Assembly (NCBI GenBank): GCA_945952585.1
Contig: CAMFII010000006.1
Location: 1-64,000, forward strand
Direction: 5' to 3'
Source of the DNA: an uncultured Rhodobacter sp.
Lineage (GTDB): Bacteria > Pseudomonadota > Alphaproteobacteria > Rhodobacterales > Rhodobacteraceae
Length of the DNA: 64,000 nt
Shown here: piece by piece, positions 1 to 64,000 of the stretch
Layout of the letters: every line of letters starts with the position of its first letter
Numbering within the stretch: the stretch's first letter is position 1
Made by a program: the position numbers and the translations under genes
Notes under the pieces: generated by a model
The model's input: the letters and a program-made list of their open reading frames with translations, nothing else
Database searches by the model: none
Told to the model about the DNA's origin: nothing

Positions 1-2
1 CC

Positions 3-221
3 TATGACGAACGCCACTACGTTACCTATCTGCGCCTTCTCGATGCGAAGGCCGAGGGCGCGGACTGGAAGGAAGTCGCGCGGATCGTGCTGCACCGCGA
101 TCCGGCAGCCGAGGAACTTCGGACCTATCGTTGCTGGCAAAGCCACCTCGAACGCGCGCAATGGCTATCGCGAGAGGGCTATCGTAAGATTCTGGAACAG
201 GCGGCAGCTAACAAGGCGTGA
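3..221 (+). CDS. ICE-type short conserved protein, 3' part (partial at window edge)
   Basis: The frame is open from the left edge to a TGA at 219-221 and encodes the last 72 residues. The protein reads as one compact domain with YDERHYVTYLRLL near the start, ADWKEVARIVL in the middle and a C-terminal GYRKIL segment. I recognise this as the short protein found in alphaproteobacterial integrative elements, usually beside DUF6499/DUF2285 regulators (and often itself labelled DUF2285). Function is unknown; a DNA-binding regulatory role is presumed for the family. The start lies outside the window. The neighbours at 1150-1933 are from the same type of element, which supports the call. Confidence 0.6.
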   Translation, partial: YDERHYVTYLRLLDAKAEGADWKEVARIVLHRDPAAEELRTYRCWQSHLERAQWLSREGYRKILEQAAANKA

Positions 222-348
222 GCATCGGCGGTTTTCAGTTTACTTCACCTCGGAAGCTTTGGAATTTCACGATATCCGGCCGGCAGGAATCGACCTCATC
301 GCTGACGTTTCGCGTGGCTTTGTCACGTCCTAAAAGCTGATATGCCTC

Positions 349-882
349 TCAATTGTTGGCCCATTCTGAACAGGTCAACTCATACGTTACCTCGCCGTGC
401 TCCGTGCCGGGTATGGGGTCGGGAAAATCCAAGAAATCCGTCCGCGTGTGTTTCATACCAACCTTCTCCATTACACGGCGCGACCCTTGGTTGACCGCCA
501 TTGTATTGGCCACAATCTTGTCATATCCCGCGACCTCGAAGCCCCAACCGATAAGAGCCAAAGCTCCTTCAGTTGCCAGCCCCTGACCCCAAGCCTCCCG
601 GCGCAGTCGATATCCGATCTGAGCTAACGCCCTCCCTTTCGGCAACAAGCAGAACCAGCCGACAAACTCGTCATCCGCATTGCGTCGCGCTGTCCAGACG
701 TTCGGCTCGGTTCCTCGTGGCATGAGAAACGGCGCGGTCGTCGAATCGATCCTGTCATGATCAACCGCACCATTGTTAAGAAACCGCATCACTTCTGGGT
801 CAAGCTCTAGCTGGATGAAGTTAACACGATCCACCGGAGTGCAAGGACTGAGAATCAAACGCAGCGTCTTTAGTAAGGTCAT
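349..882 (-). CDS. GNAT family N-acetyltransferase (RimJ/RimL-like)
   Basis: This 177-residue protein has the GNAT fold of the RimJ type: a short N-terminal strand-helix region, a VGWFCLLP strand, then IGYRLRREAWGQGLATEGALALIGWGF, written here only to show the Q/R-x-x-G-x-A acetyl-CoA loop near its end. The C-terminal NQGSRRVMEKVGM segment is typical of this subfamily. It probably acetylates a small molecule or protein N-terminus; the substrate cannot be read from sequence. The ATG at 882 is preferred over an upstream TTG at 897 because AGGAA lies 8 bases before it. It sits alone among ICE-type genes, so it may be cargo. Confidence 0.8.
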   Translation of the reverse strand: MTLLKTLRLILSPCTPVDRVNFIQLELDPEVMRFLNNGAVDHDRIDSTTAPFLMPRGTEPNVWTARRNADDEFVGWFCLLPKGRALAQIGYRLRREAWGQGLATEGALALIGWGFEVAGYDKIVANTMAVNQGSRRVMEKVGMKHTRTDFLDFPDPIPGTEHGEVTYELTCSEWANN

Positions 883-1149
883 GGAAAATTTCCTCAAAAT
901 ACATTTCAGGCATGGTCGTGCGAAAACATAGATTAAGCAACGAGTTATTCAGTTGAGAAGCCGCCTTGCCGTTCTTGACACATGAAGCAGTTTGTTAGAT
1001 CCACTCCATTCCTGCTGAAGTTCTCGTAGGAATTCTAAAGTCCGCAACATTTCCCCGAGGGCTGGCTTTCCGGTTCTTTTCGTATCGCACCTCTTTGTTG
1101 CAACGGGCAGTAAGCTTGCGACTTGCAACAAGACGGTGCTCGCTAACGA

Positions 1150-1785
1150 TCAACGCTTGCCGGGCTTGATAGGGTAGTGGAGCAGCAGGCGATAGCCGCC
1201 CCGCATCATCTTGATACCGTGCGCGACCAAGCGGCGAGCTTTGTTCTTGCGCGGATCGTTCTCGAAATCCTCCTTAGTGCCTCGAAAGCCGAGCAGGACT
1301 TCGGCGATGGTGCGATAGCTCTCGCCATGCAGCCGAGCGTCAAGCGCGCGCAGCGACAGGATATGCCATTGCCGGAGCTGGGCAGGGACCGCGCGGAAAT
1401 CGGGACCGGGTGCCCGGCCGTTGAGGGACCGCCAGAAACGGCGGGCAGCGTGAGCGCGAAGCTCCAGAAAGGAATCCATCGGCAGGGTGACGGCATAGAA
1501 GGCGGCGGCGTCGGGAGTCGCCTCGGGAAGCCAGAATTGATGTGTGACGCCATCAACCTGCCAGATACCATGCCAGCCATCGGCAGCGCGGCGCAGATCA
1601 AGGCCGGCGAGATGAGCCAGCGTCAATATCGGTTCGGTGTCGCCGTCCTTATGCTCGACCGGCGACAGCATCACCGCTTGCGGTTGAAGGTTCGGACTCC
1701 AGATTGGCGTCGGCCAGTCATGCGGCGCGTCGGGATCGCACGGGAAATCGCAACCCCCAGCGATCCGCGAACGCTGCAAGGTCAC
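1150..1785 (-). pseudogene. DUF2285 domain regulator, C-terminal part of a frameshifted gene
   Basis: The open frame carries the C-terminal DUF2285-type region: a FWRSLNGR segment, LSLRALDARLHG in the middle, and a final RRLVAHGIKMMRGGYRLLL block that is the hallmark of these ICE regulators. The ATG at 1785 gives about 12 meaningless residues before the sequence becomes family-like (CDFPCDPDAP onward). The preceding DUF6499 half is in another frame and ends just downstream. Removing one G from the G5 run (plus-strand C5 at 1754-1758) joins them as DRWG-CDFPCDPDAPHDW. I therefore read the two frames as one broken gene spanning 1150-1933. Translation as two proteins remains possible. Confidence 0.65.
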
Positions 1786-1933
1786 GGCCGGACGGTCCTC
1801 CGGTTAGTGCGATGGTCTGGAACTCCTGACGATAATCGTCATTCCGGCGCAGATATTCCCAAGCGAAACCGGCGGCCGAAATGTGCTTCGCGTGCCTGTA
1901 TGCCACCGGCGAACGCCAGTCGATGCTAAGCAT
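1718..1933 (-). pseudogene. DUF6499 (transcriptional regulator domain), N-terminal part of the frameshifted gene
   Basis: This 71-residue frame starts at ATG 1933 with GGAGG seven bases upstream. It contains IDWRSPVAYRHAKHI and FAWEYLRRNDDYR, the DUF6499 signature of ICE-borne regulators that normally continue directly into DUF2285. Here the frame runs past the junction as WGLRFPVRSRRAA and stops. The matching continuation is in the next frame (entry 1150-1785), with the switch at a five-G run. The role of the intact protein is thought to be DNA binding in conjugative elements, but no activity is established from sequence. Confidence 0.65.
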
Positions 1934-2010
1934 GGCGTCACCTCCCAAAGCCGGGGCGCGCAAGGCAGCGCCCAGCCCTTAGAGGTTCAAAGATCGCTAG
2001 AAATATAGAA

Positions 2011-2038
2011 GCCGCTCAAAGCAGATACCTTGAGCGGC
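2011..2038. terminator. Stem-loop between the DUF6499 gene and ardA
   Basis: GCCGCTCAA (2011-2019) pairs exactly with TTGAGCGGC (2030-2038) around a 10-base loop. There is no adjacent T run on the minus strand; on the plus strand TTATTTTTTG follows about 20 bases later. A second hairpin, GCCCGCA-AAA-TGCGGGC, lies at 2101-2117 just beyond the ardA stop. Either could end ardA transcription (minus strand), but neither is a classical intrinsic terminator. Confidence 0.35.
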
Positions 2039-2132
2039 CAGTCCGATCATTCTTGGTTATTTTTTGCTTAACACTATTTCGATGATTCCGCGATACGCCC
2101 GCCCGCAAAATGCGGGCAAGGTGCTCCGGTTT

Positions 2133-2663
2133 TCATTGACTGGAAAACACATGCACCTCGTTGTGTGAGGTTTCGACTGTGAAAAACTCACCGTTCATTT
2201 CAGCATCACGGGCCATTGCTTTCCAATCAATGTAGTAGCGCAGCGCCTCGGGGATCGTGGTGCCGCTTTCAGCGGTCAAGTCCTCCATGAAGTCGGCAAG
2301 GCTAGCGAACTGGCCGTGATAGCAGTCCTGCAAGGCGGTTTCGGCTTGGTCCATGTCGCCGACGAACTGCTCCAACAAGCCAGCGCCTAACGCGCCATGC
2401 TCTGCGATGAACGCGCCGATGCGCGCCACGGTGTCGATGCCGGCATATTCCTTGATGGTGACGCCCTCGAAGCCCTCGTAGTCATGGATGGCATATTCCT
2501 CCGCGTGCTCGATGGGGGACCGTGCGAGCATGGCCGCAATTTCGTCCCTGATTTCATCCGCGTCCTGATCCGCGTCGATCCAAGCCCCATGCAGATAGCC
2601 GTTATTGTAGGCAGCAAGGCAGGCGACATAGATGCGGGGATTGCTGTCGGAAAGGTTGGTCAT
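2133..2663 (-). CDS. ardA: Antirestriction protein ArdA
   Basis: The 176-residue acidic protein begins PRIYVACLAAYNNGYLHGAWID and is rich in Asp/Glu throughout, as expected of a DNA mimic. The segments EEYAIHDYEGF and IPEALRYYIDW match the ArdA family, whose members bind type I restriction enzymes in place of DNA and protect incoming conjugative DNA. The length equals that of typical ArdA proteins (about 165-180). The ATG at 2663 is the natural start. Its presence with DUF6499/DUF2285 genes marks this end of the window as a conjugative or formerly conjugative element. Confidence 0.92.
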   Translation of the reverse strand: MTNLSDSNPRIYVACLAAYNNGYLHGAWIDADQDADEIRDEIAAMLARSPIEHAEEYAIHDYEGFEGVTIKEYAGIDTVARIGAFIAEHGALGAGLLEQFVGDMDQAETALQDCYHGQFASLADFMEDLTAESGTTIPEALRYYIDWKAMARDAEMNGEFFTVETSHNEVHVFSSQ

Positions 2664-3171
2664 GTCTCTGATCCTCGGGTTTGGGGTTCAGAGCAGCGAA
2701 GCGCCGCTCCTGAACCCTTGCCGGGCGGCGAGCCACGGGTAGCAAGGCGCAGGAGAAGTCTTTGGCACCGTGGAATAAATGGAGGGGACCCGCTTGCGGG
2801 GAGCGGGCCGTTTATGCCGCGAAAGGCCGGAGAGTTTTCTTGCGCCGCGCGAGGGCAACGCCCTTAGCAATCTTCTTCGTAGCGATCAGATAAGACGCGG
2901 CGGCAGCCGCGCCGGCCCGGAGGCGAACGCGCTTCCACATTGCGCCGTAGAGAGCCGGAGGGCCGCCAGTGACAAAGCCCCGGCGCGCAAGCGTCGGGAC
3001 CGCATTTCTAACTGGCGACAGTCATGCGTTAGGGGATTGAAGCCGAGTGGCGGAAACGCGCCGCTGCCGTGGGTCCGGCGTAGCCGAAGGCCCGGCCCGA
3101 AGGGCGACGCCCATACCTTCCTTACCTTCTTCCGTATTGACAGTGTGGATACAAACGCCCATATTCCGGTC
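2664..3171. other. 508-base non-coding stretch upstream of ardA and tacA
   Basis: No convincing gene is seen here, although long frames are open on both strands because of high GC. The stretch is full of inverted repeats. GGTTCAG (about 2685) pairs with CTGAACC (about 2712) in the ardA leader. There are G/C hairpins around 2783-2812, and a block near 3022-3060 resembles intergenic sequence I associate with alphaproteobacterial ICEs. It probably contains the divergent promoters of ardA and of the toxin-antitoxin pair. Confidence 0.4.
3137..3165 (+). promoter_or_regulatory. Sigma-70 promoter of the TacA/TacT-type pair
   Basis: TTGACA at 3137-3142 is separated by exactly 17 bases from CATATT at 3160-3165. 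This is the best -35/-10 pair I found in the window. Transcription would start about 3172, which is the antitoxin ATG itself, so the message may be leaderless; no Shine-Dalgarno sequence is seen before that ATG. Confidence 0.65.
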
Positions 3172-3513
3172 ATGGCAAAAACACGTCTCGCCCCCTCCGA
3201 ATCTTCCCGCTCTGCGGCCGCTGCCGTCGCGGCGCGCGCCTCTGCGGCTGACGCCAAGGGCAGCATCAACCTGCGTATCGAAACCGGCACCCGCCAGCTC
3301 ATTGACGATGCGGCGGCAGTCCTCGGCAAGACGCGCACCGAGTTCATGGTCGAAAGCGCACGGCGGCAAGCGGTGGATGTGCTGCTCGACCAGCGTTTGT
3401 TCACGCTAGACTCCGAACGCTACGACGCCTTCATGCAGGCGCTCGACAACCCGCCTGCGCCGGGACCGAAGCTCAAGGCGTTGCTGCGCCGGACCCCGGC
3501 ATGGCAGAAATAG
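3172..3513 (+). CDS. DUF1778 antitoxin (TacA-like)
   Basis: The 113-residue protein has a low-complexity Ala-rich N-terminus, then INLRIETGTRQLIDDAAAVLGKTRTEF at about residues 31-57, the ribbon-helix-helix DNA-binding unit of DUF1778 antitoxins. The C-terminal tail (from about residue 75) would wrap the toxin. The antitoxin neutralises the downstream acetyltransferase and represses their shared promoter, as known for TacA/TacT. A longer in-frame opening exists upstream, but the ATG at 3172 coincides with the predicted transcription start and gives a family-length protein. The toxin start overlaps its last 13 bases. Confidence 0.85.
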   Translation: MAKTRLAPSESSRSAAAAVAARASAADAKGSINLRIETGTRQLIDDAAAVLGKTRTEFMVESARRQAVDVLLDQRLFTLDSERYDAFMQALDNPPAPGPKLKALLRRTPAWQK

Positions 3514-4031
3514 ACGACACGCGGGACCATCCTGAATCGGGACTGTCTGCCCCGGCCCCTCTAACGGCGGAACATGATCTTTCGACGTTCGACTGCGGCG
3601 AGCCTGCCCTGAACGACTGGCTGCGCCATCGGGCCTTGAAGAACGAAAGCCGGTTTTCGCGCACCTATGTCGTGTGCGCGGGCAATCGGGTTGTCGGCTA
3701 TTTCTGTATCTCGGCCGGATCGGTTGAGCGGGGTGCGGCTCCCGGCAGGGTGCGGCGTAACGCGCCCGACCTGATTCCGGTTTCGATTATCGGGCGGCTC
3801 GCCGTTAGCCTCGACCATGCGGGCAAGGGCCTCGGCGCGGACCTTTTGGCGGATGCGCTACGGCGGATTGCAGTCGCCTCGCAAAGCATCGGCATCGGGG
3901 CCGTGCTTGTCCAAGCGAAGGATGAAGCGGCCAAACGCTTCTATCTGCGCTGTGCGGAGTTCATAGAGTATCCCGAGGACAGCCGGACGCTGTTCCTGCC
4001 CATCGAAACGGTGGTCGCAGGCTTTGGCTAA
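3501..4031 (+). CDS. GNAT toxin (TacT-like), partner of the DUF1778 antitoxin
   Basis: This 176-residue GNAT enzyme shows the TacT layout: LSTFDCGEPALNDWL near residue 30, YVVCAGNRVVGYFCIS, then VSIIGRLAVSLDHAGKGLGADLLADAL with the acetyl-CoA loop (GKGLG, about residue 115). TacT enzymes acetylate the amino group of charged tRNAs and stop translation. The start overlaps the antitoxin gene, as in other operons of this type, so translation is coupled. The usual role is stabilising mobile elements or defence; here it fits the island context. Confidence 0.85.
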   Translation: MAEIDDTRDHPESGLSAPAPLTAEHDLSTFDCGEPALNDWLRHRALKNESRFSRTYVVCAGNRVVGYFCISAGSVERGAAPGRVRRNAPDLIPVSIIGRLAVSLDHAGKGLGADLLADALRRIAVASQSIGIGAVLVQAKDEAAKRFYLRCAEFIEYPEDSRTLFLPIETVVAGFG

Positions 4032-4219
4032 GAAAAGCAACATTCGAAAGGCGATGCGTCACTGGCGCGCTTAGCATGGGGCCGAATTTGCATGAGCAGA
4101 GCTGTAGATACTTCTGGGCAAGCGCAACCGGCCATTCTACAGTAATGACAGTTAGAGATCGATCGGATGGCTACTGCCGATGATTTGATCCTCAGTTGCG
4201 CTTGTGGGGGGCAAGCAAC

Positions 4220-6470
4220 GTGTTCAGACGGATTAGCAGTGTAAAGAACTTTGGCGTCTTCCATGATTATTCCGGGGGGCAACTACCGGAGTTTGCCAAT
4301 TTCAATCTGCTATATGGATGGAACTACTCAGGCAAGACAACCTTGTCTCGCCTCTTTAGGTGCTTGGAGAAAGGGGAACTCCATCCGGATTATTCCGGTG
4401 CGAAGTTCAGCCTGTCGCACCATGATGGAAACCTATATGAGCAGGATTTCCGTATCCCATGTAATGTCCGCGTTTTCAACGAAGATTTCCGGAAGGAGAA
4501 TCTTCGGTGGGACGATACCAGCGGTTTCACACCGATTCTTCTACTTGGATCAGAAAACATCGAGAAGCAGGATGATCTTACCAAGAAGGAGGAGCAACGC
4601 GAGAAACTCAACACAGAACTGACGGACGGAGAAAAAGAAGCTGCCAAACTGGATAAAATCATCTCCGAAGCGGAAACGGAATGTGCAGGGCAAATCGCAA
4701 GGGAACTAGGGATTGCCAGATTTGACCGACGCCATGTGAGGCCGATTATTGAGGGTTGGAACGGAGCAATACCAGAACCCCTCGATGATGAAAGTTTCCA
4801 GAATGAGAAGCGTAGGGCTGTTGCGACGGAGGAAAAGCCGGTCCTTCCAGACCTTGAACTTAACATTAGAGCGCTGGAGGAGATTTGGTCGAGGGCATCG
4901 GCGTTGGTGGCAGAGCAACTTGGCATGTCTGGAACGATTTCGCGTCTTGTAGAGCATCCAGACATCGGTAGTTGGGTCGAGCAGGGTTTGCATCTTCATG
5001 TTGGTGCTACCCATTGCGAGTTCTGTGAGAATCCTCTGAAGCACGACCGCATTGAGGCGCTTAATGCGCATTTCTCAGACGCATTTGATGATCTGAAAAG
5101 GCGTATTTCTAAGTCGATACAAGAAATTCGGGAGCGCATGCTTCACATCGACGGTGCATCCTATGTGCGCAGTGCATTCTACCCGGACCTTGAAAAAGAA
5201 CACAACGAGGCGGGAGCGGCGCTGAAAGCTGCGCGAGATAAGTTCAATAACGATATACAGGCCCTTATCGAATTACTTGAAAGCAGGTATGAGAATCCGT
5301 TTCGCGCACTCACGGCCCCGGAACAGCAACTAGAAATCGCTAAGCTGGAAGGCGCAGTTGAACGATTTAATCGGCTGATTGAGAAAAACAACGAGCGGAC
5401 TCGCGACTTCGTTCAAGCTCGTAGCGTAGCGATAGAGAAGCTAAAAGTCCACTACGCAGCTGCTACGATGCGCAGGATAGATCGCTTTAAAACTCAAGCT
5501 AAAATTACCGAACTGGAGGAATCCGCCAATAAGGCGAAGAAAGACCTTTCAGTGTTGGATCAGGAAATTGCGACTTTGCAATCGGAACTCTCCAATGCGG
5601 CGAAAGGTGCAGAAGCAATAAATGAGACCTTACTGAGGTTTTTCGGGAAAGCCGATATCCAAGTGAAAGTCACAGCTGAGGGCAATTTTCTCCTGATGCG
5701 CGGAGAACATCCCGCACGCAACCTTAGCGAAGGGGAGAGAACCGCTATCGCCTTTTGCTATTTCGTCACGAAACTCTTTGAGAATGGCAACGTCCTAGAC
5801 GATACAATCGTCTATATCGATGATCCGATTTCGAGTTTAGACGCTCACCATCTGCTCCATATAAACGCATTCATCAAGGAGACGTTCTATAAATTCGATA
5901 GCGACGCTGATCCAAGACATAAATGTCTCGCCAAGCAGATTTTTATATCAACGCATAGCTACGAGTTTTTCCACCTCACTTGGGAGTGGATGTCTGAGCG
6001 CACACCAAAAGGCTTTGGGAAAGCATATCTTGTCGAGAGAATAGACAGTAATGGCCTGATTTGCTCGCGCGTTGTAGAGTGTCCTGAATCAATAAAAAAA
6101 ATACCGATCAGAATATCTATTTCTATTTATACAACTTATCGAATATTCGGAGAATCCATCAAGTGATCCTCAGATCATTTTTAATTTAGGGAATATGGCC
6201 CGCCGTTTTGTAGAGGGCTACCTATCTTTTAAGTTCCTTGAGCACAGCAAAATTGACATCAGTATTCCCAAACTCATTCCCGAGCCATTGAAGGCAGAGC
6301 GCGCGCGCAAGTTCATGCACTTCTATTCCCACGCTTTGAAACGCGCAGGGGGGATGCAACTCCCGGATATGAGCGAGGCCCAAGCTGTTGTGAACATCAT
6401 CCTTGAGGCGATCAGGGCGCATGATCCGGTGCACTACGGGGCACTACAGGCCACCCGTCAACAATCTTGA
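4220..6470 (+). pseudogene. AAA_13 family ATPase (PrrC/RloC-like defence protein), frameshifted at an A8 tract
   Basis: Frame 1 (4220-6166) has Walker A GWNYSGKTTL at about residues 33-42, a coiled-coil middle with a zinc-hook-like HCEFCENPL near residue 265, an ABC-type signature LSEGERTAIAF (about 500), Walker B VYIDDPISSLD (about 530) and the switch ISTHSYEF (about 573). This is the AAA_13 fold of anticodon-nuclease-type defence ATPases. At AAAAAAAA (6094-6101) the frame is lost and ends in meaningless residues. Dropping one A continues as KKYRSEYLFLFIQLIEY straight into the second frame (to 6470), giving a 749-residue protein. The GTG at 4220 is preferred: GGGGGG at 4206-4211 precedes it. 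The nuclease residues of PrrC/RloC could not be assigned, so the effector activity is open. The DNA is visibly lower in GC than the chromosome. Confidence 0.8.
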
Positions 6471-6520
6471 GTTGCCTTTGAACTTGTTGGTTGCCGCTTG
6501 TTGTACCGGAAGATGGTAGT

Positions 6521-7231
6521 ATGAATCGAGTAGCCGCCCCTTCACCTAAAACACTTGAAAAATCTATTGCCGCTTGCATTGCAAACGGCGCAAGATTGCT
6601 TGACGATGCGGTGACGCTTGAGTTTGTAGAGCCGCCGTCAAGCCGGTTATATTTAATACTCATCGCACAGGAAGAGTTCGCCAAGGCGTTTATGTTGCGT
6701 TTGGTGGCTATGGGGATTTTCCCGCTTTCACGTCCGATCCTTCGCGCGATAAATGATCATACTTGCAAGCAGTTGGTAGGCATGTTGATGGACTACATGA
6801 TTATGCACTGGAATGAACTGGAGGAGCTTCATCGCATGATTGATGAAGACCTTGATATGGGGGAGGATCATTTTCCGTTTGAGATCGCCAGTGCACTCGA
6901 TCTGCTTCGTTATGAGAAAATTGCGCGCTGGGAGAGTGGAAACGGGATCTATGTGGGGACCTCTAAGCCGAACCCAGCGGCACTTAAGATCGCAGGAGGG
7001 GAGAAAGATCGTCGGAAGCAGGACGCCCTCTATGTTCGGATAAATCCGGATGGATCGGTGAAAAGCACGCCAAGTATCGTGTCGGATGATGAAGTGAGCG
7101 AAGAAAACGAACGCGCTGGTCGGTATCTATGTTTTGTCAAAGATGCGATGACAGGCGGGCCGGCAACGCATCGGCAGGAAAAGACAATGGCGGCGCTCAG
7201 ACTGCTTTTCACCCATCATCCTCCAGTCTAG
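6521..7231 (+). CDS. AbiV family abortive infection protein (HEPN)
   Basis: The 236-residue protein opens with LEKSIAACIANGARLLDDA and then LYLILIAQEEFAKAFML, the two helices that define AbiV-type HEPN proteins. RAINDH follows at about residues 76-81, which satisfies the R-X4-H motif of HEPN ribonucleases. AbiV of lactococci stops phage by blocking translation; for this homologue the target is unknown. It lies 50 bases after the AAA_13 gene on the same strand, and I infer one defence operon. The ATG at 6521 has GGAAG about 8 bases upstream and is chosen over a TTG at 6491. Confidence 0.8.
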   Translation: MNRVAAPSPKTLEKSIAACIANGARLLDDAVTLEFVEPPSSRLYLILIAQEEFAKAFMLRLVAMGIFPLSRPILRAINDHTCKQLVGMLMDYMIMHWNELEELHRMIDEDLDMGEDHFPFEIASALDLLRYEKIARWESGNGIYVGTSKPNPAALKIAGGEKDRRKQDALYVRINPDGSVKSTPSIVSDDEVSEENERAGRYLCFVKDAMTGGPATHRQEKTMAALRLLFTHHPPV

Positions 7232-7729
7232 TTGGTGGGGATAACTAGTGGATGCCGCAACTCGCGGGTGAGAAGATAGCAAACGAAGGCGCAGGAGGGT
7301 ATGATCGAGATAATCGAGCACATTTGGCGGGTTGGTGTTGATATGCCGAAATTTGCCGTCCTCACCGATAGATGTCGAAATGTCGAGCCTCGTCACCAGC
7401 CCGAAAAGTTCAATAATTTCAAGACTGAACTTTTCTGACGGTAAGCTCGACGGTATCTTGATGTATGAAAAAATATTTTCGCATTATTTTTCAACGCACT
7501 AGGTTATCTCAAAATAATCGAGTGGGAATAACGGTCTCGGGGATCGCCAGACGATTGCAGCCTTCGGGATCTGCTCGGTCCACCTTGCAGGGGTCGTCCG
7601 ACCTTGGCCTATCCTCTGCAATGCCGTGACGTTCAATCACTAACTTGAACGCTTCGTGCCCCGAATTGCGCGAGGCGATCTTTGGCCTAGGCTGAGCCCC
7701 GTGAAGAATCGCCATCGGGGGATAGCGAG
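7232..7729. other. 498-base AT-richer stretch closing the mobile island
   Basis: No gene can be supported. A minus-strand frame at 7509-7715 (68 codons) resembles nothing I know, and a minus frame at 7127-7396 is antisense to the abiV end. The AT-rich tract at 7460-7520 and the return to high GC at about 7550 suggest that the island-chromosome boundary falls here. I see no recognisable integrase or direct repeat. Confidence 0.35.
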
Positions 7730-8602
7730 TTGGATGTCAGACCGGATCGGCAAACAGGATTGTTTCTGCGGCTTCTGCGGTTTCCACTGGTCTTCCTGGC
7801 ACTGCTCTATGCAGTTCTGACCTATCTCTATCTCTCGGCCTTTTTCTTCCGGACCTCATTCACGTCTGGTCCGATCGAGGCGATCGGCGCCACCCTTATG
7901 GCCTGTGCGATGATGTTGATCGTCTATGTGAGCCTCGGGACTCTCGTGGAAGAGCGCAGCGTCACCGAGCTTGCCGTGCCACGGATGGGCCGCGAGTTCG
8001 GGCTGGGGCTGCTGTTGGGCTTCGGCCTTTACAGCCTTTGCATCCTGATCCTGATGGTTTTGGGGGCATACCGGGTCGAAGGGCTGAATGCCTGGCATAT
8101 CCTGTTACCCGGAATGGCCGCCCCCATGGCAACCGGCGTCTTTGAAGAACTGCTGTTTCGCGGTGGCGTGTTCCGCATCGCGGAGAAATGGCTTGGCAGT
8201 TGGATCGCGCTTATCTTGTCATCGCTGATCTTCGGCTTCATCCACATGGAGAACGACGCGGCAACCCTGCAAGGCTTGACGTCGATCTCGATCTGGGCGG
8301 GGCTCCTGCTGACAGGGACCTACATGCTGACCCGCCGGCTATGGCTCGGCATGGGTCTTCATGCCGCCTGGAACTATACACAAGGCACTGTCTATTCTGG
8401 TATCGTGTCCGGCAACGAGCCCGCCACGCCCGGCCTGATACGTTCCAGCATGCAGGGTCCGGCTTGGCTGACCGGCGGAAGCTTTGGCGTCGAAGCTTCG
8501 CTGGTTGCCCTCTTGGTCTGTTCGACGGCCGGGATCGGCTTGTTGGTGGCGGCAGCGCGACGCGGCAATGTCATTCGCCCGTCCTGGGACCGACAGATGT
8601 AA
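7730..8602 (+). CDS. CPBP family intramembrane metalloprotease
   Basis: The 290-residue protein has about eight hydrophobic segments and the CPBP (Abi/CAAX) signatures: GVFEELLFRGGVF at about residues 137-149 (the paired Glu and the Arg), SSLIFGFIHM at about 164-173 (first His) and LGMGLHAAWNY at about 208-218 (second His). These residues bind metal in the membrane. Known members cleave prenylated proteins or act in peptide maturation and immunity; no substrate is evident. The start is TTG at 7730 with GGGGGA at 7717-7722; the next in-frame ATG would remove the first membrane segment. Confidence 0.85.
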   Translation: MDVRPDRQTGLFLRLLRFPLVFLALLYAVLTYLYLSAFFFRTSFTSGPIEAIGATLMACAMMLIVYVSLGTLVEERSVTELAVPRMGREFGLGLLLGFGLYSLCILILMVLGAYRVEGLNAWHILLPGMAAPMATGVFEELLFRGGVFRIAEKWLGSWIALILSSLIFGFIHMENDAATLQGLTSISIWAGLLLTGTYMLTRRLWLGMGLHAAWNYTQGTVYSGIVSGNEPATPGLIRSSMQGPAWLTGGSFGVEASLVALLVCSTAGIGLLVAAARRGNVIRPSWDRQM

Positions 8603-8836
8603 GTTCAGATCAGACCGATGGGTAAACTGCCTGACCAAAGGGGGCCTGCGAGGTTTTGGTCTCCGATGGCTCGGACAAAACAATCTCTGTCCGATCGCAA
8701 TCAGCGAAAGGAGTCGATTGTTCTTTGATCCGAAACGGCTCGTTGGTCTTATACGCGTTGCAAAAAACCCAAGTATGAAGTTTATGTAAACATTATATGA
8801 CAGCTATTCACTGTCTTTGTGTAAAAGGTATCTGGC

Positions 8837-9496
8837 GTGACGAATTCCCTTTTTCGAAGCCTTTGTTTTGCATTCTTGTTCCTTTGGCTCATCAGCGTAG
8901 GACAGGACATCATCGTCTGGATTTCACCGGATATCATCGGTCCTGTCAGAAAGGCCCGCTTCGACGTAAACTCTGAACGCTCCTTCTATACTTGGCTGTC
9001 GAGTTGCATGCTGTTCGTCGCTGCGATCCTCAGCTTCCTGCAAACCCAGTTGCATCAGGATGACCGCAAGATGCGAGTTTATTGGTGCGCCCTGGGGGTT
9101 ATCTTCGTCCTGTTGTCGGCCGATGAAGCCATGTCGTTCCACGAAAAGCTTGGCAAGTTCGTTCCGCATTCGCACAATACCGGCCTCTTGAACTACGCTT
9201 GGGTCATTCCCGGCCTGGCCTTTGTCCTTGTTGTCGGCCTGTCGTTTGTGCGCTTTCTGCTGAACCTCCCCACGCGGGAGCGGCTGCTCCTGATCTTCTC
9301 GGGTGCAATCTTCGTGTCGGGTGCGATCGGAATGGAGATGATTGCAGGGGATCTGGAGGATCACGGCATGCTGGATACCTTCACCTACCGGATCGCCTCC
9401 AACACGGAGGAAGCCCTGGAAGTGCTTGGCGTCCTGCTGTTCATTCGCGTTCTCCTGACGCGCCTTCAGCGTCGCACGGCCGGTCAATTCGCCTAG
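8837..9496 (+). CDS. Uncharacterised multi-pass membrane protein
   Basis: The 219 residues contain about six membrane spans: roughly 8-25, 50-68, 80-96, 118-138, 150-168 and 193-208. An acidic/histidine motif, LSADEAMSFHEKLG, follows the third span near residues 93-106. It resembles an S-x-D-E-x(4)-H-E signature I associate with a broad family of unassigned bacterial membrane proteins, possibly metal-binding. Function is unknown. The GTG at 8837 is preceded by AAAAGG. The gene stands alone with its own AT-rich upstream region (8745-8825). Confidence 0.7.
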   Translation: MTNSLFRSLCFAFLFLWLISVGQDIIVWISPDIIGPVRKARFDVNSERSFYTWLSSCMLFVAAILSFLQTQLHQDDRKMRVYWCALGVIFVLLSADEAMSFHEKLGKFVPHSHNTGLLNYAWVIPGLAFVLVVGLSFVRFLLNLPTRERLLLIFSGAIFVSGAIGMEMIAGDLEDHGMLDTFTYRIASNTEEALEVLGVLLFIRVLLTRLQRRTAGQFA

Positions 9497-9630
9497 CGAA
9501 CGTCGATGAATTTCCGGGCAACCGCCTGATTTTGCGCCCATCTCGCCCAGTAGACCCGGATAGGGCCGACTTGACGTGGCGGCACCAACCGAAGGCGCAG
9601 CCCGCAACGGCCATAGCTTTGCCGCCAAGG

Positions 9631-9659
9631 TTGACGCACCCGTTCCTGTTCGACATACC
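9631..9659 (+). promoter_or_regulatory. Candidate sigma-70 promoter for the TRAP genes
   Basis: TTGACG (9631-9636) and CATACC (9654-9659) are 17 bases apart, placing a start near 9666, about 45 bases before the dctQ-like ATG. A strong Shine-Dalgarno (GGGGAGGA) precedes that ATG. Confidence 0.5.
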
Positions 9660-9709
9660 GAAAGAAAATGACGCCTGCTTTCGGGGCGTGAACGATCAGG
9701 GGAGGAGCG

Positions 9710-10294
9710 ATGAACGTCCTTTTGGGACTGTCCCGGGCCATTGACCGGTTCAACGAGATTGTCGGCAAGGCCATGGGTTGGCTGATCCTGCTGGCTATCA
9801 TCATCAGCGCAACCAATGCGGTCGTCCGCAAGGTTTTCAGCACCTCGTCCAACGCCTGGCTCGAGGCACAGTGGTATCTGTTCGGCGCCGCCTTCCTGCT
9901 AGCCTCGGCCTATACCCTGAAGCAGAACGAACATATCCGTATCGACATCGTCTATGGCATGTGGTCGCGCCGGACCCAGCACTGGATCGACCTGTTCGGG
10001 CACGTCGTCTTCCTCATGCCTTTCTGCCTGCTGATGATCTATTACCTCACCCCTTGGGTGGCTTCGTCCTATCGGTCCGGCGAGGTTTCGACCAATGCCG
10101 GCGGCCTGACGATCTGGCCGGCCAAGGGACTGCTGCTGGTCGGCTTCGTGCTGCTGGCTCTTCAGGGCCTCTCCGAGATCATCAAGAAGATCGCGGTCAT
10201 GCGCGGTCTGATCCCCGATCCCACCCCCTTCGTTTCGGCGCATGAGGCAGCCGAACTGGAAGGCAAGGCGCTGGTCGAGGAGATCGCGAAATGA
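9710..10294 (+). CDS. TRAP transporter small permease (DctQ type)
   Basis: The 194-residue protein has the four membrane segments of DctQ subunits and the conserved stretch SNAWLEAQWYLFGAAFLLASAYTL near residues 44-67, whose W-x-E-x-Q-W residues are typical. It joins the large permease in the inner membrane to drive sodium-coupled uptake. The stop overlaps the start of the large permease (ATGATG at 10291). The binding protein is encoded convergently at 12211-13317. Confidence 0.9.
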   Translation: MNVLLGLSRAIDRFNEIVGKAMGWLILLAIIISATNAVVRKVFSTSSNAWLEAQWYLFGAAFLLASAYTLKQNEHIRIDIVYGMWSRRTQHWIDLFGHVVFLMPFCLLMIYYLTPWVASSYRSGEVSTNAGGLTIWPAKGLLLVGFVLLALQGLSEIIKKIAVMRGLIPDPTPFVSAHEAAELEGKALVEEIAK

Positions 10295-12114
10295 TGGAAT
10301 TCATCGCGCTGAACATGGCGCCGATCATGTTCGCCTCGCTGGTGATCTTCCTGCTGCTCGGCTACCCGGTGGCATTTTCGCTGGCTGCGAACGGCTTGCT
10401 GTTCTTCATCATCGGGGTCGAGCTTGCGCCCCTGTCCGGCGGGTCGATCACCCTTGACTGGCCGCTTTTGAACACGCTTCCCAGCCGGTTCTGGGGGGTA
10501 CTGTCGAACGAGACGCTGCTGGCCATTCCTTTCTTCACCTTCATGGGGATCGTCCTTGAACGATCCGGCATGGCCGAGGACCTGCTTGATACCATCGGGC
10601 AACTCTTCGGACCGGTGCGCGGTGGCCTTGCCTACGCGGTCATCATCGTCGGCGCGCTGCTGGCGGCGACGACCGGCGTGGTGGCCGCGAGCGTGATCGC
10701 GATGGGCCTGATCTCGCTGCCGATCATGCTGCGCTACGGCTATGACCGGCGCGTGGCCTCGGGCGTGATCGCGGCTTCGGGCACCCTCGCGCAGATCATC
10801 CCGCCGTCGCTCGTGCTGATCGTGCTGGCCGACCAGTTGGGCCGGTCGGTGGGCGACATGTACACGGCGGCAATGATACCGGGTCTCGTCCTGACCGGGC
10901 TCTACATGGTCTATATCTTCCTGACCTCGATCTTCCGCCCATCCTATGTGCCGGCCCTGCCGCCCGAGGCGCGGACGCTCGGGTCGGGCGTGGCATCGCT
11001 CGTGGTGGCGATCCTGTTCTGCGTCGCGGTCAGCTACGCCGCGCACAAGATGCTTTACGCCAACTACGGCCCCGACGCCGATATCCTAGGCGCGACAATC
11101 GGGGTGGCGATCATCTATGTCGTGGCGCTGCTGGACAAGACGCTGAAGCTTGGCCTGATGTCGCGCCTCGCGCAGCAGGTCATCATCGTGCTGATCCCGC
11201 CGCTGGCGCTGATCTTCCTGGTTCTCGGCACCATCTTCCTCGGCATCGCCACGCCGACCGAGGGCGGCGCGATGGGGGCCGTTGGCGCATTGATCCTCGC
11301 GGCGCTGAAGGGGCGGCTGAACCTTGGCGTCGTCACCCAGGCGCTGGCGGCGACGACGCGGCTTTCGGCCTTCGTCATGTTCATCCTGCTGGGTGCGCGG
11401 GTCTTCTCGCTGACCTTCTACGGCGTGAACGGGCATCTCTGGGTCGAACACCTGCTGGTGTCCCTGCCCGGCGGCGAGATCGGCTTTCTTATCGTCGTGT
11501 CGCTCCTGGTGTTCTTTCTGGCCTTCTTCCTCGACTTCTTCGAGCTGGCCTTCATCATCGTGCCTCTGCTTGCCCCTGCGGCCGAGCGGCTGGGGATCGA
11601 CCTGGTCTGGTTCGGGGTGATCCTGGGCGTGAACATGCAGACCTCGTTCATGCACCCGCCCTTCGGCTTCGCGCTGTTCTACCTGCGCTCGGTCGCGCCG
11701 CGGTCGTCCTTCATCGACAAGGTGACGGGCAAGCGGACCGACGGGGTGACGACTGGGCAGATCTACTGGGGGGCAGTGCCGTTCGTCATCATCCAGATCA
11801 TCATGGTCGGCCTGGTGATCGCCTTCCCGCAGATGGTGATGCACTACAAGGGCAAGCCGGTCGACACGTCGAACGTGACGATCACCCTGCCGCAGATGCC
11901 GACGCTTGGCGGCGGTCTTGGCCAGCCCGGGGCCTTGCAACCCGGTGGTCTCGGCCAACCCGGGGCGCTGCAGCCCGGCGGCCTTGGTCAGCCCGGCGCG
12001 TTGCAACCCGGTGGGCTGGGCCAGCCTCCGGGCCTTCAGCCGGGCGCAGTCCAGCCGGGCCAGCTTGGCCAACCTCCGGCGGCCCTGCAGCCCGGAGCGT
12101 CATCGACCCCTTGA
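10291..12114 (+). CDS. TRAP transporter large permease (DctM type) with repetitive Gly/Gln/Pro tail
   Basis: Residues 1 to about 530 form the DctM domain with around a dozen membrane spans, the AIPFFTFMG and ASGTLAQIIPPS segments and NMQTSFMHPPFGFALFYL near the end. This subunit forms the sodium-driven transport path. Residues from about 541 to 607 are an unusual extension: three nearly exact copies of an 11-residue unit (GGLGQPGALQP) followed by degenerate copies, from a 33-base tandem repeat. The tail follows the last membrane segment, so it should protrude into one compartment as a flexible low-complexity arm. The gene overlaps dctQ and ends before a strong terminator. Confidence 0.92.
   Translation: MMEFIALNMAPIMFASLVIFLLLGYPVAFSLAANGLLFFIIGVELAPLSGGSITLDWPLLNTLPSRFWGVLSNETLLAIPFFTFMGIVLERSGMAEDLLDTIGQLFGPVRGGLAYAVIIVGALLAATTGVVAASVIAMGLISLPIMLRYGYDRRVASGVIAASGTLAQIIPPSLVLIVLADQLGRSVGDMYTAAMIPGLVLTGLYMVYIFLTSIFRPSYVPALPPEARTLGSGVASLVVAILFCVAVSYAAHKMLYANYGPDADILGATIGVAIIYVVALLDKTLKLGLMSRLAQQVIIVLIPPLALIFLVLGTIFLGIATPTEGGAMGAVGALILAALKGRLNLGVVTQALAATTRLSAFVMFILLGARVFSLTFYGVNGHLWVEHLLVSLPGGEIGFLIVVSLLVFFLAFFLDFFELAFIIVPLLAPAAERLGIDLVWFGVILGVNMQTSFMHPPFGFALFYLRSVAPRSSFIDKVTGKRTDGVTTGQIYWGAVPFVIIQIIMVGLVIAFPQMVMHYKGKPVDTSNVTITLPQMPTLGGGLGQPGALQPGGLGQPGALQPGGLGQPGALQPGGLGQPPGLQPGAVQPGQLGQPPAALQPGASSTP
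11911..12099 (+). repeat. 33-base coding minisatellite in the dctM-like gene
   Basis: About five and a half tandem units of 33 bases encode GGLGQPGALQP. The first three are nearly identical, the later ones diverge (GGLGQPPGLQP, GAVQP, GQLGQPPAALQP). The in-frame period means copy-number changes would lengthen or shorten the protein tail without frameshift. Confidence 0.85.
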
Positions 12115-12156
12115 CGGAGGCGCGGATCGCGCCCCTTCTTCCTCGCCGACAGCAAA

Positions 12157-12186
12157 AAAACCCCGGAGCCAGCGCTCCGGGGTTTT
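12157..12186. terminator. Bidirectional intrinsic terminator between dctM-like and dctP-like genes
   Basis: CCCCGGAGC (12161-12169) pairs with GCTCCGGGG (12174-12182) around a four-base loop. The stem is flanked by a run of seven A on the left and TTTT on the right, so it can end transcription from both converging genes. Confidence 0.9.
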
Positions 12187-12210
12187 CCTTTTTCGGCCCG
12201 GGATCCGGGA

Positions 12211-14550
<2,340 letters not shown>

Positions 14551-14619
14551 GGAATCCAGGGCTTTTCGTAGCGTCCCGTCTGAACCTGGTCCACGGTCAG
14601 GATCGCTTGGGGAGGAAAC

Positions 14620-15723
14620 ATGAAAAACAAACGGGTGGCGTTCGGCGCCACAGCGGCAGCGTTCACTTTGCCCGCAATCGCCATGGCAGGCGGTGTCGAC
14701 CGCTCACCGCAATCGGCCTTCTTGCTGTATGAAGGCAAGAACTACGCTGAATTCACGCTTGGCAACCTGAATCCCGACGTGTCCGGCGTCGCGTCACCGT
14801 TGCTTGGCGGCAGGTCTTCGGGCGAAGTCCTGACCAATTACACCCTGGTCAATTCGGGTGTAAACTGGGTCATCAACGACAACCTGAACCTGGCCTTCAT
14901 CATCGACAAGCCCTTCGGTGCGAATGTCGATTACCCGCTCGGCACCGGCTACTTCGCCCAAGGCACGCTGGCGGAACTCGACACGGTTTCGTACACCGCG
15001 CTGGCCCGCTACAAGTTCGCCTCGCAGTTCAGCATTTTCGGCGGTCTGCGCTACCAGACGCTGAAGGCGAATGCGACCATCCCCTTCGTCCGGGGTTACA
15101 ACATCGACGCGCCGGAAGAAGGCGCCTGGGGCTATGTGCTTGGTATCGGCTGGGAAAAACCCGAGATCGCGGCCAAGGTGGCGCTGACCTACAACTCGGC
15201 CATCGACTATGACCTGACCACGAACGAGTCCTCGGCGCTCGGCACCCTGAGCAGCAGCGCACCGGTCAAGACTCCCCAGTCGGTCAACCTCGAGTTCCAG
15301 ACCGGCATCGCCACCAACACGCTGCTGTTCGGTTCGGTGCGGTGGGTGGACTGGGAACAGTTCGGCATCGACCCGGCAATGTATGGCGCGATGACGGGGC
15401 AGCCGCTGGTGTCCTACAATGGTCCGACGACGACCTACACCATCGGTCTTGGCTACAAGTTCAACGACAAATGGTCGGGGGCAATCAGCTACGCCTATGA
15501 CACCCCGCTGGACGGCTACACTTCGAACCTGAACCCGGTCAACGGCTACAATTCGATCGGTGCGGCGGCGACCTATACGTGGAACCAGCTCAAGATCACG
15601 GCCGCCATCCGCTATTATGATGTCGGGGATGCCGAGACTGCGGCGGGCAAGATCGCCCCTGCCGGCATCTTCACTGGCAACAGCGCCATCGGCGCGGCCG
15701 TCCGGATCGGCTATTACTTCTGA
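14620..15723 (+). CDS. Outer membrane protein, OmpP1/FadL/TodX family
   Basis: The 367-residue protein has a Sec signal (to AMAGGVDRS, cleavage about residue 23-24), then alternating beta strands ending IGAAVRIGYYF, whose terminal Phe is the outer-membrane insertion signal. The body fits the FadL/OmpP1 barrel, with NYTLVNSGVNWVINDNLNLAFI early and AISYAYDTPLDGY late. FadL proteins pass long-chain fatty acids or other hydrophobic compounds across the outer membrane. GGGGAGGA precedes the ATG. A GC hairpin follows the stop (15729-15757). Confidence 0.85.
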   Translation: MKNKRVAFGATAAAFTLPAIAMAGGVDRSPQSAFLLYEGKNYAEFTLGNLNPDVSGVASPLLGGRSSGEVLTNYTLVNSGVNWVINDNLNLAFIIDKPFGANVDYPLGTGYFAQGTLAELDTVSYTALARYKFASQFSIFGGLRYQTLKANATIPFVRGYNIDAPEEGAWGYVLGIGWEKPEIAAKVALTYNSAIDYDLTTNESSALGTLSSSAPVKTPQSVNLEFQTGIATNTLLFGSVRWVDWEQFGIDPAMYGAMTGQPLVSYNGPTTTYTIGLGYKFNDKWSGAISYAYDTPLDGYTSNLNPVNGYNSIGAAATYTWNQLKITAAIRYYDVGDAETAAGKIAPAGIFTGNSAIGAAVRIGYYF

Positions 15724-15728
15724 TCCCA

Positions 15729-15757
15729 TGGGTTCCGCCTGTCTGCCGGGCGGAACC
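15729..15757 (+). terminator. Hairpin after the FadL-like gene
   Basis: GGGTTCCGCC (15729-15738) pairs with GGCGGAACCC (about 15748-15757). Only a short T-poor tail follows, so it may slow rather than fully end transcription. Confidence 0.5.
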
Positions 15758-15805
15758 CGCAGTTTCCGGGTCGCGACACCTGTCCTGCGCTGCTAGATCA
15801 GTTGC

Positions 15806-16735
15806 ATGACACCTCAGAAGCATATCAGCGCCCGCGCCTGGGGCGAACTCCTTCTCCTCGCGATGATCTGGGGCGGGTCCTTCATCGCCAACCGCCTTGC
15901 CATCAACGAGATCGGCGTCCTGGGGACCGTGGCCTTCCGCGTGTGCGGGGCCTGCCTGCTCCTCTGGATGTATGTCGCGCTGCGGGGCCTCCCCGTGCCG
16001 CGGTCGCCGCGCATCTGGGGCGCGTTCCTGGTCATGGGGGCGCTGAACAATGCCATCCCCTTCTCGCTCATCACCTGGGCGCAGCTGACCGTCCCCTCGG
16101 GGCTGGCGGCGATCCTCAACGCTTCGACCGCGCTGATGGGGGTCGTGGTCGCGTCGATCGTGTTCCGGGACGAGCGGCTGACTGGGCGGCGGCTGGGGGG
16201 CGTGCTGCTCGGCCTTTCGGGGGTGACGGTCGTGATCGGGCTGCAGGCGCTGACCGCGCTCGACCTGACCTCGCTCGCGCAGGTCACGCTGCTGGTCGCC
16301 GCGCTCTCTTATGCCTGTGCTGCGGTTTGGGGGCGGCTGAACCTGTCGGGCCTGCCGCCGCAGGTGGCGGCGGCCGGGATGCTGACCGGTTCGACGCTGC
16401 TGATGGTTCCGGCCGCGCTGGCGGTCGAGGGCTTGCCCCCGGCCCCGGCCGCCGGCACCTGGCTGGCGCTGGCCTACCTTGCCGTGGTGTCCACCGCCGG
16501 GGCCTACCTTCTCTACTATCGCGTCCTTGCCCTTGCCGGGGCCGGGAACCTGAGCCTTGTCACACTGCTGACCGCCCCCTTCGCGGTGATCCTTGGCGCG
16601 GTCGTCCTGGGCGAAAGCCTGCCGCTCCGCGACTACCTCGGCTTTGCCCTGATCGCGGCGGGGCTGGTGGCCATCGACGGGCGCATCCTGCAACTGGCGA
16701 AGATTCCGCGTGAAATCCGGCCGCCGGTTCGCTAG
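15806..16735 (+). CDS. DMT superfamily (EamA) transporter
   Basis: The 309-residue inner membrane protein has ten helices in two EamA units. LAMIWGGSFIANRLAI at the N-terminus, the NNAIPFSLITWAQ segment and LGEXLPLRDYLGFALI-type ending are characteristic (X is Ser here). It is likely a metabolite exporter of unknown substrate. The ATP-binding gene follows 27 bases later, so it may lead the ATPase-metA-hydrolase operon. It is not closely similar to the DMT protein at 13633-14514, so they look like distant relatives rather than a recent duplication. Confidence 0.85.
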   Translation: MTPQKHISARAWGELLLLAMIWGGSFIANRLAINEIGVLGTVAFRVCGACLLLWMYVALRGLPVPRSPRIWGAFLVMGALNNAIPFSLITWAQLTVPSGLAAILNASTALMGVVVASIVFRDERLTGRRLGGVLLGLSGVTVVIGLQALTALDLTSLAQVTLLVAALSYACAAVWGRLNLSGLPPQVAAAGMLTGSTLLMVPAALAVEGLPPAPAAGTWLALAYLAVVSTAGAYLLYYRVLALAGAGNLSLVTLLTAPFAVILGAVVLGESLPLRDYLGFALIAAGLVAIDGRILQLAKIPREIRPPVR

Positions 16736-16762
16736 GACACGGGCGGAACCGGAGAGGCAGGC

Positions 16763-17632
16763 ATGATCTACCAGACGGCGGCAGAGTGGCGCGCGGCGGG
16801 CGCGAAGCGCGTGCTGATGTTCGGCATGTCGGGGTTGGGCAAGACCTACCTCGCCAACATGCTGCGCGATCAGGCGCACTGGTTCCACTATTCGATCGAT
16901 TACCGCATCGGCACCCGCTACATGGGCGAGTTCATCGCTGACAACTTCAAGCGCGAGGCGATGAAGGTGCCGCTGCTGCGCGAGCTGCTGATGACGGACT
17001 CGGTCTACATCGCGTCCAACATCACCTTCGACAACCTCGCCCCGCTGTCGACCTATCTCGGCAAGCCTGGCGATCCGGCCAAGGGCGGCGTCCCGTTCGA
17101 GGAATACTGCCGCCGGCAGGAACAGCACAGGGTGGCCGAGATCGCGGCGCTTCTCGACACGCCGCGCTTCATCGCGCGGGCCAAGGACCTCTACGGCTAC
17201 GACAACTTCGTCTGCGATTCCGGCGGGTCGATCTGCGAAGTGGTGGATGCCGACAATCCGGCCGACCCGGTGATGAAAGTCCTGTCCGAGAACCTGCTGA
17301 TGGTCTGGCTCAAGGGCTCGGAGGCGCATCGGGCCGAGTTGATCCGTCGCTTTGACCGGGCGCCGAAGCCCATCTACTACCAGCCCGAATTCCTGCGCGA
17401 GGTCTGGGACAACTATCTGATGGAACAGGGACTTCCGGCCGATCGCGTTGATCCTGACGCCTTCCTGCGCCATGCCTATGCCCGCCTTCTCGACCATCGC
17501 CAGCCCCGCTATGCCGCGATGGCCAAGTGGGGCGTCACCGTCACCGCCGAAGAGGTGGCAAGCGTCCGCGACGCCGCCGGCTTCACCGACCTCATCGCCC
17601 ATGCCCTTGAGCGGCGCGGCGAACCCGCCTAA
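16763..17632 (+). CDS. P-loop ATPase of unknown function, upstream of metA
   Basis: The 289-residue soluble protein has Walker A GMSGLGKTYL at about residues 22-31 and then HWFHYSIDYRIGTRYMGEFI. An internal FVCDSGGSICEVVD (about 152-165) could be the Walker B/sensor region. It looks like a small kinase-type P-loop protein, and I have a memory of it beside metA in Rhodobacteraceae, but no activity is known to me. It is 27 bases from metA, so co-transcription is likely. Methionine synthesis may be linked, but that is only context. Confidence 0.7.
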   Translation: MIYQTAAEWRAAGAKRVLMFGMSGLGKTYLANMLRDQAHWFHYSIDYRIGTRYMGEFIADNFKREAMKVPLLRELLMTDSVYIASNITFDNLAPLSTYLGKPGDPAKGGVPFEEYCRRQEQHRVAEIAALLDTPRFIARAKDLYGYDNFVCDSGGSICEVVDADNPADPVMKVLSENLLMVWLKGSEAHRAELIRRFDRAPKPIYYQPEFLREVWDNYLMEQGLPADRVDPDAFLRHAYARLLDHRQPRYAAMAKWGVTVTAEEVASVRDAAGFTDLIAHALERRGEPA

Positions 17633-17659
17633 GTAACCGGCTTTCCCAGGAGAGGACCA

Positions 17660-18577
17660 ATGCCGATCACCCTGCCCCAGACCCTTCCCGCCTTCGACGT
17701 TCTGCGGAACGAGGGCGTGATGGTCATGACGCCCGAACGGGCGGCGCGGCAGGACATCCGGCCGCTGAAGATCGCGCTCCTGAACCTCATGCCGAAGAAG
17801 ATCCAGACCGAGAACCAGTTCGCGCGTCTGATCGGGGCGACGCCGCTGCAGATCGACTTCCACCTGATCCGCATGACCGAACACGAGACGAAGAATACCG
17901 CCGCCGAACACATGGCGACCTTCTACCACCCCTTCCAGGAGGTGAAGGACCAGAAGTTCGACGGCCTCATCATCACCGGCGCGCCGATCGAGCATCTGGA
18001 ATTCGAGCAGGTCACCTACTGGGACGAGCTGCAGGAGGTGATGAACTGGACCCAGACCAACGTCCAATCCACCTTCGGCGTCTGCTGGGGCGGGATGGCG
18101 ATGATCAACCATTTCCACGGCGTGCAGAAGCACATGCTGAAACACAAGGCCTTCGGCTGCTTCCGCCACCAGAGCATCGTGCCGAACTCGCCCTACCTGC
18201 GCGGTTTCGCGGACGAGTTCGTGATCCCGGTCAGTCGCTGGACCGAGATGAAGCAGGACGAGATCGACCGCGCCGCGGGTCTGGTGACACTGCTCGGTTC
18301 GGACGAGGTCGGGCCCTGCCTGGTCGAGGATGAAGCACATCGCGCGCTCTACATCTTCAACCACTTCGAATACGACAGCGACACGCTGAAGCAGGAATAC
18401 GATCGCGACGTGGCGAACGGCACGCCCATCAACGTGCCGGCGAACTACTATCCCGATGACAATCCCGCGAAGCCGCCCTTGAACCGCTGGCGCAGCCACG
18501 CACATCTGCTCTACGGCAACTGGATCAACGAGATCTACCAGACCACGCCTTACGAGCTGGATGCGATTGGGACCTGA
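17660..18577 (+). CDS. metA: Homoserine O-acyltransferase MetA, predicted acetyl-CoA user
   Basis: The 305-residue enzyme activates homoserine in the first dedicated step of methionine synthesis. Motifs include [16 protein letters not shown], the catalytic Cys in [14 protein letters not shown] (about residue 142), and the His and Glu of the catalytic triad in HFEY (His of IFNHFEYD about 235-237). The residue that sets acyl-CoA choice in MetA proteins follows GAPI (about position 111) and is Glu here. Glu predicts O-acetylation, while Gly (as in the Escherichia coli enzyme) gives succinylation. GGAGAGG precedes the ATG. No SAM riboswitch could be seen in the short gap before it. Confidence 0.93.
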
Positions 18578-19532
18578 ACTCATACTGGCCGGCGCCCTTG
18601 TGGGCGCGGCCGCCCTGCTGATCCATCGCCGCGCGCTCCGGCGCGAGCGTCAGGCCGAGCGGGCCTTTCCCCCGACCGGGCAGCTGATCGGCCCCCCCGG
18701 ACAGCGCATCCACGCCCATGTCGAGGGCACGGGTCGCGACGTCGTGCTGATCCACGGGGCAAGCGGCAATACCCGCGACTTCACCCATGGCCTTGTCGGC
18801 CGTCTGGCAGGTGAGTTCCGCGTGACGGCCTTCGATCGGCCGGGCCTTGGCTGGTCGGACGACCTTGGGCCCGAGGGCGGCAGCCCCGCGGCGCAGGCCC
18901 GTGCCCTGCGCGCAGCGGCGCGCGAGCTTGGTCTGGTACGCCCGATCGTGGTTGGCCACAGCTATGGCGGGGCCGTCGCGATGGCTTGGGCGCTTGACGA
19001 CCCGGACTCTGTCGATGCGGTCGTGCTTCTGGGCGGCGCAACGATGCCCTGGCCGGGCGGTCTCGGCCTCTGGTATGCGCTGACTTCGTCGCGGCTTGGC
19101 CGGGCGCTGATCGTTCCGCTCGTCACCGCCTTCGCACCAAGGCGGAAGATCGACGAGGCGATGCGCGTGGTGTTCGAGCCCGATCCGGTGCCCGCGGATT
19201 ACGGGCGGAACTTCGCCGCCGGCCTGACGCTTCGCCGCAAGGTGCTGTCCGAAAATGCCCGGCAGGTGAACGAACTCCGCCCGCATGTCGTGGACATGTC
19301 GGCCCGCTACGGCAGCCTCAACTTGCCGGTCGAGATCGTGCATGGCACCGCCGACACCATCGTGCCGGCCGAGATCCATGCCCTGCCCCTTGCCCGCCTT
19401 CTGCCGGGCGCCGTCCTGACCCTGATCGAGGGCGTCGGCCATATGCCCCACCATGCCGCGCCCGATGATGTCGTTGCTGCGATCCATCGCGCGGCCGAGC
19501 GCGCGGACTCGCAGCGGCAAACACGGACTTGA
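18561..19532 (+). CDS. Alpha/beta hydrolase
   Basis: The 323-residue hydrolase has an N-terminal hydrophobic anchor (about 4-22) and then the canonical fold: VLIHGASGN (oxyanion loop, about 60-68), [10 protein letters not shown], nucleophile elbow VGHSYGG (about 132-138), an acid in HGTADTIVP and the histidine in GVGHMPHH. It is a serine hydrolase of unknown substrate, probably attached to the membrane. The gene starts inside the last 17 bases of metA, so translation is coupled to it. Confidence 0.88.
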
Positions 19533-19550
19533 TGTCACTACAAATGACAT
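19532..19550 (+). promoter_or_regulatory. Palindrome in the promoter region of the TetR-cupin operon
   Basis: ATGTCA (19532-19537) and TGACAT (19545-19550) form an inverted repeat with a 7-base centre, and a related GTGTCACGAAATGA occurs about 19585. This suits autoregulation by the TetR protein encoded at 19614. Confidence 0.45.
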
Positions 19551-19613
19551 GAATTGACGAAGCCGGATTTTCATGGCACATACAGTGTCACGAAATGAAG
19601 AGCTGAGTCGCCC

Positions 19614-20252
19614 ATGTCCACACAGTCCCGAAGCTATCGCTCGCCCCTGCGGGAAGAGCAGGCGCAACAGACCAGAGAGCGCATCCTGGCTGCCCTCGGC
19701 GCGCTGATGCAGGAGGTCGAGGATGGCGACGACATCTCGATGGACGCCATCGCCGCGGCGGCCGGGGTCGAGCGCCGCACCGTCTTTCGCCACTTTGCCA
19801 CGCGCGACGCCCTGTACCTTGCCTTCTTCGCCTGGCTGAACGCCCGCCTCGGCGTCGTGTCCGCGCCACAGACGCCCGCGGGAATGCAGGACGCGATCCG
19901 TGATGGCTTCGACAGCTTCGACGATCAGGCCGCGGCAATCCGGGCGGCGATCCACAGCAAGCCCGGACGCGAGATGCGTGCCGCGACCATTCCTGCCCGG
20001 CGCGAGGCCTTCGCCCGCTGCCTGGCCCCGGCCACTGCCGGCCTGCCCCCCGGGAAACGGGCACAGGTCGAGGCGCTGGCCCACCTGCTTTACAGCGCTC
20101 CCGCCTGGGAAGTGCTGAAGGAATACGGCGGTCTCACTGGTCCCCAGGCCGGTGAGGCAGCTGCCTGGGCGCTGGAGCTGATCCTGTCCGCGATCAGCCC
20201 CGGCGGAACCGCAAGCGCGGATACTCAAACCCCAAAGGACCGAAAGAAATGA
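19614..20252 (+). CDS. TetR/AcrR family transcriptional regulator
   Basis: The 212-residue protein has the N-terminal helix-turn-helix (QAQQTRERILAALGALMQE, then MDAIAAAAGVERRTVFRHFATRDALYLAFF, about residues 15-72) and a divergent ligand-binding C-terminal domain. It overlaps the cupin gene by four bases (ATGA at 20249), so the cupin is its likely co-regulated partner. An inverted repeat lies just upstream. Ligand unknown. Confidence 0.9.
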   Translation: MSTQSRSYRSPLREEQAQQTRERILAALGALMQEVEDGDDISMDAIAAAAGVERRTVFRHFATRDALYLAFFAWLNARLGVVSAPQTPAGMQDAIRDGFDSFDDQAAAIRAAIHSKPGREMRAATIPARREAFARCLAPATAGLPPGKRAQVEALAHLLYSAPAWEVLKEYGGLTGPQAGEAAAWALELILSAISPGGTASADTQTPKDRKK

Positions 20253-20707
20253 ACTTCCAGTTCACCCCTGCCGAAAACATCGAAACGCTCTGGGTCGTCG
20301 CCGACCGCCTGCGCGTCGTCGGCCACTTTCCCGAAACGGATGTCTACCTGATCGAAGTCGAGGTGCCGCCCGGCTCGGGCACCCCGCCCCATACCCACGC
20401 CTCGCCCGAACTGTTCTGGGTGCTGGAAGGCGAGGTCGTCTTCCGCCGCTTCGGTGCCGGCGCGCCCGATGTCGTGACCGGGCGTCCGGGCGCATCGGTG
20501 CGGATCGAAGGACAGGTCCCGCACAACTATGCGAACGAAAGCGCCGCCCCTGCCCGCTTTGCCGTGCTGGTCGAGGCCGAGATGCTAGCCTTCTTCCGCG
20601 AGATCGCCCGCAGCGAACCATTGCAGCCCGGCGAGGCACCGGATTTTGCCGCGATCGGCGCCGCCATGGGACGGCACGGCATCGGCATGGTCCAGAAGGC
20701 CGCATGA
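20249..20707 (+). CDS. Cupin domain protein
   Basis: The 152-residue protein is a single cupin barrel with PPHTHASPELFWVLEGEVVF (about residues 49-68), containing the first cupin motif with two His and a Glu that would bind metal, and VPHNYANES (about 90) as the second motif. It may be a small dioxygenase, isomerase or binding protein; nothing distinguishes these. It is translationally coupled to the TetR gene upstream. Confidence 0.85.
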   Translation: MNFQFTPAENIETLWVVADRLRVVGHFPETDVYLIEVEVPPGSGTPPHTHASPELFWVLEGEVVFRRFGAGAPDVVTGRPGASVRIEGQVPHNYANESAAPARFAVLVEAEMLAFFREIARSEPLQPGEAPDFAAIGAAMGRHGIGMVQKAA

Positions 20708-20767
20708 TCGACGTCGCTTCCTTCTGGCGGAAAGTCTTACTAGACTTCCCGCCAGGAGGACCGCGCA

Positions 20768-21658
20768 ATGACCGATCTGCCCTTTGACGGCGCCATCAGC
20801 CGCTATTTCCAGAAGGACGCGCCCAAGAGCATCCGCAAGGCAATCGAGCAGGCCGACAAGGACGATATCCTGTCCAAGTCCTACCCCTATCGCGAAGAGA
20901 TGAAGACGAAGGAGTACGAGGCGCGGATGGACGAGTTGCAGCTGCAGCTCGTGCGGATGCATGCAGACGTGCGCGACACCGGCAAGCGGCTGATCGTGGT
21001 GTTCGAGGGGCGCGACGCCGCCGGCAAGGGCGGCACGATCGACGTGGTGCGGATGAACCTCAACCCGCGCGTCGCCCAGGTCGTGGCACTGGCGAAACCG
21101 TCGGACCGCGAGGCGCGGCAATGGTACTTCCAGCGCTATATCGACTGGCTGCCGGCCTGTGGCGAAATCGCCCTTTTCGACCGCAGCTGGTACAACCGGG
21201 GCATCGTCGAGCGGGTCTTCAAGTTCTCGACAGAAACGCAGCGTGAACGCTTCTTCGCTCAGCTTCCCGCCTTCGAGGACATGATCGTCGATGAAGGCAT
21301 GGTGCTGGTGAAGCTCTGGCTGCATGTCGACCGCGCCGAACAGCTGAAGCGCTTCCTCGACCGCGAGCGGGACGAACTGAAGCAATGGAAGCTCAGTCAG
21401 ATCGACATCGATGGCCTGAGCAAGTGGGACGACTACACCGTCGCCATCAACGACACGATCGGCCGCAGCCACACGGCGAGCGCCCCCTGGACCGTGATCC
21501 GGTCCGACGACAAGAAGCGCGCGCGGATCGCGGCGATCCAGACGATCCTCAGGGCGGTCGATTATTCCGGCAAGGACCGCAAGGTGATCGGCGATCCCGA
21601 TCCCGCGATCTGCGGCGGCCCCGAGATGCTCCGGTCGGGCGACGACGCGGGCGCATGA
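20768..21658 (+). CDS. ppk2: Polyphosphate kinase 2 (PPK2)
   Basis: The 296-residue enzyme transfers phosphate between polyphosphate and nucleotides. It has Walker [10 protein letters not shown] (about residues 82-90), [17 protein letters not shown], the lid region [12 protein letters not shown], and Walker [10 protein letters not shown] (about 139-147). It belongs to the one-domain PPK2 class; the class I preference (making GTP or ATP from polyphosphate) cannot be settled by eye. GGAGGA precedes the ATG. The stop overlaps the next TetR start (ATGA). Confidence 0.92.
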
Positions 21659-22272
21659 CCAAACGCGGCTACCACCACGGCAACCTGCGTCAGGCGCTGG
21701 TGGAAGCCGCCCTCGACCTGATCCGCGAGAAGGGTCCGCAAGGTTTCACCCTGTCCGAGGCGGCGAAGGCGGTGGACGTGACCCCCGCCGCCGTCTACCG
21801 CCATTTCGCCGGTCGTGACGACCTGATCGCCGAGGCCGCACGGCAGGGCTACGAGATCTTCGCGGCGCTGATGGACTACGCCTATGACAACGGCAAGCCG
21901 ACCGCGCTTGCCGCCTTCGAGGCGACAGGCCGCGCCTACCTCGCCTTCGCCCGCAAGTATCCCGGCCATTACATGGCGATGTTCGAAAGCGGCCTCTCCA
22001 TGCAGGCCAACCCCGAACTCGCCGCCGCCGCCGCCCGCGCAAGCGCCGTCCTTGAAAAGGCCGCCGCAGCTTTGTCGGCGCATATTCCGCCCGAGAAGCG
22101 GCCGCCCGCCTCGATGTTCAGCGCCCATATCTGGGCCTTCTGCCACGGCATCGTCGAACTCTATACCCGCGGCGCCCCCGGCTCGCGTTCACCTTTTCCG
22201 CCCGAGCAGTTGCTCGAGGCCGGGATCGGCATCTACCTGAGGGGACTTGGACTGTTGCCCCCCGACGCGTGA
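21655..22272 (+). CDS. TetR/AcrR family transcriptional regulator
   Basis: The 205-residue protein begins [23 protein letters not shown] and continues [29 protein letters not shown], the TetR helix-turn-helix (about residues 5-58). The C-terminal half has the WHG-type region ([15 protein letters not shown]) of the TetR_C_13-like group. It starts within the ppk2 stop. Target unknown; the divergent or downstream CoA-disulfide-reductase-like gene is a possible target. A longer open frame upstream of 21655 is inside ppk2 and is not used. Confidence 0.88.
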
Positions 22273-22327
22273 CGGGCGGTCACCCGGCCTCGCGGACTTG
22301 CGTCTTTCTGACCCATGCAATTTTTGT

Positions 22328-22364
22328 TATATATAGACCACATTCCCTGAAACGATCGGGAATG
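22328..22364 (+). promoter_or_regulatory. Promoter and inverted-repeat operator of the rhodanese fusion gene
   Basis: TATATA at 22328-22333 (with TTTCTG 17 bases upstream) is followed by CATTCCC (22341-22347) and GGGAATG (22358-22364), an inverted repeat across the expected transcription start. A repressor of the sulfide/persulfide-sensing kind would fit the gene, but the half-sites do not match a spacing I can name. Confidence 0.45.
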
Positions 22365-22375
22365 GAGGACAGCAT

Positions 22376-24121
22376 ATGCGGGTCATCATCATTGGCGGCG
22401 TGGCGGCAGGGGCCTCGGCGGCGGCCCGGCTGCGGCGGTTGGACGAAAAAGCCGAGATCATCGTGCTGGAGCGCGATCCCTACGTCTCTTTCGCCAGTTG
22501 CGGCATGCCCTATCACATCGGCGGCACGATCAAGGATCGCGGTATCCTGCTTGTGCAGACGCCGCAAAGCCTTGCGGCGAACCTTGCGCTTGACGTGCGC
22601 ATCAATCACGAGGTCACAGCGGTGGATCGCAAGGCCCGGCGCGTCTCGGTGGTGGACCGCACGACCGGCAGCGCCTTCACGCTCGACTATGACTGGCTGG
22701 TGATCTGCTCGGGCGCGGCGCCGATCCTGCCGCCGATCGAGGGGCTTGATAATCCGCGGGTTCATAGCCTGCGCAACATCCCCGACATGGACGCGATCAT
22801 CGCCGACCTCGACAAGGGCGCGAAGCACGGGCTGGTCATCGGCGGCAGCTATATCGGACTTGAACTGGTCGAGGCCTTCCGCGAACGGGGCATGGAGACG
22901 GTCGTGGTCGAGATGGCCGACCGGCTGATGCCATGGCTCGACCCCGAGATGACGCGCATCCTGCATTACCACGTTGTCGAGCATGGCGCGGAGGTGCGGC
23001 TGGGCACGGCGGTCAAGGCGATACGGAACGCAGCCAGGGGCCTTGCGGTCGAGCTGTCGGATGGCAGCACCATCGAGACCGACATCGTCGCGCTGGCCAC
23101 GGGCGTTCGCCCCATCGCCACGCTCGCCAAGGAGATCGGCCTGCAGCTTGGCCCGCGTGGCGGGATCGCGGTGGATGCCCGGATGCGCACTTCGGATCCG
23201 CATATCCTTGCCGCGGGCGACGTGATCGAGACGCAAAGCATCGTCACCGGAGAGCCGGTCCTGTCGATGCTGGCGGGACCCGCGAACCGGCAGGGGCGGC
23301 TGGTGGCCGACACGATCCATGCGCTTTCGACTGGAGCGGAGTTGACCGCAGCCTATCGCGGCACCCAAGGCACCGGCATCGTCAAGGTCTTCGACATGAC
23401 CGCCGGGGGCACCGGGTTGACCGAGACGCAGCTGAAGGCGGCGGACCGGCCCTATCGCAAGATCCACCTGCTGCCGAACAGCCGTTCGGGGTATTATCCC
23501 GGCGCCAAGCCCATGCTGATGAAGGTGCTGTTCGCGCCCGAGGACGGCAAGCTTCTTGGCGCACAGATGGTCGGCTGGGACGGGATCGACAAGCGTCTGG
23601 ACGTTCTGGCGGTGGCGCTTCGGGCGGGCATGACCGTCTACGACCTGGAGCATCTGGAACTGGCCTATGCACCGCCCTATTCGCCGGCGAAGGATGCCAT
23701 CAACATGGCGGGCTTCATCGGCTCGAACCTGCTGCGCGGTCAGCTCGACCTGTGGTACTCCGAGCAATATCCCGAAATCGCCAAGACCGGCACCATCCTT
23801 GACGTGCGGACAACGGCCGAATGGGATCGCTGGCACATTCCCGGTGCCGTCCATATCCCGCTTCAGCAGCTCCGCTCGCGCATCGACAGGCTGCCAAAGG
23901 GCGAGACGATCCATACCTATTGCCGGTCAGGCTTCCGCAGCTATCTCGCCTCGACCATCCTCCGCCATAACGGGTTCCGGTCGCCCTTCCTGTCCGGCGG
24001 GGTCCTTGTCTTCCATGCCTGCCACAAGACACCGCTTGCCTTGGGGGATGGCGGGATGCCGGTTCTGAGCCATGCCGAGGACGTACTGGCGCAGCGGTCG
24101 AACGCCCGGTCGATGCTATAG
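22376..24121 (+). CDS. CoA-disulfide reductase-like flavoprotein with C-terminal rhodanese domain
   Basis: The 581-residue protein has FAD-binding GGVAAGASAAARLRR (about 7-21), the redox Cys in SFASCGMPYHIGG (about 43), a NAD(P)H-binding VIGGSYIGLELVEAF (about 154-168), and an FAD site AAGDVIE. A C-terminal rhodanese (about 470-581) has its Cys in HTYCRSGFRSYLA. Such fusions reduce CoA or glutathione persulfides and disulfides and are linked to sulfide handling. It is a single gene followed by a strong terminator; the upstream inverted repeat suggests regulation by a thiol or sulfide sensor. Confidence 0.88.
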   Translation: MRVIIIGGVAAGASAAARLRRLDEKAEIIVLERDPYVSFASCGMPYHIGGTIKDRGILLVQTPQSLAANLALDVRINHEVTAVDRKARRVSVVDRTTGSAFTLDYDWLVICSGAAPILPPIEGLDNPRVHSLRNIPDMDAIIADLDKGAKHGLVIGGSYIGLELVEAFRERGMETVVVEMADRLMPWLDPEMTRILHYHVVEHGAEVRLGTAVKAIRNAARGLAVELSDGSTIETDIVALATGVRPIATLAKEIGLQLGPRGGIAVDARMRTSDPHILAAGDVIETQSIVTGEPVLSMLAGPANRQGRLVADTIHALSTGAELTAAYRGTQGTGIVKVFDMTAGGTGLTETQLKAADRPYRKIHLLPNSRSGYYPGAKPMLMKVLFAPEDGKLLGAQMVGWDGIDKRLDVLAVALRAGMTVYDLEHLELAYAPPYSPAKDAINMAGFIGSNLLRGQLDLWYSEQYPEIAKTGTILDVRTTAEWDRWHIPGAVHIPLQQLRSRIDRLPKGETIHTYCRSGFRSYLASTILRHNGFRSPFLSGGVLVFHACHKTPLALGDGGMPVLSHAEDVLAQRSNARSML

Positions 24122-24132
24122 CGTTTCAAACG

Positions 24133-24166
24133 GAACGGGCCGGCGCATCGCTGCGCCGGCCCGTTC
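24133..24166. terminator. Bidirectional terminator, rhodanese fusion gene / potA-like gene
   Basis: GAACGGGCCGGCGCA (24133-24147) pairs perfectly with TGCGCCGGCCCGTTC (24152-24166). The 15-base stem has a four-base loop and lies between converging genes. Confidence 0.85.
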
Positions 24167-24187
24167 TGTTATTCCTGCCTGCCGCGC

Positions 24188-25288
24188 TCAGCGGAACAGG
24201 ACAAGCGCGCTCGGGCTCCACGCCACGCGGGTGCGCGTGCCGATGTCCAGCACCGGGCGACCCGGCACGTTGCGCATCGACAGGCGCACCGGCTCGCCGA
24301 CGCCGTCTAGCTTCACGTCGTAGTAGGTCATGTCGCCATAGTAGACGACTTCCTCGATGGTGCCGGGCGTCTCACGGTCCGACGCGGTCTGCCCTTCATA
24401 GAGGATGGTCAGCGTCTCGGGCCGGAAGCCGACGCTGACGCCGTTTCCGGTCGCCGCGCCCGGCGCCTGTTCGGCCGGGATGTGACATTGGCCAAGGCCC
24501 GCCACGTCGACATCGAAACCACCGTCGCCCGTCGAATGCGCGGTCGCCGGCAGGAAGTTCATCGTGCCGATGAAGTCCGCCACCTGCCGCGACTTCGGAC
24601 GGCGATAGAGCGTTTCCGGATCGTCGAGCTGGGCGATCTGGCCCTCGAACATGACCGCGATCCGGTCGGACATGACCAGCGCTTCTTCCTGGTCATGGGT
24701 GACGAGGATGAAGGTAATGCCGACTTGGCGTTGCAGCTTGATCAGCTCGACCTGCATGTTCTCGCGCAGCTTTTTGTCGAGCGCCGAGAGCGGTTCGTCG
24801 AGCAGCAGCACCTTCGGCTTCAGGATCAGGGCGCGCGCCAGCGCGACGCGCTGCCGCTGGCCGCCGGACAGGGCATGCGCCGCACGTTTGCCATAGCCCT
24901 TGAGGCCCACCATCTCCAGCGCCTCGCCGACGCGGCGGCCAAGCTCGTCCTTCGACAGGTTTTCGCGGCGCAGACCGAAGCCCACGTTCTGCTCGACCGT
25001 CAGGTGCGGGAAGATCGCGTAGGACTGGAACACCATGTTGGTCGGACGCTTGTTTGGCGGGATATGCGCCGCGTCCTTGCCGTCGATCAGGATCGCGCCC
25101 GAGGAAATCTCCTCGAAGCCGGCGATTGTGCGCAAGAGAGTGGTCTTGCCGCAGCCCGAAGGCCCGAGCAGCGAAAAGAACTCACCAGCCTTGATCGTCG
25201 CGTTGATGCCCCTCAGCGCATGGTAGTCGCCGTAGTATTTCTGGACATCCCTGAACTCGATCATCGTGGGTTTGTCGGACACGGTCAC
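24188..25288 (-). CDS. potA: Polyamine-type ABC transporter ATP-binding protein
   Basis: The 366-residue ATPase has Walker A GPSGCGKTT (about 43-51), signature LSGGQRQRVALARAL (about 142-156), Walker B VLLLDEPLSALDKKLR (about 165-180) and a C-terminal TOBE domain (about 285-366). The domain set is that of PotA-type importers for spermidine/putrescine or similar. A GTG start at 25288 is used, with GGAGG six bases upstream; it overlaps the preceding stop (GTGA). The binding protein is not in the window, so the substrate is inferred from family. Confidence 0.9.
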   Translation of the reverse strand: MTVSDKPTMIEFRDVQKYYGDYHALRGINATIKAGEFFSLLGPSGCGKTTLLRTIAGFEEISSGAILIDGKDAAHIPPNKRPTNMVFQSYAIFPHLTVEQNVGFGLRRENLSKDELGRRVGEALEMVGLKGYGKRAAHALSGGQRQRVALARALILKPKVLLLDEPLSALDKKLRENMQVELIKLQRQVGITFILVTHDQEEALVMSDRIAVMFEGQIAQLDDPETLYRRPKSRQVADFIGTMNFLPATAHSTGDGGFDVDVAGLGQCHIPAEQAPGAATGNGVSVGFRPETLTILYEGQTASDRETPGTIEEVVYYGDMTYYDVKLDGVGEPVRLSMRNVPGRPVLDIGTRTRVAWSPSALVLFR

Positions 25289-26091
25289 AGGAAGCCTCCG
25301 GTATCTTTGGCGCCAGTCCGGGCGATGCCGCGGCGGCGATAGAATTCAGCGATGGACAGCAGGCAGATCGACAGGCAGACGAGCACCGTGCCGAGCGCCA
25401 TGATGGCGGGAACCCGGGCGGGGAAGCGGAACTGGCCATAGATATAGACCGACAGCACCGTCTGGTTGCCCCCCAGGAAGTAGGCGATGATGAATTCGTC
25501 CAGGCTGATGGTGAAGCAGATCAGCAGGGACGAGATGATGCCGGGCATGACGAGCGGCAGCACGATCAGCCGGAAGGTCGAAGCCGGCGTTTCGCCCAGG
25601 TCATAGGCCGCCTCTTCCAGCGACCGGTCCAGCGATTGGAAGGCCGAGGACAGGATCGCCGTGGCGAAGGGCGTGCAGATCAGCAGGTGACCCATGATGA
25701 TCGTCAGGATCGACAGCGGCACGTTCAGCGTGAGCAGCACGACGAGGAGCGACATCGAGACGATCATCTCGGGAAGCACCATCGGCAGCATGATGAGGCC
25801 AAGGATCCCCGCCTTGCCCGGGAAGTTGAACCGGGTCGTGGCGCGGGCCGCGAAGATGCCGAGGCAGGTCGACAGGATCGAGGACGACACCGCGATGATG
25901 AGCGAGTTCTTCACCGCCTTGAACAGCTGCGTATCGTTCCACATCATCTGGAACCACTCGGTGGTGAACCCGGACAGCGGGAAGGCGATGACCTTGCTGT
26001 TGTTGAACGCGAAGAGCGGCAGAAGCACGATCGGCGCGTAGAGGAAGATCAGGTAGACGACCGCGTAGGTCTTGAGGGCCGGGAACTTCAT
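25285..26091 (-). CDS. potC: Polyamine-type ABC transporter permease (PotC-like)
   Basis: The 268-residue inner membrane protein has six membrane helices and the EAA loop (LEEAAYDLGETPASTFRLIVLPLVMPGI, about 165-190, shown for location). It starts MKFPALKTYAVVYLIFLYAPIVLLPLFAFN, the PotC-type N-terminus. It overlaps both its neighbours by four bases, consistent with one transcript potB-potC-potA on the minus strand. Confidence 0.88.
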   Translation of the reverse strand: MKFPALKTYAVVYLIFLYAPIVLLPLFAFNNSKVIAFPLSGFTTEWFQMMWNDTQLFKAVKNSLIIAVSSSILSTCLGIFAARATTRFNFPGKAGILGLIMLPMVLPEMIVSMSLLVVLLTLNVPLSILTIIMGHLLICTPFATAILSSAFQSLDRSLEEAAYDLGETPASTFRLIVLPLVMPGIISSLLICFTISLDEFIIAYFLGGNQTVLSVYIYGQFRFPARVPAIMALGTVLVCLSICLLSIAEFYRRRGIARTGAKDTGGFL

Positions 26092-26981
26092 TTGTTGCCC
26101 CTCAGGAAGCGACGGTTCAGAGCCAGGAAGATCAGCGTCACGCCGGCCACGATCAGCATCGCTGACACAGCGATGGCGGACCCCATGGCCTTGTGGTTCT
26201 GCTTGAGCATCTCGACCTGGATCATGTTGGCGATCATCGGAAGCTTGCCGCCGCCGATCAGGTCGGGGGTGACGTAGTCGCCGATGGTCGGGATGAACAC
26301 GATCAGGATTGCCGCGATCACGCCCGGCATCGACAAGGGCAGCGTCACCCGCCAGAAGGTACGCAGGCGGCTTTCGCCAAGGTCCTGACCGGCCTCGAGC
26401 AGCGAGCGGTCGATCTTTTCAAGCGCGACATAGATCGGAAGGATCGCGAAGGGCGCATAGGCATGGGCCAGCGTGATGACGAAGGCCTGGACGTTGTAGT
26501 TGAGCGAGGTCAGCGGCTCATTGATGATGCCAAGCGACATCAGTCCCGAGTTGATGACGCCGTTGTAGCCAAGGATCACCTTCCACAGGAAAACGCGGAT
26601 CAGGTAGCTGGTCCAGAACGGGATGGTGATGAGGAAGAGCCAGAGCGACTTCTTGTTCGGGGGGACGTTGAAGCTGACGAAATAGGCGACCGGATAGGCC
26701 AGGATCACGGTCACGGCAGTCACCGCCATCGACACCCAGAGCGACCGCAGCATGATCGCGCGGTAGATCGGGCCGGTCCAGATCTTGATGTAGTTGGCAA
26801 GGCTGAAATCGGCGATCAGCGACCCGGCGGGACCATCTGCCATAAAAGAGTAGACAAAGACCGTGACCAGCGGCGCCGCAAGCAGCAAAATCGCGTAGAT
26901 CGCGGTCGGGCTGATCATCGTGAGGCCGTTGGCAGCCTCCGACCGACCGATCCTTTGCAGGAATCCCCCTGAACTCATCAT
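26088..26981 (-). CDS. potB: Polyamine-type ABC transporter permease (PotB-like)
   Basis: The 297-residue protein has six membrane segments and the permease EAA loop (LLEAGQDLGESRLRTFWRVTLPLSMPGVI near residue 205). It pairs with PotC-like as a heterodimer. The start is uncertain: ATG at 26981 or 26978, with GGGGG just before, or an upstream GTG at 26996 with no ribosome-binding site. The operon promoter should lie in 26985-27176, where a palindromic ATTTGATCAAAT (27074-27085) resembles the MocR-linked sites. Confidence 0.85.
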   Translation of the reverse strand: MMSSGGFLQRIGRSEAANGLTMISPTAIYAILLLAAPLVTVFVYSFMADGPAGSLIADFSLANYIKIWTGPIYRAIMLRSLWVSMAVTAVTVILAYPVAYFVSFNVPPNKKSLWLFLITIPFWTSYLIRVFLWKVILGYNGVINSGLMSLGIINEPLTSLNYNVQAFVITLAHAYAPFAILPIYVALEKIDRSLLEAGQDLGESRLRTFWRVTLPLSMPGVIAAILIVFIPTIGDYVTPDLIGGGKLPMIANMIQVEMLKQNHKAMGSAIAVSAMLIVAGVTLIFLALNRRFLRGNK

Positions 26982-27050
26982 GCCCCCTGTAAGCACGCCC
27001 GGCTGTCATGCCGATGCTGTTGTCAGGCGGTTTCTGGCACGGAAAAACAG

Positions 27051-27147
27051 GTCTGAAAAGGGGTCAGACGATGATTTGATCAAATTTTGGCAGTCGCCAG
27101 CGCACAAAAGTCGACGCACACAGCAGCAAACGCCCGAAAAACGGGCG
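27051..27147. promoter_or_regulatory. Regulatory region before the pot genes: palindromes and terminator hairpin
   Basis: Three elements are seen. GTCTGA-N7-TCAGAC lies at 27051-27069. The perfect 12-base palindrome ATTTGATCAAAT is at 27074-27085. CGCCCG-AAAAA-CGGGCG at 27131-27147 is a hairpin suited to end the upstream small gene on the minus strand. The 12-mer resembles ATTTG-TAT-CAAAT in the MocR gene leader (28974-28986), so MocR may control this operon. Confidence 0.4.
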
Positions 27148-27176
27148 CAGGCAGGCGACTCAGGGCAGCCGGGTGA

Positions 27177-27434
27177 TCAGCGGATGACCGCTTCGACTGC
27201 GATCGCGCGCTTCTTCAGTTCCGAATAGAGCGCCGGAAGGACACGGGTCTGACGCACGGCACGCGACAGGGCGTCGGAAAGACGGCCCTCATCCGCGAGG
27301 GCTTCGGTCACCCGCCAGATCAGCCGACGCGCCACGCCATCGTCATAGACGATCTCGGTCGCACCCGTGCGGTTCTTGCGAATGCCAAGGAAAACACTGC
27401 CCCCGTGGGGGGCATGAAAAGCGGCTTGTCCCAT
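27177..27434 (-). CDS. Small conserved hypothetical protein
   Basis: The 85-residue basic protein starts MGQAAFHAPHGGSVFLGIRKN and ends in a Lys/Arg-rich helix (SELKKRAIAVEAVIR). The segment between holds a helical RRLIWRVTEALADE. I do not recognise a named family. The frame opens further upstream to a GTG at 27560 that overlaps the mocR stop, but a promoter-like TTGACC and a TTGTATCGA site lie between, so the ATG at 27434 is preferred. Function unknown. Confidence 0.55.
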   Translation of the reverse strand: MGQAAFHAPHGGSVFLGIRKNRTGATEIVYDDGVARRLIWRVTEALADEGRLSDALSRAVRQTRVLPALYSELKKRAIAVEAVIR

Positions 27435-27556
27435 TTGCGGGTCTTTCTTTTGTCTGCTCGATACAAACAAATTGCGAAGCACCGCCCATCCGGTCAAGCG
27501 ACGGATGCGAAAATTTCTCATCAAATCCATGGGATGAGTCGTCGCTGCAACAGCAT

Positions 27557-28945
27557 TCACAGGGACAGCTCCTGCGGCGGGCTGGCCAGAAGCCGGCTGA
27601 GACGAGCGATCGCATCATCGAAATCGCTGCGTGAGGATTGCCCGGAAATCGCGATGCGCACCGCATTCGGTGCCCGCCCGGTGTTCAGCGCATAGATATC
27701 GGCGGACCGCACGAGCACGCCCTCGGCCTCGGCCCGCACGGTGAAGCTGGTTGTCCGCCATCCCCGGGGCAGCCTCAACCAGACGAAGGACACGCCCGGC
27801 TGCCAGGACAGATCATAGGCGCCAAGCGCGTTCACGACGGTCTGGAGGCGCGGCTCAAGCTCCTGCCGCACCGCCTGACGGATTCGCTCGCCCGCGCCCG
27901 AGGTCATGATGTCGAGGCACAGAAGGTGAACCGGCAACCCCAGACCGAAGAAGGCGTTCTTCGCCGCCGCCCGCGCCTCGTCGCCACGCCCGGGCGGACA
28001 GACGACCCAGCCGAAGCGCAACGCGGCCGAAACCGATTTCGACAGGCTGCCGACATACCAGGTGCGATCGGGCGCCAGCGCCCGGAACGACGGCAGGTCG
28101 CTTTCCGCGACCGAATAGCAATCGTCCTCGAGGATCTGCAGGTCGTGCCGTCGCGCCACCTCGACGATCGCCGCCCGGCGCTCTGCGCTCATGCAGGCGG
28201 TGGTCGGGTTCTGCGCCTGGGGGGTCAGGCAGACGAACTGGGCGCGCTGACGGCGACAGGCCAGATCGAGCGACTCCGGGCGCATTCCCTCGGCGTCCAT
28301 CTCGACCGCAACCGGATCGCCGCGCAGCTGCATCACCGCCTGGCGCAGCCCGGGATAAGCCAGGTCCTCGAGCATGACCACCGGTCGGTCCCCACGCAGG
28401 CTGGCTTGCAGCACCGTCAGGATGCCGTTCTGTCCGCCATGGGTCAGCGCGATGTCGTCCGCAGCGACAGCCCCCAGGACCCGGTCCGACAACCAGGCCA
28501 GCACGGCTTGCCGCAAATCGGCTTCGGAGGGCTGATCTGGATAGTAGAGCCAGTCGCGCCCCACCCCTTCGGCCATCCGGTGAAGCGACTGGCGGAAGGC
28601 GGCAAGCTGTCCGACATCGGGCAGCGCCGGCCAGCGCAGGTCGACCTGACCCTTGGGTGGAGGCTGCTCGATCAGCGGCGAGAATCTTTGCCTTGATACA
28701 CCGGTCACGAATGTACCCCGACCAACCTCGCCGGACAGGAGCCCTTCCTGCGTGGCAAGCTGGTAGGCCCGAGCGACAGTGCCCGGTGTCATTCCCAGCC
28801 GCCAGGCCATGTCTCTGACAGGAGGGAGTTTTTCGCCCGGCAGCAGGTCACCCTCTCGAATGGCGCGGCGCAGGGCGCCGGTGAGGGCAAGATACTTCGG
28901 CCCATCGGATTGACTCAGATCGGGAGACCAAATTGTATCGGTCAC
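27557..28945 (-). CDS. MocR/PtsJ-type GntR regulator with aminotransferase domain
   Basis: The 462-residue protein has an N-terminal GntR winged helix (KYLALTGALRRAIREGDLLPGEKLPPVRDMAWRLGMTPGTVARAYQ, about 14-60, given for location) followed by a class I aminotransferase domain. NPTTAC corresponds to the pyridoxal pocket and SLSKSVSA carries the lysine that would bind PLP (about residue 295). MocR proteins sense PLP or amines and control metabolism genes. GTG at 28945 is chosen because GGGAAG lies nine bases before it and the protein then starts MTDTIWSPD. Sites with TTGTAT and ATACAA lie on its own promoter and near the small gene downstream. Confidence 0.88.
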   Translation of the reverse strand: MTDTIWSPDLSQSDGPKYLALTGALRRAIREGDLLPGEKLPPVRDMAWRLGMTPGTVARAYQLATQEGLLSGEVGRGTFVTGVSRQRFSPLIEQPPPKGQVDLRWPALPDVGQLAAFRQSLHRMAEGVGRDWLYYPDQPSEADLRQAVLAWLSDRVLGAVAADDIALTHGGQNGILTVLQASLRGDRPVVMLEDLAYPGLRQAVMQLRGDPVAVEMDAEGMRPESLDLACRRQRAQFVCLTPQAQNPTTACMSAERRAAIVEVARRHDLQILEDDCYSVAESDLPSFRALAPDRTWYVGSLSKSVSAALRFGWVVCPPGRGDEARAAAKNAFFGLGLPVHLLCLDIMTSGAGERIRQAVRQELEPRLQTVVNALGAYDLSWQPGVSFVWLRLPRGWRTTSFTVRAEAEGVLVRSADIYALNTGRAPNAVRIAISGQSSRSDFDDAIARLSRLLASPPQELSL

Positions 28946-28973
28946 AATGTTTTTCTTCCCTTTTGTGCCGCCC

Positions 28974-29019
28974 ATTTGTATCAAATCACTACGCTAAACT
29001 GAACATTGTATCAATACAA
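28974..29019. promoter_or_regulatory. MocR operator cluster between mocR and the DUF1127 gene
   Basis: ATTTG-TAT-CAAAT (28974-28986) and TTGTAT-CA-ATACAA (29006-29019) lie between the divergent genes. A related ATTGTATCG occurs at 28932-28940. Together these look like operator half-sites for the MocR dimer. Confidence 0.55.
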
Positions 29020-29030
29020 AAGGTGCTCCC

Positions 29031-29270
29031 ATGTCCGCGCTCCGCGCGAAAGATCCGACCTTCGCCCAGCTGACCGGCCTTCCGTCGGGGATGGCCTTGC
29101 CGCCCCTGTCGCGCGCTGTCGTCACCCTGGCCCGACAGGTTGTGATCTGGGAGACCCGCCTGCGCGCGCGACGCAGCCTGTCGCGCCTCGACCGCCATAT
29201 GCTGGTCGATATCGGTCTGAGCCCGGACGAGGCGCGGACCGAATGCGCAAAGCCCTTTTGGCGCGACTGA
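29031..29270 (+). CDS. DUF1127 domain protein
   Basis: The 79-residue protein has the DUF1127 C-terminal block: LSRLDRHMLVDIGLSPDEARTECAKPFWRD (about 50-79), with the D-x-G-L and final KPFW typical. Small DUF1127 proteins of alphaproteobacteria influence RNA maturation and metabolism; the molecular role is unsettled. AAAAGGTGCTCCC sits before the ATG. It is divergent from mocR with shared operator-like sites, so MocR may regulate it, and it ends at an intrinsic terminator. Confidence 0.88.
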   Translation: MSALRAKDPTFAQLTGLPSGMALPPLSRAVVTLARQVVIWETRLRARRSLSRLDRHMLVDIGLSPDEARTECAKPFWRD

Positions 29271-29313
29271 TCCGCGCCATCCGAGACCGATTCCCTGATC
29301 GGTAACCCCAGAC

Positions 29314-29341
29314 TGGGCCGGAGACATCCGGCCCATTTTTT
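29314..29341 (+). terminator. Intrinsic terminator of the DUF1127 gene
   Basis: TGGGCCGG (29314-29321) pairs with CCGGCCCA (29328-29335) around AGACAT and is followed by TTTTTT. Confidence 0.9.
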
Positions 29342-29380
29342 GTTGTCTGAGTAGCGGTACCCGTCCGATAAAAATGCAAC

Positions 29381-29403
29381 GGGCCGCTCCATAGGAGCGG
29401 CCC
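29381..29403 (-). terminator. Intrinsic terminator of the rplM-rpsI operon
   Basis: GGGCCGCTCC (29381-29390) pairs with GGAGCGGCCC (29394-29403) around ATA; on the minus strand it is followed after GTTGCA by a T run (TTTTT). Confidence 0.85.
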
Positions 29404-29433
29404 GGCGGAACGACCGGCAATCGGTCGATCGGA

Positions 29434-29919
29434 TCAGCGCTTCGAGAACTGGAAGCTGCGGCGGGCTTTGCGCTTGCCGTACTTCTTGCGTTCGACCACG
29501 CGGCTGTCGCGGGTCAGGAAGCCGGCAGCCTTCAGCGGCGCGCGCAGCGACGGCTCGTAAAGTTGCAGCGCTTTCGAGACACCGTGCTTCACCGCACCGG
29601 CCTGGCCGGACAGGCCGCCGCCGACAACGGTCGCGACCACGTCGAACTGGCCTTCGACATTGGCGATGGTGAAGGGCTGGCGCAGGATCATCTGCAGCAC
29701 CGGGCGAGCGAAGTAGACCGCCATTTCCTTGCCGTTCACGGTGACCTTGCCGGAACCCGGCTTGATCCACACGCGGGCGACGGCGTTTTTCCGCTTGCCC
29801 GTTGCGTAGGAGCGGCCCTGCGCGTCACGCACCGGGGTACGCGGAGCAGCGGCGGCAGCGGCCGGCTCGGAGGTCGTCACGGCGGCTTTCAGGTCGTCGA
29901 GGGATTTGATGTCAGCCAT
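29434..29919 (-). CDS. rpsI: 30S ribosomal protein S9
   Basis: The 161-residue protein has a long Ala-rich N-terminal extension and then [27 protein letters not shown] (about 37-63), [19 protein letters not shown] and the basic C-terminal [17 protein letters not shown] with the terminal Lys-Arg that contacts tRNA in the P site. It is two bases after rplM, as in the universal L13-S9 pair. Confidence 0.98.
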
Positions 29920-29921
29920 GA

Positions 29922-30386
29922 TCAGGCGCTCCGGGTGTTCTTCGGGTTCATCGACTTGACGTCGAGAACGGTGGGCTGCTGCGCTTCATGCGGATGCGCG
30001 GCGCCGGCATAGACGCGCAGGTTCGACATCTGCTGGCGGCCCAGGCGGTTGCGGGTGATCATCCGCTCGACGGCCTTCTCGACCACGCGCTCGGGGTGGT
30101 TGCCGCTCAGCACCTGCTCGGCGGTGCGGAACTTGATGCCGCCCGGATGGCCGGTGTGCCAGTAGTAGCGCTTGTCGGCACGCTTGTTGCCGGTCATCTG
30201 GATCTTGTCGGCGTTGATGACGATCACGTTGTCGCCCATGTCCATGTGCGGGGTGAAGGTCGGCTTGTTCTTGCCGCGCAGGATGTTGGCGACGATCGTG
30301 GCGAGGCGGCCCAGAACAACGCCCTCGGCGTCGATCAGGATCCACTTCTTCTCGATATCCGCCGGGGTAGCGGTGAAGGTTTTCAT
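29922..30386 (-). CDS. rplM: 50S ribosomal protein L13
   Basis: The 154-residue protein has the L13 landmarks: [17 protein letters not shown] (about 14-30), [12 protein letters not shown], the [10 protein letters not shown] segment (about 77-86) and MLPRNRLGRQ-like [12 protein letters not shown]. The ATG is at 30386; the opening extends upstream in frame without coding character. A leader of about 55 bases with a GC hairpin lies before it (see regulatory entry). Confidence 0.98.
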
Positions 30387-30408
30387 GGTCTGACTCTCGG
30401 TCTTAAAG

Positions 30409-30469
30409 CGGGGGCGAGCCCCCGGAATCTCGGATGGGGGTGTATCGCCGAATGCGGCAAGCAGGTCAA
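30409..30469 (-). promoter_or_regulatory. rplM promoter and leader hairpin
   Basis: On the minus strand TTGACC (30469-30464) is 17 bases from GATACA (30446-30441). Between this and the start codon, CGGGGGC (30409-30415) and GCCCCCG (30418-30424) form a hairpin in the leader. Whether it binds S9 or L13 for feedback is unknown. Confidence 0.55.
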
Positions 30470-30516
30470 GCGCCCCGATAAACATATAACTGTTCAATAT
30501 CAGATGGTTGCATATA

Positions 30517-30532
30517 GGGTATTATAATACCC
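30517..30532. repeat. AT-rich perfect palindrome in the rplM-SseB gap
   Basis: GGGTATTATAATACCC is a perfect 16-base palindrome in a 240-base gap (30387-30625). Its role is not evident; it could be a regulatory site or a small terminator-like element. The rest of the gap shows no gene. Confidence 0.5.
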
Positions 30533-30625
30533 CAATAGAAATACGAGACTTCAACGATTTTTCAGCGAAGAATCCGAGTTGGACAGTCGTGGTGAAAGCA
30601 GATTTTTCGGAGAAAGATCGTCTGC

Positions 30626-31405
30626 TCACCGCAGGATCGGCGGCCGTGCCGGATCGCTTCCCGGGGCGGCAGGCCTGCCACGCTCCGGCGCCACCGGTTC
30701 GGGCAGATCGAAGCGCAGGGCGACGGGGGCCAGTTGTCCCAGCACGGGATCGCCCGCGTCGAGGAACATCACGTCAAGCTCCCCGGCATCGAGGCCCGAA
30801 AAGGTCAGCGCCTCGCTCACCGCATTGGCGAGCGCTGGCTGCGCTCCCTCCGCCGCCCCGACGATGGCCAGGACATGACCGCGATGGCCGCTGTCATAGA
30901 CGACCCCGGCCAGAAGTGCCGCCCCAGCAAGGCCTGCCGCGCGCGCCAGCTTCTGGTCGAGCGCCCGCAGCAGGATCTCGGGCAGGTCGCCCGGGGGAAG
31001 GAAGCGTTCCGGCCGGGCCTCGAAGGTCGCAGGGGCGCGATCGAGAAGTGCCGTGAGCCAGTCCACGGCCCCGGCCGGAACGACAAAGGCCGAGGGGGCG
31101 ACACCCAGGTTGAGGCCGATCCCGATCCCCTGCCCCGCCAGTTGTCGCAGGACGACCCGTCCCGGCAGCGCCGCGTAGGGCACGATGGTGCCGGCGAACT
31201 CTGCGAGCCGTTCCTCACGGTCGAAAACCAGAACCACCGGCCCATCCTCAAGAGGAAAGACGCGGGGCGTGATGGCGTCGTCGACCGGCTCCTGATCGAG
31301 AAGCAGGAACAACTCGCCATCGGCAAGCCGCTCGTAGAAGCGCAGTCGCGCGGCGTCCTCGCCGGTCTCCACCATCTCGGCATGGGCCTGGTCCAGCGGC
31401 GTCAT
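30626..31405 (-). CDS. SseB family protein
   Basis: The 259-residue protein has an SseB N-terminal domain (LADGELFLLLDQEPVDDAITPRVFPLEDGPVVLVFDREERLAEFAG is its core, about 28-73) and a C-terminal part with GLDAGELDVMFLDAGDPVLGQL. The family includes SseB, once tied to sulfur metabolism in E. coli; its molecular function is unknown. AGGAGAGG precedes the ATG at 31405. The C-terminal tail is Pro/Arg-rich and may be disordered. Confidence 0.75.
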   Translation of the reverse strand: MTPLDQAHAEMVETGEDAARLRFYERLADGELFLLLDQEPVDDAITPRVFPLEDGPVVLVFDREERLAEFAGTIVPYAALPGRVVLRQLAGQGIGIGLNLGVAPSAFVVPAGAVDWLTALLDRAPATFEARPERFLPPGDLPEILLRALDQKLARAAGLAGAALLAGVVYDSGHRGHVLAIVGAAEGAQPALANAVSEALTFSGLDAGELDVMFLDAGDPVLGQLAPVALRFDLPEPVAPERGRPAAPGSDPARPPILR

Positions 31406-31478
31406 CGGGCAGCACCTCTCCTGTTCCTGCAGCGAGCACTAGAGATTGCGGGACCGGCCCGCAACCGTGCAGGCTGCG

Positions 31479-32090
31479 TCATCGGGCCCCGGCCCCATCC
31501 AGGACCTGCCGCACCGCCTGCTGGAGGTCGGGCACCAGTTCGGCCTCGAACCAGGGATTGCGCGTCAACCAGCCGGTGTTGCGCCAGGACGGATGCGGCA
31601 GCGGGTAGAGGCTTGGCGCGAAGGCGCGCCAGTTGGCCACCGTCGCCGTCACGCCGCCTGTCGCGGCCGCGCCGAGATGCCAGCGCTGCGCAGCACCGCC
31701 AACGGCAAGGATCAGCCGCAGGTCGGGCAGCGCCGCCATGACCCGCGCCCGCCAGGTCGCGGCGCAGACGGGCGGAGGCGGCAGGTCGGAACCCTTTGCA
31801 TCATATCCCGGAAAGCAGAAGGCCATGGGAACGACAGCGACCCGGTCCAGGTCATAGAACTCGGCTTCCGTCACGCCCATCCAGTTGCGCAGTCGCGCGC
31901 CGCTCGCGTCGCGGAACGGTTCCTGCACCTCGTGCACCCGCAAACCGGGGGCCTGACCCGCGACCAGCATCCGCGCCCCGGGCCGGAACCAGACGACCGG
32001 GCGCGGTTCATGCGCCGTCGCTGTCGCGGCAAAGCGGTCGGCACAAAGCCGGCAGGCGCGGATTTCAGCCGACAGATCCCCGGTTGCCAT
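31479..32090 (-). CDS. Uracil-DNA glycosylase superfamily protein
   Basis: The 203-residue protein starts with CRLCADRF (possible metal-binding Cys pair at about 12 and 15) and has VAGQAPGLRVHEVQEPF (about 42-58), the A-P-G loop of family 4/5 uracil-DNA glycosylases, FRDASGARLRNWMG, then a C-terminal LPHPSWRN with the His-Pro-Ser motif (about 166-173). It removes uracil or related lesions from DNA, as far as the family predicts. The ATG at 32090 is chosen since the longer frame upstream is not conserved-looking. Confidence 0.8.
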   Translation of the reverse strand: MATGDLSAEIRACRLCADRFAATATAHEPRPVVWFRPGARMLVAGQAPGLRVHEVQEPFRDASGARLRNWMGVTEAEFYDLDRVAVVPMAFCFPGYDAKGSDLPPPPVCAATWRARVMAALPDLRLILAVGGAAQRWHLGAAATGGVTATVANWRAFAPSLYPLPHPSWRNTGWLTRNPWFEAELVPDLQQAVRQVLDGAGAR

Positions 32091-32263
32091 CGTTGACCCA
32101 GATGCCAAAGTCGTGATTTTAATTGTCTCTTTGTCCCGTCTTCCGACATAATGACGCCCGAAAGCCGGCATAAGGCATGACGTTAAGAAAGTTCCCCTAT
32201 GCGGGACAGAGGCAATGGCCATAGGCAGCGGCGCAGGCGGAACGCGGCGTCGGCAGGGCGTGG

Positions 32264-32917
32264 ATGATCGAGTTCGATACAGTCAGCAAGTCCTTCTGGA
32301 CCGGCCAGCGACGCAAGGTCATCCTCGACCGGGCGTCGTTCCGCATTGAACTGGGCAATTCGCTTGGCATCCTGGCCCCGAACGGCACCGGAAAGACCAC
32401 GATCATCAACATGATGGCGGGGCTTGAAAAACCGGACGAAGGCCGCGTCACCCGCACCTCGCGCATCTCCTTCCCGCTTGGTTTCATGGGTGGGGTGATC
32501 GGCAAGCATACCGGGACCGAGAATGCCCGCTACATCGCCCGCCTCTACGGGCTTGACCCCGATTACGTCGAAAGCTTCTGCCGCTGGCTTTGCGGGATCG
32601 AGGAATATTTCGACATGCCGGTGGCGACCTATTCCTCGGGGATGCGGTCGCGGTTTTCCTTTGCGCTGCTGCTGGCTCTGGAATTCGACATCTACCTGAT
32701 CGACGAAGGCATGCCGGCCACCACAGACGCCGAGTTCAACCGCAAGGCCGGCAACCTGCTGCGCGACCGGCTCCAGAGCTCCACGGTAGTGATCGTGTCG
32801 CATTCGGCCGACATCATCTCGAAATTCTGCCGCTCCGCAGCGGTGCTGCGCAACGGCCAGCTCTACATGTTCGACACCCTGGAAGAAGCGAAACGGCTCT
32901 ATGACTACGAAGCCTAA
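32264..32917 (+). CDS. kpsT: Capsule polysaccharide export ATPase (KpsT type)
   Basis: The 217-residue ABC ATPase has Walker A APNGTGKTT (about 38-46), signature YSSGMRSRFSFALLLAL (about 126-142) and Walker B FDIYLIDEGMP (about 144-154), in the arrangement of KpsT/CtrD/Wzm-Wzt capsule exporters. It powers export of capsular polysaccharide with a KpsM partner, which is not in this window. It overlaps kpsE by 17 bases and sits directly upstream of kdsA, which makes the Kdo used as capsule linker. Confidence 0.9.
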   Translation: MIEFDTVSKSFWTGQRRKVILDRASFRIELGNSLGILAPNGTGKTTIINMMAGLEKPDEGRVTRTSRISFPLGFMGGVIGKHTGTENARYIARLYGLDPDYVESFCRWLCGIEEYFDMPVATYSSGMRSRFSFALLLALEFDIYLIDEGMPATTDAEFNRKAGNLLRDRLQSSTVVIVSHSADIISKFCRSAAVLRNGQLYMFDTLEEAKRLYDYEA

Positions 32918-34535
32918 GGTTCAGCGGTTCCGGTTCCGGAAGGCCGAGGCGGCCGCGGCAGAAGCAACTTCCGCCGAGGCAATGCCCCCGGTGCAGGACC
33001 CCACCCCTGCCCCGGCGCCGCCTCCTGCCCGTCGGACCGTCACCGAAGTCGCGGTGGCCGACCCCGAACTCGGACCGGAGATGGAGATCGACGCGATCCG
33101 GCGCGAAGGGCTGACCGGTCGTCAGTTGCGGATGGCGCGGCGGATGGCGCAGCGCCATGACCTGCCCGCCACGTCGGATTTCGACGCCGTGCGGCTCTTG
33201 CGCAAGGCCGGAATCGATCCGTTCGAACGATCGAACCTGCTGGAATTGGTCTCCGCCACGGACGATGCGAGCGGGGCGATGCTGCCCAACCGGTCGCTGA
33301 CCGAATTCGCCGACCCGAAACTGCCGCAGACCTATCGCAACCCACCGCCGCCCTCGACCGAACGGCGGGCCGATGACGTGCTTGCCGACAATGTCATGCG
33401 CATCCAGCAGGACATTGCGGCACGGCGTCGGCGCAAGTCGATCATGCTGGCGGTGCGACTGGCGTTCCTGGTGCTCCTGCCGACGATGGTCGCGTCCTGG
33501 TACTTCTATTTCGTCGCCACGCCGCTTTATCAGACCGAAAGCCAGATGGTGATCCAGCAGGCCGATGGAGCCGTGCGGGCCGGGGCTGGATCGGGCTTTG
33601 CCGGCCTGTTCGGCGGCGCGATCGACGCCAACAAGGATTCGATCGCCGTGCAGGGCTACCTGCAATCGCGAGACGCGATGCTGCGGCTCGACAAGGATCT
33701 GGATTTCCGCGGCCAATTCTCGGGACCTGGGATCGACCCGCTGCTGCGACTGCCGCCCGACGCGACCAACGAGGCGATGTACGACATCTACAAGCGCATG
33801 GTGAAGGTGTCCTACGATCCGACCGAGGGCCTTATCAACATGTCGGTCCTCGCCCCGGAACCGAAGACCTCGGAAGCGTTCAGCAAGGCGCTGATCCATT
33901 ATGCCGAAGAGCAGATCGACCATCTGACGCAGCGCAAGCGTGAAGATCAGATGCGGGATGCCAAGGCCAGTTTCGAGGACGCGCAGGCCAAGCTGCTCGA
34001 GGCGCAGCGCGACGTGGTGGACCTTCAGGAAAAGCACAAGCTGATGTCGAGCCAGGCCGAGGCCACGCTCATCACCGGCCAGATCGCGTCGCTCAACACG
34101 CTCATCAACGCCGACAAGCTGTCGCTTGAACAGATGAAGGCCAACCCCCAGCCCAACAAGGCGCGGATGGAACCGATCGAGCGGCGCATCGCGACGATGG
34201 AAAAACAGGTCGCCGACCTGCGCGACCAGATGACCGAGGCCAATACCGACGGCGTCTCGCTGCCCGAGGTGCAAAGCGAGCTTCTGATCGCCGAGGCCAA
34301 TGTGCAGACCCGCCAGTTGATGCTGTCTGCGACGCTGGAACAGCTGGAAGGCGCCCGGCTCGAGGCGAACCGTCAGGTGCGCTACCTGTCGGTCTCGACC
34401 CCGCCAGTCGCGCCGGACAGCCCCACCTTCCCGCGCGCCTTCGAGAATACGCTCGTGACACTGCTGATCTTTCTCGGCATCTACCTGATGATCTCGATGA
34501 CCGCCGCGATCCTGCGGGAACAGGTCAGCGCCTGA
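32901..34535 (+). CDS. kpsE: Capsule polysaccharide export inner-membrane protein (KpsE type)
   Basis: The 544-residue protein has a long Ala/Pro-rich cytoplasmic N-terminus (to about 175), a membrane helix (about 187-207), a periplasmic coiled coil (about 330-490) and a second C-terminal membrane helix (about 515-534). This is the KpsE/polysaccharide co-polymerase fold linking inner and outer membrane parts of the export machine. The N-terminal ~180 residues are longer than in typical KpsE (about 380-400), which looks like an added disordered domain. It starts inside kpsT and leads to kdsA. Confidence 0.88.
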   Translation: MTTKPKVQRFRFRKAEAAAAEATSAEAMPPVQDPTPAPAPPPARRTVTEVAVADPELGPEMEIDAIRREGLTGRQLRMARRMAQRHDLPATSDFDAVRLLRKAGIDPFERSNLLELVSATDDASGAMLPNRSLTEFADPKLPQTYRNPPPPSTERRADDVLADNVMRIQQDIAARRRRKSIMLAVRLAFLVLLPTMVASWYFYFVATPLYQTESQMVIQQADGAVRAGAGSGFAGLFGGAIDANKDSIAVQGYLQSRDAMLRLDKDLDFRGQFSGPGIDPLLRLPPDATNEAMYDIYKRMVKVSYDPTEGLINMSVLAPEPKTSEAFSKALIHYAEEQIDHLTQRKREDQMRDAKASFEDAQAKLLEAQRDVVDLQEKHKLMSSQAEATLITGQIASLNTLINADKLSLEQMKANPQPNKARMEPIERRIATMEKQVADLRDQMTEANTDGVSLPEVQSELLIAEANVQTRQLMLSATLEQLEGARLEANRQVRYLSVSTPPVAPDSPTFPRAFENTLVTLLIFLGIYLMISMTAAILREQVSA

Positions 34536-34546
34536 AGGACATGCCC

Positions 34547-35377
34547 ATGACCGAGGTGAAGATCGGCGGCCTGACCGCCGGAAACGACCGTCCGCTCCTG
34601 GTGATCGCCGGGCCCTGCCAACTGGAAAGCCTGGACCACGCCCAGATGATCGCGGGCCGCATGGCCGAGGCCTGCGCGGCTGCCGGGGCGCAGTATGTTT
34701 TCAAGGCAAGCTACGACAAGGCCAACCGCACCTCGCTCTCGGGCCGCCGCGGCCTGGGGATGGAGGCGGGGCTGAAGGTGCTGGAGGCGATCCGCGCGAT
34801 GGGACTGCCGGTCCTGACCGACATCCACGACATCGCCCAGGCGCGCGAGGCGGCCAAGGTAGTGGATGTGATCCAGATCCCGGCCTTCCTCTGCCGCCAG
34901 ACCGACCTTCTGCTTGCCGCCGGCGAGACCGGCGCGGTGGTGAACATCAAGAAGGGCCAGTTCCTTGCCCCGTGGGACATGGCCAATGTCGCCGCCAAGG
35001 TGGCGAGCACCGGGAACGACCGGATCCTCCTGACCGAGCGCGGCGTGAGTTTCGGCTACAACACGCTGGTGGCCGACATGCGGTCGCTGCCAATCATGGC
35101 GCGGACCAGCTATCCGGTCATCATGGACGCGACCCATTCGGTCCAGCAGCCGGGCGGACAAGGCAACTCCAGCGGCGGCCAGCGCGAATTCGCGCCGGTC
35201 ATGGCCCGGGCCGCCGTCAGCCTCGGCATCGCCGGGGTCTTCATCGAGACGCATGAGGATCCGGACAACGCGCCCTCAGACGGGCCGAACATGATCCCCC
35301 TGGCCCAGATGCCCGCCCTTGTCGCAAGCCTGATGGACTTCGACCGGCTGGCAAAGGCCAACCCGCTGCGGGTCTGA
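34547..35377 (+). CDS. kdsA: 3-deoxy-8-phosphooctulonate synthase
   Basis: The 276-residue enzyme joins arabinose 5-phosphate and phosphoenolpyruvate to give Kdo-8-phosphate, for lipopolysaccharide and capsule linkers. Motifs: IAGPCQLESLDHA (about 17-29), FKASYDKANRTS (PEP and phosphate binding), VLTDIHD, IPAFLCRQTDLL, GQFLAPWDMAN and a DATHSVQQPGG C-terminal loop. The second ATG (34547) is used since AAGGA lies 7 bases before it; the first ATG at 34541 is too close. Confidence 0.97.
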   Translation: MTEVKIGGLTAGNDRPLLVIAGPCQLESLDHAQMIAGRMAEACAAAGAQYVFKASYDKANRTSLSGRRGLGMEAGLKVLEAIRAMGLPVLTDIHDIAQAREAAKVVDVIQIPAFLCRQTDLLLAAGETGAVVNIKKGQFLAPWDMANVAAKVASTGNDRILLTERGVSFGYNTLVADMRSLPIMARTSYPVIMDATHSVQQPGGQGNSSGGQREFAPVMARAAVSLGIAGVFIETHEDPDNAPSDGPNMIPLAQMPALVASLMDFDRLAKANPLRV

Positions 35378-35394
35378 CGCCCCTCAGGGCGTCA
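35375..35394. terminator. Hairpin shared by the kdsA and sbmA stop codons
   Basis: TGACGCCC (35375-35382), loop CTCA and GGGCGTCA (35387-35394) form an eight-base stem. The left arm starts with the kdsA stop and the loop holds the sbmA stop on the opposite strand. No T run follows, so termination would be Rho-dependent or partial. Confidence 0.5.
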
Positions 35395-36634
35395 GCGGAT
35401 TCTCGAACTCGATGCTCGACTGGCCCTTGCCCTCGAAGGCATTCTCGAAGGCCACGAGGCGCTTGCGGATCGACATCAGCTCGATGATCGTGGTCCAGGA
35501 GTTCACCAGATACTGGAACGACCCCGAGACCTGTCCGAAGGCGGTCAGGATCTGCTGCAGGATGCCGAAGGTGATGGTCCCGGCGGCGATCGTCGGCACG
35601 AGGATCAGGTAGGCGAAGATGTTGTCCGCCTGGATGTACATGCCGCGGAAGATGTTGAAATAGGCGTAGTGGAAGTAGAGCCGGAAGTAGTTCGCCCGGA
35701 CCTGCCGGAACAGCTCCTTCGTCGTCATCGGGCCGGCCCGCATGTGGTCATCCTCGCCATAGACGAGTTCCTTGCGATAAGCCGCCTCGATCCGCTGGTT
35801 GCGGAAGTTAAGCCCCGGCAGCTTGATCCCGGCGACCGCCAGCAGCAGCGTCCCGAAGACCGACCAGAAGATCGAGGCGTAAAGCAGCGGATGGGGAATG
35901 GCGCCCACCACCGGAAGCTCGGTGACATGCGCCGACAGTTGCGCGAGCACCGGCAGGAAGGCGAAGAGAGTCATCACCGAATCCACGATCGAGACACCCA
36001 GATCCTCCATGATCGAGGCGAAGCGCATCGTGTCTTCCTGGATCCGCTGCGAGGCGCCCTCGATCTGGCGCACCTCGGGCCAGCGGCTCATGTAGTAGTC
36101 GTTCATCGCCTGCCGCCAGCGGAAGACGTAATGGCTGACGAAGAAGCGGGTGACGACGAAGACCGCGATCCACAGGAAGGCGATCTTGGCGAAGATCAGG
36201 ATCAGCCCGTAAAGCTGCGCCGAGGTTACCTCGCCCGACCCCGACAGCGCACTTTGCACATCGTCGAAGAACGGCCCGCGCCAGTTGTTGATCGCGACCG
36301 AGACCTGCACCGAGAAATAGGTGGAAAAGATGATCGCCGCCGATCCGACGACCGACCACCATTGGTAGGGATGCGGCGACAGGATCATCCAGGCGGCGGC
36401 AAAGACCGCGAATAGCACCCCGCAGAACAGGTAGAACCACAGGAACTGCGGCGTGACGAAATGGCCAAGGCCGAGGATCGGCGGAGCGTTCGGGTCCTCT
36501 GGCGGGAAACCAAGCGCCGCGCCCAGGCTGTCGCCCACCGTGTACCAAAGGGTGACCGCCACGGCGAGCCACAGCAGCGAGGTCAGCAGGAACAGCTTCG
36601 GACGCGGAAAGAACGACTGATACACTTTGGACAA
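35384..36634 (-). CDS. sbmA: SbmA/BacA-like peptide transporter
   Basis: The 416-residue inner membrane protein has seven to eight membrane spans and the SbmA/BacA segments: WRGPFFDDVQ-type region (about 117-127), FRWRQAMNDYYMSRW (about 169-183) and EGASQRIQEDTMRFA (about 191-205). SbmA/BacA proteins import proline-rich peptides and other peptides by proton motive force. The ATG is at 36634, and the gene converges with kdsA. No partner gene is visible. Confidence 0.92.
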   Translation of the reverse strand: MSKVYQSFFPRPKLFLLTSLLWLAVAVTLWYTVGDSLGAALGFPPEDPNAPPILGLGHFVTPQFLWFYLFCGVLFAVFAAAWMILSPHPYQWWSVVGSAAIIFSTYFSVQVSVAINNWRGPFFDDVQSALSGSGEVTSAQLYGLILIFAKIAFLWIAVFVVTRFFVSHYVFRWRQAMNDYYMSRWPEVRQIEGASQRIQEDTMRFASIMEDLGVSIVDSVMTLFAFLPVLAQLSAHVTELPVVGAIPHPLLYASIFWSVFGTLLLAVAGIKLPGLNFRNQRIEAAYRKELVYGEDDHMRAGPMTTKELFRQVRANYFRLYFHYAYFNIFRGMYIQADNIFAYLILVPTIAAGTITFGILQQILTAFGQVSGSFQYLVNSWTTIIELMSIRKRLVAFENAFEGKGQSSIEFENPLTP

Positions 36635-36725
36635 CCTCTGCGCTGCGACGGACGTGGACAGTCATAGACAGGAAATCGGGACGGATGCCACTGCAGCTTT
36701 TCGTGAGCTGCGCGCGAGACTTGTG

Positions 36726-37904
36726 TCAGACCGCCTGCCCCGCGGCCCAGCCGCTCGACCAGGCCCACTGGAAATTGTAGCCGCCCAGCCAGCCGGTGAC
36801 ATCCACGACCTCCCCGATGAAATGCAGACCCGGCACCGACTTCGCCTCCAACGTCCTCGCGTCGAGCGCATCGGTATCGACGCCACCAAGCGTCACCTCG
36901 GCGGTGCGGTACCCTTCCGTTCCGACCGGCTTCAGCTCCCAGTCGCGGACGGCGGAAGCCAGCGTCTCGACCGCCACATTGGACAGCGCACCGATGGGCT
37001 GCGTCACGCCCACCCCGGCCTCGACATGCCGCGCCAGCTTCTCAGGCAGGTGCCGCGCCAGAACCGTGCGCGCAGCAACCTTCGGCTCAGCGCCACGAGC
37101 CGCGCGAAGCTCCGCCGCAACGTCCTGCCCCGGTGCAAGGTCAAGGCGGATCGGTTCCCCCTCGCGCCAGTAGGAGGAGATCTGCAGGATCGCCGGCCCG
37201 GACAGACCGCGATGGGTGAAGAGCACAGCCTCGTCGAAACTCCGACGTGCCGCCGTGACCCGCCCCTGAACAGCGACCCCAGCCAGCGGGGCCAGCTTTG
37301 CCAACTCCTGCTCGGCAAAGGTCAGGGGCACCAGGGCCGGCCGCGTCTCGGTCACGGCCAAGCCGAAGCTCTCGGCCAGATGATAGCCGTAGGCGCTGGC
37401 GCCCATCTTCGGAATCGACTTGCCGCCGGTGGCGACGACGACCTTTTCGGCCAGCACCGGCCCGCGATCCGTCGCGACCGAGAACCCGCCCTTCACCGCC
37501 CTGACCTCGCCCGGGGCAGAGCCGAGCCACAGCTGCACTCCGGCCCGCTCCATGTCGCGCAGGAGCATCTGCACGACCTGCGTCGCCGGTCCGTCGCAAA
37601 AGAGCTGCCCAAGCGTCTTTTCGTGCCAGGCGATCCCCTCGGCATCGAGGCGCGCGATGAAATCCCACTGGGTGTAGCGTTTCAGGGCTGAGAGCGCGAA
37701 ACGGGAATTCCTCGACAGGAACCGGTCGGCTGCGATGCCGAGGTTGGTGAAGTTGCACCGCCCGCCGCCCGAGATGCGGATCTTCTCGCCCGCGGCCCGT
37801 GCATGGTCGATCACAAGCACCCGCCGTCCGCGCCGCCCGGCTTCGATGGCGCAGAACATGCCGGCTGCACCGGCGCCCAGGATGACCACTTCGACCCGTT
37901 CCAT
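36726..37904 (-). CDS. HI0933-family flavoprotein (NAD(P)/FAD oxidoreductase)
   Basis: The 392-residue protein has the N-terminal GxGxxG FAD motif in VVILGAGAAGMFCAIEAG (about 5-23), GGGRCNFTN (about 45-53) and a C-terminal FIGEVVDVTGWLGGYNFQWAW (about 364-384), which together identify the HI0933/YhiN family. Its reaction is not established to me. The ATG at 37904 is unambiguous. It lies just before tRNA-Gln on the opposite strand. Confidence 0.88.
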   Translation of the reverse strand: MERVEVVILGAGAAGMFCAIEAGRRGRRVLVIDHARAAGEKIRISGGGRCNFTNLGIAADRFLSRNSRFALSALKRYTQWDFIARLDAEGIAWHEKTLGQLFCDGPATQVVQMLLRDMERAGVQLWLGSAPGEVRAVKGGFSVATDRGPVLAEKVVVATGGKSIPKMGASAYGYHLAESFGLAVTETRPALVPLTFAEQELAKLAPLAGVAVQGRVTAARRSFDEAVLFTHRGLSGPAILQISSYWREGEPIRLDLAPGQDVAAELRAARGAEPKVAARTVLARHLPEKLARHVEAGVGVTQPIGALSNVAVETLASAVRDWELKPVGTEGYRTAEVTLGGVDTDALDARTLEAKSVPGLHFIGEVVDVTGWLGGYNFQWAWSSGWAAGQAV

Positions 37905-38004
37905 CCCGCCGTCCTAACGTCGCCCCGCCCCGACGGCAACCGTCGGAAAAAATGCGACAAGCCCCTTGCAGCCCCCCAGCCCCTTCGCTAAACACCCGCG
38001 CAGT

Positions 38005-38079
<75 letters not shown>

Positions 38080-38292
38080 ACTTCCTCCCGACGACGCAGA
38101 GATGAACCAAACCAGGGGTTTGGATGACGCTTGTGGTGTTGCAGCTCCGGCGAATGCCCCAAGCGGTGCCCCAGGTCGGTGGTGCGACGTCTTGCGGACA
38201 GCAGTTCATCTCTGCGTGGGAAAGTCCTGCCACGCGATCAAGAGGGTGCGTCCCGCCTGCTTCGGATCGTCTGCCTCGGCGACACGGGTTAA
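38080..38292. other. Remnant block after tRNA-Gln, similar to 52.8 kb
   Basis: No gene is supported; the minus-strand frame across the tRNA is an artefact. A block at about 38150-38243 resembles 52781-52870 at about 70-78% identity over 90 bases without gaps in the central 55 (for example GCGG-CAGCAGTTC and CTGCC-CGCGAT shared). I read both as decayed copies of the same 3' end, perhaps of an integrase. Confidence 0.4.
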
Positions 38293-38556
38293 GTCGGAAA
38301 TCAGGTACCCAGCTCGAGACATCTAGGAAAACATCGACTGAAGCTCAGACCAGGAGATGTCCTTTCTTTTGCCCTTGAGCCTGACGGTCAGATGGGCTTC
38401 AGGATCGCGAAAGTTTACCTGTCCCGTTATGCCGATCAATCCGCGGAAGACTTTGTACGCGACGTTTATAGCCTGACGGCGGTGGACTCTCCCGCAGGGA
38501 ATGATCCTATCGATCCCATGCTGTTTCTAGCCGTACGTCTCGACATTTCGTTCTAG
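38293..38556 (+). pseudogene. Remnant resembling an AbrB/SpoVT-type antitoxin
   Basis: An open frame ending at TAG 38554-38556 reads LGKHRLKLRPGDVLSFALEPDG, close to the L-x-L-K-P-G-D-x-V-x-F core of AbrB/MazE-fold antitoxins, followed by a longer tail from MGFRIAKVYLSRYADQ. No start codon precedes the core; a TAA is at 38290-38292. It may be a decayed toxin-antitoxin gene; the later ATG (38392) gives only 54 residues. The toxin is not seen. Confidence 0.35.
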
Positions 38557-39347
38557 GCGGCAATCACACCTTCATTCTCGAAAACCTCGACATCAGTCAG
38601 GATGCGATCGCCACAGCAGAAACGGAGGATGTCACTTCGTCCTTCGACCGAGTTCAGCTTATCAATCGAGAATACTCGAACATTCTCCGGATAACGGCGC
38701 TCCAGGTCATTAACATGCAGATAATACTCGTCGTAGAATCGAGCAATGTGAGCTTCGAGGCTTGTCGAACCAAGATCATCGTAGGTTGGAAAACACTTAT
38801 CCCACCGGCGATCTGACACCCAACGACTGTCAGCTGAGCCGGACCAGTGGTTACGGCTATTATGTCTGACTGGCGTCACCGAGCTTGGACGCAGGAGACT
38901 GCGCAGAGCGGCCTTCACACTCTCAACCTTGGTCTGTGGTCGACGCGAAACGCTGAGTTTCCGGACGTAGCTCTCAATCACCTCGGCCCTGTCCCTACGA
39001 AGACAAGGAAACCTTGCCTCGGGAAACCGGCTCAATATCTGGTTGACATAGGGCAGGTAGTAGATCCCCACATCGCCGATGAGTTCAACTCGCGGAAGCG
39101 TATGCAACCGCTCCAGGGGCTCGGTCCGGCCCGGAGACGCCCGATCGACCGTCACCGCGCGCTCGCCACCATCAAGGATGGCCTGGAAATCCCGAAGCAG
39201 CGAAACAACCGTATCCTCGGCACCAGTCCAAGCCATCGCCGATGGATTGGCCTCGTGGAAACAGACCGCGTTTGACTGTGCATTGAGCAAAGCCGAAAGC
39301 GACTTGGTCCCGCAACGCCCGGAACCAAGGCCGAAAACCATCGACAT
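38553..39347 (-). CDS. Sulfotransferase family protein
   Basis: The 264-residue protein starts with GLGSGRCGTKSLSALL (about 5-20), the 5'-phosphosulfate loop of PAPS sulfotransferases. The middle (YLPYVNQILSRFPEARFPCLRRDRAEVIESYVRK) holds the region where the 3'-phosphate binding Arg/Ser would be. It likely sulfates a polysaccharide or lipid; the glycosyltransferase immediately upstream overlaps it by one base (TGATG), which argues for joint action. The ATG at 39347 is used. The catalytic residues could not be fully assigned. Confidence 0.75.
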   Translation of the reverse strand: MSMVFGLGSGRCGTKSLSALLNAQSNAVCFHEANPSAMAWTGAEDTVVSLLRDFQAILDGGERAVTVDRASPGRTEPLERLHTLPRVELIGDVGIYYLPYVNQILSRFPEARFPCLRRDRAEVIESYVRKLSVSRRPQTKVESVKAALRSLLRPSSVTPVRHNSRNHWSGSADSRWVSDRRWDKCFPTYDDLGSTSLEAHIARFYDEYYLHVNDLERRYPENVRVFSIDKLNSVEGRSDILRFCCGDRILTDVEVFENEGVIAA

Positions 39348-40354
39348 CAGATGTTCCGTTCGGTCTGCATTGACCCGACCTGCGGCAAAGGCACCGGCGC
39401 CGCCTGACGCTGCATGCGCAGTTCGTCCAGCGCCTTGGCTTGGCCCAGATACTTTGCCGCGACCAGCATGGCCTCTGCCGCTTCGCAAGTGCGTCCGCGC
39501 GCGACCTTGATGGCGGCGCTTGCCAGCTTGCGCCCTGCCCTAGCCCGATATCGCAAGGTCGTGGCCAGAGCAATTTGCTTCCGAGAAACAGGCGACGGCT
39601 CGTAATCCCGGTAGGCCACGGACATGCCGATGCGCATGTATCGGCGGAAGACTGCCCCAAGCGTCATCTCGCTCGGCTGGATGATGTGATAGACACAAGC
39701 CGACGGCAGATAAACGATGGCGTGCCCCAGTGTACTGATTTCCTTGGCCAGCGCTGTATCTTCACTCCCGCCCTGCCGCCGAGTTGCCGTGAAATTCAGG
39801 CGATCGACGTCGAAGCGGAGCCCTCCCAAGGCGACTCGCCTAACCATTAAATTGGCGCCTTTGATCTGGTGAAAAGCTACTTCCTGTTCGGACATGCTGA
39901 CCGGCGTGCAGCCCCAAGATCGTCCAGCATCGGTCAGATACTGAAGCCAAGCTGGCGGCGTGCCAGTCCAAGCGGGGCGAATCTGGCCGGCGAACACCCC
40001 CGCCTTAGGATGACGCTCGGCCGCGGCTACATAATGGAGTAGGCATTCCTGGGCTGGCAAGACATCATCGTCCAGAAACAGCAGAAGTTCGCCTTTGGCA
40101 GCGGCGATCCCGGTGTTCAGTGCAAATGACTTGCCGCGGCGGGCTTCGCAAATCACAGATGCGTCTAGGCTGTCACTAGCCGACCGCATCAACTCGATTG
40201 TCCTGTCGGTGCTGCCATTATCAACAAGGATGAACTCTGCGCCCCCGGGAGGGATTGCCAGCGACCGCAATTCGGAAAGTGTTCGCTCTAAAGTGTCGGC
40301 GCCATTGAATGATGGAAGAATAATCGAGATCTTAGGTCTGTTTTGGCTACCCAT
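39347..40354 (-). CDS. Glycosyltransferase family 2
   Basis: The 335-residue soluble enzyme starts with KISIILPSFNGADTLERTL (about 8-26) and has a DxD-like LLLFLDDDVLPA (about 91-102), then GGSEDTALAKEI (about 200), the GT-A fold of GT2 enzymes. The C-terminal part is basic. Sugar donor and acceptor are unknown. It is translationally coupled to the sulfotransferase gene (TGATG). It is not the processive enzyme; that is at 42138-43961. Confidence 0.85.
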   Translation of the reverse strand: MGSQNRPKISIILPSFNGADTLERTLSELRSLAIPPGGAEFILVDNGSTDRTIELMRSASDSLDASVICEARRGKSFALNTGIAAAKGELLLFLDDDVLPAQECLLHYVAAAERHPKAGVFAGQIRPAWTGTPPAWLQYLTDAGRSWGCTPVSMSEQEVAFHQIKGANLMVRRVALGGLRFDVDRLNFTATRRQGGSEDTALAKEISTLGHAIVYLPSACVYHIIQPSEMTLGAVFRRYMRIGMSVAYRDYEPSPVSRKQIALATTLRYRARAGRKLASAAIKVARGRTCEAAEAMLVAAKYLGQAKALDELRMQRQAAPVPLPQVGSMQTERNI

Positions 40355-40946
40355 TCTTCCTCCCCATTCACTCGATTGGCCGATACATCACGCAGGCCCG
40401 CTTTAGGCGTCGCGACCGAAACCCGATTGGCCATCCCTCCAATGCCCAGTATGACCGCATTGTGGCCAAAGCATGACCAATTTCTTAGCACAAAGGGTAT
40501 CTGGCACCGAAAACGCGCGGATCGCCACCGAGCGCTTGGCGAAAGCAGCCTGCCGCCTATCGGGCGGATTGTGCGGCCGTAGAGTAGGACTGGTGGCGAA
40601 CGGGAGCTTCGGGAGCACCCAAACCCATTCGCCGCCAGCTCTGCCACGGGCTAGAGCAGACTGAAGTCCACCCCGCCAGCCTCCTAGTGGTATCCCTGTG
40701 GCATGGGTTCCAATACCTTGGCGGCCGCTCTTTCATGTCTCTGAAAAATCGACAGATTTGCGTCTGCCAGTTAACCGTTGCCAATCGGTAAACGGTCCCA
40801 TTCCATGGTCGTGCGACCGCCGTATTCCCGTCCAATTTAGACGGCCTTGTTGACCTCTAGGGAACGGGCGCGTGATCCAGCGTGAGGCTTTTGCAAAGAG
40901 GCCGAAGCCGGATCCATCCGCCGAAAACACAAGGACGGATCGAGAA
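40355..40946. other. Long intergenic region with repeat and operator-like sites
   Basis: No gene is supported in 592 bases. It contains repeat copy 1 (40588-40675, separate entry), a TTAACC-N10-GGTAAA element at 40771-40793 similar to sites before the sulfatase gene, and likely divergent promoters for the glycosyltransferase and the small secreted protein. Confidence 0.45.
40588..40675 (+). repeat. 88-base direct repeat, copy 1 (HNH gene tail)
   Basis: Identical to 46862-46949 except for two bases (86 of 88). On the minus strand it contains the last codons and the 3' flank of an HNH endonuclease gene (GVDFSLL then stop). Here only the tail survives, since the codon frame upstream of it is interrupted by a TAG. 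Confidence 0.9.
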
Positions 40947-41249
40947 ATGCAAAGCAGGAACGGCCTGTCGCGTCTGGCGGTTATTGGCCTGGTTGCCGGA
41001 GCCTTGGCAACGTCTATCCCGACGCAGACGCGTGCAGGCGAAGACCAGTTGGCGCCAACTCAGGCGGTCGTTCGGGTAATCAAGGCACCGCAGAGCAAAC
41101 CGATGAAATTCGACTGGCTGGCAGATCGAGGCAGGTCCCTGCGCCCGACACTTGTGTCTGACGAGAAACCGGCACGACAGATCGGAACGGGAAGCTGGAT
41201 CTGCTCACCGGCGGGGTTCGGGAAGAAGTCGCGCTGCTATTCCAACTGA
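40947..41249 (+). CDS. Small secreted Cys-containing protein
   Basis: The 100-residue protein has a signal peptide (to about TRA-G, residue 30), a charged mature part and a C-terminal block GSWICSPAGFGKKSRCYSN with two Cys that could pair. I recognise this C-terminal pattern from small Rhodobacteraceae proteins without known function. The ATG at 40947 has AAGGA upstream. It is divergent from the glycosyltransferase gene and convergent with the GH26-like gene. Confidence 0.65.
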   Translation: MQSRNGLSRLAVIGLVAGALATSIPTQTRAGEDQLAPTQAVVRVIKAPQSKPMKFDWLADRGRSLRPTLVSDEKPARQIGTGSWICSPAGFGKKSRCYSN

Positions 41250-41250
41250 C

Positions 41251-42141
41251 CTAGGGCGTGACGCGCTTGTTGATCCGCCAGTCCGGCAGTCCAAGCCCGT
41301 TCGGCCAGGGATGCACCTCACGCTGATTGTAGTACACCACCCCGACGATATTGGGGAATTCGGGGCGAGCGACGCGCACGCTGTTCTCCCAGGCATCGAC
41401 ATAGGCCTGGTCGCCTGAATAGCCAAGTTCTGCAATGACAACAGGCTTGCCGAAGGCAGCCGCCCGGGCATAGCGCGGCCCCATAACATCGGCGTAACTC
41501 TGATCGCGATCAAAGTTCAACTCATCGTAAGCCTGTAGCCCGAAGACAGAAATACCGACAAGATCGACGTAATCGTCGCCCGGATAGTAAGCCTCCATTC
41601 CGGGTTCGCCACGTGGCGACCACATGACAGTGATCTGAGGTGCTGCCTTGCGACAGATCGTTACCATGCGCTGATAAGCAGCGATGTAGTCTTTTGGCTG
41701 CCAATTCGACCAGATGAAGACGCCGTCCTTGGCCTCCATCTCGTGGCCCCAACGGATGGTCACCGGGCTCTTCAGCCCTGCAATAGTTCCGCAGATCGCT
41801 TCCATGTTCTTGTCGAAACTGCCATCCGCAATGCCTTTGCGCAGGTCATCCGGCGTGTTCCGCTCGCTCTTGGTCCAAGTCCAAGGTTCGATCGTGATGA
41901 GCAAAGCGCGATTGCGGGCGAGCGCATAGGCATCGGCCTCGTTCAGCGACGGCAAATAGACATCCTGCCAGGGCAGAAACAAATGTTCGATCACGGGTAC
42001 CGGATCGTTGGCGAAGTCCCCGCCGGGGTCATAGGCGCCGAATGGCAGAGTGCCGGGCGGCGCCGCTACTGCCGGGCCGCCAGCAAAGGCAAGCGCGACG
42101 AGCGCCGCATGCGCTGTCGTTCGAAGGAATGCGTCTTTCAA
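41251..42141 (-). CDS. Secreted glycoside hydrolase, GH26-like
   Basis: The 296-residue protein has an N-terminal signal (Ala-rich, to about AVAA-PPG, residue 28). It carries the clan A signature: IRWGHEME (about 138-145; the Glu is the likely acid) and VIAELGYSG (about 246-254; the Glu is the likely nucleophile), with VGVVYYNQ near the end. It resembles family 26 beta-1,4-mannanase/glucanase enzymes. A TTG start at 42141 overlaps the stop of the GT2 gene (TTGA), so the hydrolase is made with the synthase and probably trims or edits its product. Confidence 0.72.
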   Translation of the reverse strand: MKDAFLRTTAHAALVALAFAGGPAVAAPPGTLPFGAYDPGGDFANDPVPVIEHLFLPWQDVYLPSLNEADAYALARNRALLITIEPWTWTKSERNTPDDLRKGIADGSFDKNMEAICGTIAGLKSPVTIRWGHEMEAKDGVFIWSNWQPKDYIAAYQRMVTICRKAAPQITVMWSPRGEPGMEAYYPGDDYVDLVGISVFGLQAYDELNFDRDQSYADVMGPRYARAAAFGKPVVIAELGYSGDQAYVDAWENSVRVARPEFPNIVGVVYYNQREVHPWPNGLGLPDWRINKRVTP

Positions 42142-43961
42142 CCTAGTTTTTCCCCATCCTCGGGTGCCGAATACCAGTTCAGGTCGAACTTGTAGTAAAT
42201 CTGCCCCTGTCCGCTGCCAGCACCGGCTACAACGTAGAGGGGTTTCACGACCTGAACGTGGCCCAGTCCCACGGCCAGCGAGTTTACGCCTTCCGGTATC
42301 CGCTCGACAAAAGTAAATCCAGTCAGTCCAACGAGCGACATCGCGAGAGCGAACTGCTGGGCGGCGACAGATCGAGTGACTGACCACCCGTTCTCGATGT
42401 AGTGACGCATGATAGTTACAACGATTGCCGCCACGTAGAACAGGCCGTTGATCATCGCAAGGAGGTAAAATCCGCCTGCCGTCTGAACTCCCCCGACAAA
42501 CAGGACTGTGAGGAGGCAACTCGCGGCAAGAACCGCATAGACAGCCAGAACCTTCACTGGAATGCTGCCTGTAGCGGCCTCGCCCTTGGGCGTAATCCGG
42601 AAATCGACAAAGCGGCCCGAAATCCGGTCTCTGACTGCCATGAGGCATCCCCACAGCGCCCACGGCCATTGCAGAGGCACGAACAATGTCTTTTCCCAGC
42701 TAAGGACGGGCGCGTCGACAGGGCGGAAAAACCCGTCGGCCCTCATCGCGTAAGCCATAGCGATCACGACGAGCACCGACGGAGCCGCATGCAGGGCATA
42801 TCCGGGAAATGTTACGTTTGCGAATGTGGTATCGGTCAGAAGCGCAATCAGCGGCATCAGGAACATGGCCGCCAGCGTGATGGTCGCCAGCGGATAGTAG
42901 AGTTGACAGAACAGGAACTGGGCCTTCAACCGTCCAGGCAATCTGGGAAGGTATCTGGGCGTGTACATCAAGAGCAGCGTCATCAAGCTGCGCGACCACT
43001 GGAATTCCTGGGTCACCATATCGGCCACAGTCGCCGGTCCGTCACCGATTGCAATTGCATCGATCGCATGGACACCGCGCCATCCGCCGGCGTTAAGGAT
43101 CATCGTCGTGGAATGGTCCTCTGCCAGTTCCGGACCAAGGCCGCCAACGTCCTTCAGCGCTTTTGTCCGGACAGCATAATGAGATCCGATGCACATCGGT
43201 GCAAAGCCATTGGCATAGCCGGATTGGAGGACGCCATGGAACGGGCTCTCCATCTGCAAACGGGTTCGCGCCGCCCAATTGCCTCGCGCGTTTGAAGAAC
43301 AAATGCTAGGCGCACTGACATAGCCAACGGCCGGGTCCGCAAAGGGGCGCAGCATTTCAATCAGGTAGCCCGGCTGCGGAACATGATCGGCGTCAAGCTG
43401 AACGACGATGTCGTAGTTCTCGTAACCCCAATTGTCATAGAAGAAGGCGAGATTGCCCTCTTTGCAGCGTGTCCGACGCGGCCAGACCTTGCGGTGATAG
43501 TCATCACGCCCTTGTCTGGTTGAGATCATGACCCCGCGGCTTTCACACCAGGCGCGGGTCGTGGGCGACGGGTCTTCGTCCGCGAGCCAGACATCGTGCG
43601 GATAGTCCTGCGCGAGCATTGCTTCAAGCGTCTTGCGCACCACAGCAAAGGGTTCGGAAGGAGTCTTGGTGACGACCATCGCCACACGCCAAGCGCCCGG
43701 CACGGGATCGGGCGCGACCGAACGTACCGCCCGAATGAAGAAAACGACAAAGTAGATTTCCAGCAGCGTCAACCACACGAGTATCACGCTGACCGGACCA
43801 TAGCGCCACAAGCTTCCAACATGCTCGGGCTGAAGCCACCACTGCCAGAAGAAGACAAGCGCCACGGCCCACAAGACCAGCAGGATCTGGTACTTCAGTT
43901 TGGCCTTGCCGGTGATGATCCGCTCAAGGAACAGGCGAGGCGCTTCAGGCTTGGATTGCAT
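42138..43961 (-). CDS. Membrane-bound processive glycosyltransferase (GT2, cellulose-synthase-like)
   Basis: The 607-residue protein has N-terminal membrane helices (about 24-75), a cytoplasmic GT-A domain with VVQLDADH (DxD, about 186-193), AEDHST (about 275, the TED-like catalytic Asp) and QEFQWSRS (about 318-325, the Q-x-x-x-W motif), and C-terminal helices (about 345-600). Such synthases polymerise a sugar at the membrane and push it out. The polymer is not identifiable; cellulose, mannan or mixed glucan are options. No BcsB-like partner is present. It overlaps the 90-residue gene by 17 bases and the GH26-like gene by 4. Confidence 0.85.
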   Translation of the reverse strand: MQSKPEAPRLFLERIITGKAKLKYQILLVLWAVALVFFWQWWLQPEHVGSLWRYGPVSVILVWLTLLEIYFVVFFIRAVRSVAPDPVPGAWRVAMVVTKTPSEPFAVVRKTLEAMLAQDYPHDVWLADEDPSPTTRAWCESRGVMISTRQGRDDYHRKVWPRRTRCKEGNLAFFYDNWGYENYDIVVQLDADHVPQPGYLIEMLRPFADPAVGYVSAPSICSSNARGNWAARTRLQMESPFHGVLQSGYANGFAPMCIGSHYAVRTKALKDVGGLGPELAEDHSTTMILNAGGWRGVHAIDAIAIGDGPATVADMVTQEFQWSRSLMTLLLMYTPRYLPRLPGRLKAQFLFCQLYYPLATITLAAMFLMPLIALLTDTTFANVTFPGYALHAAPSVLVVIAMAYAMRADGFFRPVDAPVLSWEKTLFVPLQWPWALWGCLMAVRDRISGRFVDFRITPKGEAATGSIPVKVLAVYAVLAASCLLTVLFVGGVQTAGGFYLLAMINGLFYVAAIVVTIMRHYIENGWSVTRSVAAQQFALAMSLVGLTGFTFVERIPEGVNSLAVGLGHVQVVKPLYVVAGAGSGQGQIYYKFDLNWYSAPEDGEKLG

Positions 43962-44217
43962 CGGAAATCTTAAGTCCCAAGAAGGAGCGCAGGACGATCG
44001 ATCGGTTCGTTGCGGAAAAGGCGGATTGCACCGCCCCGAACCAGGTCGGTCTGCTCAGCACGGACAAGTGCGATTTAACCCGGTGCGCATAGCGCATCGA
44101 TCGGGCTCGAAGCCGCGACGAGGGTTGCTCCATCAGTGGCAGGCCACCAAACAGCGAAATCCTCAGCAGATTCCTGAAGTCCGGCGCCAACACCTGCACC
44201 AAGCGCAAGGCCGTCAT
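43945..44217 (-). CDS. 90-residue protein of unknown function in the exopolysaccharide operon
   Basis: The frame begins ATG 44217 one base after the epimerase stop and overlaps the GT2 start by 17 bases, so it is tightly packed in the operon. The sequence is basic (MTALRLVQVLAPDFRN, then RSMRYAHRVKSHLSV, ending GLKISDAIQA), without signal peptide or clear membrane segment. I recognise no domain. The packing argues that it is real and perhaps a synthase accessory. Confidence 0.6.
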   Translation of the reverse strand: MTALRLVQVLAPDFRNLLRISLFGGLPLMEQPSSRLRARSMRYAHRVKSHLSVLSRPTWFGAVQSAFSATNRSIVLRSFLGLKISDAIQA

Positions 44218-44218
44218 A

Positions 44219-45241
44219 TCAAGCAACCTCGGCCACCGGCACGCGATGCATTCCCAGCTCACGCCGGAAATGCTCGATGGTTAGGTCAAGACCTTCGGAA
44301 AGCGCAATCTTCGGCAGCCAGTCAAGACACATCCGCGCGCGGGTGATATCCGGCTTGCGCTGCTTCGGATCGTCTTTCGGAAGCGGGCCGAAGATCATCC
44401 GCGATCGCGATCCGGTCTTGGCAAGCACGATCTCCGCGAGTTCAATGATCGTGAACTCGCCCGGATTGCCCAGGTTGACCGGCTCAGTGACGTCAGAAGC
44501 CATCAGACGGATCAGCCCTTCTACCAGATCATCAACGTAGCCGAACGAGCGGGTCTGCTTGCCGTCGCCGTAGAGGGTGATATCGGCGCCTGTCAGTGCC
44601 TGCACAACGAAGTTTGACACGACACGCCCGTCATCAGGGCTCATGCGCGGTCCGTAGGTGTTGAAGATACGGGCGATCCGAGTTTCAACACCCTGGTGCG
44701 CGCCAAACTCCCAAAACAGCGTCTCGGCCGAACGCTTGCCTTCATCGTAGCAGGCCCGGGGACCGACGGTATTGACGTTGCCCCGATAGCTTTCCGGCTG
44801 GGGCGAGATTTCCGGATCGCCGTACACCTCTGACGTCGAGGCCAACAGGATGCGCGCACCCTTTTGCTTCGCCAGGTCCAGCAGATTCAGGGATCCGACC
44901 ACGCAGGTTCGAAACGTATGGATGGGATCGGCCTGATACAAATCCGGCGACGCCGCGCATGCGAGGTTGTAGATTTCGTCGATTGGCCCGTCGAACTGCA
45001 GCGGATCGACGATGTCCGCCTCGATGAACCGAAACTGCGGATTGTGCTGCAACTCAGCAAGGTTTGACCGCCGGCCAGTCAAGAGGTTGTCCAGCGCGAT
45101 CACATGATGACCCGTCCGAACAAGTCTCTCGCAAAGATGCGACCCGACAAATCCTGCTCCGCCTGCGACAAGAATGGTCTTGGCCTTGGGGTTATGCAGA
45201 GAGAAGTCAAAATTATCAGTGAGGTTAAAATTTCCGTCCAC
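44219..45241 (-). CDS. NAD-dependent sugar epimerase/decarboxylase, UDP-glucuronate decarboxylase-like
   Basis: The 340-residue SDR enzyme has the NAD loop [14 protein letters not shown] (about 25-38), [10 protein letters not shown] (about 130-139), the catalytic YxxxK in CYDEGKR (about 158-164) and [12 protein letters not shown] (about 198-209), as in UXS, which converts UDP-glucuronate to UDP-xylose. Other 4,6-dehydratase relatives cannot be excluded. GTG at 45241 has GGAGAG four bases before it; a longer frame runs to ATG 45328 without a ribosome site. It leads the operon with the 90-residue protein, the GT2 synthase and the GH26-like hydrolase. Confidence 0.85.
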
Positions 45242-45735
45242 GTTACTCTCCAGCCCGGCCGTGCTCACCAGCCTCGGGCTGATGGCCTCCGGACGGCACA
45301 TTTCACCATGCACGGCGTCCGGCCGCATGATGCGAAGCCGAATTCATACTAACCCCCGCTGCGTAATATGTGGGCAGTCTTGAAAGTGTCAATTCCATGA
45401 CCGCATCACATTTCGCGCACAATCTGTTTACGAGGCGTTCAGGGTGAGTGGCCCCCCGGGAAAATCCCCGTCATACTTGGCGGAAGAAGCCTCAAGACCG
45501 GGCATTTCGCGCGACCTTCAATCCATCGCAGCATGTAGGTAACGCCCAACTCATTGCTTTAGCTTTATTTTTTCGTCCTTTCGTCCGACGAGCCACCGGA
45601 TGGAAAGATCGGGAACACTGTTGTTTAGAATTGGCAACGATCAACGCAGCCCTTGATGTTGTGGCCGGCGGTGCAAGCGTGCTATCGCTCGGGGCGTTGA
45701 TTGTGGCGAAATTCAGCCATCTAGGGGTCAAGACT
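45242..45735. other. Divergent promoter region of the exopolysaccharide operon and the VPLPA-CTERM gene
   Basis: No gene is supported; a plus-strand frame is open across it but has no family-like content. GTTTACG at about 45427, G/C-rich patches and an AT-rich stretch at about 45553-45590 are seen. It must contain the promoters of both flanking genes. Confidence 0.4.
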
Positions 45736-46485
45736 ATGAAATCGGCTTATACGGTTGCTGTTGTTTCGATGCTCGCTCTGCCGACGGCAGGTTCTGCCGC
45801 AACCATTTCGATGACCGAGGTGTCGGGCGGACAATACTCCGCATCCCTCGTGGCGACCGGTTCGGCAGCATGGTCCGCAGTTGACCAGACCAAGAGCACC
45901 CAGCTACCAAACGGCTCCTCCTGGTCGGTCACCGCCGAAACTCTACCGAACGCCAAGTATGGAATCGCCCCTGGTGAGGTTTCCGATCCCTGCCTCTATG
46001 CATGCTCGCCATTCTATGGCGGCGTATATGGAACCCCTTCGGCCATTGGCGCTCCAGGTTGGGAGACGACCTCGTTCTTCACCGTCTTCGCTCCTCTGGT
46101 AGGGGAATCGACCTGGATGCACGAGGCAGTTCTGAACTTCACGAAGGTTCAAAACTCGCTTTCGCTGCTTTGGGGCTCCCCCGATCAGTCAAACCTCCTA
46201 GAGCTCCTGCTGGGGGGTAAAGTTGTCGCAAGCTTCTGGGGAGCGGATTTCGACTGGTTCGGCAGCGGCATCGTGAACACCCCGGGCAGCGGGGCAGCGC
46301 TGCTCAAGCTGTCGGGCTTGAACTTCGACGGCCTCCGCTTCGCGGCCTGGACGAACGAAGGATCGTTCGAGTTCAGCAACGTGACAACCAGCCCTGTCCC
46401 CCTGCCGCCAGCCATGCTGATCCTTTCAGGCGGACTCGCAGCGTTGATGGCCGTATCGCGGAAGTCTCGCCGCAAGGACGCGTGA
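45736..46485 (+). CDS. VPLPA-CTERM sorting domain protein
   Basis: The 249-residue protein has an N-terminal signal (to about GSA-AT, residue 21), a body with few charged residues and a C-terminal sorting tail: SPVPLPPAMLILSGGLAALMAVSRKSRRK (about 218-246), the VPLPA motif, one membrane helix and a basic stretch. Exosortase systems cut such tails and attach the protein at the surface. The body has DPCLYACSPFYGG and WGSPDQSNLLELLL, which recall extracellular Npun/PEP-CTERM domains. It lies divergent from the polymer operon, where exosortase targets are often found. Confidence 0.8.
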   Translation: MKSAYTVAVVSMLALPTAGSAATISMTEVSGGQYSASLVATGSAAWSAVDQTKSTQLPNGSSWSVTAETLPNAKYGIAPGEVSDPCLYACSPFYGGVYGTPSAIGAPGWETTSFFTVFAPLVGESTWMHEAVLNFTKVQNSLSLLWGSPDQSNLLELLLGGKVVASFWGADFDWFGSGIVNTPGSGAALLKLSGLNFDGLRFAAWTNEGSFEFSNVTTSPVPLPPAMLILSGGLAALMAVSRKSRRKDA

Positions 46486-46924
46486 CAGTTCTAAATAGGT
46501 AGCTTCTTCGACCATCCCTGACCTGCATCAGGAATGCGAGCTGCCTTGTCTGGCTGCGCGGACCTCCAAGTTCGATTTCTTCCCTCAGGTGACCGGCAAT
46601 CCGGTTCGATGCTGCGCGCCTCGGCGTTCTATTGATGACAGAGGTCGTCTGCGGAGCCATGACTGAAGCAATGTTCGCAGGCGAACGTTTTGTGATCAGC
46701 GGGTTGTTCGGCAGCGCGCCTGTCATCCTTTGTGGAGTGGTTGATGTCTGGCCGACTAAGCCAGGATCAACACTCGGGTCGGATGAAGAGAGGGCTTAGC
46801 CGGTAACGTTGCGGTTCGGTGGTGCAAAGGGCACGCGTCCTAACGAGGGGACCACTGCACTGACTGGTGGCGAACGGGAGCTTCGGGAGTACCCAAACCC
46901 ATTCGCCGCCAGCTCTGCCACAGG
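46486..46924. other. Intergenic stretch with the 3' flank of the HNH remnant
   Basis: No gene is seen between the VPLPA-CTERM gene and the HNH remnant. Repeat copy 2 begins at 46862. The rest has mixed composition and a short hairpin-poor AT content; it may be scar tissue from past insertions. Confidence 0.4.
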
Positions 46925-46949
46925 CTAGAGCAGACTGAAGTCCACCCCG
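46862..46949 (+). repeat. 88-base direct repeat, copy 2 (HNH gene tail)
   Basis: This copy is contiguous with the HNH remnant (46925-47160) and so shows what the repeat is: the end of the gene and its 3' flank. It lies in the same orientation as copy 1 at 40588, 6.3 kb away. Confidence 0.9.
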
Positions 46950-47160
46950 TAAGCAGCCGCTTCCCAGTCATCGTGCTTGTTATCGGCACGAGACCCCGCT
47001 TCCAGATGCTCGGGGTTGATGCAGAGCGCGGTATGGCACCGATGACGAACGACCGTGTCAAACCCGATCGCCGTCTCGTTCGCCACGCAGAAGATGAAGC
47101 GGTACCCTCAGCCCAAAATCTGTCCAAAGATCGGGGAGTAGCTCAGATTGATGGTCCACC
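46925..47160 (-). pseudogene. HNH endonuclease remnant
   Basis: Read on the minus strand, one frame gives VRHRCHTALCINPEHLEAGSRADNKHDDW and ends GVDFSLL-stop. The H-R-C...C-I-N-P-E-H-L pattern is the zinc-binding HNH core of small mobile-element nucleases. The upstream part (MDRFWAEG from ATG 47127) is in another frame, and a TGA interrupts the core frame at its left end. It is a frameshifted, probably inactive gene. Confidence 0.75.
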
Positions 47161-47164
47161 GAGA

Positions 47165-48949
47165 CTAGTTATGAGCAACGGACTGACCGGCCATTCGTTG
47201 AGCTAGAGCAAGGCTTTCATCCAAGCGAATGATCAGGCTGTCCGTCAATTGCCAGGTCGCCCAGAAAGCTCGCGGATCTTGTGCAAGGAGGACCGATTCC
47301 GATGTGGCGTCCGTGAACGCTTTCTGTGCCTCGTCCCACTTGCCGAGGTCGGCTGCAGCGACCGCCAGCATAGCCTTGCCTAGCCCGCAACAGAAATCCT
47401 TGCCGCGCACCGCCGCATCATAGGCGAGCTGTTTTTCACCGAGGTCGAAGTAGGCAATCGACATGGTCATGTAGTACCACGCCGGGCTGTGCAAGCTTAG
47501 GTCGATTGCCCGGCTTAGAAGGTCGATCGCCTCCTGCGGTCTGCTCCGCGCCATCATCCTCCAGCCAAGCTGCGCCAGCGACTCCGGATCATTGGGATTG
47601 CGCGCAATCGCGCGGCGCTGCATTGCCTCAGCTTCCGCATAATCTCCCCGCATGAACTCCGCCGCCGACAGTGCCTGCAGCGGGCGCACACGTTCGGGCG
47701 CGAGTTCGACGCTCCGTCGGGCCGCAACCAGCGCCGCATCCAGTTCTTCCGGCGCCTTTTCCGGCGGTACAATGTGGTAGCGCGCCGCGTCGAGATGAGC
47801 GAAGGCCAGCATGGCCCAAGCATCCGCATATCCGGGGTCGCGGGCAACGGCAGTCTCCAGGCAGGCCCGCATCGGCGCGTAGAGTTCGGCATCAAAGGTC
47901 TGCCGGTACGCAAAAGCGCGCTGCACGCAGTCATACGCGAAGAGCGTTGCCGGAAGCTCTCCCCGGAACCTGCGGCCTACGTCGAGGTTGATAAGGCTGT
48001 AGACTTGGGCGAGATGCGCAGAAATCGCCGCCGAAAGCTCGTCCTGCGCGGAAAGAAGTCCCTCGGGCGTCAACGGGCGTTGGTAACTCTGGCTCCAGAT
48101 CACCCGTCCCGATGGAAACTCGACCAGCGTCGCCGCGGCGCGGAAGGAGTCCGGCATTCGCTCGACCGTGCCCTTGACAAGGTAAAGTGGCACATCCTTA
48201 AGCGCAGCTGGCAGATCCGGCCCGATCGTACCCGAGAAGACCTGGAGCCCGTCGAAGGGAACGAGGTCCGCGACGAGGTCGTTGGTGAGGCCGATGGCGA
48301 GAAAACGCCCATCCTCTCCCCCAGACAGGGATACGAAAGGCTCGACCACCACCGCCGGATCGGCGGACTGCACTGGGGTTTGGCTTACCCACCACGATGC
48401 ACCTCTCGCGGAAGCGGCGACGAGCAAGAGGACCGCCACAACAACAGTGGCTCGACGCGAGAACAAACGGCTCAGGCGCGCCCGCATGCCCCGTGTTACC
48501 GAAATCCCAGGCTGCGGGACGAACACCGGTGCATTGCCACCCTTCGGGATCTCGATCCGGAGGGGCAGCGCCACCCCCTTGCCCAGGTAATACCGCTACA
48601 GATCTCCACGCAGCTTGCCAACCTCAATCCGCACGATTGGGTCGGTCTGCGGGTCGAAGTGCTCGTCCCGGCCAAGCACTGCGACGGCAATGTCGAAGCC
48701 TTTCAGTCGGTCACTACGACCTCCAAGCGCCTGTCCGACAATATACGAGAGGATCTTCCTGCGCCGCTCCGTCGTCGAGAAGTCAGGGTCGTTCAGGACG
48801 CGTTCGAGATGCATTCTAACTTGGTTCGGATCGACCTTGGCAGTCGGACTGGACACCGGTTCGGCCACTCTGGCATCCGCAGAGCCAAGTCTTTCCGTCG
48901 AAAACATGCCTGTCATTCTGAGCGCTCTTTCAAGACTTGTGCGGCCCAA
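47165..48949 (-). pseudogene. TPR-containing regulator (adenylate cyclase-like family), interrupted by an in-frame TAG
   Basis: The frame runs 595 codons with one internal stop, TAG at 48596-48598. N-terminal part: VRMHLERVLNDPDF and a DPIVRIEVGKLR ending typical of wHTH/adenylate-cyclase-type regulators of alphaproteobacteria. After the stop it reads RYYLGKGVALPLRIEIPKGG in the same frame, where relatives have Glu (L-E-R-Y-Y). The C-terminal part has a membrane helix and TPR-type repeats (about 250 onward). So a single nonsense change, GAG to TAG, splits a normal gene. Translation could restart at 48574 and give a 469-residue protein without the N-terminal module. Confidence 0.72.
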
Positions 48950-48960
48950 TCTAGGTTTAA

Positions 48961-49083
48961 TTTACCTGCAGAACGGGCGCCCGGTAATTGATCCTTGTCA
49001 TGTCGTCGAACGGCCTCGTGGCTGTTCTGCCGGTCGTCGAGGCAGGGGATTTACCGGTAAAGCACCCAGAAATTCCGGTAAAC
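48961..49083. promoter_or_regulatory. Repeated TTTACC/GGTAAA operator-like sites before the sulfatase gene
   Basis: TTTACC (48961-48966) and GGTAAT (48983-48988) form a spaced inverted pair; TTTACCGGTAAA (49050-49061) is a perfect 12-base palindrome; TTCCGGTAAA (49073-49082) is a further half-site. They lie in the 430-base divergent region (48950-49379) where no gene is seen. One regulator may control both the TPR gene and the sulfatase gene. Confidence 0.5.
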
Positions 49084-49379
49084 AACTTCGTTCCGGCCGC
49101 AAAGAGCGCAACACTTATTGTGTAAGAGAAACGCAGATCTGCTCTAGGCCGGTCGCGGTTCAGGATGTGGCGATGGCTTTGGTCCGGCATTTCAAGACAC
49201 TCGCGCGGCGCGACATTTCGCAGCCATGGCGCGGCGCCCCTGCAGCACCGTCCTTCTCATCCCTGTCACAAGAAACTGGCGGGGCGCCGCGTCCCATAGC
49301 CCAGCGTTCCATCGTCGTGACACCGAGCCAGGACGCAAGGCGCGGACTTGCTCACCGAAAAAACAGGAGGAAGTAAGAC

Positions 49380-51095
49380 ATGATCAATCGAAAACGGCCC
49401 AAGGCATTGGCGGTACAGGATGGCGTTTTCCGCAAGGGCTTGATTGCGTCAGGATCGTTCGCCGTTGGAGTTTTGGCGGCCGTAGCACTTCATGCAGAGG
49501 AGAAGCGCCCCAACGTCGTTATGCTGATGGCCGATGACGTCGGCTGGACCGATTTCGGCCCATATCTCGGCGGGGCGGCCCTTGGCCATCCGACGCCGAA
49601 TATAGACCAGGTCGCCAAGGAAGGCGCTATGTTTACCAACTGGTATGGTCAGGCCAGTTGCACGGCCGGCCGCGCCTCGTTCATGACCGGGCGCATCCCG
49701 ATCCGGTCGGCCCTGTCGGTCGTCGTGGTGCCGGGCGATGCCAACGGCCTTCGCCCCGAAACCCCGACCATCGCGGAATTCTACCACAACAACGGCTACA
49801 CGACTTATTTTTCCGGAAAATGGCACCTCGGCGATCAACCGAAATTCTATCCCATCGAACATGGCTTCGACGAGATGAAGGAATTCGCCGCCTACTATCC
49901 GGGGGTCTATGGCTATAGCGACACCGACCCCGGGGCACATCCCTGGTTCCCGAAGGAAAATGCCGATTTCTGGAAGATGTATACGGGGATCGTCAATCTG
50001 TACGAATGGGAAGGCGAGGCCGGGAAACCGGCGGTGAAAGGCAACGGCGGGGCGGTCATCACTCTGCAGAACTTGGCCGATTTCGACATGCGCCAGACCG
50101 ACTCGGCGATCGACTACATCCACGCGCATGCCAATTCCGACAAGCCCTTCTTCATGGATGTGAACTTCATGAAGATGCACCAGCCGACCAGCCCCAACAA
50201 GATGTTCGCCGGCAAGTCGCATCTCGGCAATTACTCGGATTCGGTGATGGAGCTTGACTACAACATCGGCCGGATCATGGACACGATCCGGAAGGAAGCG
50301 CCCAACACCATCGTCATCGTCACCGCCGACAACGGCGCCTGGCAGGACGCTTGGCCCGATGCGGGCACCACCCCGTTCCGAGGCGAGAAGGGGTCCGCCT
50401 TCGAAGCAGGCTGGCGCGTTCCGGGATTCATGTGGTGGCCGGGGCATATTCCTGCCGGCGCGGTCCTGTCCGAGATGATGTCGCACATGGACGTCTGGCC
50501 GACGACCGCTGCCATGGTTGGCCTGACCCCGCCGGCGAAGGGTGAAATCAAGGACAACAACGGCAAACCGATCTACTTCGACGGCATCGACAACTCGGCC
50601 TATGTTGAAGGCAAGTCCAAGCACTCGGCCCGCAACGACTGGATCTACATCGACGGTGAAAACTTCCAGGGCGCCCGGCAGGACATCGACTTGTCGCCAA
50701 GCGAACCTGACGTGAAGATGGCCTGGAAGATGCTCTACACCTCCAAGGATACCTGGATGGGGCCAGAGCTGAACATGGGCGCGGTGCCCTCGGTCTACAA
50801 CCTGACCATGGACCCGTACGAGAAGTACGACATGATGTTCAACGGCGCGGTGGCCACTCGAAATCCGACCTCCTCGCCGGGACGCTACAGTGGCATGGAC
50901 AACGGCTGGGCGATCTCGCTGGTGGACCTCGCGATCAACGCCTTCAACAAGTCGATCGTGCAGTATCCAAACATCGAGCGCTTCCCGGGCGGGGCCTCGA
51001 ACGACATGGTCCCCAACCTGCAGAACCCCAAAAATCCCCTTCCCTATGACCCGCAGACACTGCCGAAGACGTTTGGCAGCAGTTCAGGCGGCTAA
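49380..51095 (+). CDS. Arylsulfatase
   Basis: The 571-residue protein has an N-terminal signal/anchor (about 20-40) and the sulfatase domain: NVVMLMADDVGWTDFG (metal-binding Asp pair, about 46-61), SCTAGRASFMTGR (about 92-104), in which the Cys of C-T-A-G-R would become formylglycine, FSGKWHLGD (about 143-151) and FRGEKGSAFEAGWRVP. The motif has Ala where C-x-P-x-R sulfatases have Pro; C-x-A-x-R is also used in nature. It likely removes sulfate from polysaccharides outside the cytoplasm. GGAGGAAG precedes the ATG. The gene is followed by a GC hairpin. Confidence 0.88.
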   Translation: MINRKRPKALAVQDGVFRKGLIASGSFAVGVLAAVALHAEEKRPNVVMLMADDVGWTDFGPYLGGAALGHPTPNIDQVAKEGAMFTNWYGQASCTAGRASFMTGRIPIRSALSVVVVPGDANGLRPETPTIAEFYHNNGYTTYFSGKWHLGDQPKFYPIEHGFDEMKEFAAYYPGVYGYSDTDPGAHPWFPKENADFWKMYTGIVNLYEWEGEAGKPAVKGNGGAVITLQNLADFDMRQTDSAIDYIHAHANSDKPFFMDVNFMKMHQPTSPNKMFAGKSHLGNYSDSVMELDYNIGRIMDTIRKEAPNTIVIVTADNGAWQDAWPDAGTTPFRGEKGSAFEAGWRVPGFMWWPGHIPAGAVLSEMMSHMDVWPTTAAMVGLTPPAKGEIKDNNGKPIYFDGIDNSAYVEGKSKHSARNDWIYIDGENFQGARQDIDLSPSEPDVKMAWKMLYTSKDTWMGPELNMGAVPSVYNLTMDPYEKYDMMFNGAVATRNPTSSPGRYSGMDNGWAISLVDLAINAFNKSIVQYPNIERFPGGASNDMVPNLQNPKNPLPYDPQTLPKTFGSSSGG

Positions 51096-51113
51096 GCGCC
51101 AACGTGATGATCA

Positions 51114-51141
51114 CCCCGGGGCGTCTTCCTCCGCCCCGGGG
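51114..51141 (+). terminator. Strong hairpin after the sulfatase gene
   Basis: CCCCGGGGCG (51114-51123) pairs with CGCCCCGGGG (51132-51141). There is no T run, so it may act with Rho. Confidence 0.55.
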
Positions 51142-51231
51142 CCAGGTCAAGTGATGCCAAGTTGAAGGTAGACCCAAGTTCACGGATAGGCGGCGAGCCG
51201 CCCTGCGCGCTTTCATGCGCGCTGTCAGCTG

Positions 51232-52740
51232 ATGGATGTCAAGGCGCAGACATCTCGCGCTGCGCAGCATGTTCGACAAGCCATGAGTGGAAAAAAGCCG
51301 TGGCAGGGGAATTCTCGAGAGACCAAGACCGGCTGGGGAGCGCCCAAGAAAATGAAAGATTTGCTGTCCGGGCAAGGACGCGCCCAACCGGGCGTGACGA
51401 TCAGGGACCGCCGGGCCGCAGGCAAGGCGCTGCGAGACCGGGTCCCGCGAAACTCTCTCGGCAAATGGAAACCACGGTCGGACCGGACAGAAGCGCTCGA
51501 TATTCTGAAAGCGGCGGACGCCACGCGCCGTTCCGATCTGCTGCCGCTTCGCTATGGCCGAATGCTGGCATCGCCATTTGCCTTTTATCGCGGATCCGCG
51601 GGCGTCATGGCTGCCGATATCGCAAGGGGACCCCAGTCGCGGCTGCTTGTTCAGGCATGTGGCGACTGCCATCTCCTCAACTTCGGTGGCTTCGCCTCGC
51701 CCGAGCGGCGCATCCTCATGGACATCAACGATCTCGACGAGACACTTCCCGCCCCTTGGGAATGGGATGTCCAGCGGCTGGCAGCCTCCGTCGTCCTTGC
51801 CGCGCGCAGTCTTGGCCAAAGCGAACATGCGGCCCGCGAGGCGGCGGAGGCGTCGGTCCGCAGCTACCGCACCCGGGTGCGGGCCTTTTCGGAAACCGAT
51901 GTTCTCGACATCTGGTATGCCCGCGTTGACGACAAGATGGTGGCGCAGATGTTGCCGGCCGCGCGTCGAAACGCTTTCGAGAAGCGCATCGAAGACGCCA
52001 CTCGCCGCAGCAGTTCGGAGTTGGTCTTTCCGAAACTCGTCAATGTCGAAGGTGGCAGTCTACGCATCCACGATACGCCGCCTACGATCTTTCACATTGG
52101 GGAAGTAGAAAGCGGGGATCATATCCGCCGCATGCAGCAACCCCTCGCCGGATATCGCGAGACATTGGCCGAGGATCGCCGCACCCTGTTCGACCGCTAT
52201 GAGCTTGTCGACGTCGCGATCAAGGTCGTGGGCATCGGATCCGTCGGCACCACCTGTCTTGTCGGCCTTTTCATGTCCATGGCCGGCAAGCCGCTGTTCT
52301 TGCAGATCAAAGAGGCAAATGCCTCTGTCCTGGAGCCTTATGCTGGCCGTAGCCGCTTTGCTCATCACGGGGAGCGGGTCGTTCAGGGTCAGCGGATGGT
52401 ACAGCCGGCGACGGATATCTTCCTCGGCTGGACGACGGGCGAAACCGGACGCCACTTCTACATTCGGCAGTTGCGCGACGTAAAACTGCGCCCGCTGATC
52501 GAAACCTTCGATGTCGAAGTGCTGCGGATCTACGCAGAGCTATGCGGCTGGGCGTTGGCGCGGGCCCATGCGAAGTCGGGCGATCCCTGGATGATCTCGG
52601 GCTACCTCGGCAAGAGCGATGAGTTCGATCAAGCCGTCGCCAAATTCGCGGTTAGCTACGCCGACCTTGCAGAGAGAGATCACGAAAAACTCAAGGCCGC
52701 CGTCAAGTCAGGACGGGTGGCAGTGGAGCTTGAGGTATAG
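51232..52740 (+). CDS. DUF2252 family protein
   Basis: The 502-residue protein has the family landmarks MLASPFAFYRGSAGVMAADIA (about 104-124), CGDCHLLNFGGF (about 140-151), DINDLDETLPAPWEWDVQRLAAS (about 163-185) and FLQIKEANASVLEPY. The fold is related to aminoglycoside-phosphotransferase-like kinases, but no reaction is established for DUF2252. The first ATG (51232) has no clear ribosome-binding site; ATG 51283 is an alternative. It follows the sulfatase gene after 136 bases with a hairpin between. Confidence 0.85.
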   Translation: MDVKAQTSRAAQHVRQAMSGKKPWQGNSRETKTGWGAPKKMKDLLSGQGRAQPGVTIRDRRAAGKALRDRVPRNSLGKWKPRSDRTEALDILKAADATRRSDLLPLRYGRMLASPFAFYRGSAGVMAADIARGPQSRLLVQACGDCHLLNFGGFASPERRILMDINDLDETLPAPWEWDVQRLAASVVLAARSLGQSEHAAREAAEASVRSYRTRVRAFSETDVLDIWYARVDDKMVAQMLPAARRNAFEKRIEDATRRSSSELVFPKLVNVEGGSLRIHDTPPTIFHIGEVESGDHIRRMQQPLAGYRETLAEDRRTLFDRYELVDVAIKVVGIGSVGTTCLVGLFMSMAGKPLFLQIKEANASVLEPYAGRSRFAHHGERVVQGQRMVQPATDIFLGWTTGETGRHFYIRQLRDVKLRPLIETFDVEVLRIYAELCGWALARAHAKSGDPWMISGYLGKSDEFDQAVAKFAVSYADLAERDHEKLKAAVKSGRVAVELEV

Positions 52741-53081
52741 GCAGAAGCCAAGCCTAAGCCATTGCGTCCAAGGGCCTTTCCGGAGATACGCCAAGTCGTG
52801 CCCCAGCAATTAGTCCAACGCCTCGCGGGCAGCAGTTCGTTTCAGCGTTGCTAAGTTCTGCCGCGCGATTAGCTGACGGGCGATGGCTCGGTCCGGCGGG
52901 GCGGCAACGAAGCTGACTGACAAACGGGCCGCTTCATTGAACCGCAGCAAACGCGAGTTCCGGGCGTAGCGCTTTGTCCAACTTTCCTTTGAACCTGAAC
53001 GGCGCTTTTGCAGGCGCGCCAAGCCTTTGTCGAAAGCGGCGCCATCCGCGCGGATCGATTTCGGGCGGTGCGTCGCGGGCC
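52741..53081. other. Intergenic stretch with a remnant at the right island edge
   Basis: No gene is supported. The block at 52781-52870 resembles 38150-38243 (see the finding). The minus-strand frame at 52810-53022 contains RQNLATLKRTAAREALD, which could be the C-terminal end of a decayed integrase-like or phage-type protein. It precedes the RND operon, which looks like core DNA. Confidence 0.4.
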
Positions 53082-54566
53082 TCAGTTATCGAAGGGTGTG
53101 TGGATTTCCACCTTGGGCAGGGTTGTCGCCTTCGTCGCGTCCGGCTGCATCGAGCTGGGGACCGGCGCCTTGACTCCAGCCACGCCAACCCATCCGCCCC
53201 CCATGGCCTTGTAGATCGCAACAAGGCTGGCCAGCGCGTCGAAGCGCGCCTGAATCGCGCTCAACCGCGCGCTCAGCAGGTCGTTCTGGGCGATCAGCAC
53301 GGTGGTGTAGCTATCAGCCCCTTCCTGGAAGCTGAGATAGGCCAGACGGGCGGTTGTCGCCTGAGCTTCGACCAGGCGGTTCTCGGCCGCGAGCCTGGCC
53401 TTGGACTGGCTGTAGCCCACGAGGCCGTCGGACACTTCGCGAAAGGCGTTCAGGATCGCCTGCTGGTATTGCGCGACAGCCGCCTCCTTCTGCGCCTTGC
53501 TGACTAGCACCTGCCCGGTAATGCGGCCGCCATTGAAGATCGGCCCCGCCAGATCCGCCGCGACGGACCATTCGGAGGCAGGCTTGGTCAGTAGCGAATT
53601 CAGGGCGTTGCTGGTCGACCCGCCCTGCGCGGTCAGCGAGACGCGGGGGAAATACAGGGCCTCCGCCGCACCGATATTGGCGTTTGCGGCGATGAGGTTC
53701 TGTTCGGCCTGCGCGACATCCGGGCGCTGGGTCAGGACGTCCGAGGGCACGCCCGCCGGCACCCCGATCATGCGGATCGAGGCGAAGTCACGACCGCGCG
53801 GAATGGCGCGCGGGGCGGTTCCGGTCAGAAGCGACAGCGCGTTTTCGGTCCTGCCGATCTGGAGACGGATCTGCGGGATCAGCGCTGCCGCCGTCTCGTA
53901 TTGCGCCTTCATCTGGTTCAGCGTCACGTCCGAGATCTGGCCGTAGCTGAACCGCTCTTCGAAGAGCTTCACCTGATCGGCATAGTTCTGTTCGGTTTCC
54001 TGCGCGACGGCAAGCTGGGCATCGAGCGAGCGGAGCTGCAGGTAGGTCGTCGCCACCGCCGCAACGAGGGTCAGCACCACGCCGCGCCGCGCCTCTTCCG
54101 CGCCGACGAGATTGGCGCGCGCAGCCTCGGATTCGCGGGCGATGCGGCCCCAGAGGTCCAGCTGCCAGCCCGCGCCGACATAGGGGTTCAGAGCCGACGA
54201 CGGGTTGCTGCCGACGGCGGCCGGATCCTCGATCTCGGACACGCGGGCGCGTTCCGCCGTGGCGCCGTAGCCGACCTGCGGCGCGAATTGCGAGTTGGTC
54301 CGCATCATCACGGCGGCCGCCTGATCGACCTGGGCCGCAGCAAGCTTCAGGTCCCAGTTGTTGGCCAGCGCCTGGTCGATCAGGCTGACCAGCGTCTTGT
54401 CGCCGAACTGCGACCACCAGGCGACATTGGCGTTGCCGCTTTCCTCGGCCAAGGCGAAGCGGAAGGCGGCGGGCGTGTTCACGTCCGGGCGCGTGTAGTT
54501 TGGCCCGACGGTGCATCCGTTCAGAAGGGCGACGATCAGCCCTGCAGTCATCCAGCGCGCTGTCAT
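53082..54566 (-). CDS. RND efflux outer membrane lipoprotein (OprM/NodT type)
   Basis: The 494-residue protein has a lipoprotein signal with the lipobox LLNGC (Cys about residue 18) and the OEP duplicated domain: YTRPDVNTPAAFR early, then YLQLRSLDAQLAVAQETEQNYADQ (about 185) and SLTGTAPRAIP-like LLTGTAPRAIP, and YLSFQEGADSYTTVLIAQNDLLSA late. It is the outer-membrane channel of a tripartite pump. It starts at ATG 54566, overlapping the end of the pump gene (ATGA at 54563). Confidence 0.92.
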   Translation of the reverse strand: MTARWMTAGLIVALLNGCTVGPNYTRPDVNTPAAFRFALAEESGNANVAWWSQFGDKTLVSLIDQALANNWDLKLAAAQVDQAAAVMMRTNSQFAPQVGYGATAERARVSEIEDPAAVGSNPSSALNPYVGAGWQLDLWGRIARESEAARANLVGAEEARRGVVLTLVAAVATTYLQLRSLDAQLAVAQETEQNYADQVKLFEERFSYGQISDVTLNQMKAQYETAAALIPQIRLQIGRTENALSLLTGTAPRAIPRGRDFASIRMIGVPAGVPSDVLTQRPDVAQAEQNLIAANANIGAAEALYFPRVSLTAQGGSTSNALNSLLTKPASEWSVAADLAGPIFNGGRITGQVLVSKAQKEAAVAQYQQAILNAFREVSDGLVGYSQSKARLAAENRLVEAQATTARLAYLSFQEGADSYTTVLIAQNDLLSARLSAIQARFDALASLVAIYKAMGGGWVGVAGVKAPVPSSMQPDATKATTLPKVEIHTPFDN

Positions 54567-57500
54567 TCGCTTTTTCCTTCCGTCGCCGCCGTTTCGGTTG
54601 CCGCCGGCGCGGCTGTCGCTGGTTCCGCGTCCCCTGCCCCCGCCGGCACGGCTTTCTCGCCCCGCATCGACTCGAACAACCAGAAGAACATCGGCACGAA
54701 CAGGAGCGCGAGGCTCGACGCCCCGACCATGCCGCCGATGATGCCGGTCCCGATCGAGTGGCGCGCATTGGCCCCTGCCCCGGTGGCGACGGCAAGCGGC
54801 ATGACGCCGAAGATGAAGGCGAGCGAGGTCATGATGATCGGGCGCAGGCGCAATTCCCCCGCCTGTGCCGCGGCCTCCTTGAGGCTGAGGCCCGACTTCC
54901 ACTTCGTCACCGCGAATTCGACGATCAGGATGCCGTTCTTCGCTGCCAGGCCGACCATCAGCAGAAGCCCGATCTGGAAGTAGACGTCATTGTCGAGCCC
55001 CCGCAGCCAGGTCGCGAGCAGTGCCCCGAAGACGCCGAACGGCACTGCCGTCATCACCGCCGCGGGCAGCGACCAGGATTCGTATTGCGCGGCGAGGATC
55101 AGGAAGACCAGCAGCATCCCCAGGCCAAAGGCGATGGCCGAGGTATTGCCCGCCGTGGTCTGAGAATAGGCCAGCCCCGACCAGCCATAGCTGTAGCCCT
55201 GCGGCAGGATCTTCGCCGCCAGCTGTTCCATGACGGTGATCGCCTGACCCGAGCTGTATCCGGGCGCGTTCTGGCCGGTCACCTGCGTGGCCGGGAAGCC
55301 GTTGAAATGCGGCACCAGCGACGGGCCCGCCTCGTACCGGGTGGTGACGAGCGCGGTCAGCGGGATCATGTCGCCCTTGGCATTGCGGACATAGAGGTTG
55401 TCCAGCGCGTCCGGGGTCGCGCGATAGGGCGCGTCGGCCTGGACGATCACGTTCCAGACCCGGCTCATCTCGGTGAACTGGCTGACGGCGGAAGAGCCGA
55501 ACTGCACCTGAAGCGTCGTGTAGACGTCTTTCAGGCTCACGCCGAGGAGCGCGGCCTTGTTGCGGTCGATGTCGATCTTCAGCTGCTGCCCGGTGGCGCG
55601 GAAGGTCGAGGAGGTGCCAAGGAGTTCCGGCCGCTTCGCCGCCTCTGCGACCAGCTGGTCCGTGACCTTCTGCAGGTCGGCGGGCGTCTGGGTGCCGGTG
55701 GCCTGGATCCAGAAGTTGAAGCCGGCCTGCGTGCCAAGGCCGGGGATCGCCGGCGGGCTGATGGCAACGGCGAAGGCCTTGGTGAACTTGCGGGACTGTT
55801 CGATGAAGCGACCGATCACGGAGTCCGCCGACAGGTCGGGCGCGGTGCGGTCCTTGAAGTCCTTCAGCTTGACCCAGAAGGTCCCGTAGTTCTGCAGATA
55901 CTGGCTGTCGATCAGGCTGTAGCCGGCCACACCGATCCGGTACTGCACCGCCGGGTCCTTGGAATAGATCTGGTCGATGTCATTGGCGATGGCATTGGTC
56001 CGCGCCGGGCTTGCCGCATCGGGCAGCGCGAAGGCCGTCAGGACAAAGCCCTGATCCTCGAGCGGGACGAAGCTGGTCGGCAGCACCTGGAACAGGCTGT
56101 AGGTGGCATAGACGATCCCGGCAAAGGCGGGCAACGCCACGAGCCAACCCTTGATGACCCAGCCGATGACCTTGCCGTAGCCTTGCTCCAGCTTCTGGAA
56201 GCCGCGGTTGAAGGCGGCGAAGGGCCCCTTCGTCGGCGTCTCGCCCGGCCGCAGCAGCAGCGCCGCCATCGACGGCGTGATGCTGAGCGCGACGATACCC
56301 GAGATCGTGACCGAAACGGCGATGGTGATGGCGAACTGCTTGTAGAGCGCGCCCGTCGGCCCGCTGATGAAGGCCGCCGGGATGAAGACCGAACAGAGCA
56401 CCAGAACGGTCGCGATCACCGGCCCCGTCACCTCGCCCATCGCCTTCAGGACCGAGCCCTGCGGCGTGGAACCTCCTTCCTCGATGTTCCGGGTCGCGTT
56501 CTCGATCACGACGATCGCATCGTCGACGACAAGGCCGATGGCCAGCACCAGCCCGAACAGGGTCAGCAGGTTGATCGAGAAGCCGAGCGCCAGCATCCCG
56601 GCAAAGGTGCCGATGATCGAGATAAGGATCGCCGTAACCGCCACCGCGGTGGCCCGAAAACTTTGCAGGAACAGGTACATCACGACCATGACGAGGAGCA
56701 GCGCCTCGAACAGGGTCTTGACCACCTCGGTGATCGACAGGCGCACGAAGTCCGTCGTGTCGAGCGCGATGACGTAGTCGAGCCCCGCCGGGAAGCCGGC
56801 TTTCAGCTGTTCCAGCGTCGACCGCACTTGGTCGGAGACCTGGATACCGTTCGCGCCTGGCTGCTGATAGACGACGATCAGCGCCGTCGGCTGGCCGTTG
56901 AGCGTGTTGGTCGACAGGTATTGCTCGAAACCAAGCTCCGTCCGCGCCACGTCGCCAAGGCGGACGATGGCCGCGCCATTCTGCGAATCCGCGCGCAGGA
57001 TCAGCTGGTCATAGGCCGAAGGCTCGGTCAGCTGCTGTGCCACGGTCAGCGGGAAGCTTTGCTCCAGATCGTCCCCGCCCGGAGGCGAGCCAAGCTGCCC
57101 GGCGCCGACGAGTTCGTTCTGGGCACTGATCGCCTCGCCCACATCCGTTGCGGTCACCCCGAGCGAGGCCATTCGCGCCGGGTTCAGCCAGACCCGCATG
57201 GCCTGGTTCGGATCGCCGAACATCGAGGCCTGACCGGCCCCGTTGATCTTCTGGATCGCGTTCAGGACGATGACGTTGGCGTAATCGGTGACATAGGTCA
57301 GCGGGAAGCGCCCCGGCTCGGCCGTGACGGCCACCAGCATCATCACGCTCGACGACACCTGCTGCACCGTCACGCCATAGCTGACCACCGGTTGCGGCAG
57401 CTTCGGGACGGCAAGGTTGACGCGGTTCTGGACAAGGACCTGCGCGATGTCGGGGTCCATCGTCGCATCGAAATAGACCGAGATCGTCATCTGCCCCGAC

Positions 57501-57754
57501 GAGGAACTGGTCGAGGTCATGTAGAGCATGTTCTCGACGCCGTTGATCTGCGCCTCGATCGGTGCGGCCACGGATTGCGCCACCGTCTCGGCATCGGCGC
57601 CGTAGTAGACGGTCGAGACGTTGATCTGCACCGGCGCGATTGTCGGGTATTGCGCGACCGGCAGCGCGGTGATGCTGAGCCCGCCGATCAGGATGACGAT
57701 GATGCCGACAACGGCCGAGAAGATGGGCCGGCGGATGAAGAATTCCGAAAGCAT
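54563..57754 (-). CDS. RND efflux pump inner membrane subunit (HAE1/AcrB type)
   Basis: The 1063-residue protein has the complete AcrB architecture: MLSEFFIRRPIFSAVVG (TM1), the two large periplasmic loops and twelve membrane helices. The proton-relay aspartates are in GLVVDDAIVVIENATRNIEE (about 403-422). It extrudes hydrophobic compounds or antibiotics using the proton gradient; substrates are unknown. It is one transcript with the adaptor and the channel (overlaps of one and four bases). Confidence 0.95.
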   Translation of the reverse strand: MLSEFFIRRPIFSAVVGIIVILIGGLSITALPVAQYPTIAPVQINVSTVYYGADAETVAQSVAAPIEAQINGVENMLYMTSTSSSSGQMTISVYFDATMDPDIAQVLVQNRVNLAVPKLPQPVVSYGVTVQQVSSSVMMLVAVTAEPGRFPLTYVTDYANVIVLNAIQKINGAGQASMFGDPNQAMRVWLNPARMASLGVTATDVGEAISAQNELVGAGQLGSPPGGDDLEQSFPLTVAQQLTEPSAYDQLILRADSQNGAAIVRLGDVARTELGFEQYLSTNTLNGQPTALIVVYQQPGANGIQVSDQVRSTLEQLKAGFPAGLDYVIALDTTDFVRLSITEVVKTLFEALLLVMVVMYLFLQSFRATAVAVTAILISIIGTFAGMLALGFSINLLTLFGLVLAIGLVVDDAIVVIENATRNIEEGGSTPQGSVLKAMGEVTGPVIATVLVLCSVFIPAAFISGPTGALYKQFAITIAVSVTISGIVALSITPSMAALLLRPGETPTKGPFAAFNRGFQKLEQGYGKVIGWVIKGWLVALPAFAGIVYATYSLFQVLPTSFVPLEDQGFVLTAFALPDAASPARTNAIANDIDQIYSKDPAVQYRIGVAGYSLIDSQYLQNYGTFWVKLKDFKDRTAPDLSADSVIGRFIEQSRKFTKAFAVAISPPAIPGLGTQAGFNFWIQATGTQTPADLQKVTDQLVAEAAKRPELLGTSSTFRATGQQLKIDIDRNKAALLGVSLKDVYTTLQVQFGSSAVSQFTEMSRVWNVIVQADAPYRATPDALDNLYVRNAKGDMIPLTALVTTRYEAGPSLVPHFNGFPATQVTGQNAPGYSSGQAITVMEQLAAKILPQGYSYGWSGLAYSQTTAGNTSAIAFGLGMLLVFLILAAQYESWSLPAAVMTAVPFGVFGALLATWLRGLDNDVYFQIGLLLMVGLAAKNGILIVEFAVTKWKSGLSLKEAAAQAGELRLRPIIMTSLAFIFGVMPLAVATGAGANARHSIGTGIIGGMVGASSLALLFVPMFFWLFESMRGEKAVPAGAGDAEPATAAPAATETAATEGKSE

Positions 57755-58917
57755 CAGTCGCTTGCCCCGGCAGGCGCGGCGTCATCCTTGAGCGGCGTCG
57801 GGTTCAGGATCTGGCCCGGCTGGCGCACAAGCCCGTCGACGATCACCTTCTCTCCGCCCTTCAGACCCGAGGTGATGATCCAGTCGTTGCCCTGCCAGTC
57901 GCCGACCTCGACGGGCCGCAGCTCGGATTTGCCCGAGGCGTCGATCACCCAGACGACATGCCCCGTCTGCGATTGGTGCACCGCGCGCTGCGGCACGAGG
58001 ATCGCATTCGGCCGGGTGAAGTCCGACACGACCGCCGTCAGGTACTGGTTCGGGCGGATCTCGCCCTTCGGGTTGTCGAAGGTGCCGCGAACTAGAAAGG
58101 TGCCCGTGTTCGGGTCATAGGCCGGCGAGGTGAAAGTAACCTTGCCGCCGTTCGGATAGGGTGTCGAATCCGGCAGCAGCAGCTTGAAGGTAAAGACGCC
58201 ATCCTTCGGCGCGACCAACTCGCCCGACTGCGTTTTCTTCCTCCAGTCGATCAGCTGGTTTTCCGAGACCGAGAAGTTTACCCACATCGGCGACACCAGA
58301 TATACAGTCGTCAGCGCCGAATTGCTGAAGCTGATATAGCTGCCGTCCTGCTGGAGCGCCGCGTCGGTCACGCCAGTCACGGGCGAGCGGATCGTGGTGT
58401 AGGACAGGTTGAGTTGGGCCAGCTCGACGCTCGCCTTGGCCTGCGCCACCCCGGCCTCGGCCCGGTCGACCGCGCCGCGGGCATCGTCGAGGTCCTTTTG
58501 CGACAGGGCGCCCGCCGCCGCCAGCGGCTGCACCCGCGCCAGCGTTTCCTGTGCGACGGTCAGCGCGGCCTGCTGCCCCGCCAGCGCCGCGTTGGCCTGG
58601 TCGAGGCTCGCCTGGAACGGCTTGGGGTCCATCTGGAACAGGATGTCCCCGGCATTCACCAGCTGCCCCTCGGTGTAGTTGCGGCTGTCGAGAAAGCCTT
58701 CGACGCGCGCATTGATCTGCACGGCTTGCGAGCTTTGCGTCTGGGCGACGAAGTTGATCTCCTGATCGAGATCGCGCGGCGCCGTCTCGATATAGGTGAC
58801 GTCCGTCGGTTTCGGCACGACCTCTGGCGGCTGGGCCTTCCGATCGAAGTGTTCGTATCCCAAAAGCGCCGCACCGATCAGAAGACCCAGAACAAGCAGT
58901 CGAAAGATCCAGCGCAA
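57754..58917 (-). CDS. RND efflux periplasmic adaptor (AcrA/HlyD type)
   Basis: The 387-residue adaptor has an N-terminal membrane anchor (about 6-22) and the lipoyl, hairpin and beta-barrel order: QINARVEGFLDSRNYTEGQLVNAGDILFQMDPKPF (about 68-102, given for location) and LNLSYTTIRSPVTGVTD near 170. A TTG start at 58917 with GAGGGG upstream fits. It links the AcrB-type pump to the OprM-type channel. No regulator is seen next to this operon; 58918-59252 (335 bases) has no gene and carries its promoter. Confidence 0.92.
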   Translation of the reverse strand: MRWIFRLLVLGLLIGAALLGYEHFDRKAQPPEVVPKPTDVTYIETAPRDLDQEINFVAQTQSSQAVQINARVEGFLDSRNYTEGQLVNAGDILFQMDPKPFQASLDQANAALAGQQAALTVAQETLARVQPLAAAGALSQKDLDDARGAVDRAEAGVAQAKASVELAQLNLSYTTIRSPVTGVTDAALQQDGSYISFSNSALTTVYLVSPMWVNFSVSENQLIDWRKKTQSGELVAPKDGVFTFKLLLPDSTPYPNGGKVTFTSPAYDPNTGTFLVRGTFDNPKGEIRPNQYLTAVVSDFTRPNAILVPQRAVHQSQTGHVVWVIDASGKSELRPVEVGDWQGNDWIITSGLKGGEKVIVDGLVRQPGQILNPTPLKDDAAPAGASD

Positions 58918-59252
58918 GATTGGGAAACCCCTCGGAACGACAGGCAGTCATTTGTTTCCTGCCAAGAAGTCGGTCTCCATGCAATCCTATTCGGCAAGAG
59001 GGCGGTCGCCCGTGGAAGCATGCGAAGGTTGGACGGCGCCCACCACAGCTTCTGCCTCCTTGTCGTTGAATTTACGCTAAATCTTGGATTCGGGATTTTG
59101 AACAGGGAAAGGCCGGTGGGCTTGTTCCGACGCGGCCTCGCCCGCGGTCCGTTCGTCCCCCGCCGATCTGAACCGGCGTTTGAAGGCGCGCCGCGAAATC
59201 CAGACCTATCCAGGGCATGGCCGGGCCCGGAGGCCCTGCGCAGAAACAGAAA
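58918..59252. other. Promoter region of the RND operon
   Basis: No gene is supported in 335 bases. An AT-rich stretch lies at about 59070-59100 (TTACGCTAAATC near the -10 region for the minus strand). It has no clear operator, and no TetR/MarR gene is adjacent. Confidence 0.4.
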
Positions 59253-61934
59253 TCAGCCGGTTACCATGCGTGCAAAGCGGTCCAGGCAGAGGCCCCGGGC
59301 GACATCGAGGCGGGGAATAGCCATGACCTTGTCGCTGCGCCGGAAGCGGCGGGATTCGGTCGTGAAGGCCAGCCGGTATCCCGAACCGAAAACCTCCCAC
59401 TCCACGGCCTGATCGACGCTGCCATAGGGATAGGCGAGCGCGTAAGTTTCGAGACCAAGCTCACGGCGCAGGATCTCCCTCGGGGGATCCAGTTCCTGCG
59501 AGAGCGCGACGTGTCCAAGTGCGGCCATCGGGAAATGGTTGTGGCTATGCGCTGCGAGCGAGAAACCGAGATCACGCACCTGGCGTAGCTGGTCCCAGGT
59601 CATCAGCGGCGCGACTGGCCCGAACCCGGCATCCCAGGCCGACGTTCCGCCGACATGGGCGGTCGGGATGAAGATCGTGGCCGTCATGCCCGCCCGCTTC
59701 ATCGTGGGGATGGCCTCGGTCAATGTGTCGACATAGGCGTCGTCGAACGTGATCAGCACCGCCCGTTCGGGAAGCGGTTTCCCTTCCCAGAGGGCCGCCT
59801 CGAACTGCTCGAGCGTCAGCGCGGTCGCCCCCATGTTCGCCAGACAGTCCATCTGGCGGGCGAATTCGGCGGGGGTGACAGCATATCGCTCCAGTCCCGG
59901 AACCGGGTCCGTCGCGACGCGGTGATACATGAGGACAGGAACGCCGTCGGGGTTCCACTGCCGGACCGGCAGGGTCAGGTACGGCGCGGAAGCGGGCTCT
60001 TCCCCCTGCCGGCTTCGTTCCGCGACAAGGAGGCAAGACGCTCCCACCCGGCGCAATTCTGGGACAAGGGCAAACTGTTCGCGCAGAAGCAGCCGGATGG
60101 CGTCCGCATCTGGATCAAGATGCTCCTGGCCGTTTTCCGACGCGACCACGGCGATCCGTCCTCCCGGCGCGACAACCTTCCAGAGCCGGTCGAGGAGGAT
60201 TTTGCGGGTTCCGTCGCCATAATAGCCTCGCAATCCCGTCGGCAGTACAACCAGATCGTATTGGCCCTCCAACGGATCGCGAAGTGGATCGAGCGTCATG
60301 ACCCTGATGCGACGCTCGTGCAGCAGACGCAGGCGCAACACCCGCATCTGCGCCGCATCGGCCGTTTTCGCATGCACCTGAGCGCCGGTCGCGGCAAGAG
60401 CCTCCGCCAGGCGCCCATCTCCCGCCGAAAGCAAAAGCACCCGCAACGGCACAGGTCTTGCCGGCTTGGACAAGGCGGAGGCCAGGTCGTTGGCTTCTGC
60501 TTCGGTGCTGAGGCTTTCCGTCAGCTGTTCAACTGTTGTGGGACCGTCGCTCAGCGCTTTCCAGCGGGCAACATCCGCGGGATCGAGCGGTGGAGCATCG
60601 CGGAATGTCTTGCCGATCAGTTCGAAGCGCTCAGGCGACGAAAGCCGAAACGCGAAGACATCCACTGCTCCAAGGGAGGCGCCCGCTCGGTCGACATGGA
60701 CCCGGGCGAACTCCACTCCGTCAGGTATGGACGGAAGCTGCGGATTGGCCAGATCAACACGCGCCAGCATCCATTTTCCGACCCGCACCACCTCGCCCGG
60801 TCCCAGAAGGAGGGGATCAAACTGGTCGATCGCGAGTTCTTCGATCCCTTTCAGCGCAGACTCCGCAAAACACGGCATGATCGTTTGTGGCGCGGCGCGA
60901 TGAAGCATGGCCGCAACCCGCGGCCGCATCTCCGGCCAGATCGCCGGCCAGTCGGGACGCGGATCTGCCAGCCCCTGCACCAAGGCTCGAAAGATCGTCG
61001 TCGTGGCCCCCGGTCCGGAAATCGGAGCCTTGTAGCGAGACACAAGTTCGTCAAGAACGTCGTCCGGGTTGCCTCCGAGGCCAAGGTTCCGTGAAGCAGA
61101 CCAAAGAACGTTGTGAATGCCCATCACGTCGAGCTCTTCGGCTTCATACGGAGGAACCTCGAGCCTCGACTGGACCCTGGGATCCTCCGAAGCGGCGATC
61201 CGCACGACATTTTCCACACCGCGCACCAGCTTCAGCCCGTTCGAGCAAGCGCTGCCCGGCCGCATGGTGTATCGTGCGACAACGTCGGCGCGCGCGGGCC
61301 GGAACCGCGCGCCAATTCGTGCCATTCGCAGCCAGAGGTCCCAGTCCTCCGCAGTCGGCATGCCCGGCTGAAAGCGCCCCGCGCGCTCGAGCAGGTCCCG
61401 CCGGAACATAAGGCCATGCACGACCACATTGACCGAGCGCGACAGCTGCCGGATCGGCGGACCGTCAAACGTCACCCGCTGGCGCACACCTTCTAGGCCA
61501 GTCGCGCTGACGATGCGCCAGTCGCTATAGACGACATCGGCGGTGGCATCATCACGGGCGGTCGCCATCATCCCTTCCAGATGCCAGGGCTGAAGCTGAT
61601 CGTCGGCGTCCAGAATCATGATCCACGGGGCTCGCGTTGCGTCGATGCCCGCATTTCGCGCGGCGCTTACGCCGCCATGGCTGGCATTCAGGACCCGCAG
61701 ACGGGCGTCCCGCTACGCGTATTCCTCGGCCACGAGGCCGGTGTCGTCGGTGGAGCCATCGTTCACCACGACGGCTTCGCAATCGGTAAAGGACTGACCG
61801 AACAGGCTGTCGAGCGTGTCCCTGATCGTATCGGCGGCATTGCGCGCCGCAGTGATGACCGCGACCGATGCGGTGTGCCGCCTGGCGTGAGAGGGCACGC
61901 GATCCGGTCCGCCAAAGTAATTCTTGTCAAGCAT
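59253..61934 (-). pseudogene. Three-module glycosyltransferase/methyltransferase-like/deacetylase protein, interrupted by an in-frame TAG
   Basis: An 894-codon frame has one internal TAG (61713-61715). Before it: VAVITAARNAADTIRDTLDSL and VVNDGSTDDTG, the GT2 N-terminal half. After the stop the same frame continues RDARLRVLNASHGGVSAARNAG and ILDADDQLQPWH (DxD). The middle has LLLSAGDGRLAEAL, a SAM-dependent-methyltransferase-like glycine loop, and a RLWKVVAPGGRIAVV segment. The C-terminal NodB-type deacetylase has VLITFDDAYVDT and AHSHNHF metal residues. A single nonsense change in an otherwise intact gene is the simplest reading. ATG 61934 has AAGGA upstream. It probably modifies a surface polymer in the intact form. 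Confidence 0.78.
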
Positions 61935-62126
61935 GTTCCACTCGTCCTTGCACTCTCGCCCTGCGGATGCCGGACCGCACCCCGGCAGGCAAATTGGCAG
62001 CGGATCGGTCTGCGGTTGCGGCATCAACGGGGCAATATGGTGGCCGGCCGAACAGGCTTGGCCTTCACACTTTCTTGGAACCTCCGCAGCAAGACTGAGC
62101 CGATGTCTCGGTTGGATTGATTTGGG

Positions 62127-63614
62127 ATGCGGGCGTCAGCGACACAGATGTTCATTCGGCTCCTGACCAGCTCTGGTCGGGCCCTGTTATGGCAGGCCCT
62201 GTTTTCCTGCGCTGTGAACCTGCTGCTCTTCACCGGGCCGCTCTATCTGCTGCTTGTCTATGACAGGGTTCTTATCGCCCGGTCCGGTGTCATGTTGATC
62301 TCGCTGTCCCTCGCGGTCGCAGGCGCCAGTCTCGCCTTCGGGCTGCTCGATCTGGCCCGGACGCGCCTTGCGGGCGTCATCGCCGCTGAGACGGCCCTGG
62401 CCGCCATCCGTCGTGGTGCTTCGCCAGCCGAGGCGGCAGCCCTTCGTGCCGCGCTGGCGTCTCCGGCAGCACTTGCGCTGGTCGACCTGCCGTGGAGCCT
62501 CATGTTTCTGGGCGGGCTCGCTGTCCTGCATCCGCTGCTCGGCGTCGCGGGTTTGTCGGCGCTGGTTCTGCTTGTGGCCCTGCAGGCCGTTCGCGGCCAG
62601 CGGCCGGACAGGCTGGCGGCAGTGCAGCGGGCGCTCCGGATGGCGGTGTTCTCCGGTCTTGTCGGGCTAGGCGCCTGGCTGGTGATGGAAGGCGCGCTGT
62701 CGGGCGGGGCGATTTTCGCCGCCTCGCTTCTGTTCGGCCGCGCGCTCGCGCCCTTTGACGTGGTAACGGCGCACGGGCCGCTCTTGGCCGCTGCCGGTCG
62801 GGCACTGACGGCGATGTCGGCGCGGCCGGTTCCGCAGGAAAAGGGGCGTGCGCGCGAACCTGCGACACTGCCTGCCGGATCGACGCTACAGGTGCGACAG
62901 ATGTCCTCTGGTCCGCCAGGTGCTCGGACGCCGGTTCTGCAGGATATCAGCTTCGACCTGCCGCCAAGTCGGATTCTCGGGCTCGCGGGGGATGCGGGTG
63001 CGGGAAAGACGGCGGTCATCCGGACCCTGGCCGGGGACTGGCCCGTGTTGCGGGGCGGCCTGGCCTTTCACGCGGGACAGGCCGGTTCCTCTGTCGCGCT
63101 CCGGTCGTTGTCGCCGATCGGGCTGCTCGCCCAATCCCCCTCCGCTGAAGGGGCGGGCCTCGCCGGGTTCATCGCCGGCGGGTCGGAATCGCCGGACGCC
63201 GAGGCGGTCCTGCGTGCGGCCCGGCGTGCGGGCGTGCATGACCGCATCCTGGCCCTGCCCGACGGCTATCGGACCCGGCTGATGCCGGACGGGGCGCCGC
63301 TTTCGCGGGCACAGTTCGCCGAGATCGCGCTTGCCCGCGCAGTTTACGGCGATCCACAGCTGCTTCTGCTTGACGAGCCGGATGCGGCGCTGGACGCAGA
63401 AGGCCTTGCCCGGCTCCATCGGCTTTTGCGACAGCATCGCGCCGACGGCGGATCTGCCATAGTGGCGACCAAACGCGCCTCGACTCTGCTCTGCTGTGAC
63501 GACCTGCTTGTCCTGTCTGGAGGACGGGCCGTGGCCCAAGGGCCGCGCCCGCAGGTCCTCGGCCGGACAACCGGACAGTCGCGACAGGCCGTCCACGACA
63601 AGGCCCGGGGATAA
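62127..63614 (+). CDS. Type I secretion ABC transporter-like protein with degenerate ATPase motifs
   Basis: The 495-residue protein has an N-terminal membrane domain (about 20-230) like PrtD and a C-terminal ATPase domain with Walker A GDAGAGKT (about 289-296) and Walker B LLLLDEPDAAL (about 411-421). The ABC signature is LSRAQ instead of LSGGQ, and the switch segment VATKRAST has Lys where His is expected. It is also shorter than the usual PrtD (about 580). Transport activity may be weak or regulatory. It is overlapped by the HlyD-type gene (TAATG). Confidence 0.75.
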   Translation: MRASATQMFIRLLTSSGRALLWQALFSCAVNLLLFTGPLYLLLVYDRVLIARSGVMLISLSLAVAGASLAFGLLDLARTRLAGVIAAETALAAIRRGASPAEAAALRAALASPAALALVDLPWSLMFLGGLAVLHPLLGVAGLSALVLLVALQAVRGQRPDRLAAVQRALRMAVFSGLVGLGAWLVMEGALSGGAIFAASLLFGRALAPFDVVTAHGPLLAAAGRALTAMSARPVPQEKGRAREPATLPAGSTLQVRQMSSGPPGARTPVLQDISFDLPPSRILGLAGDAGAGKTAVIRTLAGDWPVLRGGLAFHAGQAGSSVALRSLSPIGLLAQSPSAEGAGLAGFIAGGSESPDAEAVLRAARRAGVHDRILALPDGYRTRLMPDGAPLSRAQFAEIALARAVYGDPQLLLLDEPDAALDAEGLARLHRLLRQHRADGGSAIVATKRASTLLCCDDLLVLSGGRAVAQGPRPQVLGRTTGQSRQAVHDKARG

Positions 63615-64000
63615 TGACCGCCTCCCCCCCGCTTGCCCGCGCGGCCGATGATCCCATCCGGCTTGGGCAAGTCACACTCGTGGCTATCGCCCTGGCCGTC
63701 ATCCTTATGGCAAGCCTCGCCCCAATCGCCCAGGGCGTCTCGGGCACCGGCCGGACTGGCGCGCTGGCAGAGGCGGTGGCCCTTGGCCTGCCCGAGGGCG
63801 GTCGGCTTGATGCGGTCTTCGTGCGCGAAGGGCAGACCGTCGCGGCGGGAACGGCCCTCGCCCGCATCGACAGCCGGGCCGAATTGGCGGAGCTTGCACG
63901 GATCGACCTCCGCCTGAATGCGCTCGGCCTGCGCCGCGCGGTGCTTGAGGCGACGCGCGACAACCGTCGCGTCCTGATCGCTGATCCCGCGTTGATCCGC
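63614..64000 (+). CDS. HlyD/PrtE-type membrane fusion protein (partial, runs off the window)
   Basis: The first 129 residues show an N-terminal cytoplasmic segment, one membrane helix (about 21-42) and then the lipoyl-like EGGRLDAVFVREGQTVAAGTALARIDS (about 69-95), as in HlyD/PrtE adaptors. It starts at ATG 63614, overlapping the transporter stop. The two genes would form the inner part of a type I secretion system; no TolC-like gene is visible here. Confidence 0.82.
   Translation, partial: MTASPPLARAADDPIRLGQVTLVAIALAVILMASLAPIAQGVSGTGRTGALAEAVALGLPEGGRLDAVFVREGQTVAAGTALARIDSRAELAELARIDLRLNALGLRRAVLEATRDNRRVLIADPALIR

Follow-up and report, generated by a model that had tools for sequence, protein, structure and literature searches.

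The 64-kb window analysed here (the whole stretch of DNA under study, 64,000 nucleotides) carries two adjacent forward-strand genes, both belonging to families known from anti-phage defence, as had been proposed in an earlier note on this DNA: an ATPase gene with the zinc hook and nuclease triad of RloC, and a gene for a HEPN protein that passes the curated cut-offs for AbiV (Table 1). The positions of the two genes were confirmed, with a gap of 50 bases between the RloC stop at 6470 and the HEPN ATG at 6521. The lower GC content that had been described was also found: 1-kb windows between 4001 and 7500 gave values of 0.46-0.50, while those on the left side gave 0.54-0.64 and those on the right, as far as position 20000, gave 0.53-0.70. 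ArdA and a TacA/TacT pair had been placed alongside; Pfam identified ArdA, TacA and a GNAT partner of TacA, the name TacT for the last being presumptive only. No tRNA was found in window positions 1-20000, and the counts of promoters and terminators in 3900-7700 were no different from those obtained with shuffled sequences. A match to the right flank of the two genes (query 7236-9700) was found in one of six other genomes of the genus (G914), and since this match starts only at approximately window position 8704, the left part of the flank is not shared with that genome.

Table 1. Features of the RloC–HEPN locus and its left flank (window coordinates)
Feature	Position	Strand	Remarks
ArdA	2133-2663	-	Pfam
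TacA	3187-3513 (as tested)	+	Pfam
GNAT protein, TacA partner	3501-4031		Pfam; name TacT presumptive
Block common to the window and Nitratireductor sp. ZSWI3 (L008 2487-5674)	4056..7235	+	blastn, 82% nucleotide identity
RloC-type gene, head and coiled-coil part	4220..6166	+	648-aa ORF, GTG start; codons past the A8 run form an out-of-frame tail
Walker A, GWNYSGKTT	4316..4342	+	Read in the ORF; stretch aligned in 10 RloC-like proteins
Zinc-hook motif CEFC (within HCEFCENPL)	5015..5026	+	CxxC in 10/10 and 22/22 relatives
ABC signature, LSEGE	5723..5737	+	Read in the ORF; aligned with relatives
Run of eight A where the frame changes	6094..6101	+	Longest homopolymer in the 64-kb window
Out-of-frame C-terminal nuclease domain (predicted)	6102..6470	+	90% identity with L008 residues 622-749 (intact protein)
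Triad Arg and Glu (R-X3-E; R661, E665 in L008)	6201..6215	+	Out of frame with the head
Triad His (H704 in L008), Ser just before	6330..6332	+	Out of frame with the head
AbiV-family HEPN gene	6521..7231	+	236 aa, ATG start; possible TTG start at 6491
RAINDH, R75 to H80	6743..6760	+	H80 invariant 11/11; position 75 Arg in 9, Lys in 2
K166 to Y171, expected place of the canonical HEPN His	7016..7033	+	Both invariant 11/11; motif position presumptive

The ATPase reading frame matched AAA_13 at E 5e-123 and the PADLOC model PDC-S06 at E 1.7e-129, values at which these family matches are not due to chance. The motifs of the ABC head were all found in frame, including the D-loop IDDPISSLD, and were aligned in an intact relative and nine other relatives; the zinc hook and the ABC signature that had been read from the sequence earlier are both present in the ORF. 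The intact relative was found in Nitratireductor sp. ZSWI3 (locus L008), where a protein of 749 aa is encoded directly before a HEPN gene, with the order and strand of the window and a gap of 48 bases. Its length is that which had been given for the ATPase after repair. Between the window and L008 ATPases, residues 1-628 were 84.7% identical and the final 91 residues 96.7% identical, and both genes have a GTG start. The L008 protein was found to have Walker A, Walker B, CEFC, LSEGE, IDDPISSLD and the linchpin His, and its size falls within the 658-897 aa published for RloC, for which a GUG start was reported in 13 of 70 cases (PMC2610378); the window ORF is shorter (648 aa) owing to the frame change. 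As this change precedes the triad, the nuclease domain of the window copy lies out of frame with the head. The C-terminal frame is nevertheless open through to the stop at 6470, with no earlier stop, and the ORF 6195-6470 taken alone matched PDC-S06 at 1.7e-10 and AAA_13 below its cut-off.

The published rule for RloC comprises PrrC-like ABC motifs, a coiled-coil insert with a zinc hook, and a C-proximal Arg-X3-Glu-X36-52-His triad, often with Ser-His, and mutation of any triad residue in the RloC of G. kaustophilus abolished its anticodon nuclease activity (PMC2610378). The L008 protein fits this pattern with R661-X3-E665-X38 followed by S703-H704. The same pattern was found in nine of ten aligned relatives, the exception being L028 with Asp for Glu, and R661, S703 and H704 were invariant in all ten proteins with E665 nearly so. 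In an alignment of 19 proteins (P0003, L045 and 17 of 22 viral-contig proteins, with L052, L053, L056, L070 and L071 left out), R661 and H704 were kept throughout, while position 665 was Glu in 17 and Asp in two and position 703 was Ser in 18. The 22 viral-contig relatives were drawn from 25 loci (L047, L064 and L067 were left out of the triad test); 19 of them have the pattern, two of these with Asp for Glu, and it was not found in L048 (Cys for Ser), L070 and L071. Comparison by hhalign of 10 RloC-like proteins with eight PrrC proteins (L031-L038, the strong matches of a search in which 24 of 150 genomes matched) gave a probability of 97.3% and an E-value of 2e-11, with an alignment that spans the region between the ABC signature and the His and runs through both triads. 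The PADLOC PrrC profile covered the nuclease domain of L045, a 59% identical relative (residues 464-732 on 104-340 of 372, E 1.9e-17). On the window ATPase (1.6e-14), and likewise on the L008 protein, this profile reached the ABC head only, which counts against an RloC reading. PDC-S06 matched the intact protein over its full length (E 1.7e-155).

An AlphaFold model of the L008 ATPase (pLDDT 81, pTM 0.55) has long predicted helices at residues 111-163, 322-358, 374-419 and 422-457 and an all-helical domain at 631-748, in which R661 and E665 are on the helix 650-671 and H704 is at the end of the helix 689-703. In the published description of HEPN proteins, helix 2 bears an acidic residue and helix 3 has the catalytic His at its end (PMC3710099), and the modelled triad fits this description, since R661 and E665 share a helix and H704 is placed at a helix end. 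When this model was used in a Foldseek search, Rad50 and other SMC-like heads ranked first, the best PDB match being Rad50 7zr1 (E 2.3e-8), with low TM-scores to Rad50 (0.22 query-normalised for the top match). All the sequence criteria tested identify the intact ATPase as an RloC-type anticodon nuclease, the published motif rule having served as the standard of comparison. The window gene is, judged in the same way, a gene of the RloC family (predicted ABC-HEPN anticodon nucleases) whose copy is frame-broken just before the nuclease domain. The resemblance to PrrC and RloC that the earlier note had seen is borne out by the triad, by the hhalign result and by the zinc hook, and in the profile comparison with PrrC that it had suggested, the alignment ran through the nuclease triad of the RloC-like proteins.

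The HEPN protein scored 32.0 bits against PF18728 (cut-off 27.1) and 28.0 bits against TIGR04498 (cut-off 27), both with narrow margins, and HEPN_AbiV was its sole Pfam match at E 1 or better. It is 19-22% identical to three distant members of the family. Alignment of 11 AbiV-type sequences (eight close and three distant) gave eight invariant columns, including H80, K166 and Y171. The RAINDH motif noticed earlier is present at residues 75-80; position 75, four residues apart from H80, is basic in 11/11, and the R-X4-H spelling is better conserved than chance would suggest. AbiV proteins are reported to be typically without the His of the Rx4-6H motif and to have an alternative conserved His from an insert between helices 2 and 3 (PMC3710099). 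H80 is probably this alternative His, and K166 to Y171 would mark the place of the lost canonical one. RAINDH was not accepted as a proven catalytic HEPN motif, as the AbiV survey reports loss of the canonical His (PMC3710099); H80 and its basic partner at position 75 may form a working R-X4-H site. The structure model of the HEPN protein was weak (pLDDT 65) and placed H80 after the helix 40-63, a location that suits the alternative His. A Foldseek search with this model gave no match that reached E 0.001, and among the best 50 of 531 Foldseek rows the sole HEPN-titled entry was 4nqf_B (rank 37, prob 0.82, E 1.5). With phmmer, the PDB matches of the HEPN protein were confined to short segments of designed beta-trefoil proteins, with no HEPN entry among them. 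AbiV of L. lactis interacts with the phage protein SaV and probably inhibits translation in general (PMC3231927), and the accessible text of the HEPN survey lists no operon partner for AbiV (PMC3710099).

The conserved co-occurrence of the two families that would be expected of a two-gene system was not found. HEPN genes of this subfamily were beside RloC-like genes (profile E 1e-20 or better) in two of 42 places, with the window included, and RloC was beside the HEPN subfamily in two of eight places, the same two (the window and L008), within the flanking DNA covered (approximately 1.5 kb or less for loci with G handles and up to approximately 6 kb for others, shorter at contig ends). The 42 places are the window, L003, L006-L008, L023-L028, L040-L046 and L048-L071, leaving out the window copies L001, L002, L005, L018, L022, L029, L030 and L072 as well as L047, which is on the contig of L045; L052/L053 and L055/L056 look like near-copies, yet were counted. 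The eight HEPN places are the window, L008 and L009-L014, with L004 appearing to be the same contig as L010. No RloC was found beside the HEPN relatives at L009-L014 in the DNA covered, and the nearest other RloC relatives, L003 (53% identity) and L045 (59%, downstream side only, as its sequence begins at the RloC gene), have no HEPN gene in the DNA covered. At L013, a weak tblastn match to the RloC head (85 residues, 31%, E 2.7e-4) lies approximately 7 kb from the HEPN gene and was not counted as RloC. The L045 RloC adjoins Fic and ArdA; RloC-like genes with DOC-superfamily genes (PMC3710099) and two RloC genes with ArdC (PMC2610378) have already been published.

On plasmids (tblastn, E 1e-5), the ATPase was found in 246 of 72,556 records and the HEPN protein in none, and no HEPN relatives were found in viral contigs, plasmids or phages at the limits used. 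The scan of genome contigs with the HEPN protein gave seven loci; it was found only in its own genome among 196 genomes of the order, and in its own and one other among 385 of the class. Among 398 genomes of the phylum, seven had a PF18728 match at E 0.001 or better, four of these over the cut-off, and in the DNA covered in those genomes RloC was beside such a match in the window's own genome only. In the open PubMed Central literature, as far as its accessible text extends (including PMC11514479 and PMC11087260), no description of RloC or PrrC beside AbiV was found.

When the whole window was compared with L008 by blastn, the single hit at E 1e-3 was the 3.19-kb block of Table 1, whose edges (4056 and 7235) are those of the local alignment. 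This block contains both genes and little else: it begins 164 bases before the RloC start and ends four bases past the HEPN stop, and the flanks are unrelated, those of L008 having a ParB-like protein and, approximately 2.8 kb further, a relative of PD-Lambda-5_A. A shared block with edges as tight as these would also be consistent with genes that depend on one another. Between the window and L008, dN/dS was 0.09 for RloC before the break, 0.02 after it and 0.11 for HEPN, and both genes are under purifying selection. Synonymous divergence was of the same order in both genes (dS 0.70 for HEPN and 0.91 for RloC before the break, with 1.25 after it, near saturation). The common block, the similar dS and the low dN/dS together indicate a shared history in which both genes were kept. 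As the two observed pairs have a single common ancestor, they represent one independent pairing only.

These results favour, with good though not overwhelming probability, two abortive-infection devices side by side (an RloC and a solo AbiV-like HEPN) and not one sensor with one effector. In an intact RloC, going by what has been shown for other members of the family, a Rad50-like head and zinc-hook coiled coil would respond to DNA breaks, and an ATP-driven change would free the C-terminal HEPN domain to cut tRNA anticodons, so that translation stops; tRNase activity, control by the zinc hook and activation by inducers of DNA breaks have been published for other RloCs (PMC2610378; PMC3874168). 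The AbiV-family HEPN, which is alone in most places seen, would probably block translation by itself during infection, as the L. lactis protein suggests. The two genes would form one small cassette that came as a unit, by descent or by transfer, to lie in two unrelated contexts, and the best reading of the pair is a mobile cassette of two abortive-infection genes. The two-gene unit proposed earlier stands as one block in two unrelated contexts; a joint sensor-effector machine is not needed, since the intact RloC has its own predicted nuclease, and this nuclease and the rarity of the pairing also speak against an ATPase sensor in need of a HEPN effector. The earlier note had allowed for an ATPase that carries its own nuclease and works alone: the nuclease is present as a predicted domain, and published work on other RloCs (PMC2610378; PMC3874168) suggests that RloC may act without the HEPN protein. 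A true two-gene module, in which RloC and the AbiV-like HEPN act together, was demoted to a rival on account of the RloC triad in the intact ATPase and because the genes are rarely together. It is unlikely in our judgement, taken jointly with its variants, in which RloC holds or activates the HEPN protein, or the HEPN protein serves as a second RNase, or as a guard that is set free once RloC is blocked. The order, strand and spacing (50 and 48 bases) that the window and L008 have in common, the tight ends of the block between unrelated flanks, the synonymous divergence of one order in both genes and the best PDB match of the RloC profile (AriA, 8ux9 and 8v45, over the first 73 positions only) would suit such a module; set against these are the nearest other relatives seen, which are unpaired (HEPN at L009-L014, RloC at L003 and on the downstream side of L045), the single ancestor of both pairs and the nuclease domain already predicted in the intact RloC. 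Still less probable is an RloC system with two RNases, where the head of RloC would also have control of the AbiV-like HEPN in trans; loss of the nuclease domain would then be tolerated in the window, with the head serving a separate effector as a natural split of the ABC-HEPN fusion.

For the side-by-side cassette, the state of the window RloC depends on how the frame change at the A8 run is read. The strong constraint after the change indicates that it is recent or unreal and not a sign of old decay. A sequencing or assembly error within the run is a real but somewhat doubtful possibility, and the window would then have an intact RloC beside the HEPN gene. The change sits exactly on the longest homopolymer of the window, no further stop occurs before 6470, and the strongest purifying selection lies after the change (the dN/dS of 0.02 is rough, dS being near saturation); runs of eight are, however, also mutational hotspots, and the pattern would be no different after a recent mutation. 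It seems improbable that the run is a slippage or contingency site which keeps RloC expression very low or switched and allows safe carriage of a toxic nuclease. RloC expression has been reported as self-limiting and predicted to be low (PMC2610378), and the nuclease part is well preserved, but L008 has no such run where the two sequences align, and the run is hence not conserved between them. The window RloC probably has no activity, or else arises only through rare slippage at A8, and the HEPN gene is probably the part of the cassette that is still working in this genome.

What lies at this locus is an RloC gene in a rare neighbourhood; the family is already known, and the pairing with an AbiV-like HEPN is real but rare. 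An apparently new pairing of an ATPase with an effector is thereby placed back in a known family, the reason being the intact relative's own predicted nuclease. If the two proteins do cooperate, this would be the first joint action of RloC and AbiV in the literature searched and would offer a route to the triggering of AbiV-like proteins; otherwise the pair is ordinary defence cargo of mobile DNA.

PARIS also joins an ABC ATPase to a small partner, AriA working with a separate Toprim nuclease, AriB. At the present locus, too, a small effector-like gene comes after that of an ABC ATPase, and AriA was the best PDB profile match (73 positions), but the neighbour here is HEPN_AbiV and not the Toprim protein AriB, a name given in the abstract of PMC12409363, and the ATPase has its own predicted nuclease domain. 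AbiV of Lactococcus lactis is shorter, with 201 aa (PMC3231927) against 236 aa here; likeness to it is seen in the passing of both curated cut-offs and in the invariant His, Lys and Tyr common to the three distant members. PrrC has ABC motifs and triad in common with the present ATPase, the alignment reaching from the signature as far as the His, but the eight PrrC proteins examined have 336-409 residues and are without CxxC, whereas the protein here has the zinc hook and reaches 749 aa in L008. PrrC is reported to be linked in every case with a type Ic R-M system (PMC2610378), and no match to HSDR_N was found in the window's own genome; membership of PrrC was rejected on size, on the presence of the zinc hook and on this result. 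RloC (Davidov and Kaufmann 2008, PMC2610378; Klaiman et al. 2013, PMC3874168) has in common with the present ATPase the ABC head, the CxxC zinc hook in a putative coiled-coil insert, the ACNase triad with published spacing and Ser before His, the length of the intact relative and the GTG start. The window locus differs from it in the out-of-frame nuclease domain and in the AbiV-like gene that follows. RloC is listed as not tested in PMC12322248. PDC-S06, a candidate single-gene system of PADLOC, matched over the full length with no differences found, and appears to be the same family as RloC under a candidate name.

On its left, the cassette of the RloC-type and AbiV-family HEPN genes is bordered by an antirestriction gene and by a TacA antitoxin gene, whose GNAT partner we infer to be TacT. 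Further left, two domains are encoded in different, overlapping frames, possibly a single gene with a frame change. When positions 7236-9700 were compared with another genome of the same genus (G914, locus L073), the match ran only rightward from ~8704 in the window, and the island edge may therefore fall to the right of the CAAX protease gene.

Features flanking the cassette in the window
Feature	Position	Strand	Location
RovC-type DNA-binding domain	1150-1785	-	
Proteobacterial regulator-like domain	1718-1963	-	
ArdA antirestriction gene	2133-2663	-	just left of cassette
TacA antitoxin gene	3187-3513	+	just left of cassette, then GNAT gene
GNAT gene	3501-4031	+	after TacA, just left of cassette
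CAAX protease gene	7730-8602		

Broken RloC-like copies seem to occur outside the window also, as in a viral-contig record (L046, 3522-5872) in which two overlapping frames make up a split RloC-like gene. In another viral-contig record (L045, 1-4424), Fic and ArdA genes adjoin an RloC relative (59% identity). Within 7401-10711 of L009, a TraG/T4SS coupling gene lies ~0.6 kb upstream of the HEPN gene with a small ORF in between, and this HEPN gene is perhaps conjugative cargo. The intact pair of Nitratireductor sp. ZSWI3 (L008) lies ~2.8 kb from a PD-Lambda-5_A relative (8484-9848; PADLOC, 2.5e-74), with which it perhaps forms a small defence island. At three further loci (L060, L061, and L068), the RloC-like gene is abutted on its downstream side by an ORF of 1030-1047 aa, which may encode an R-M subunit.
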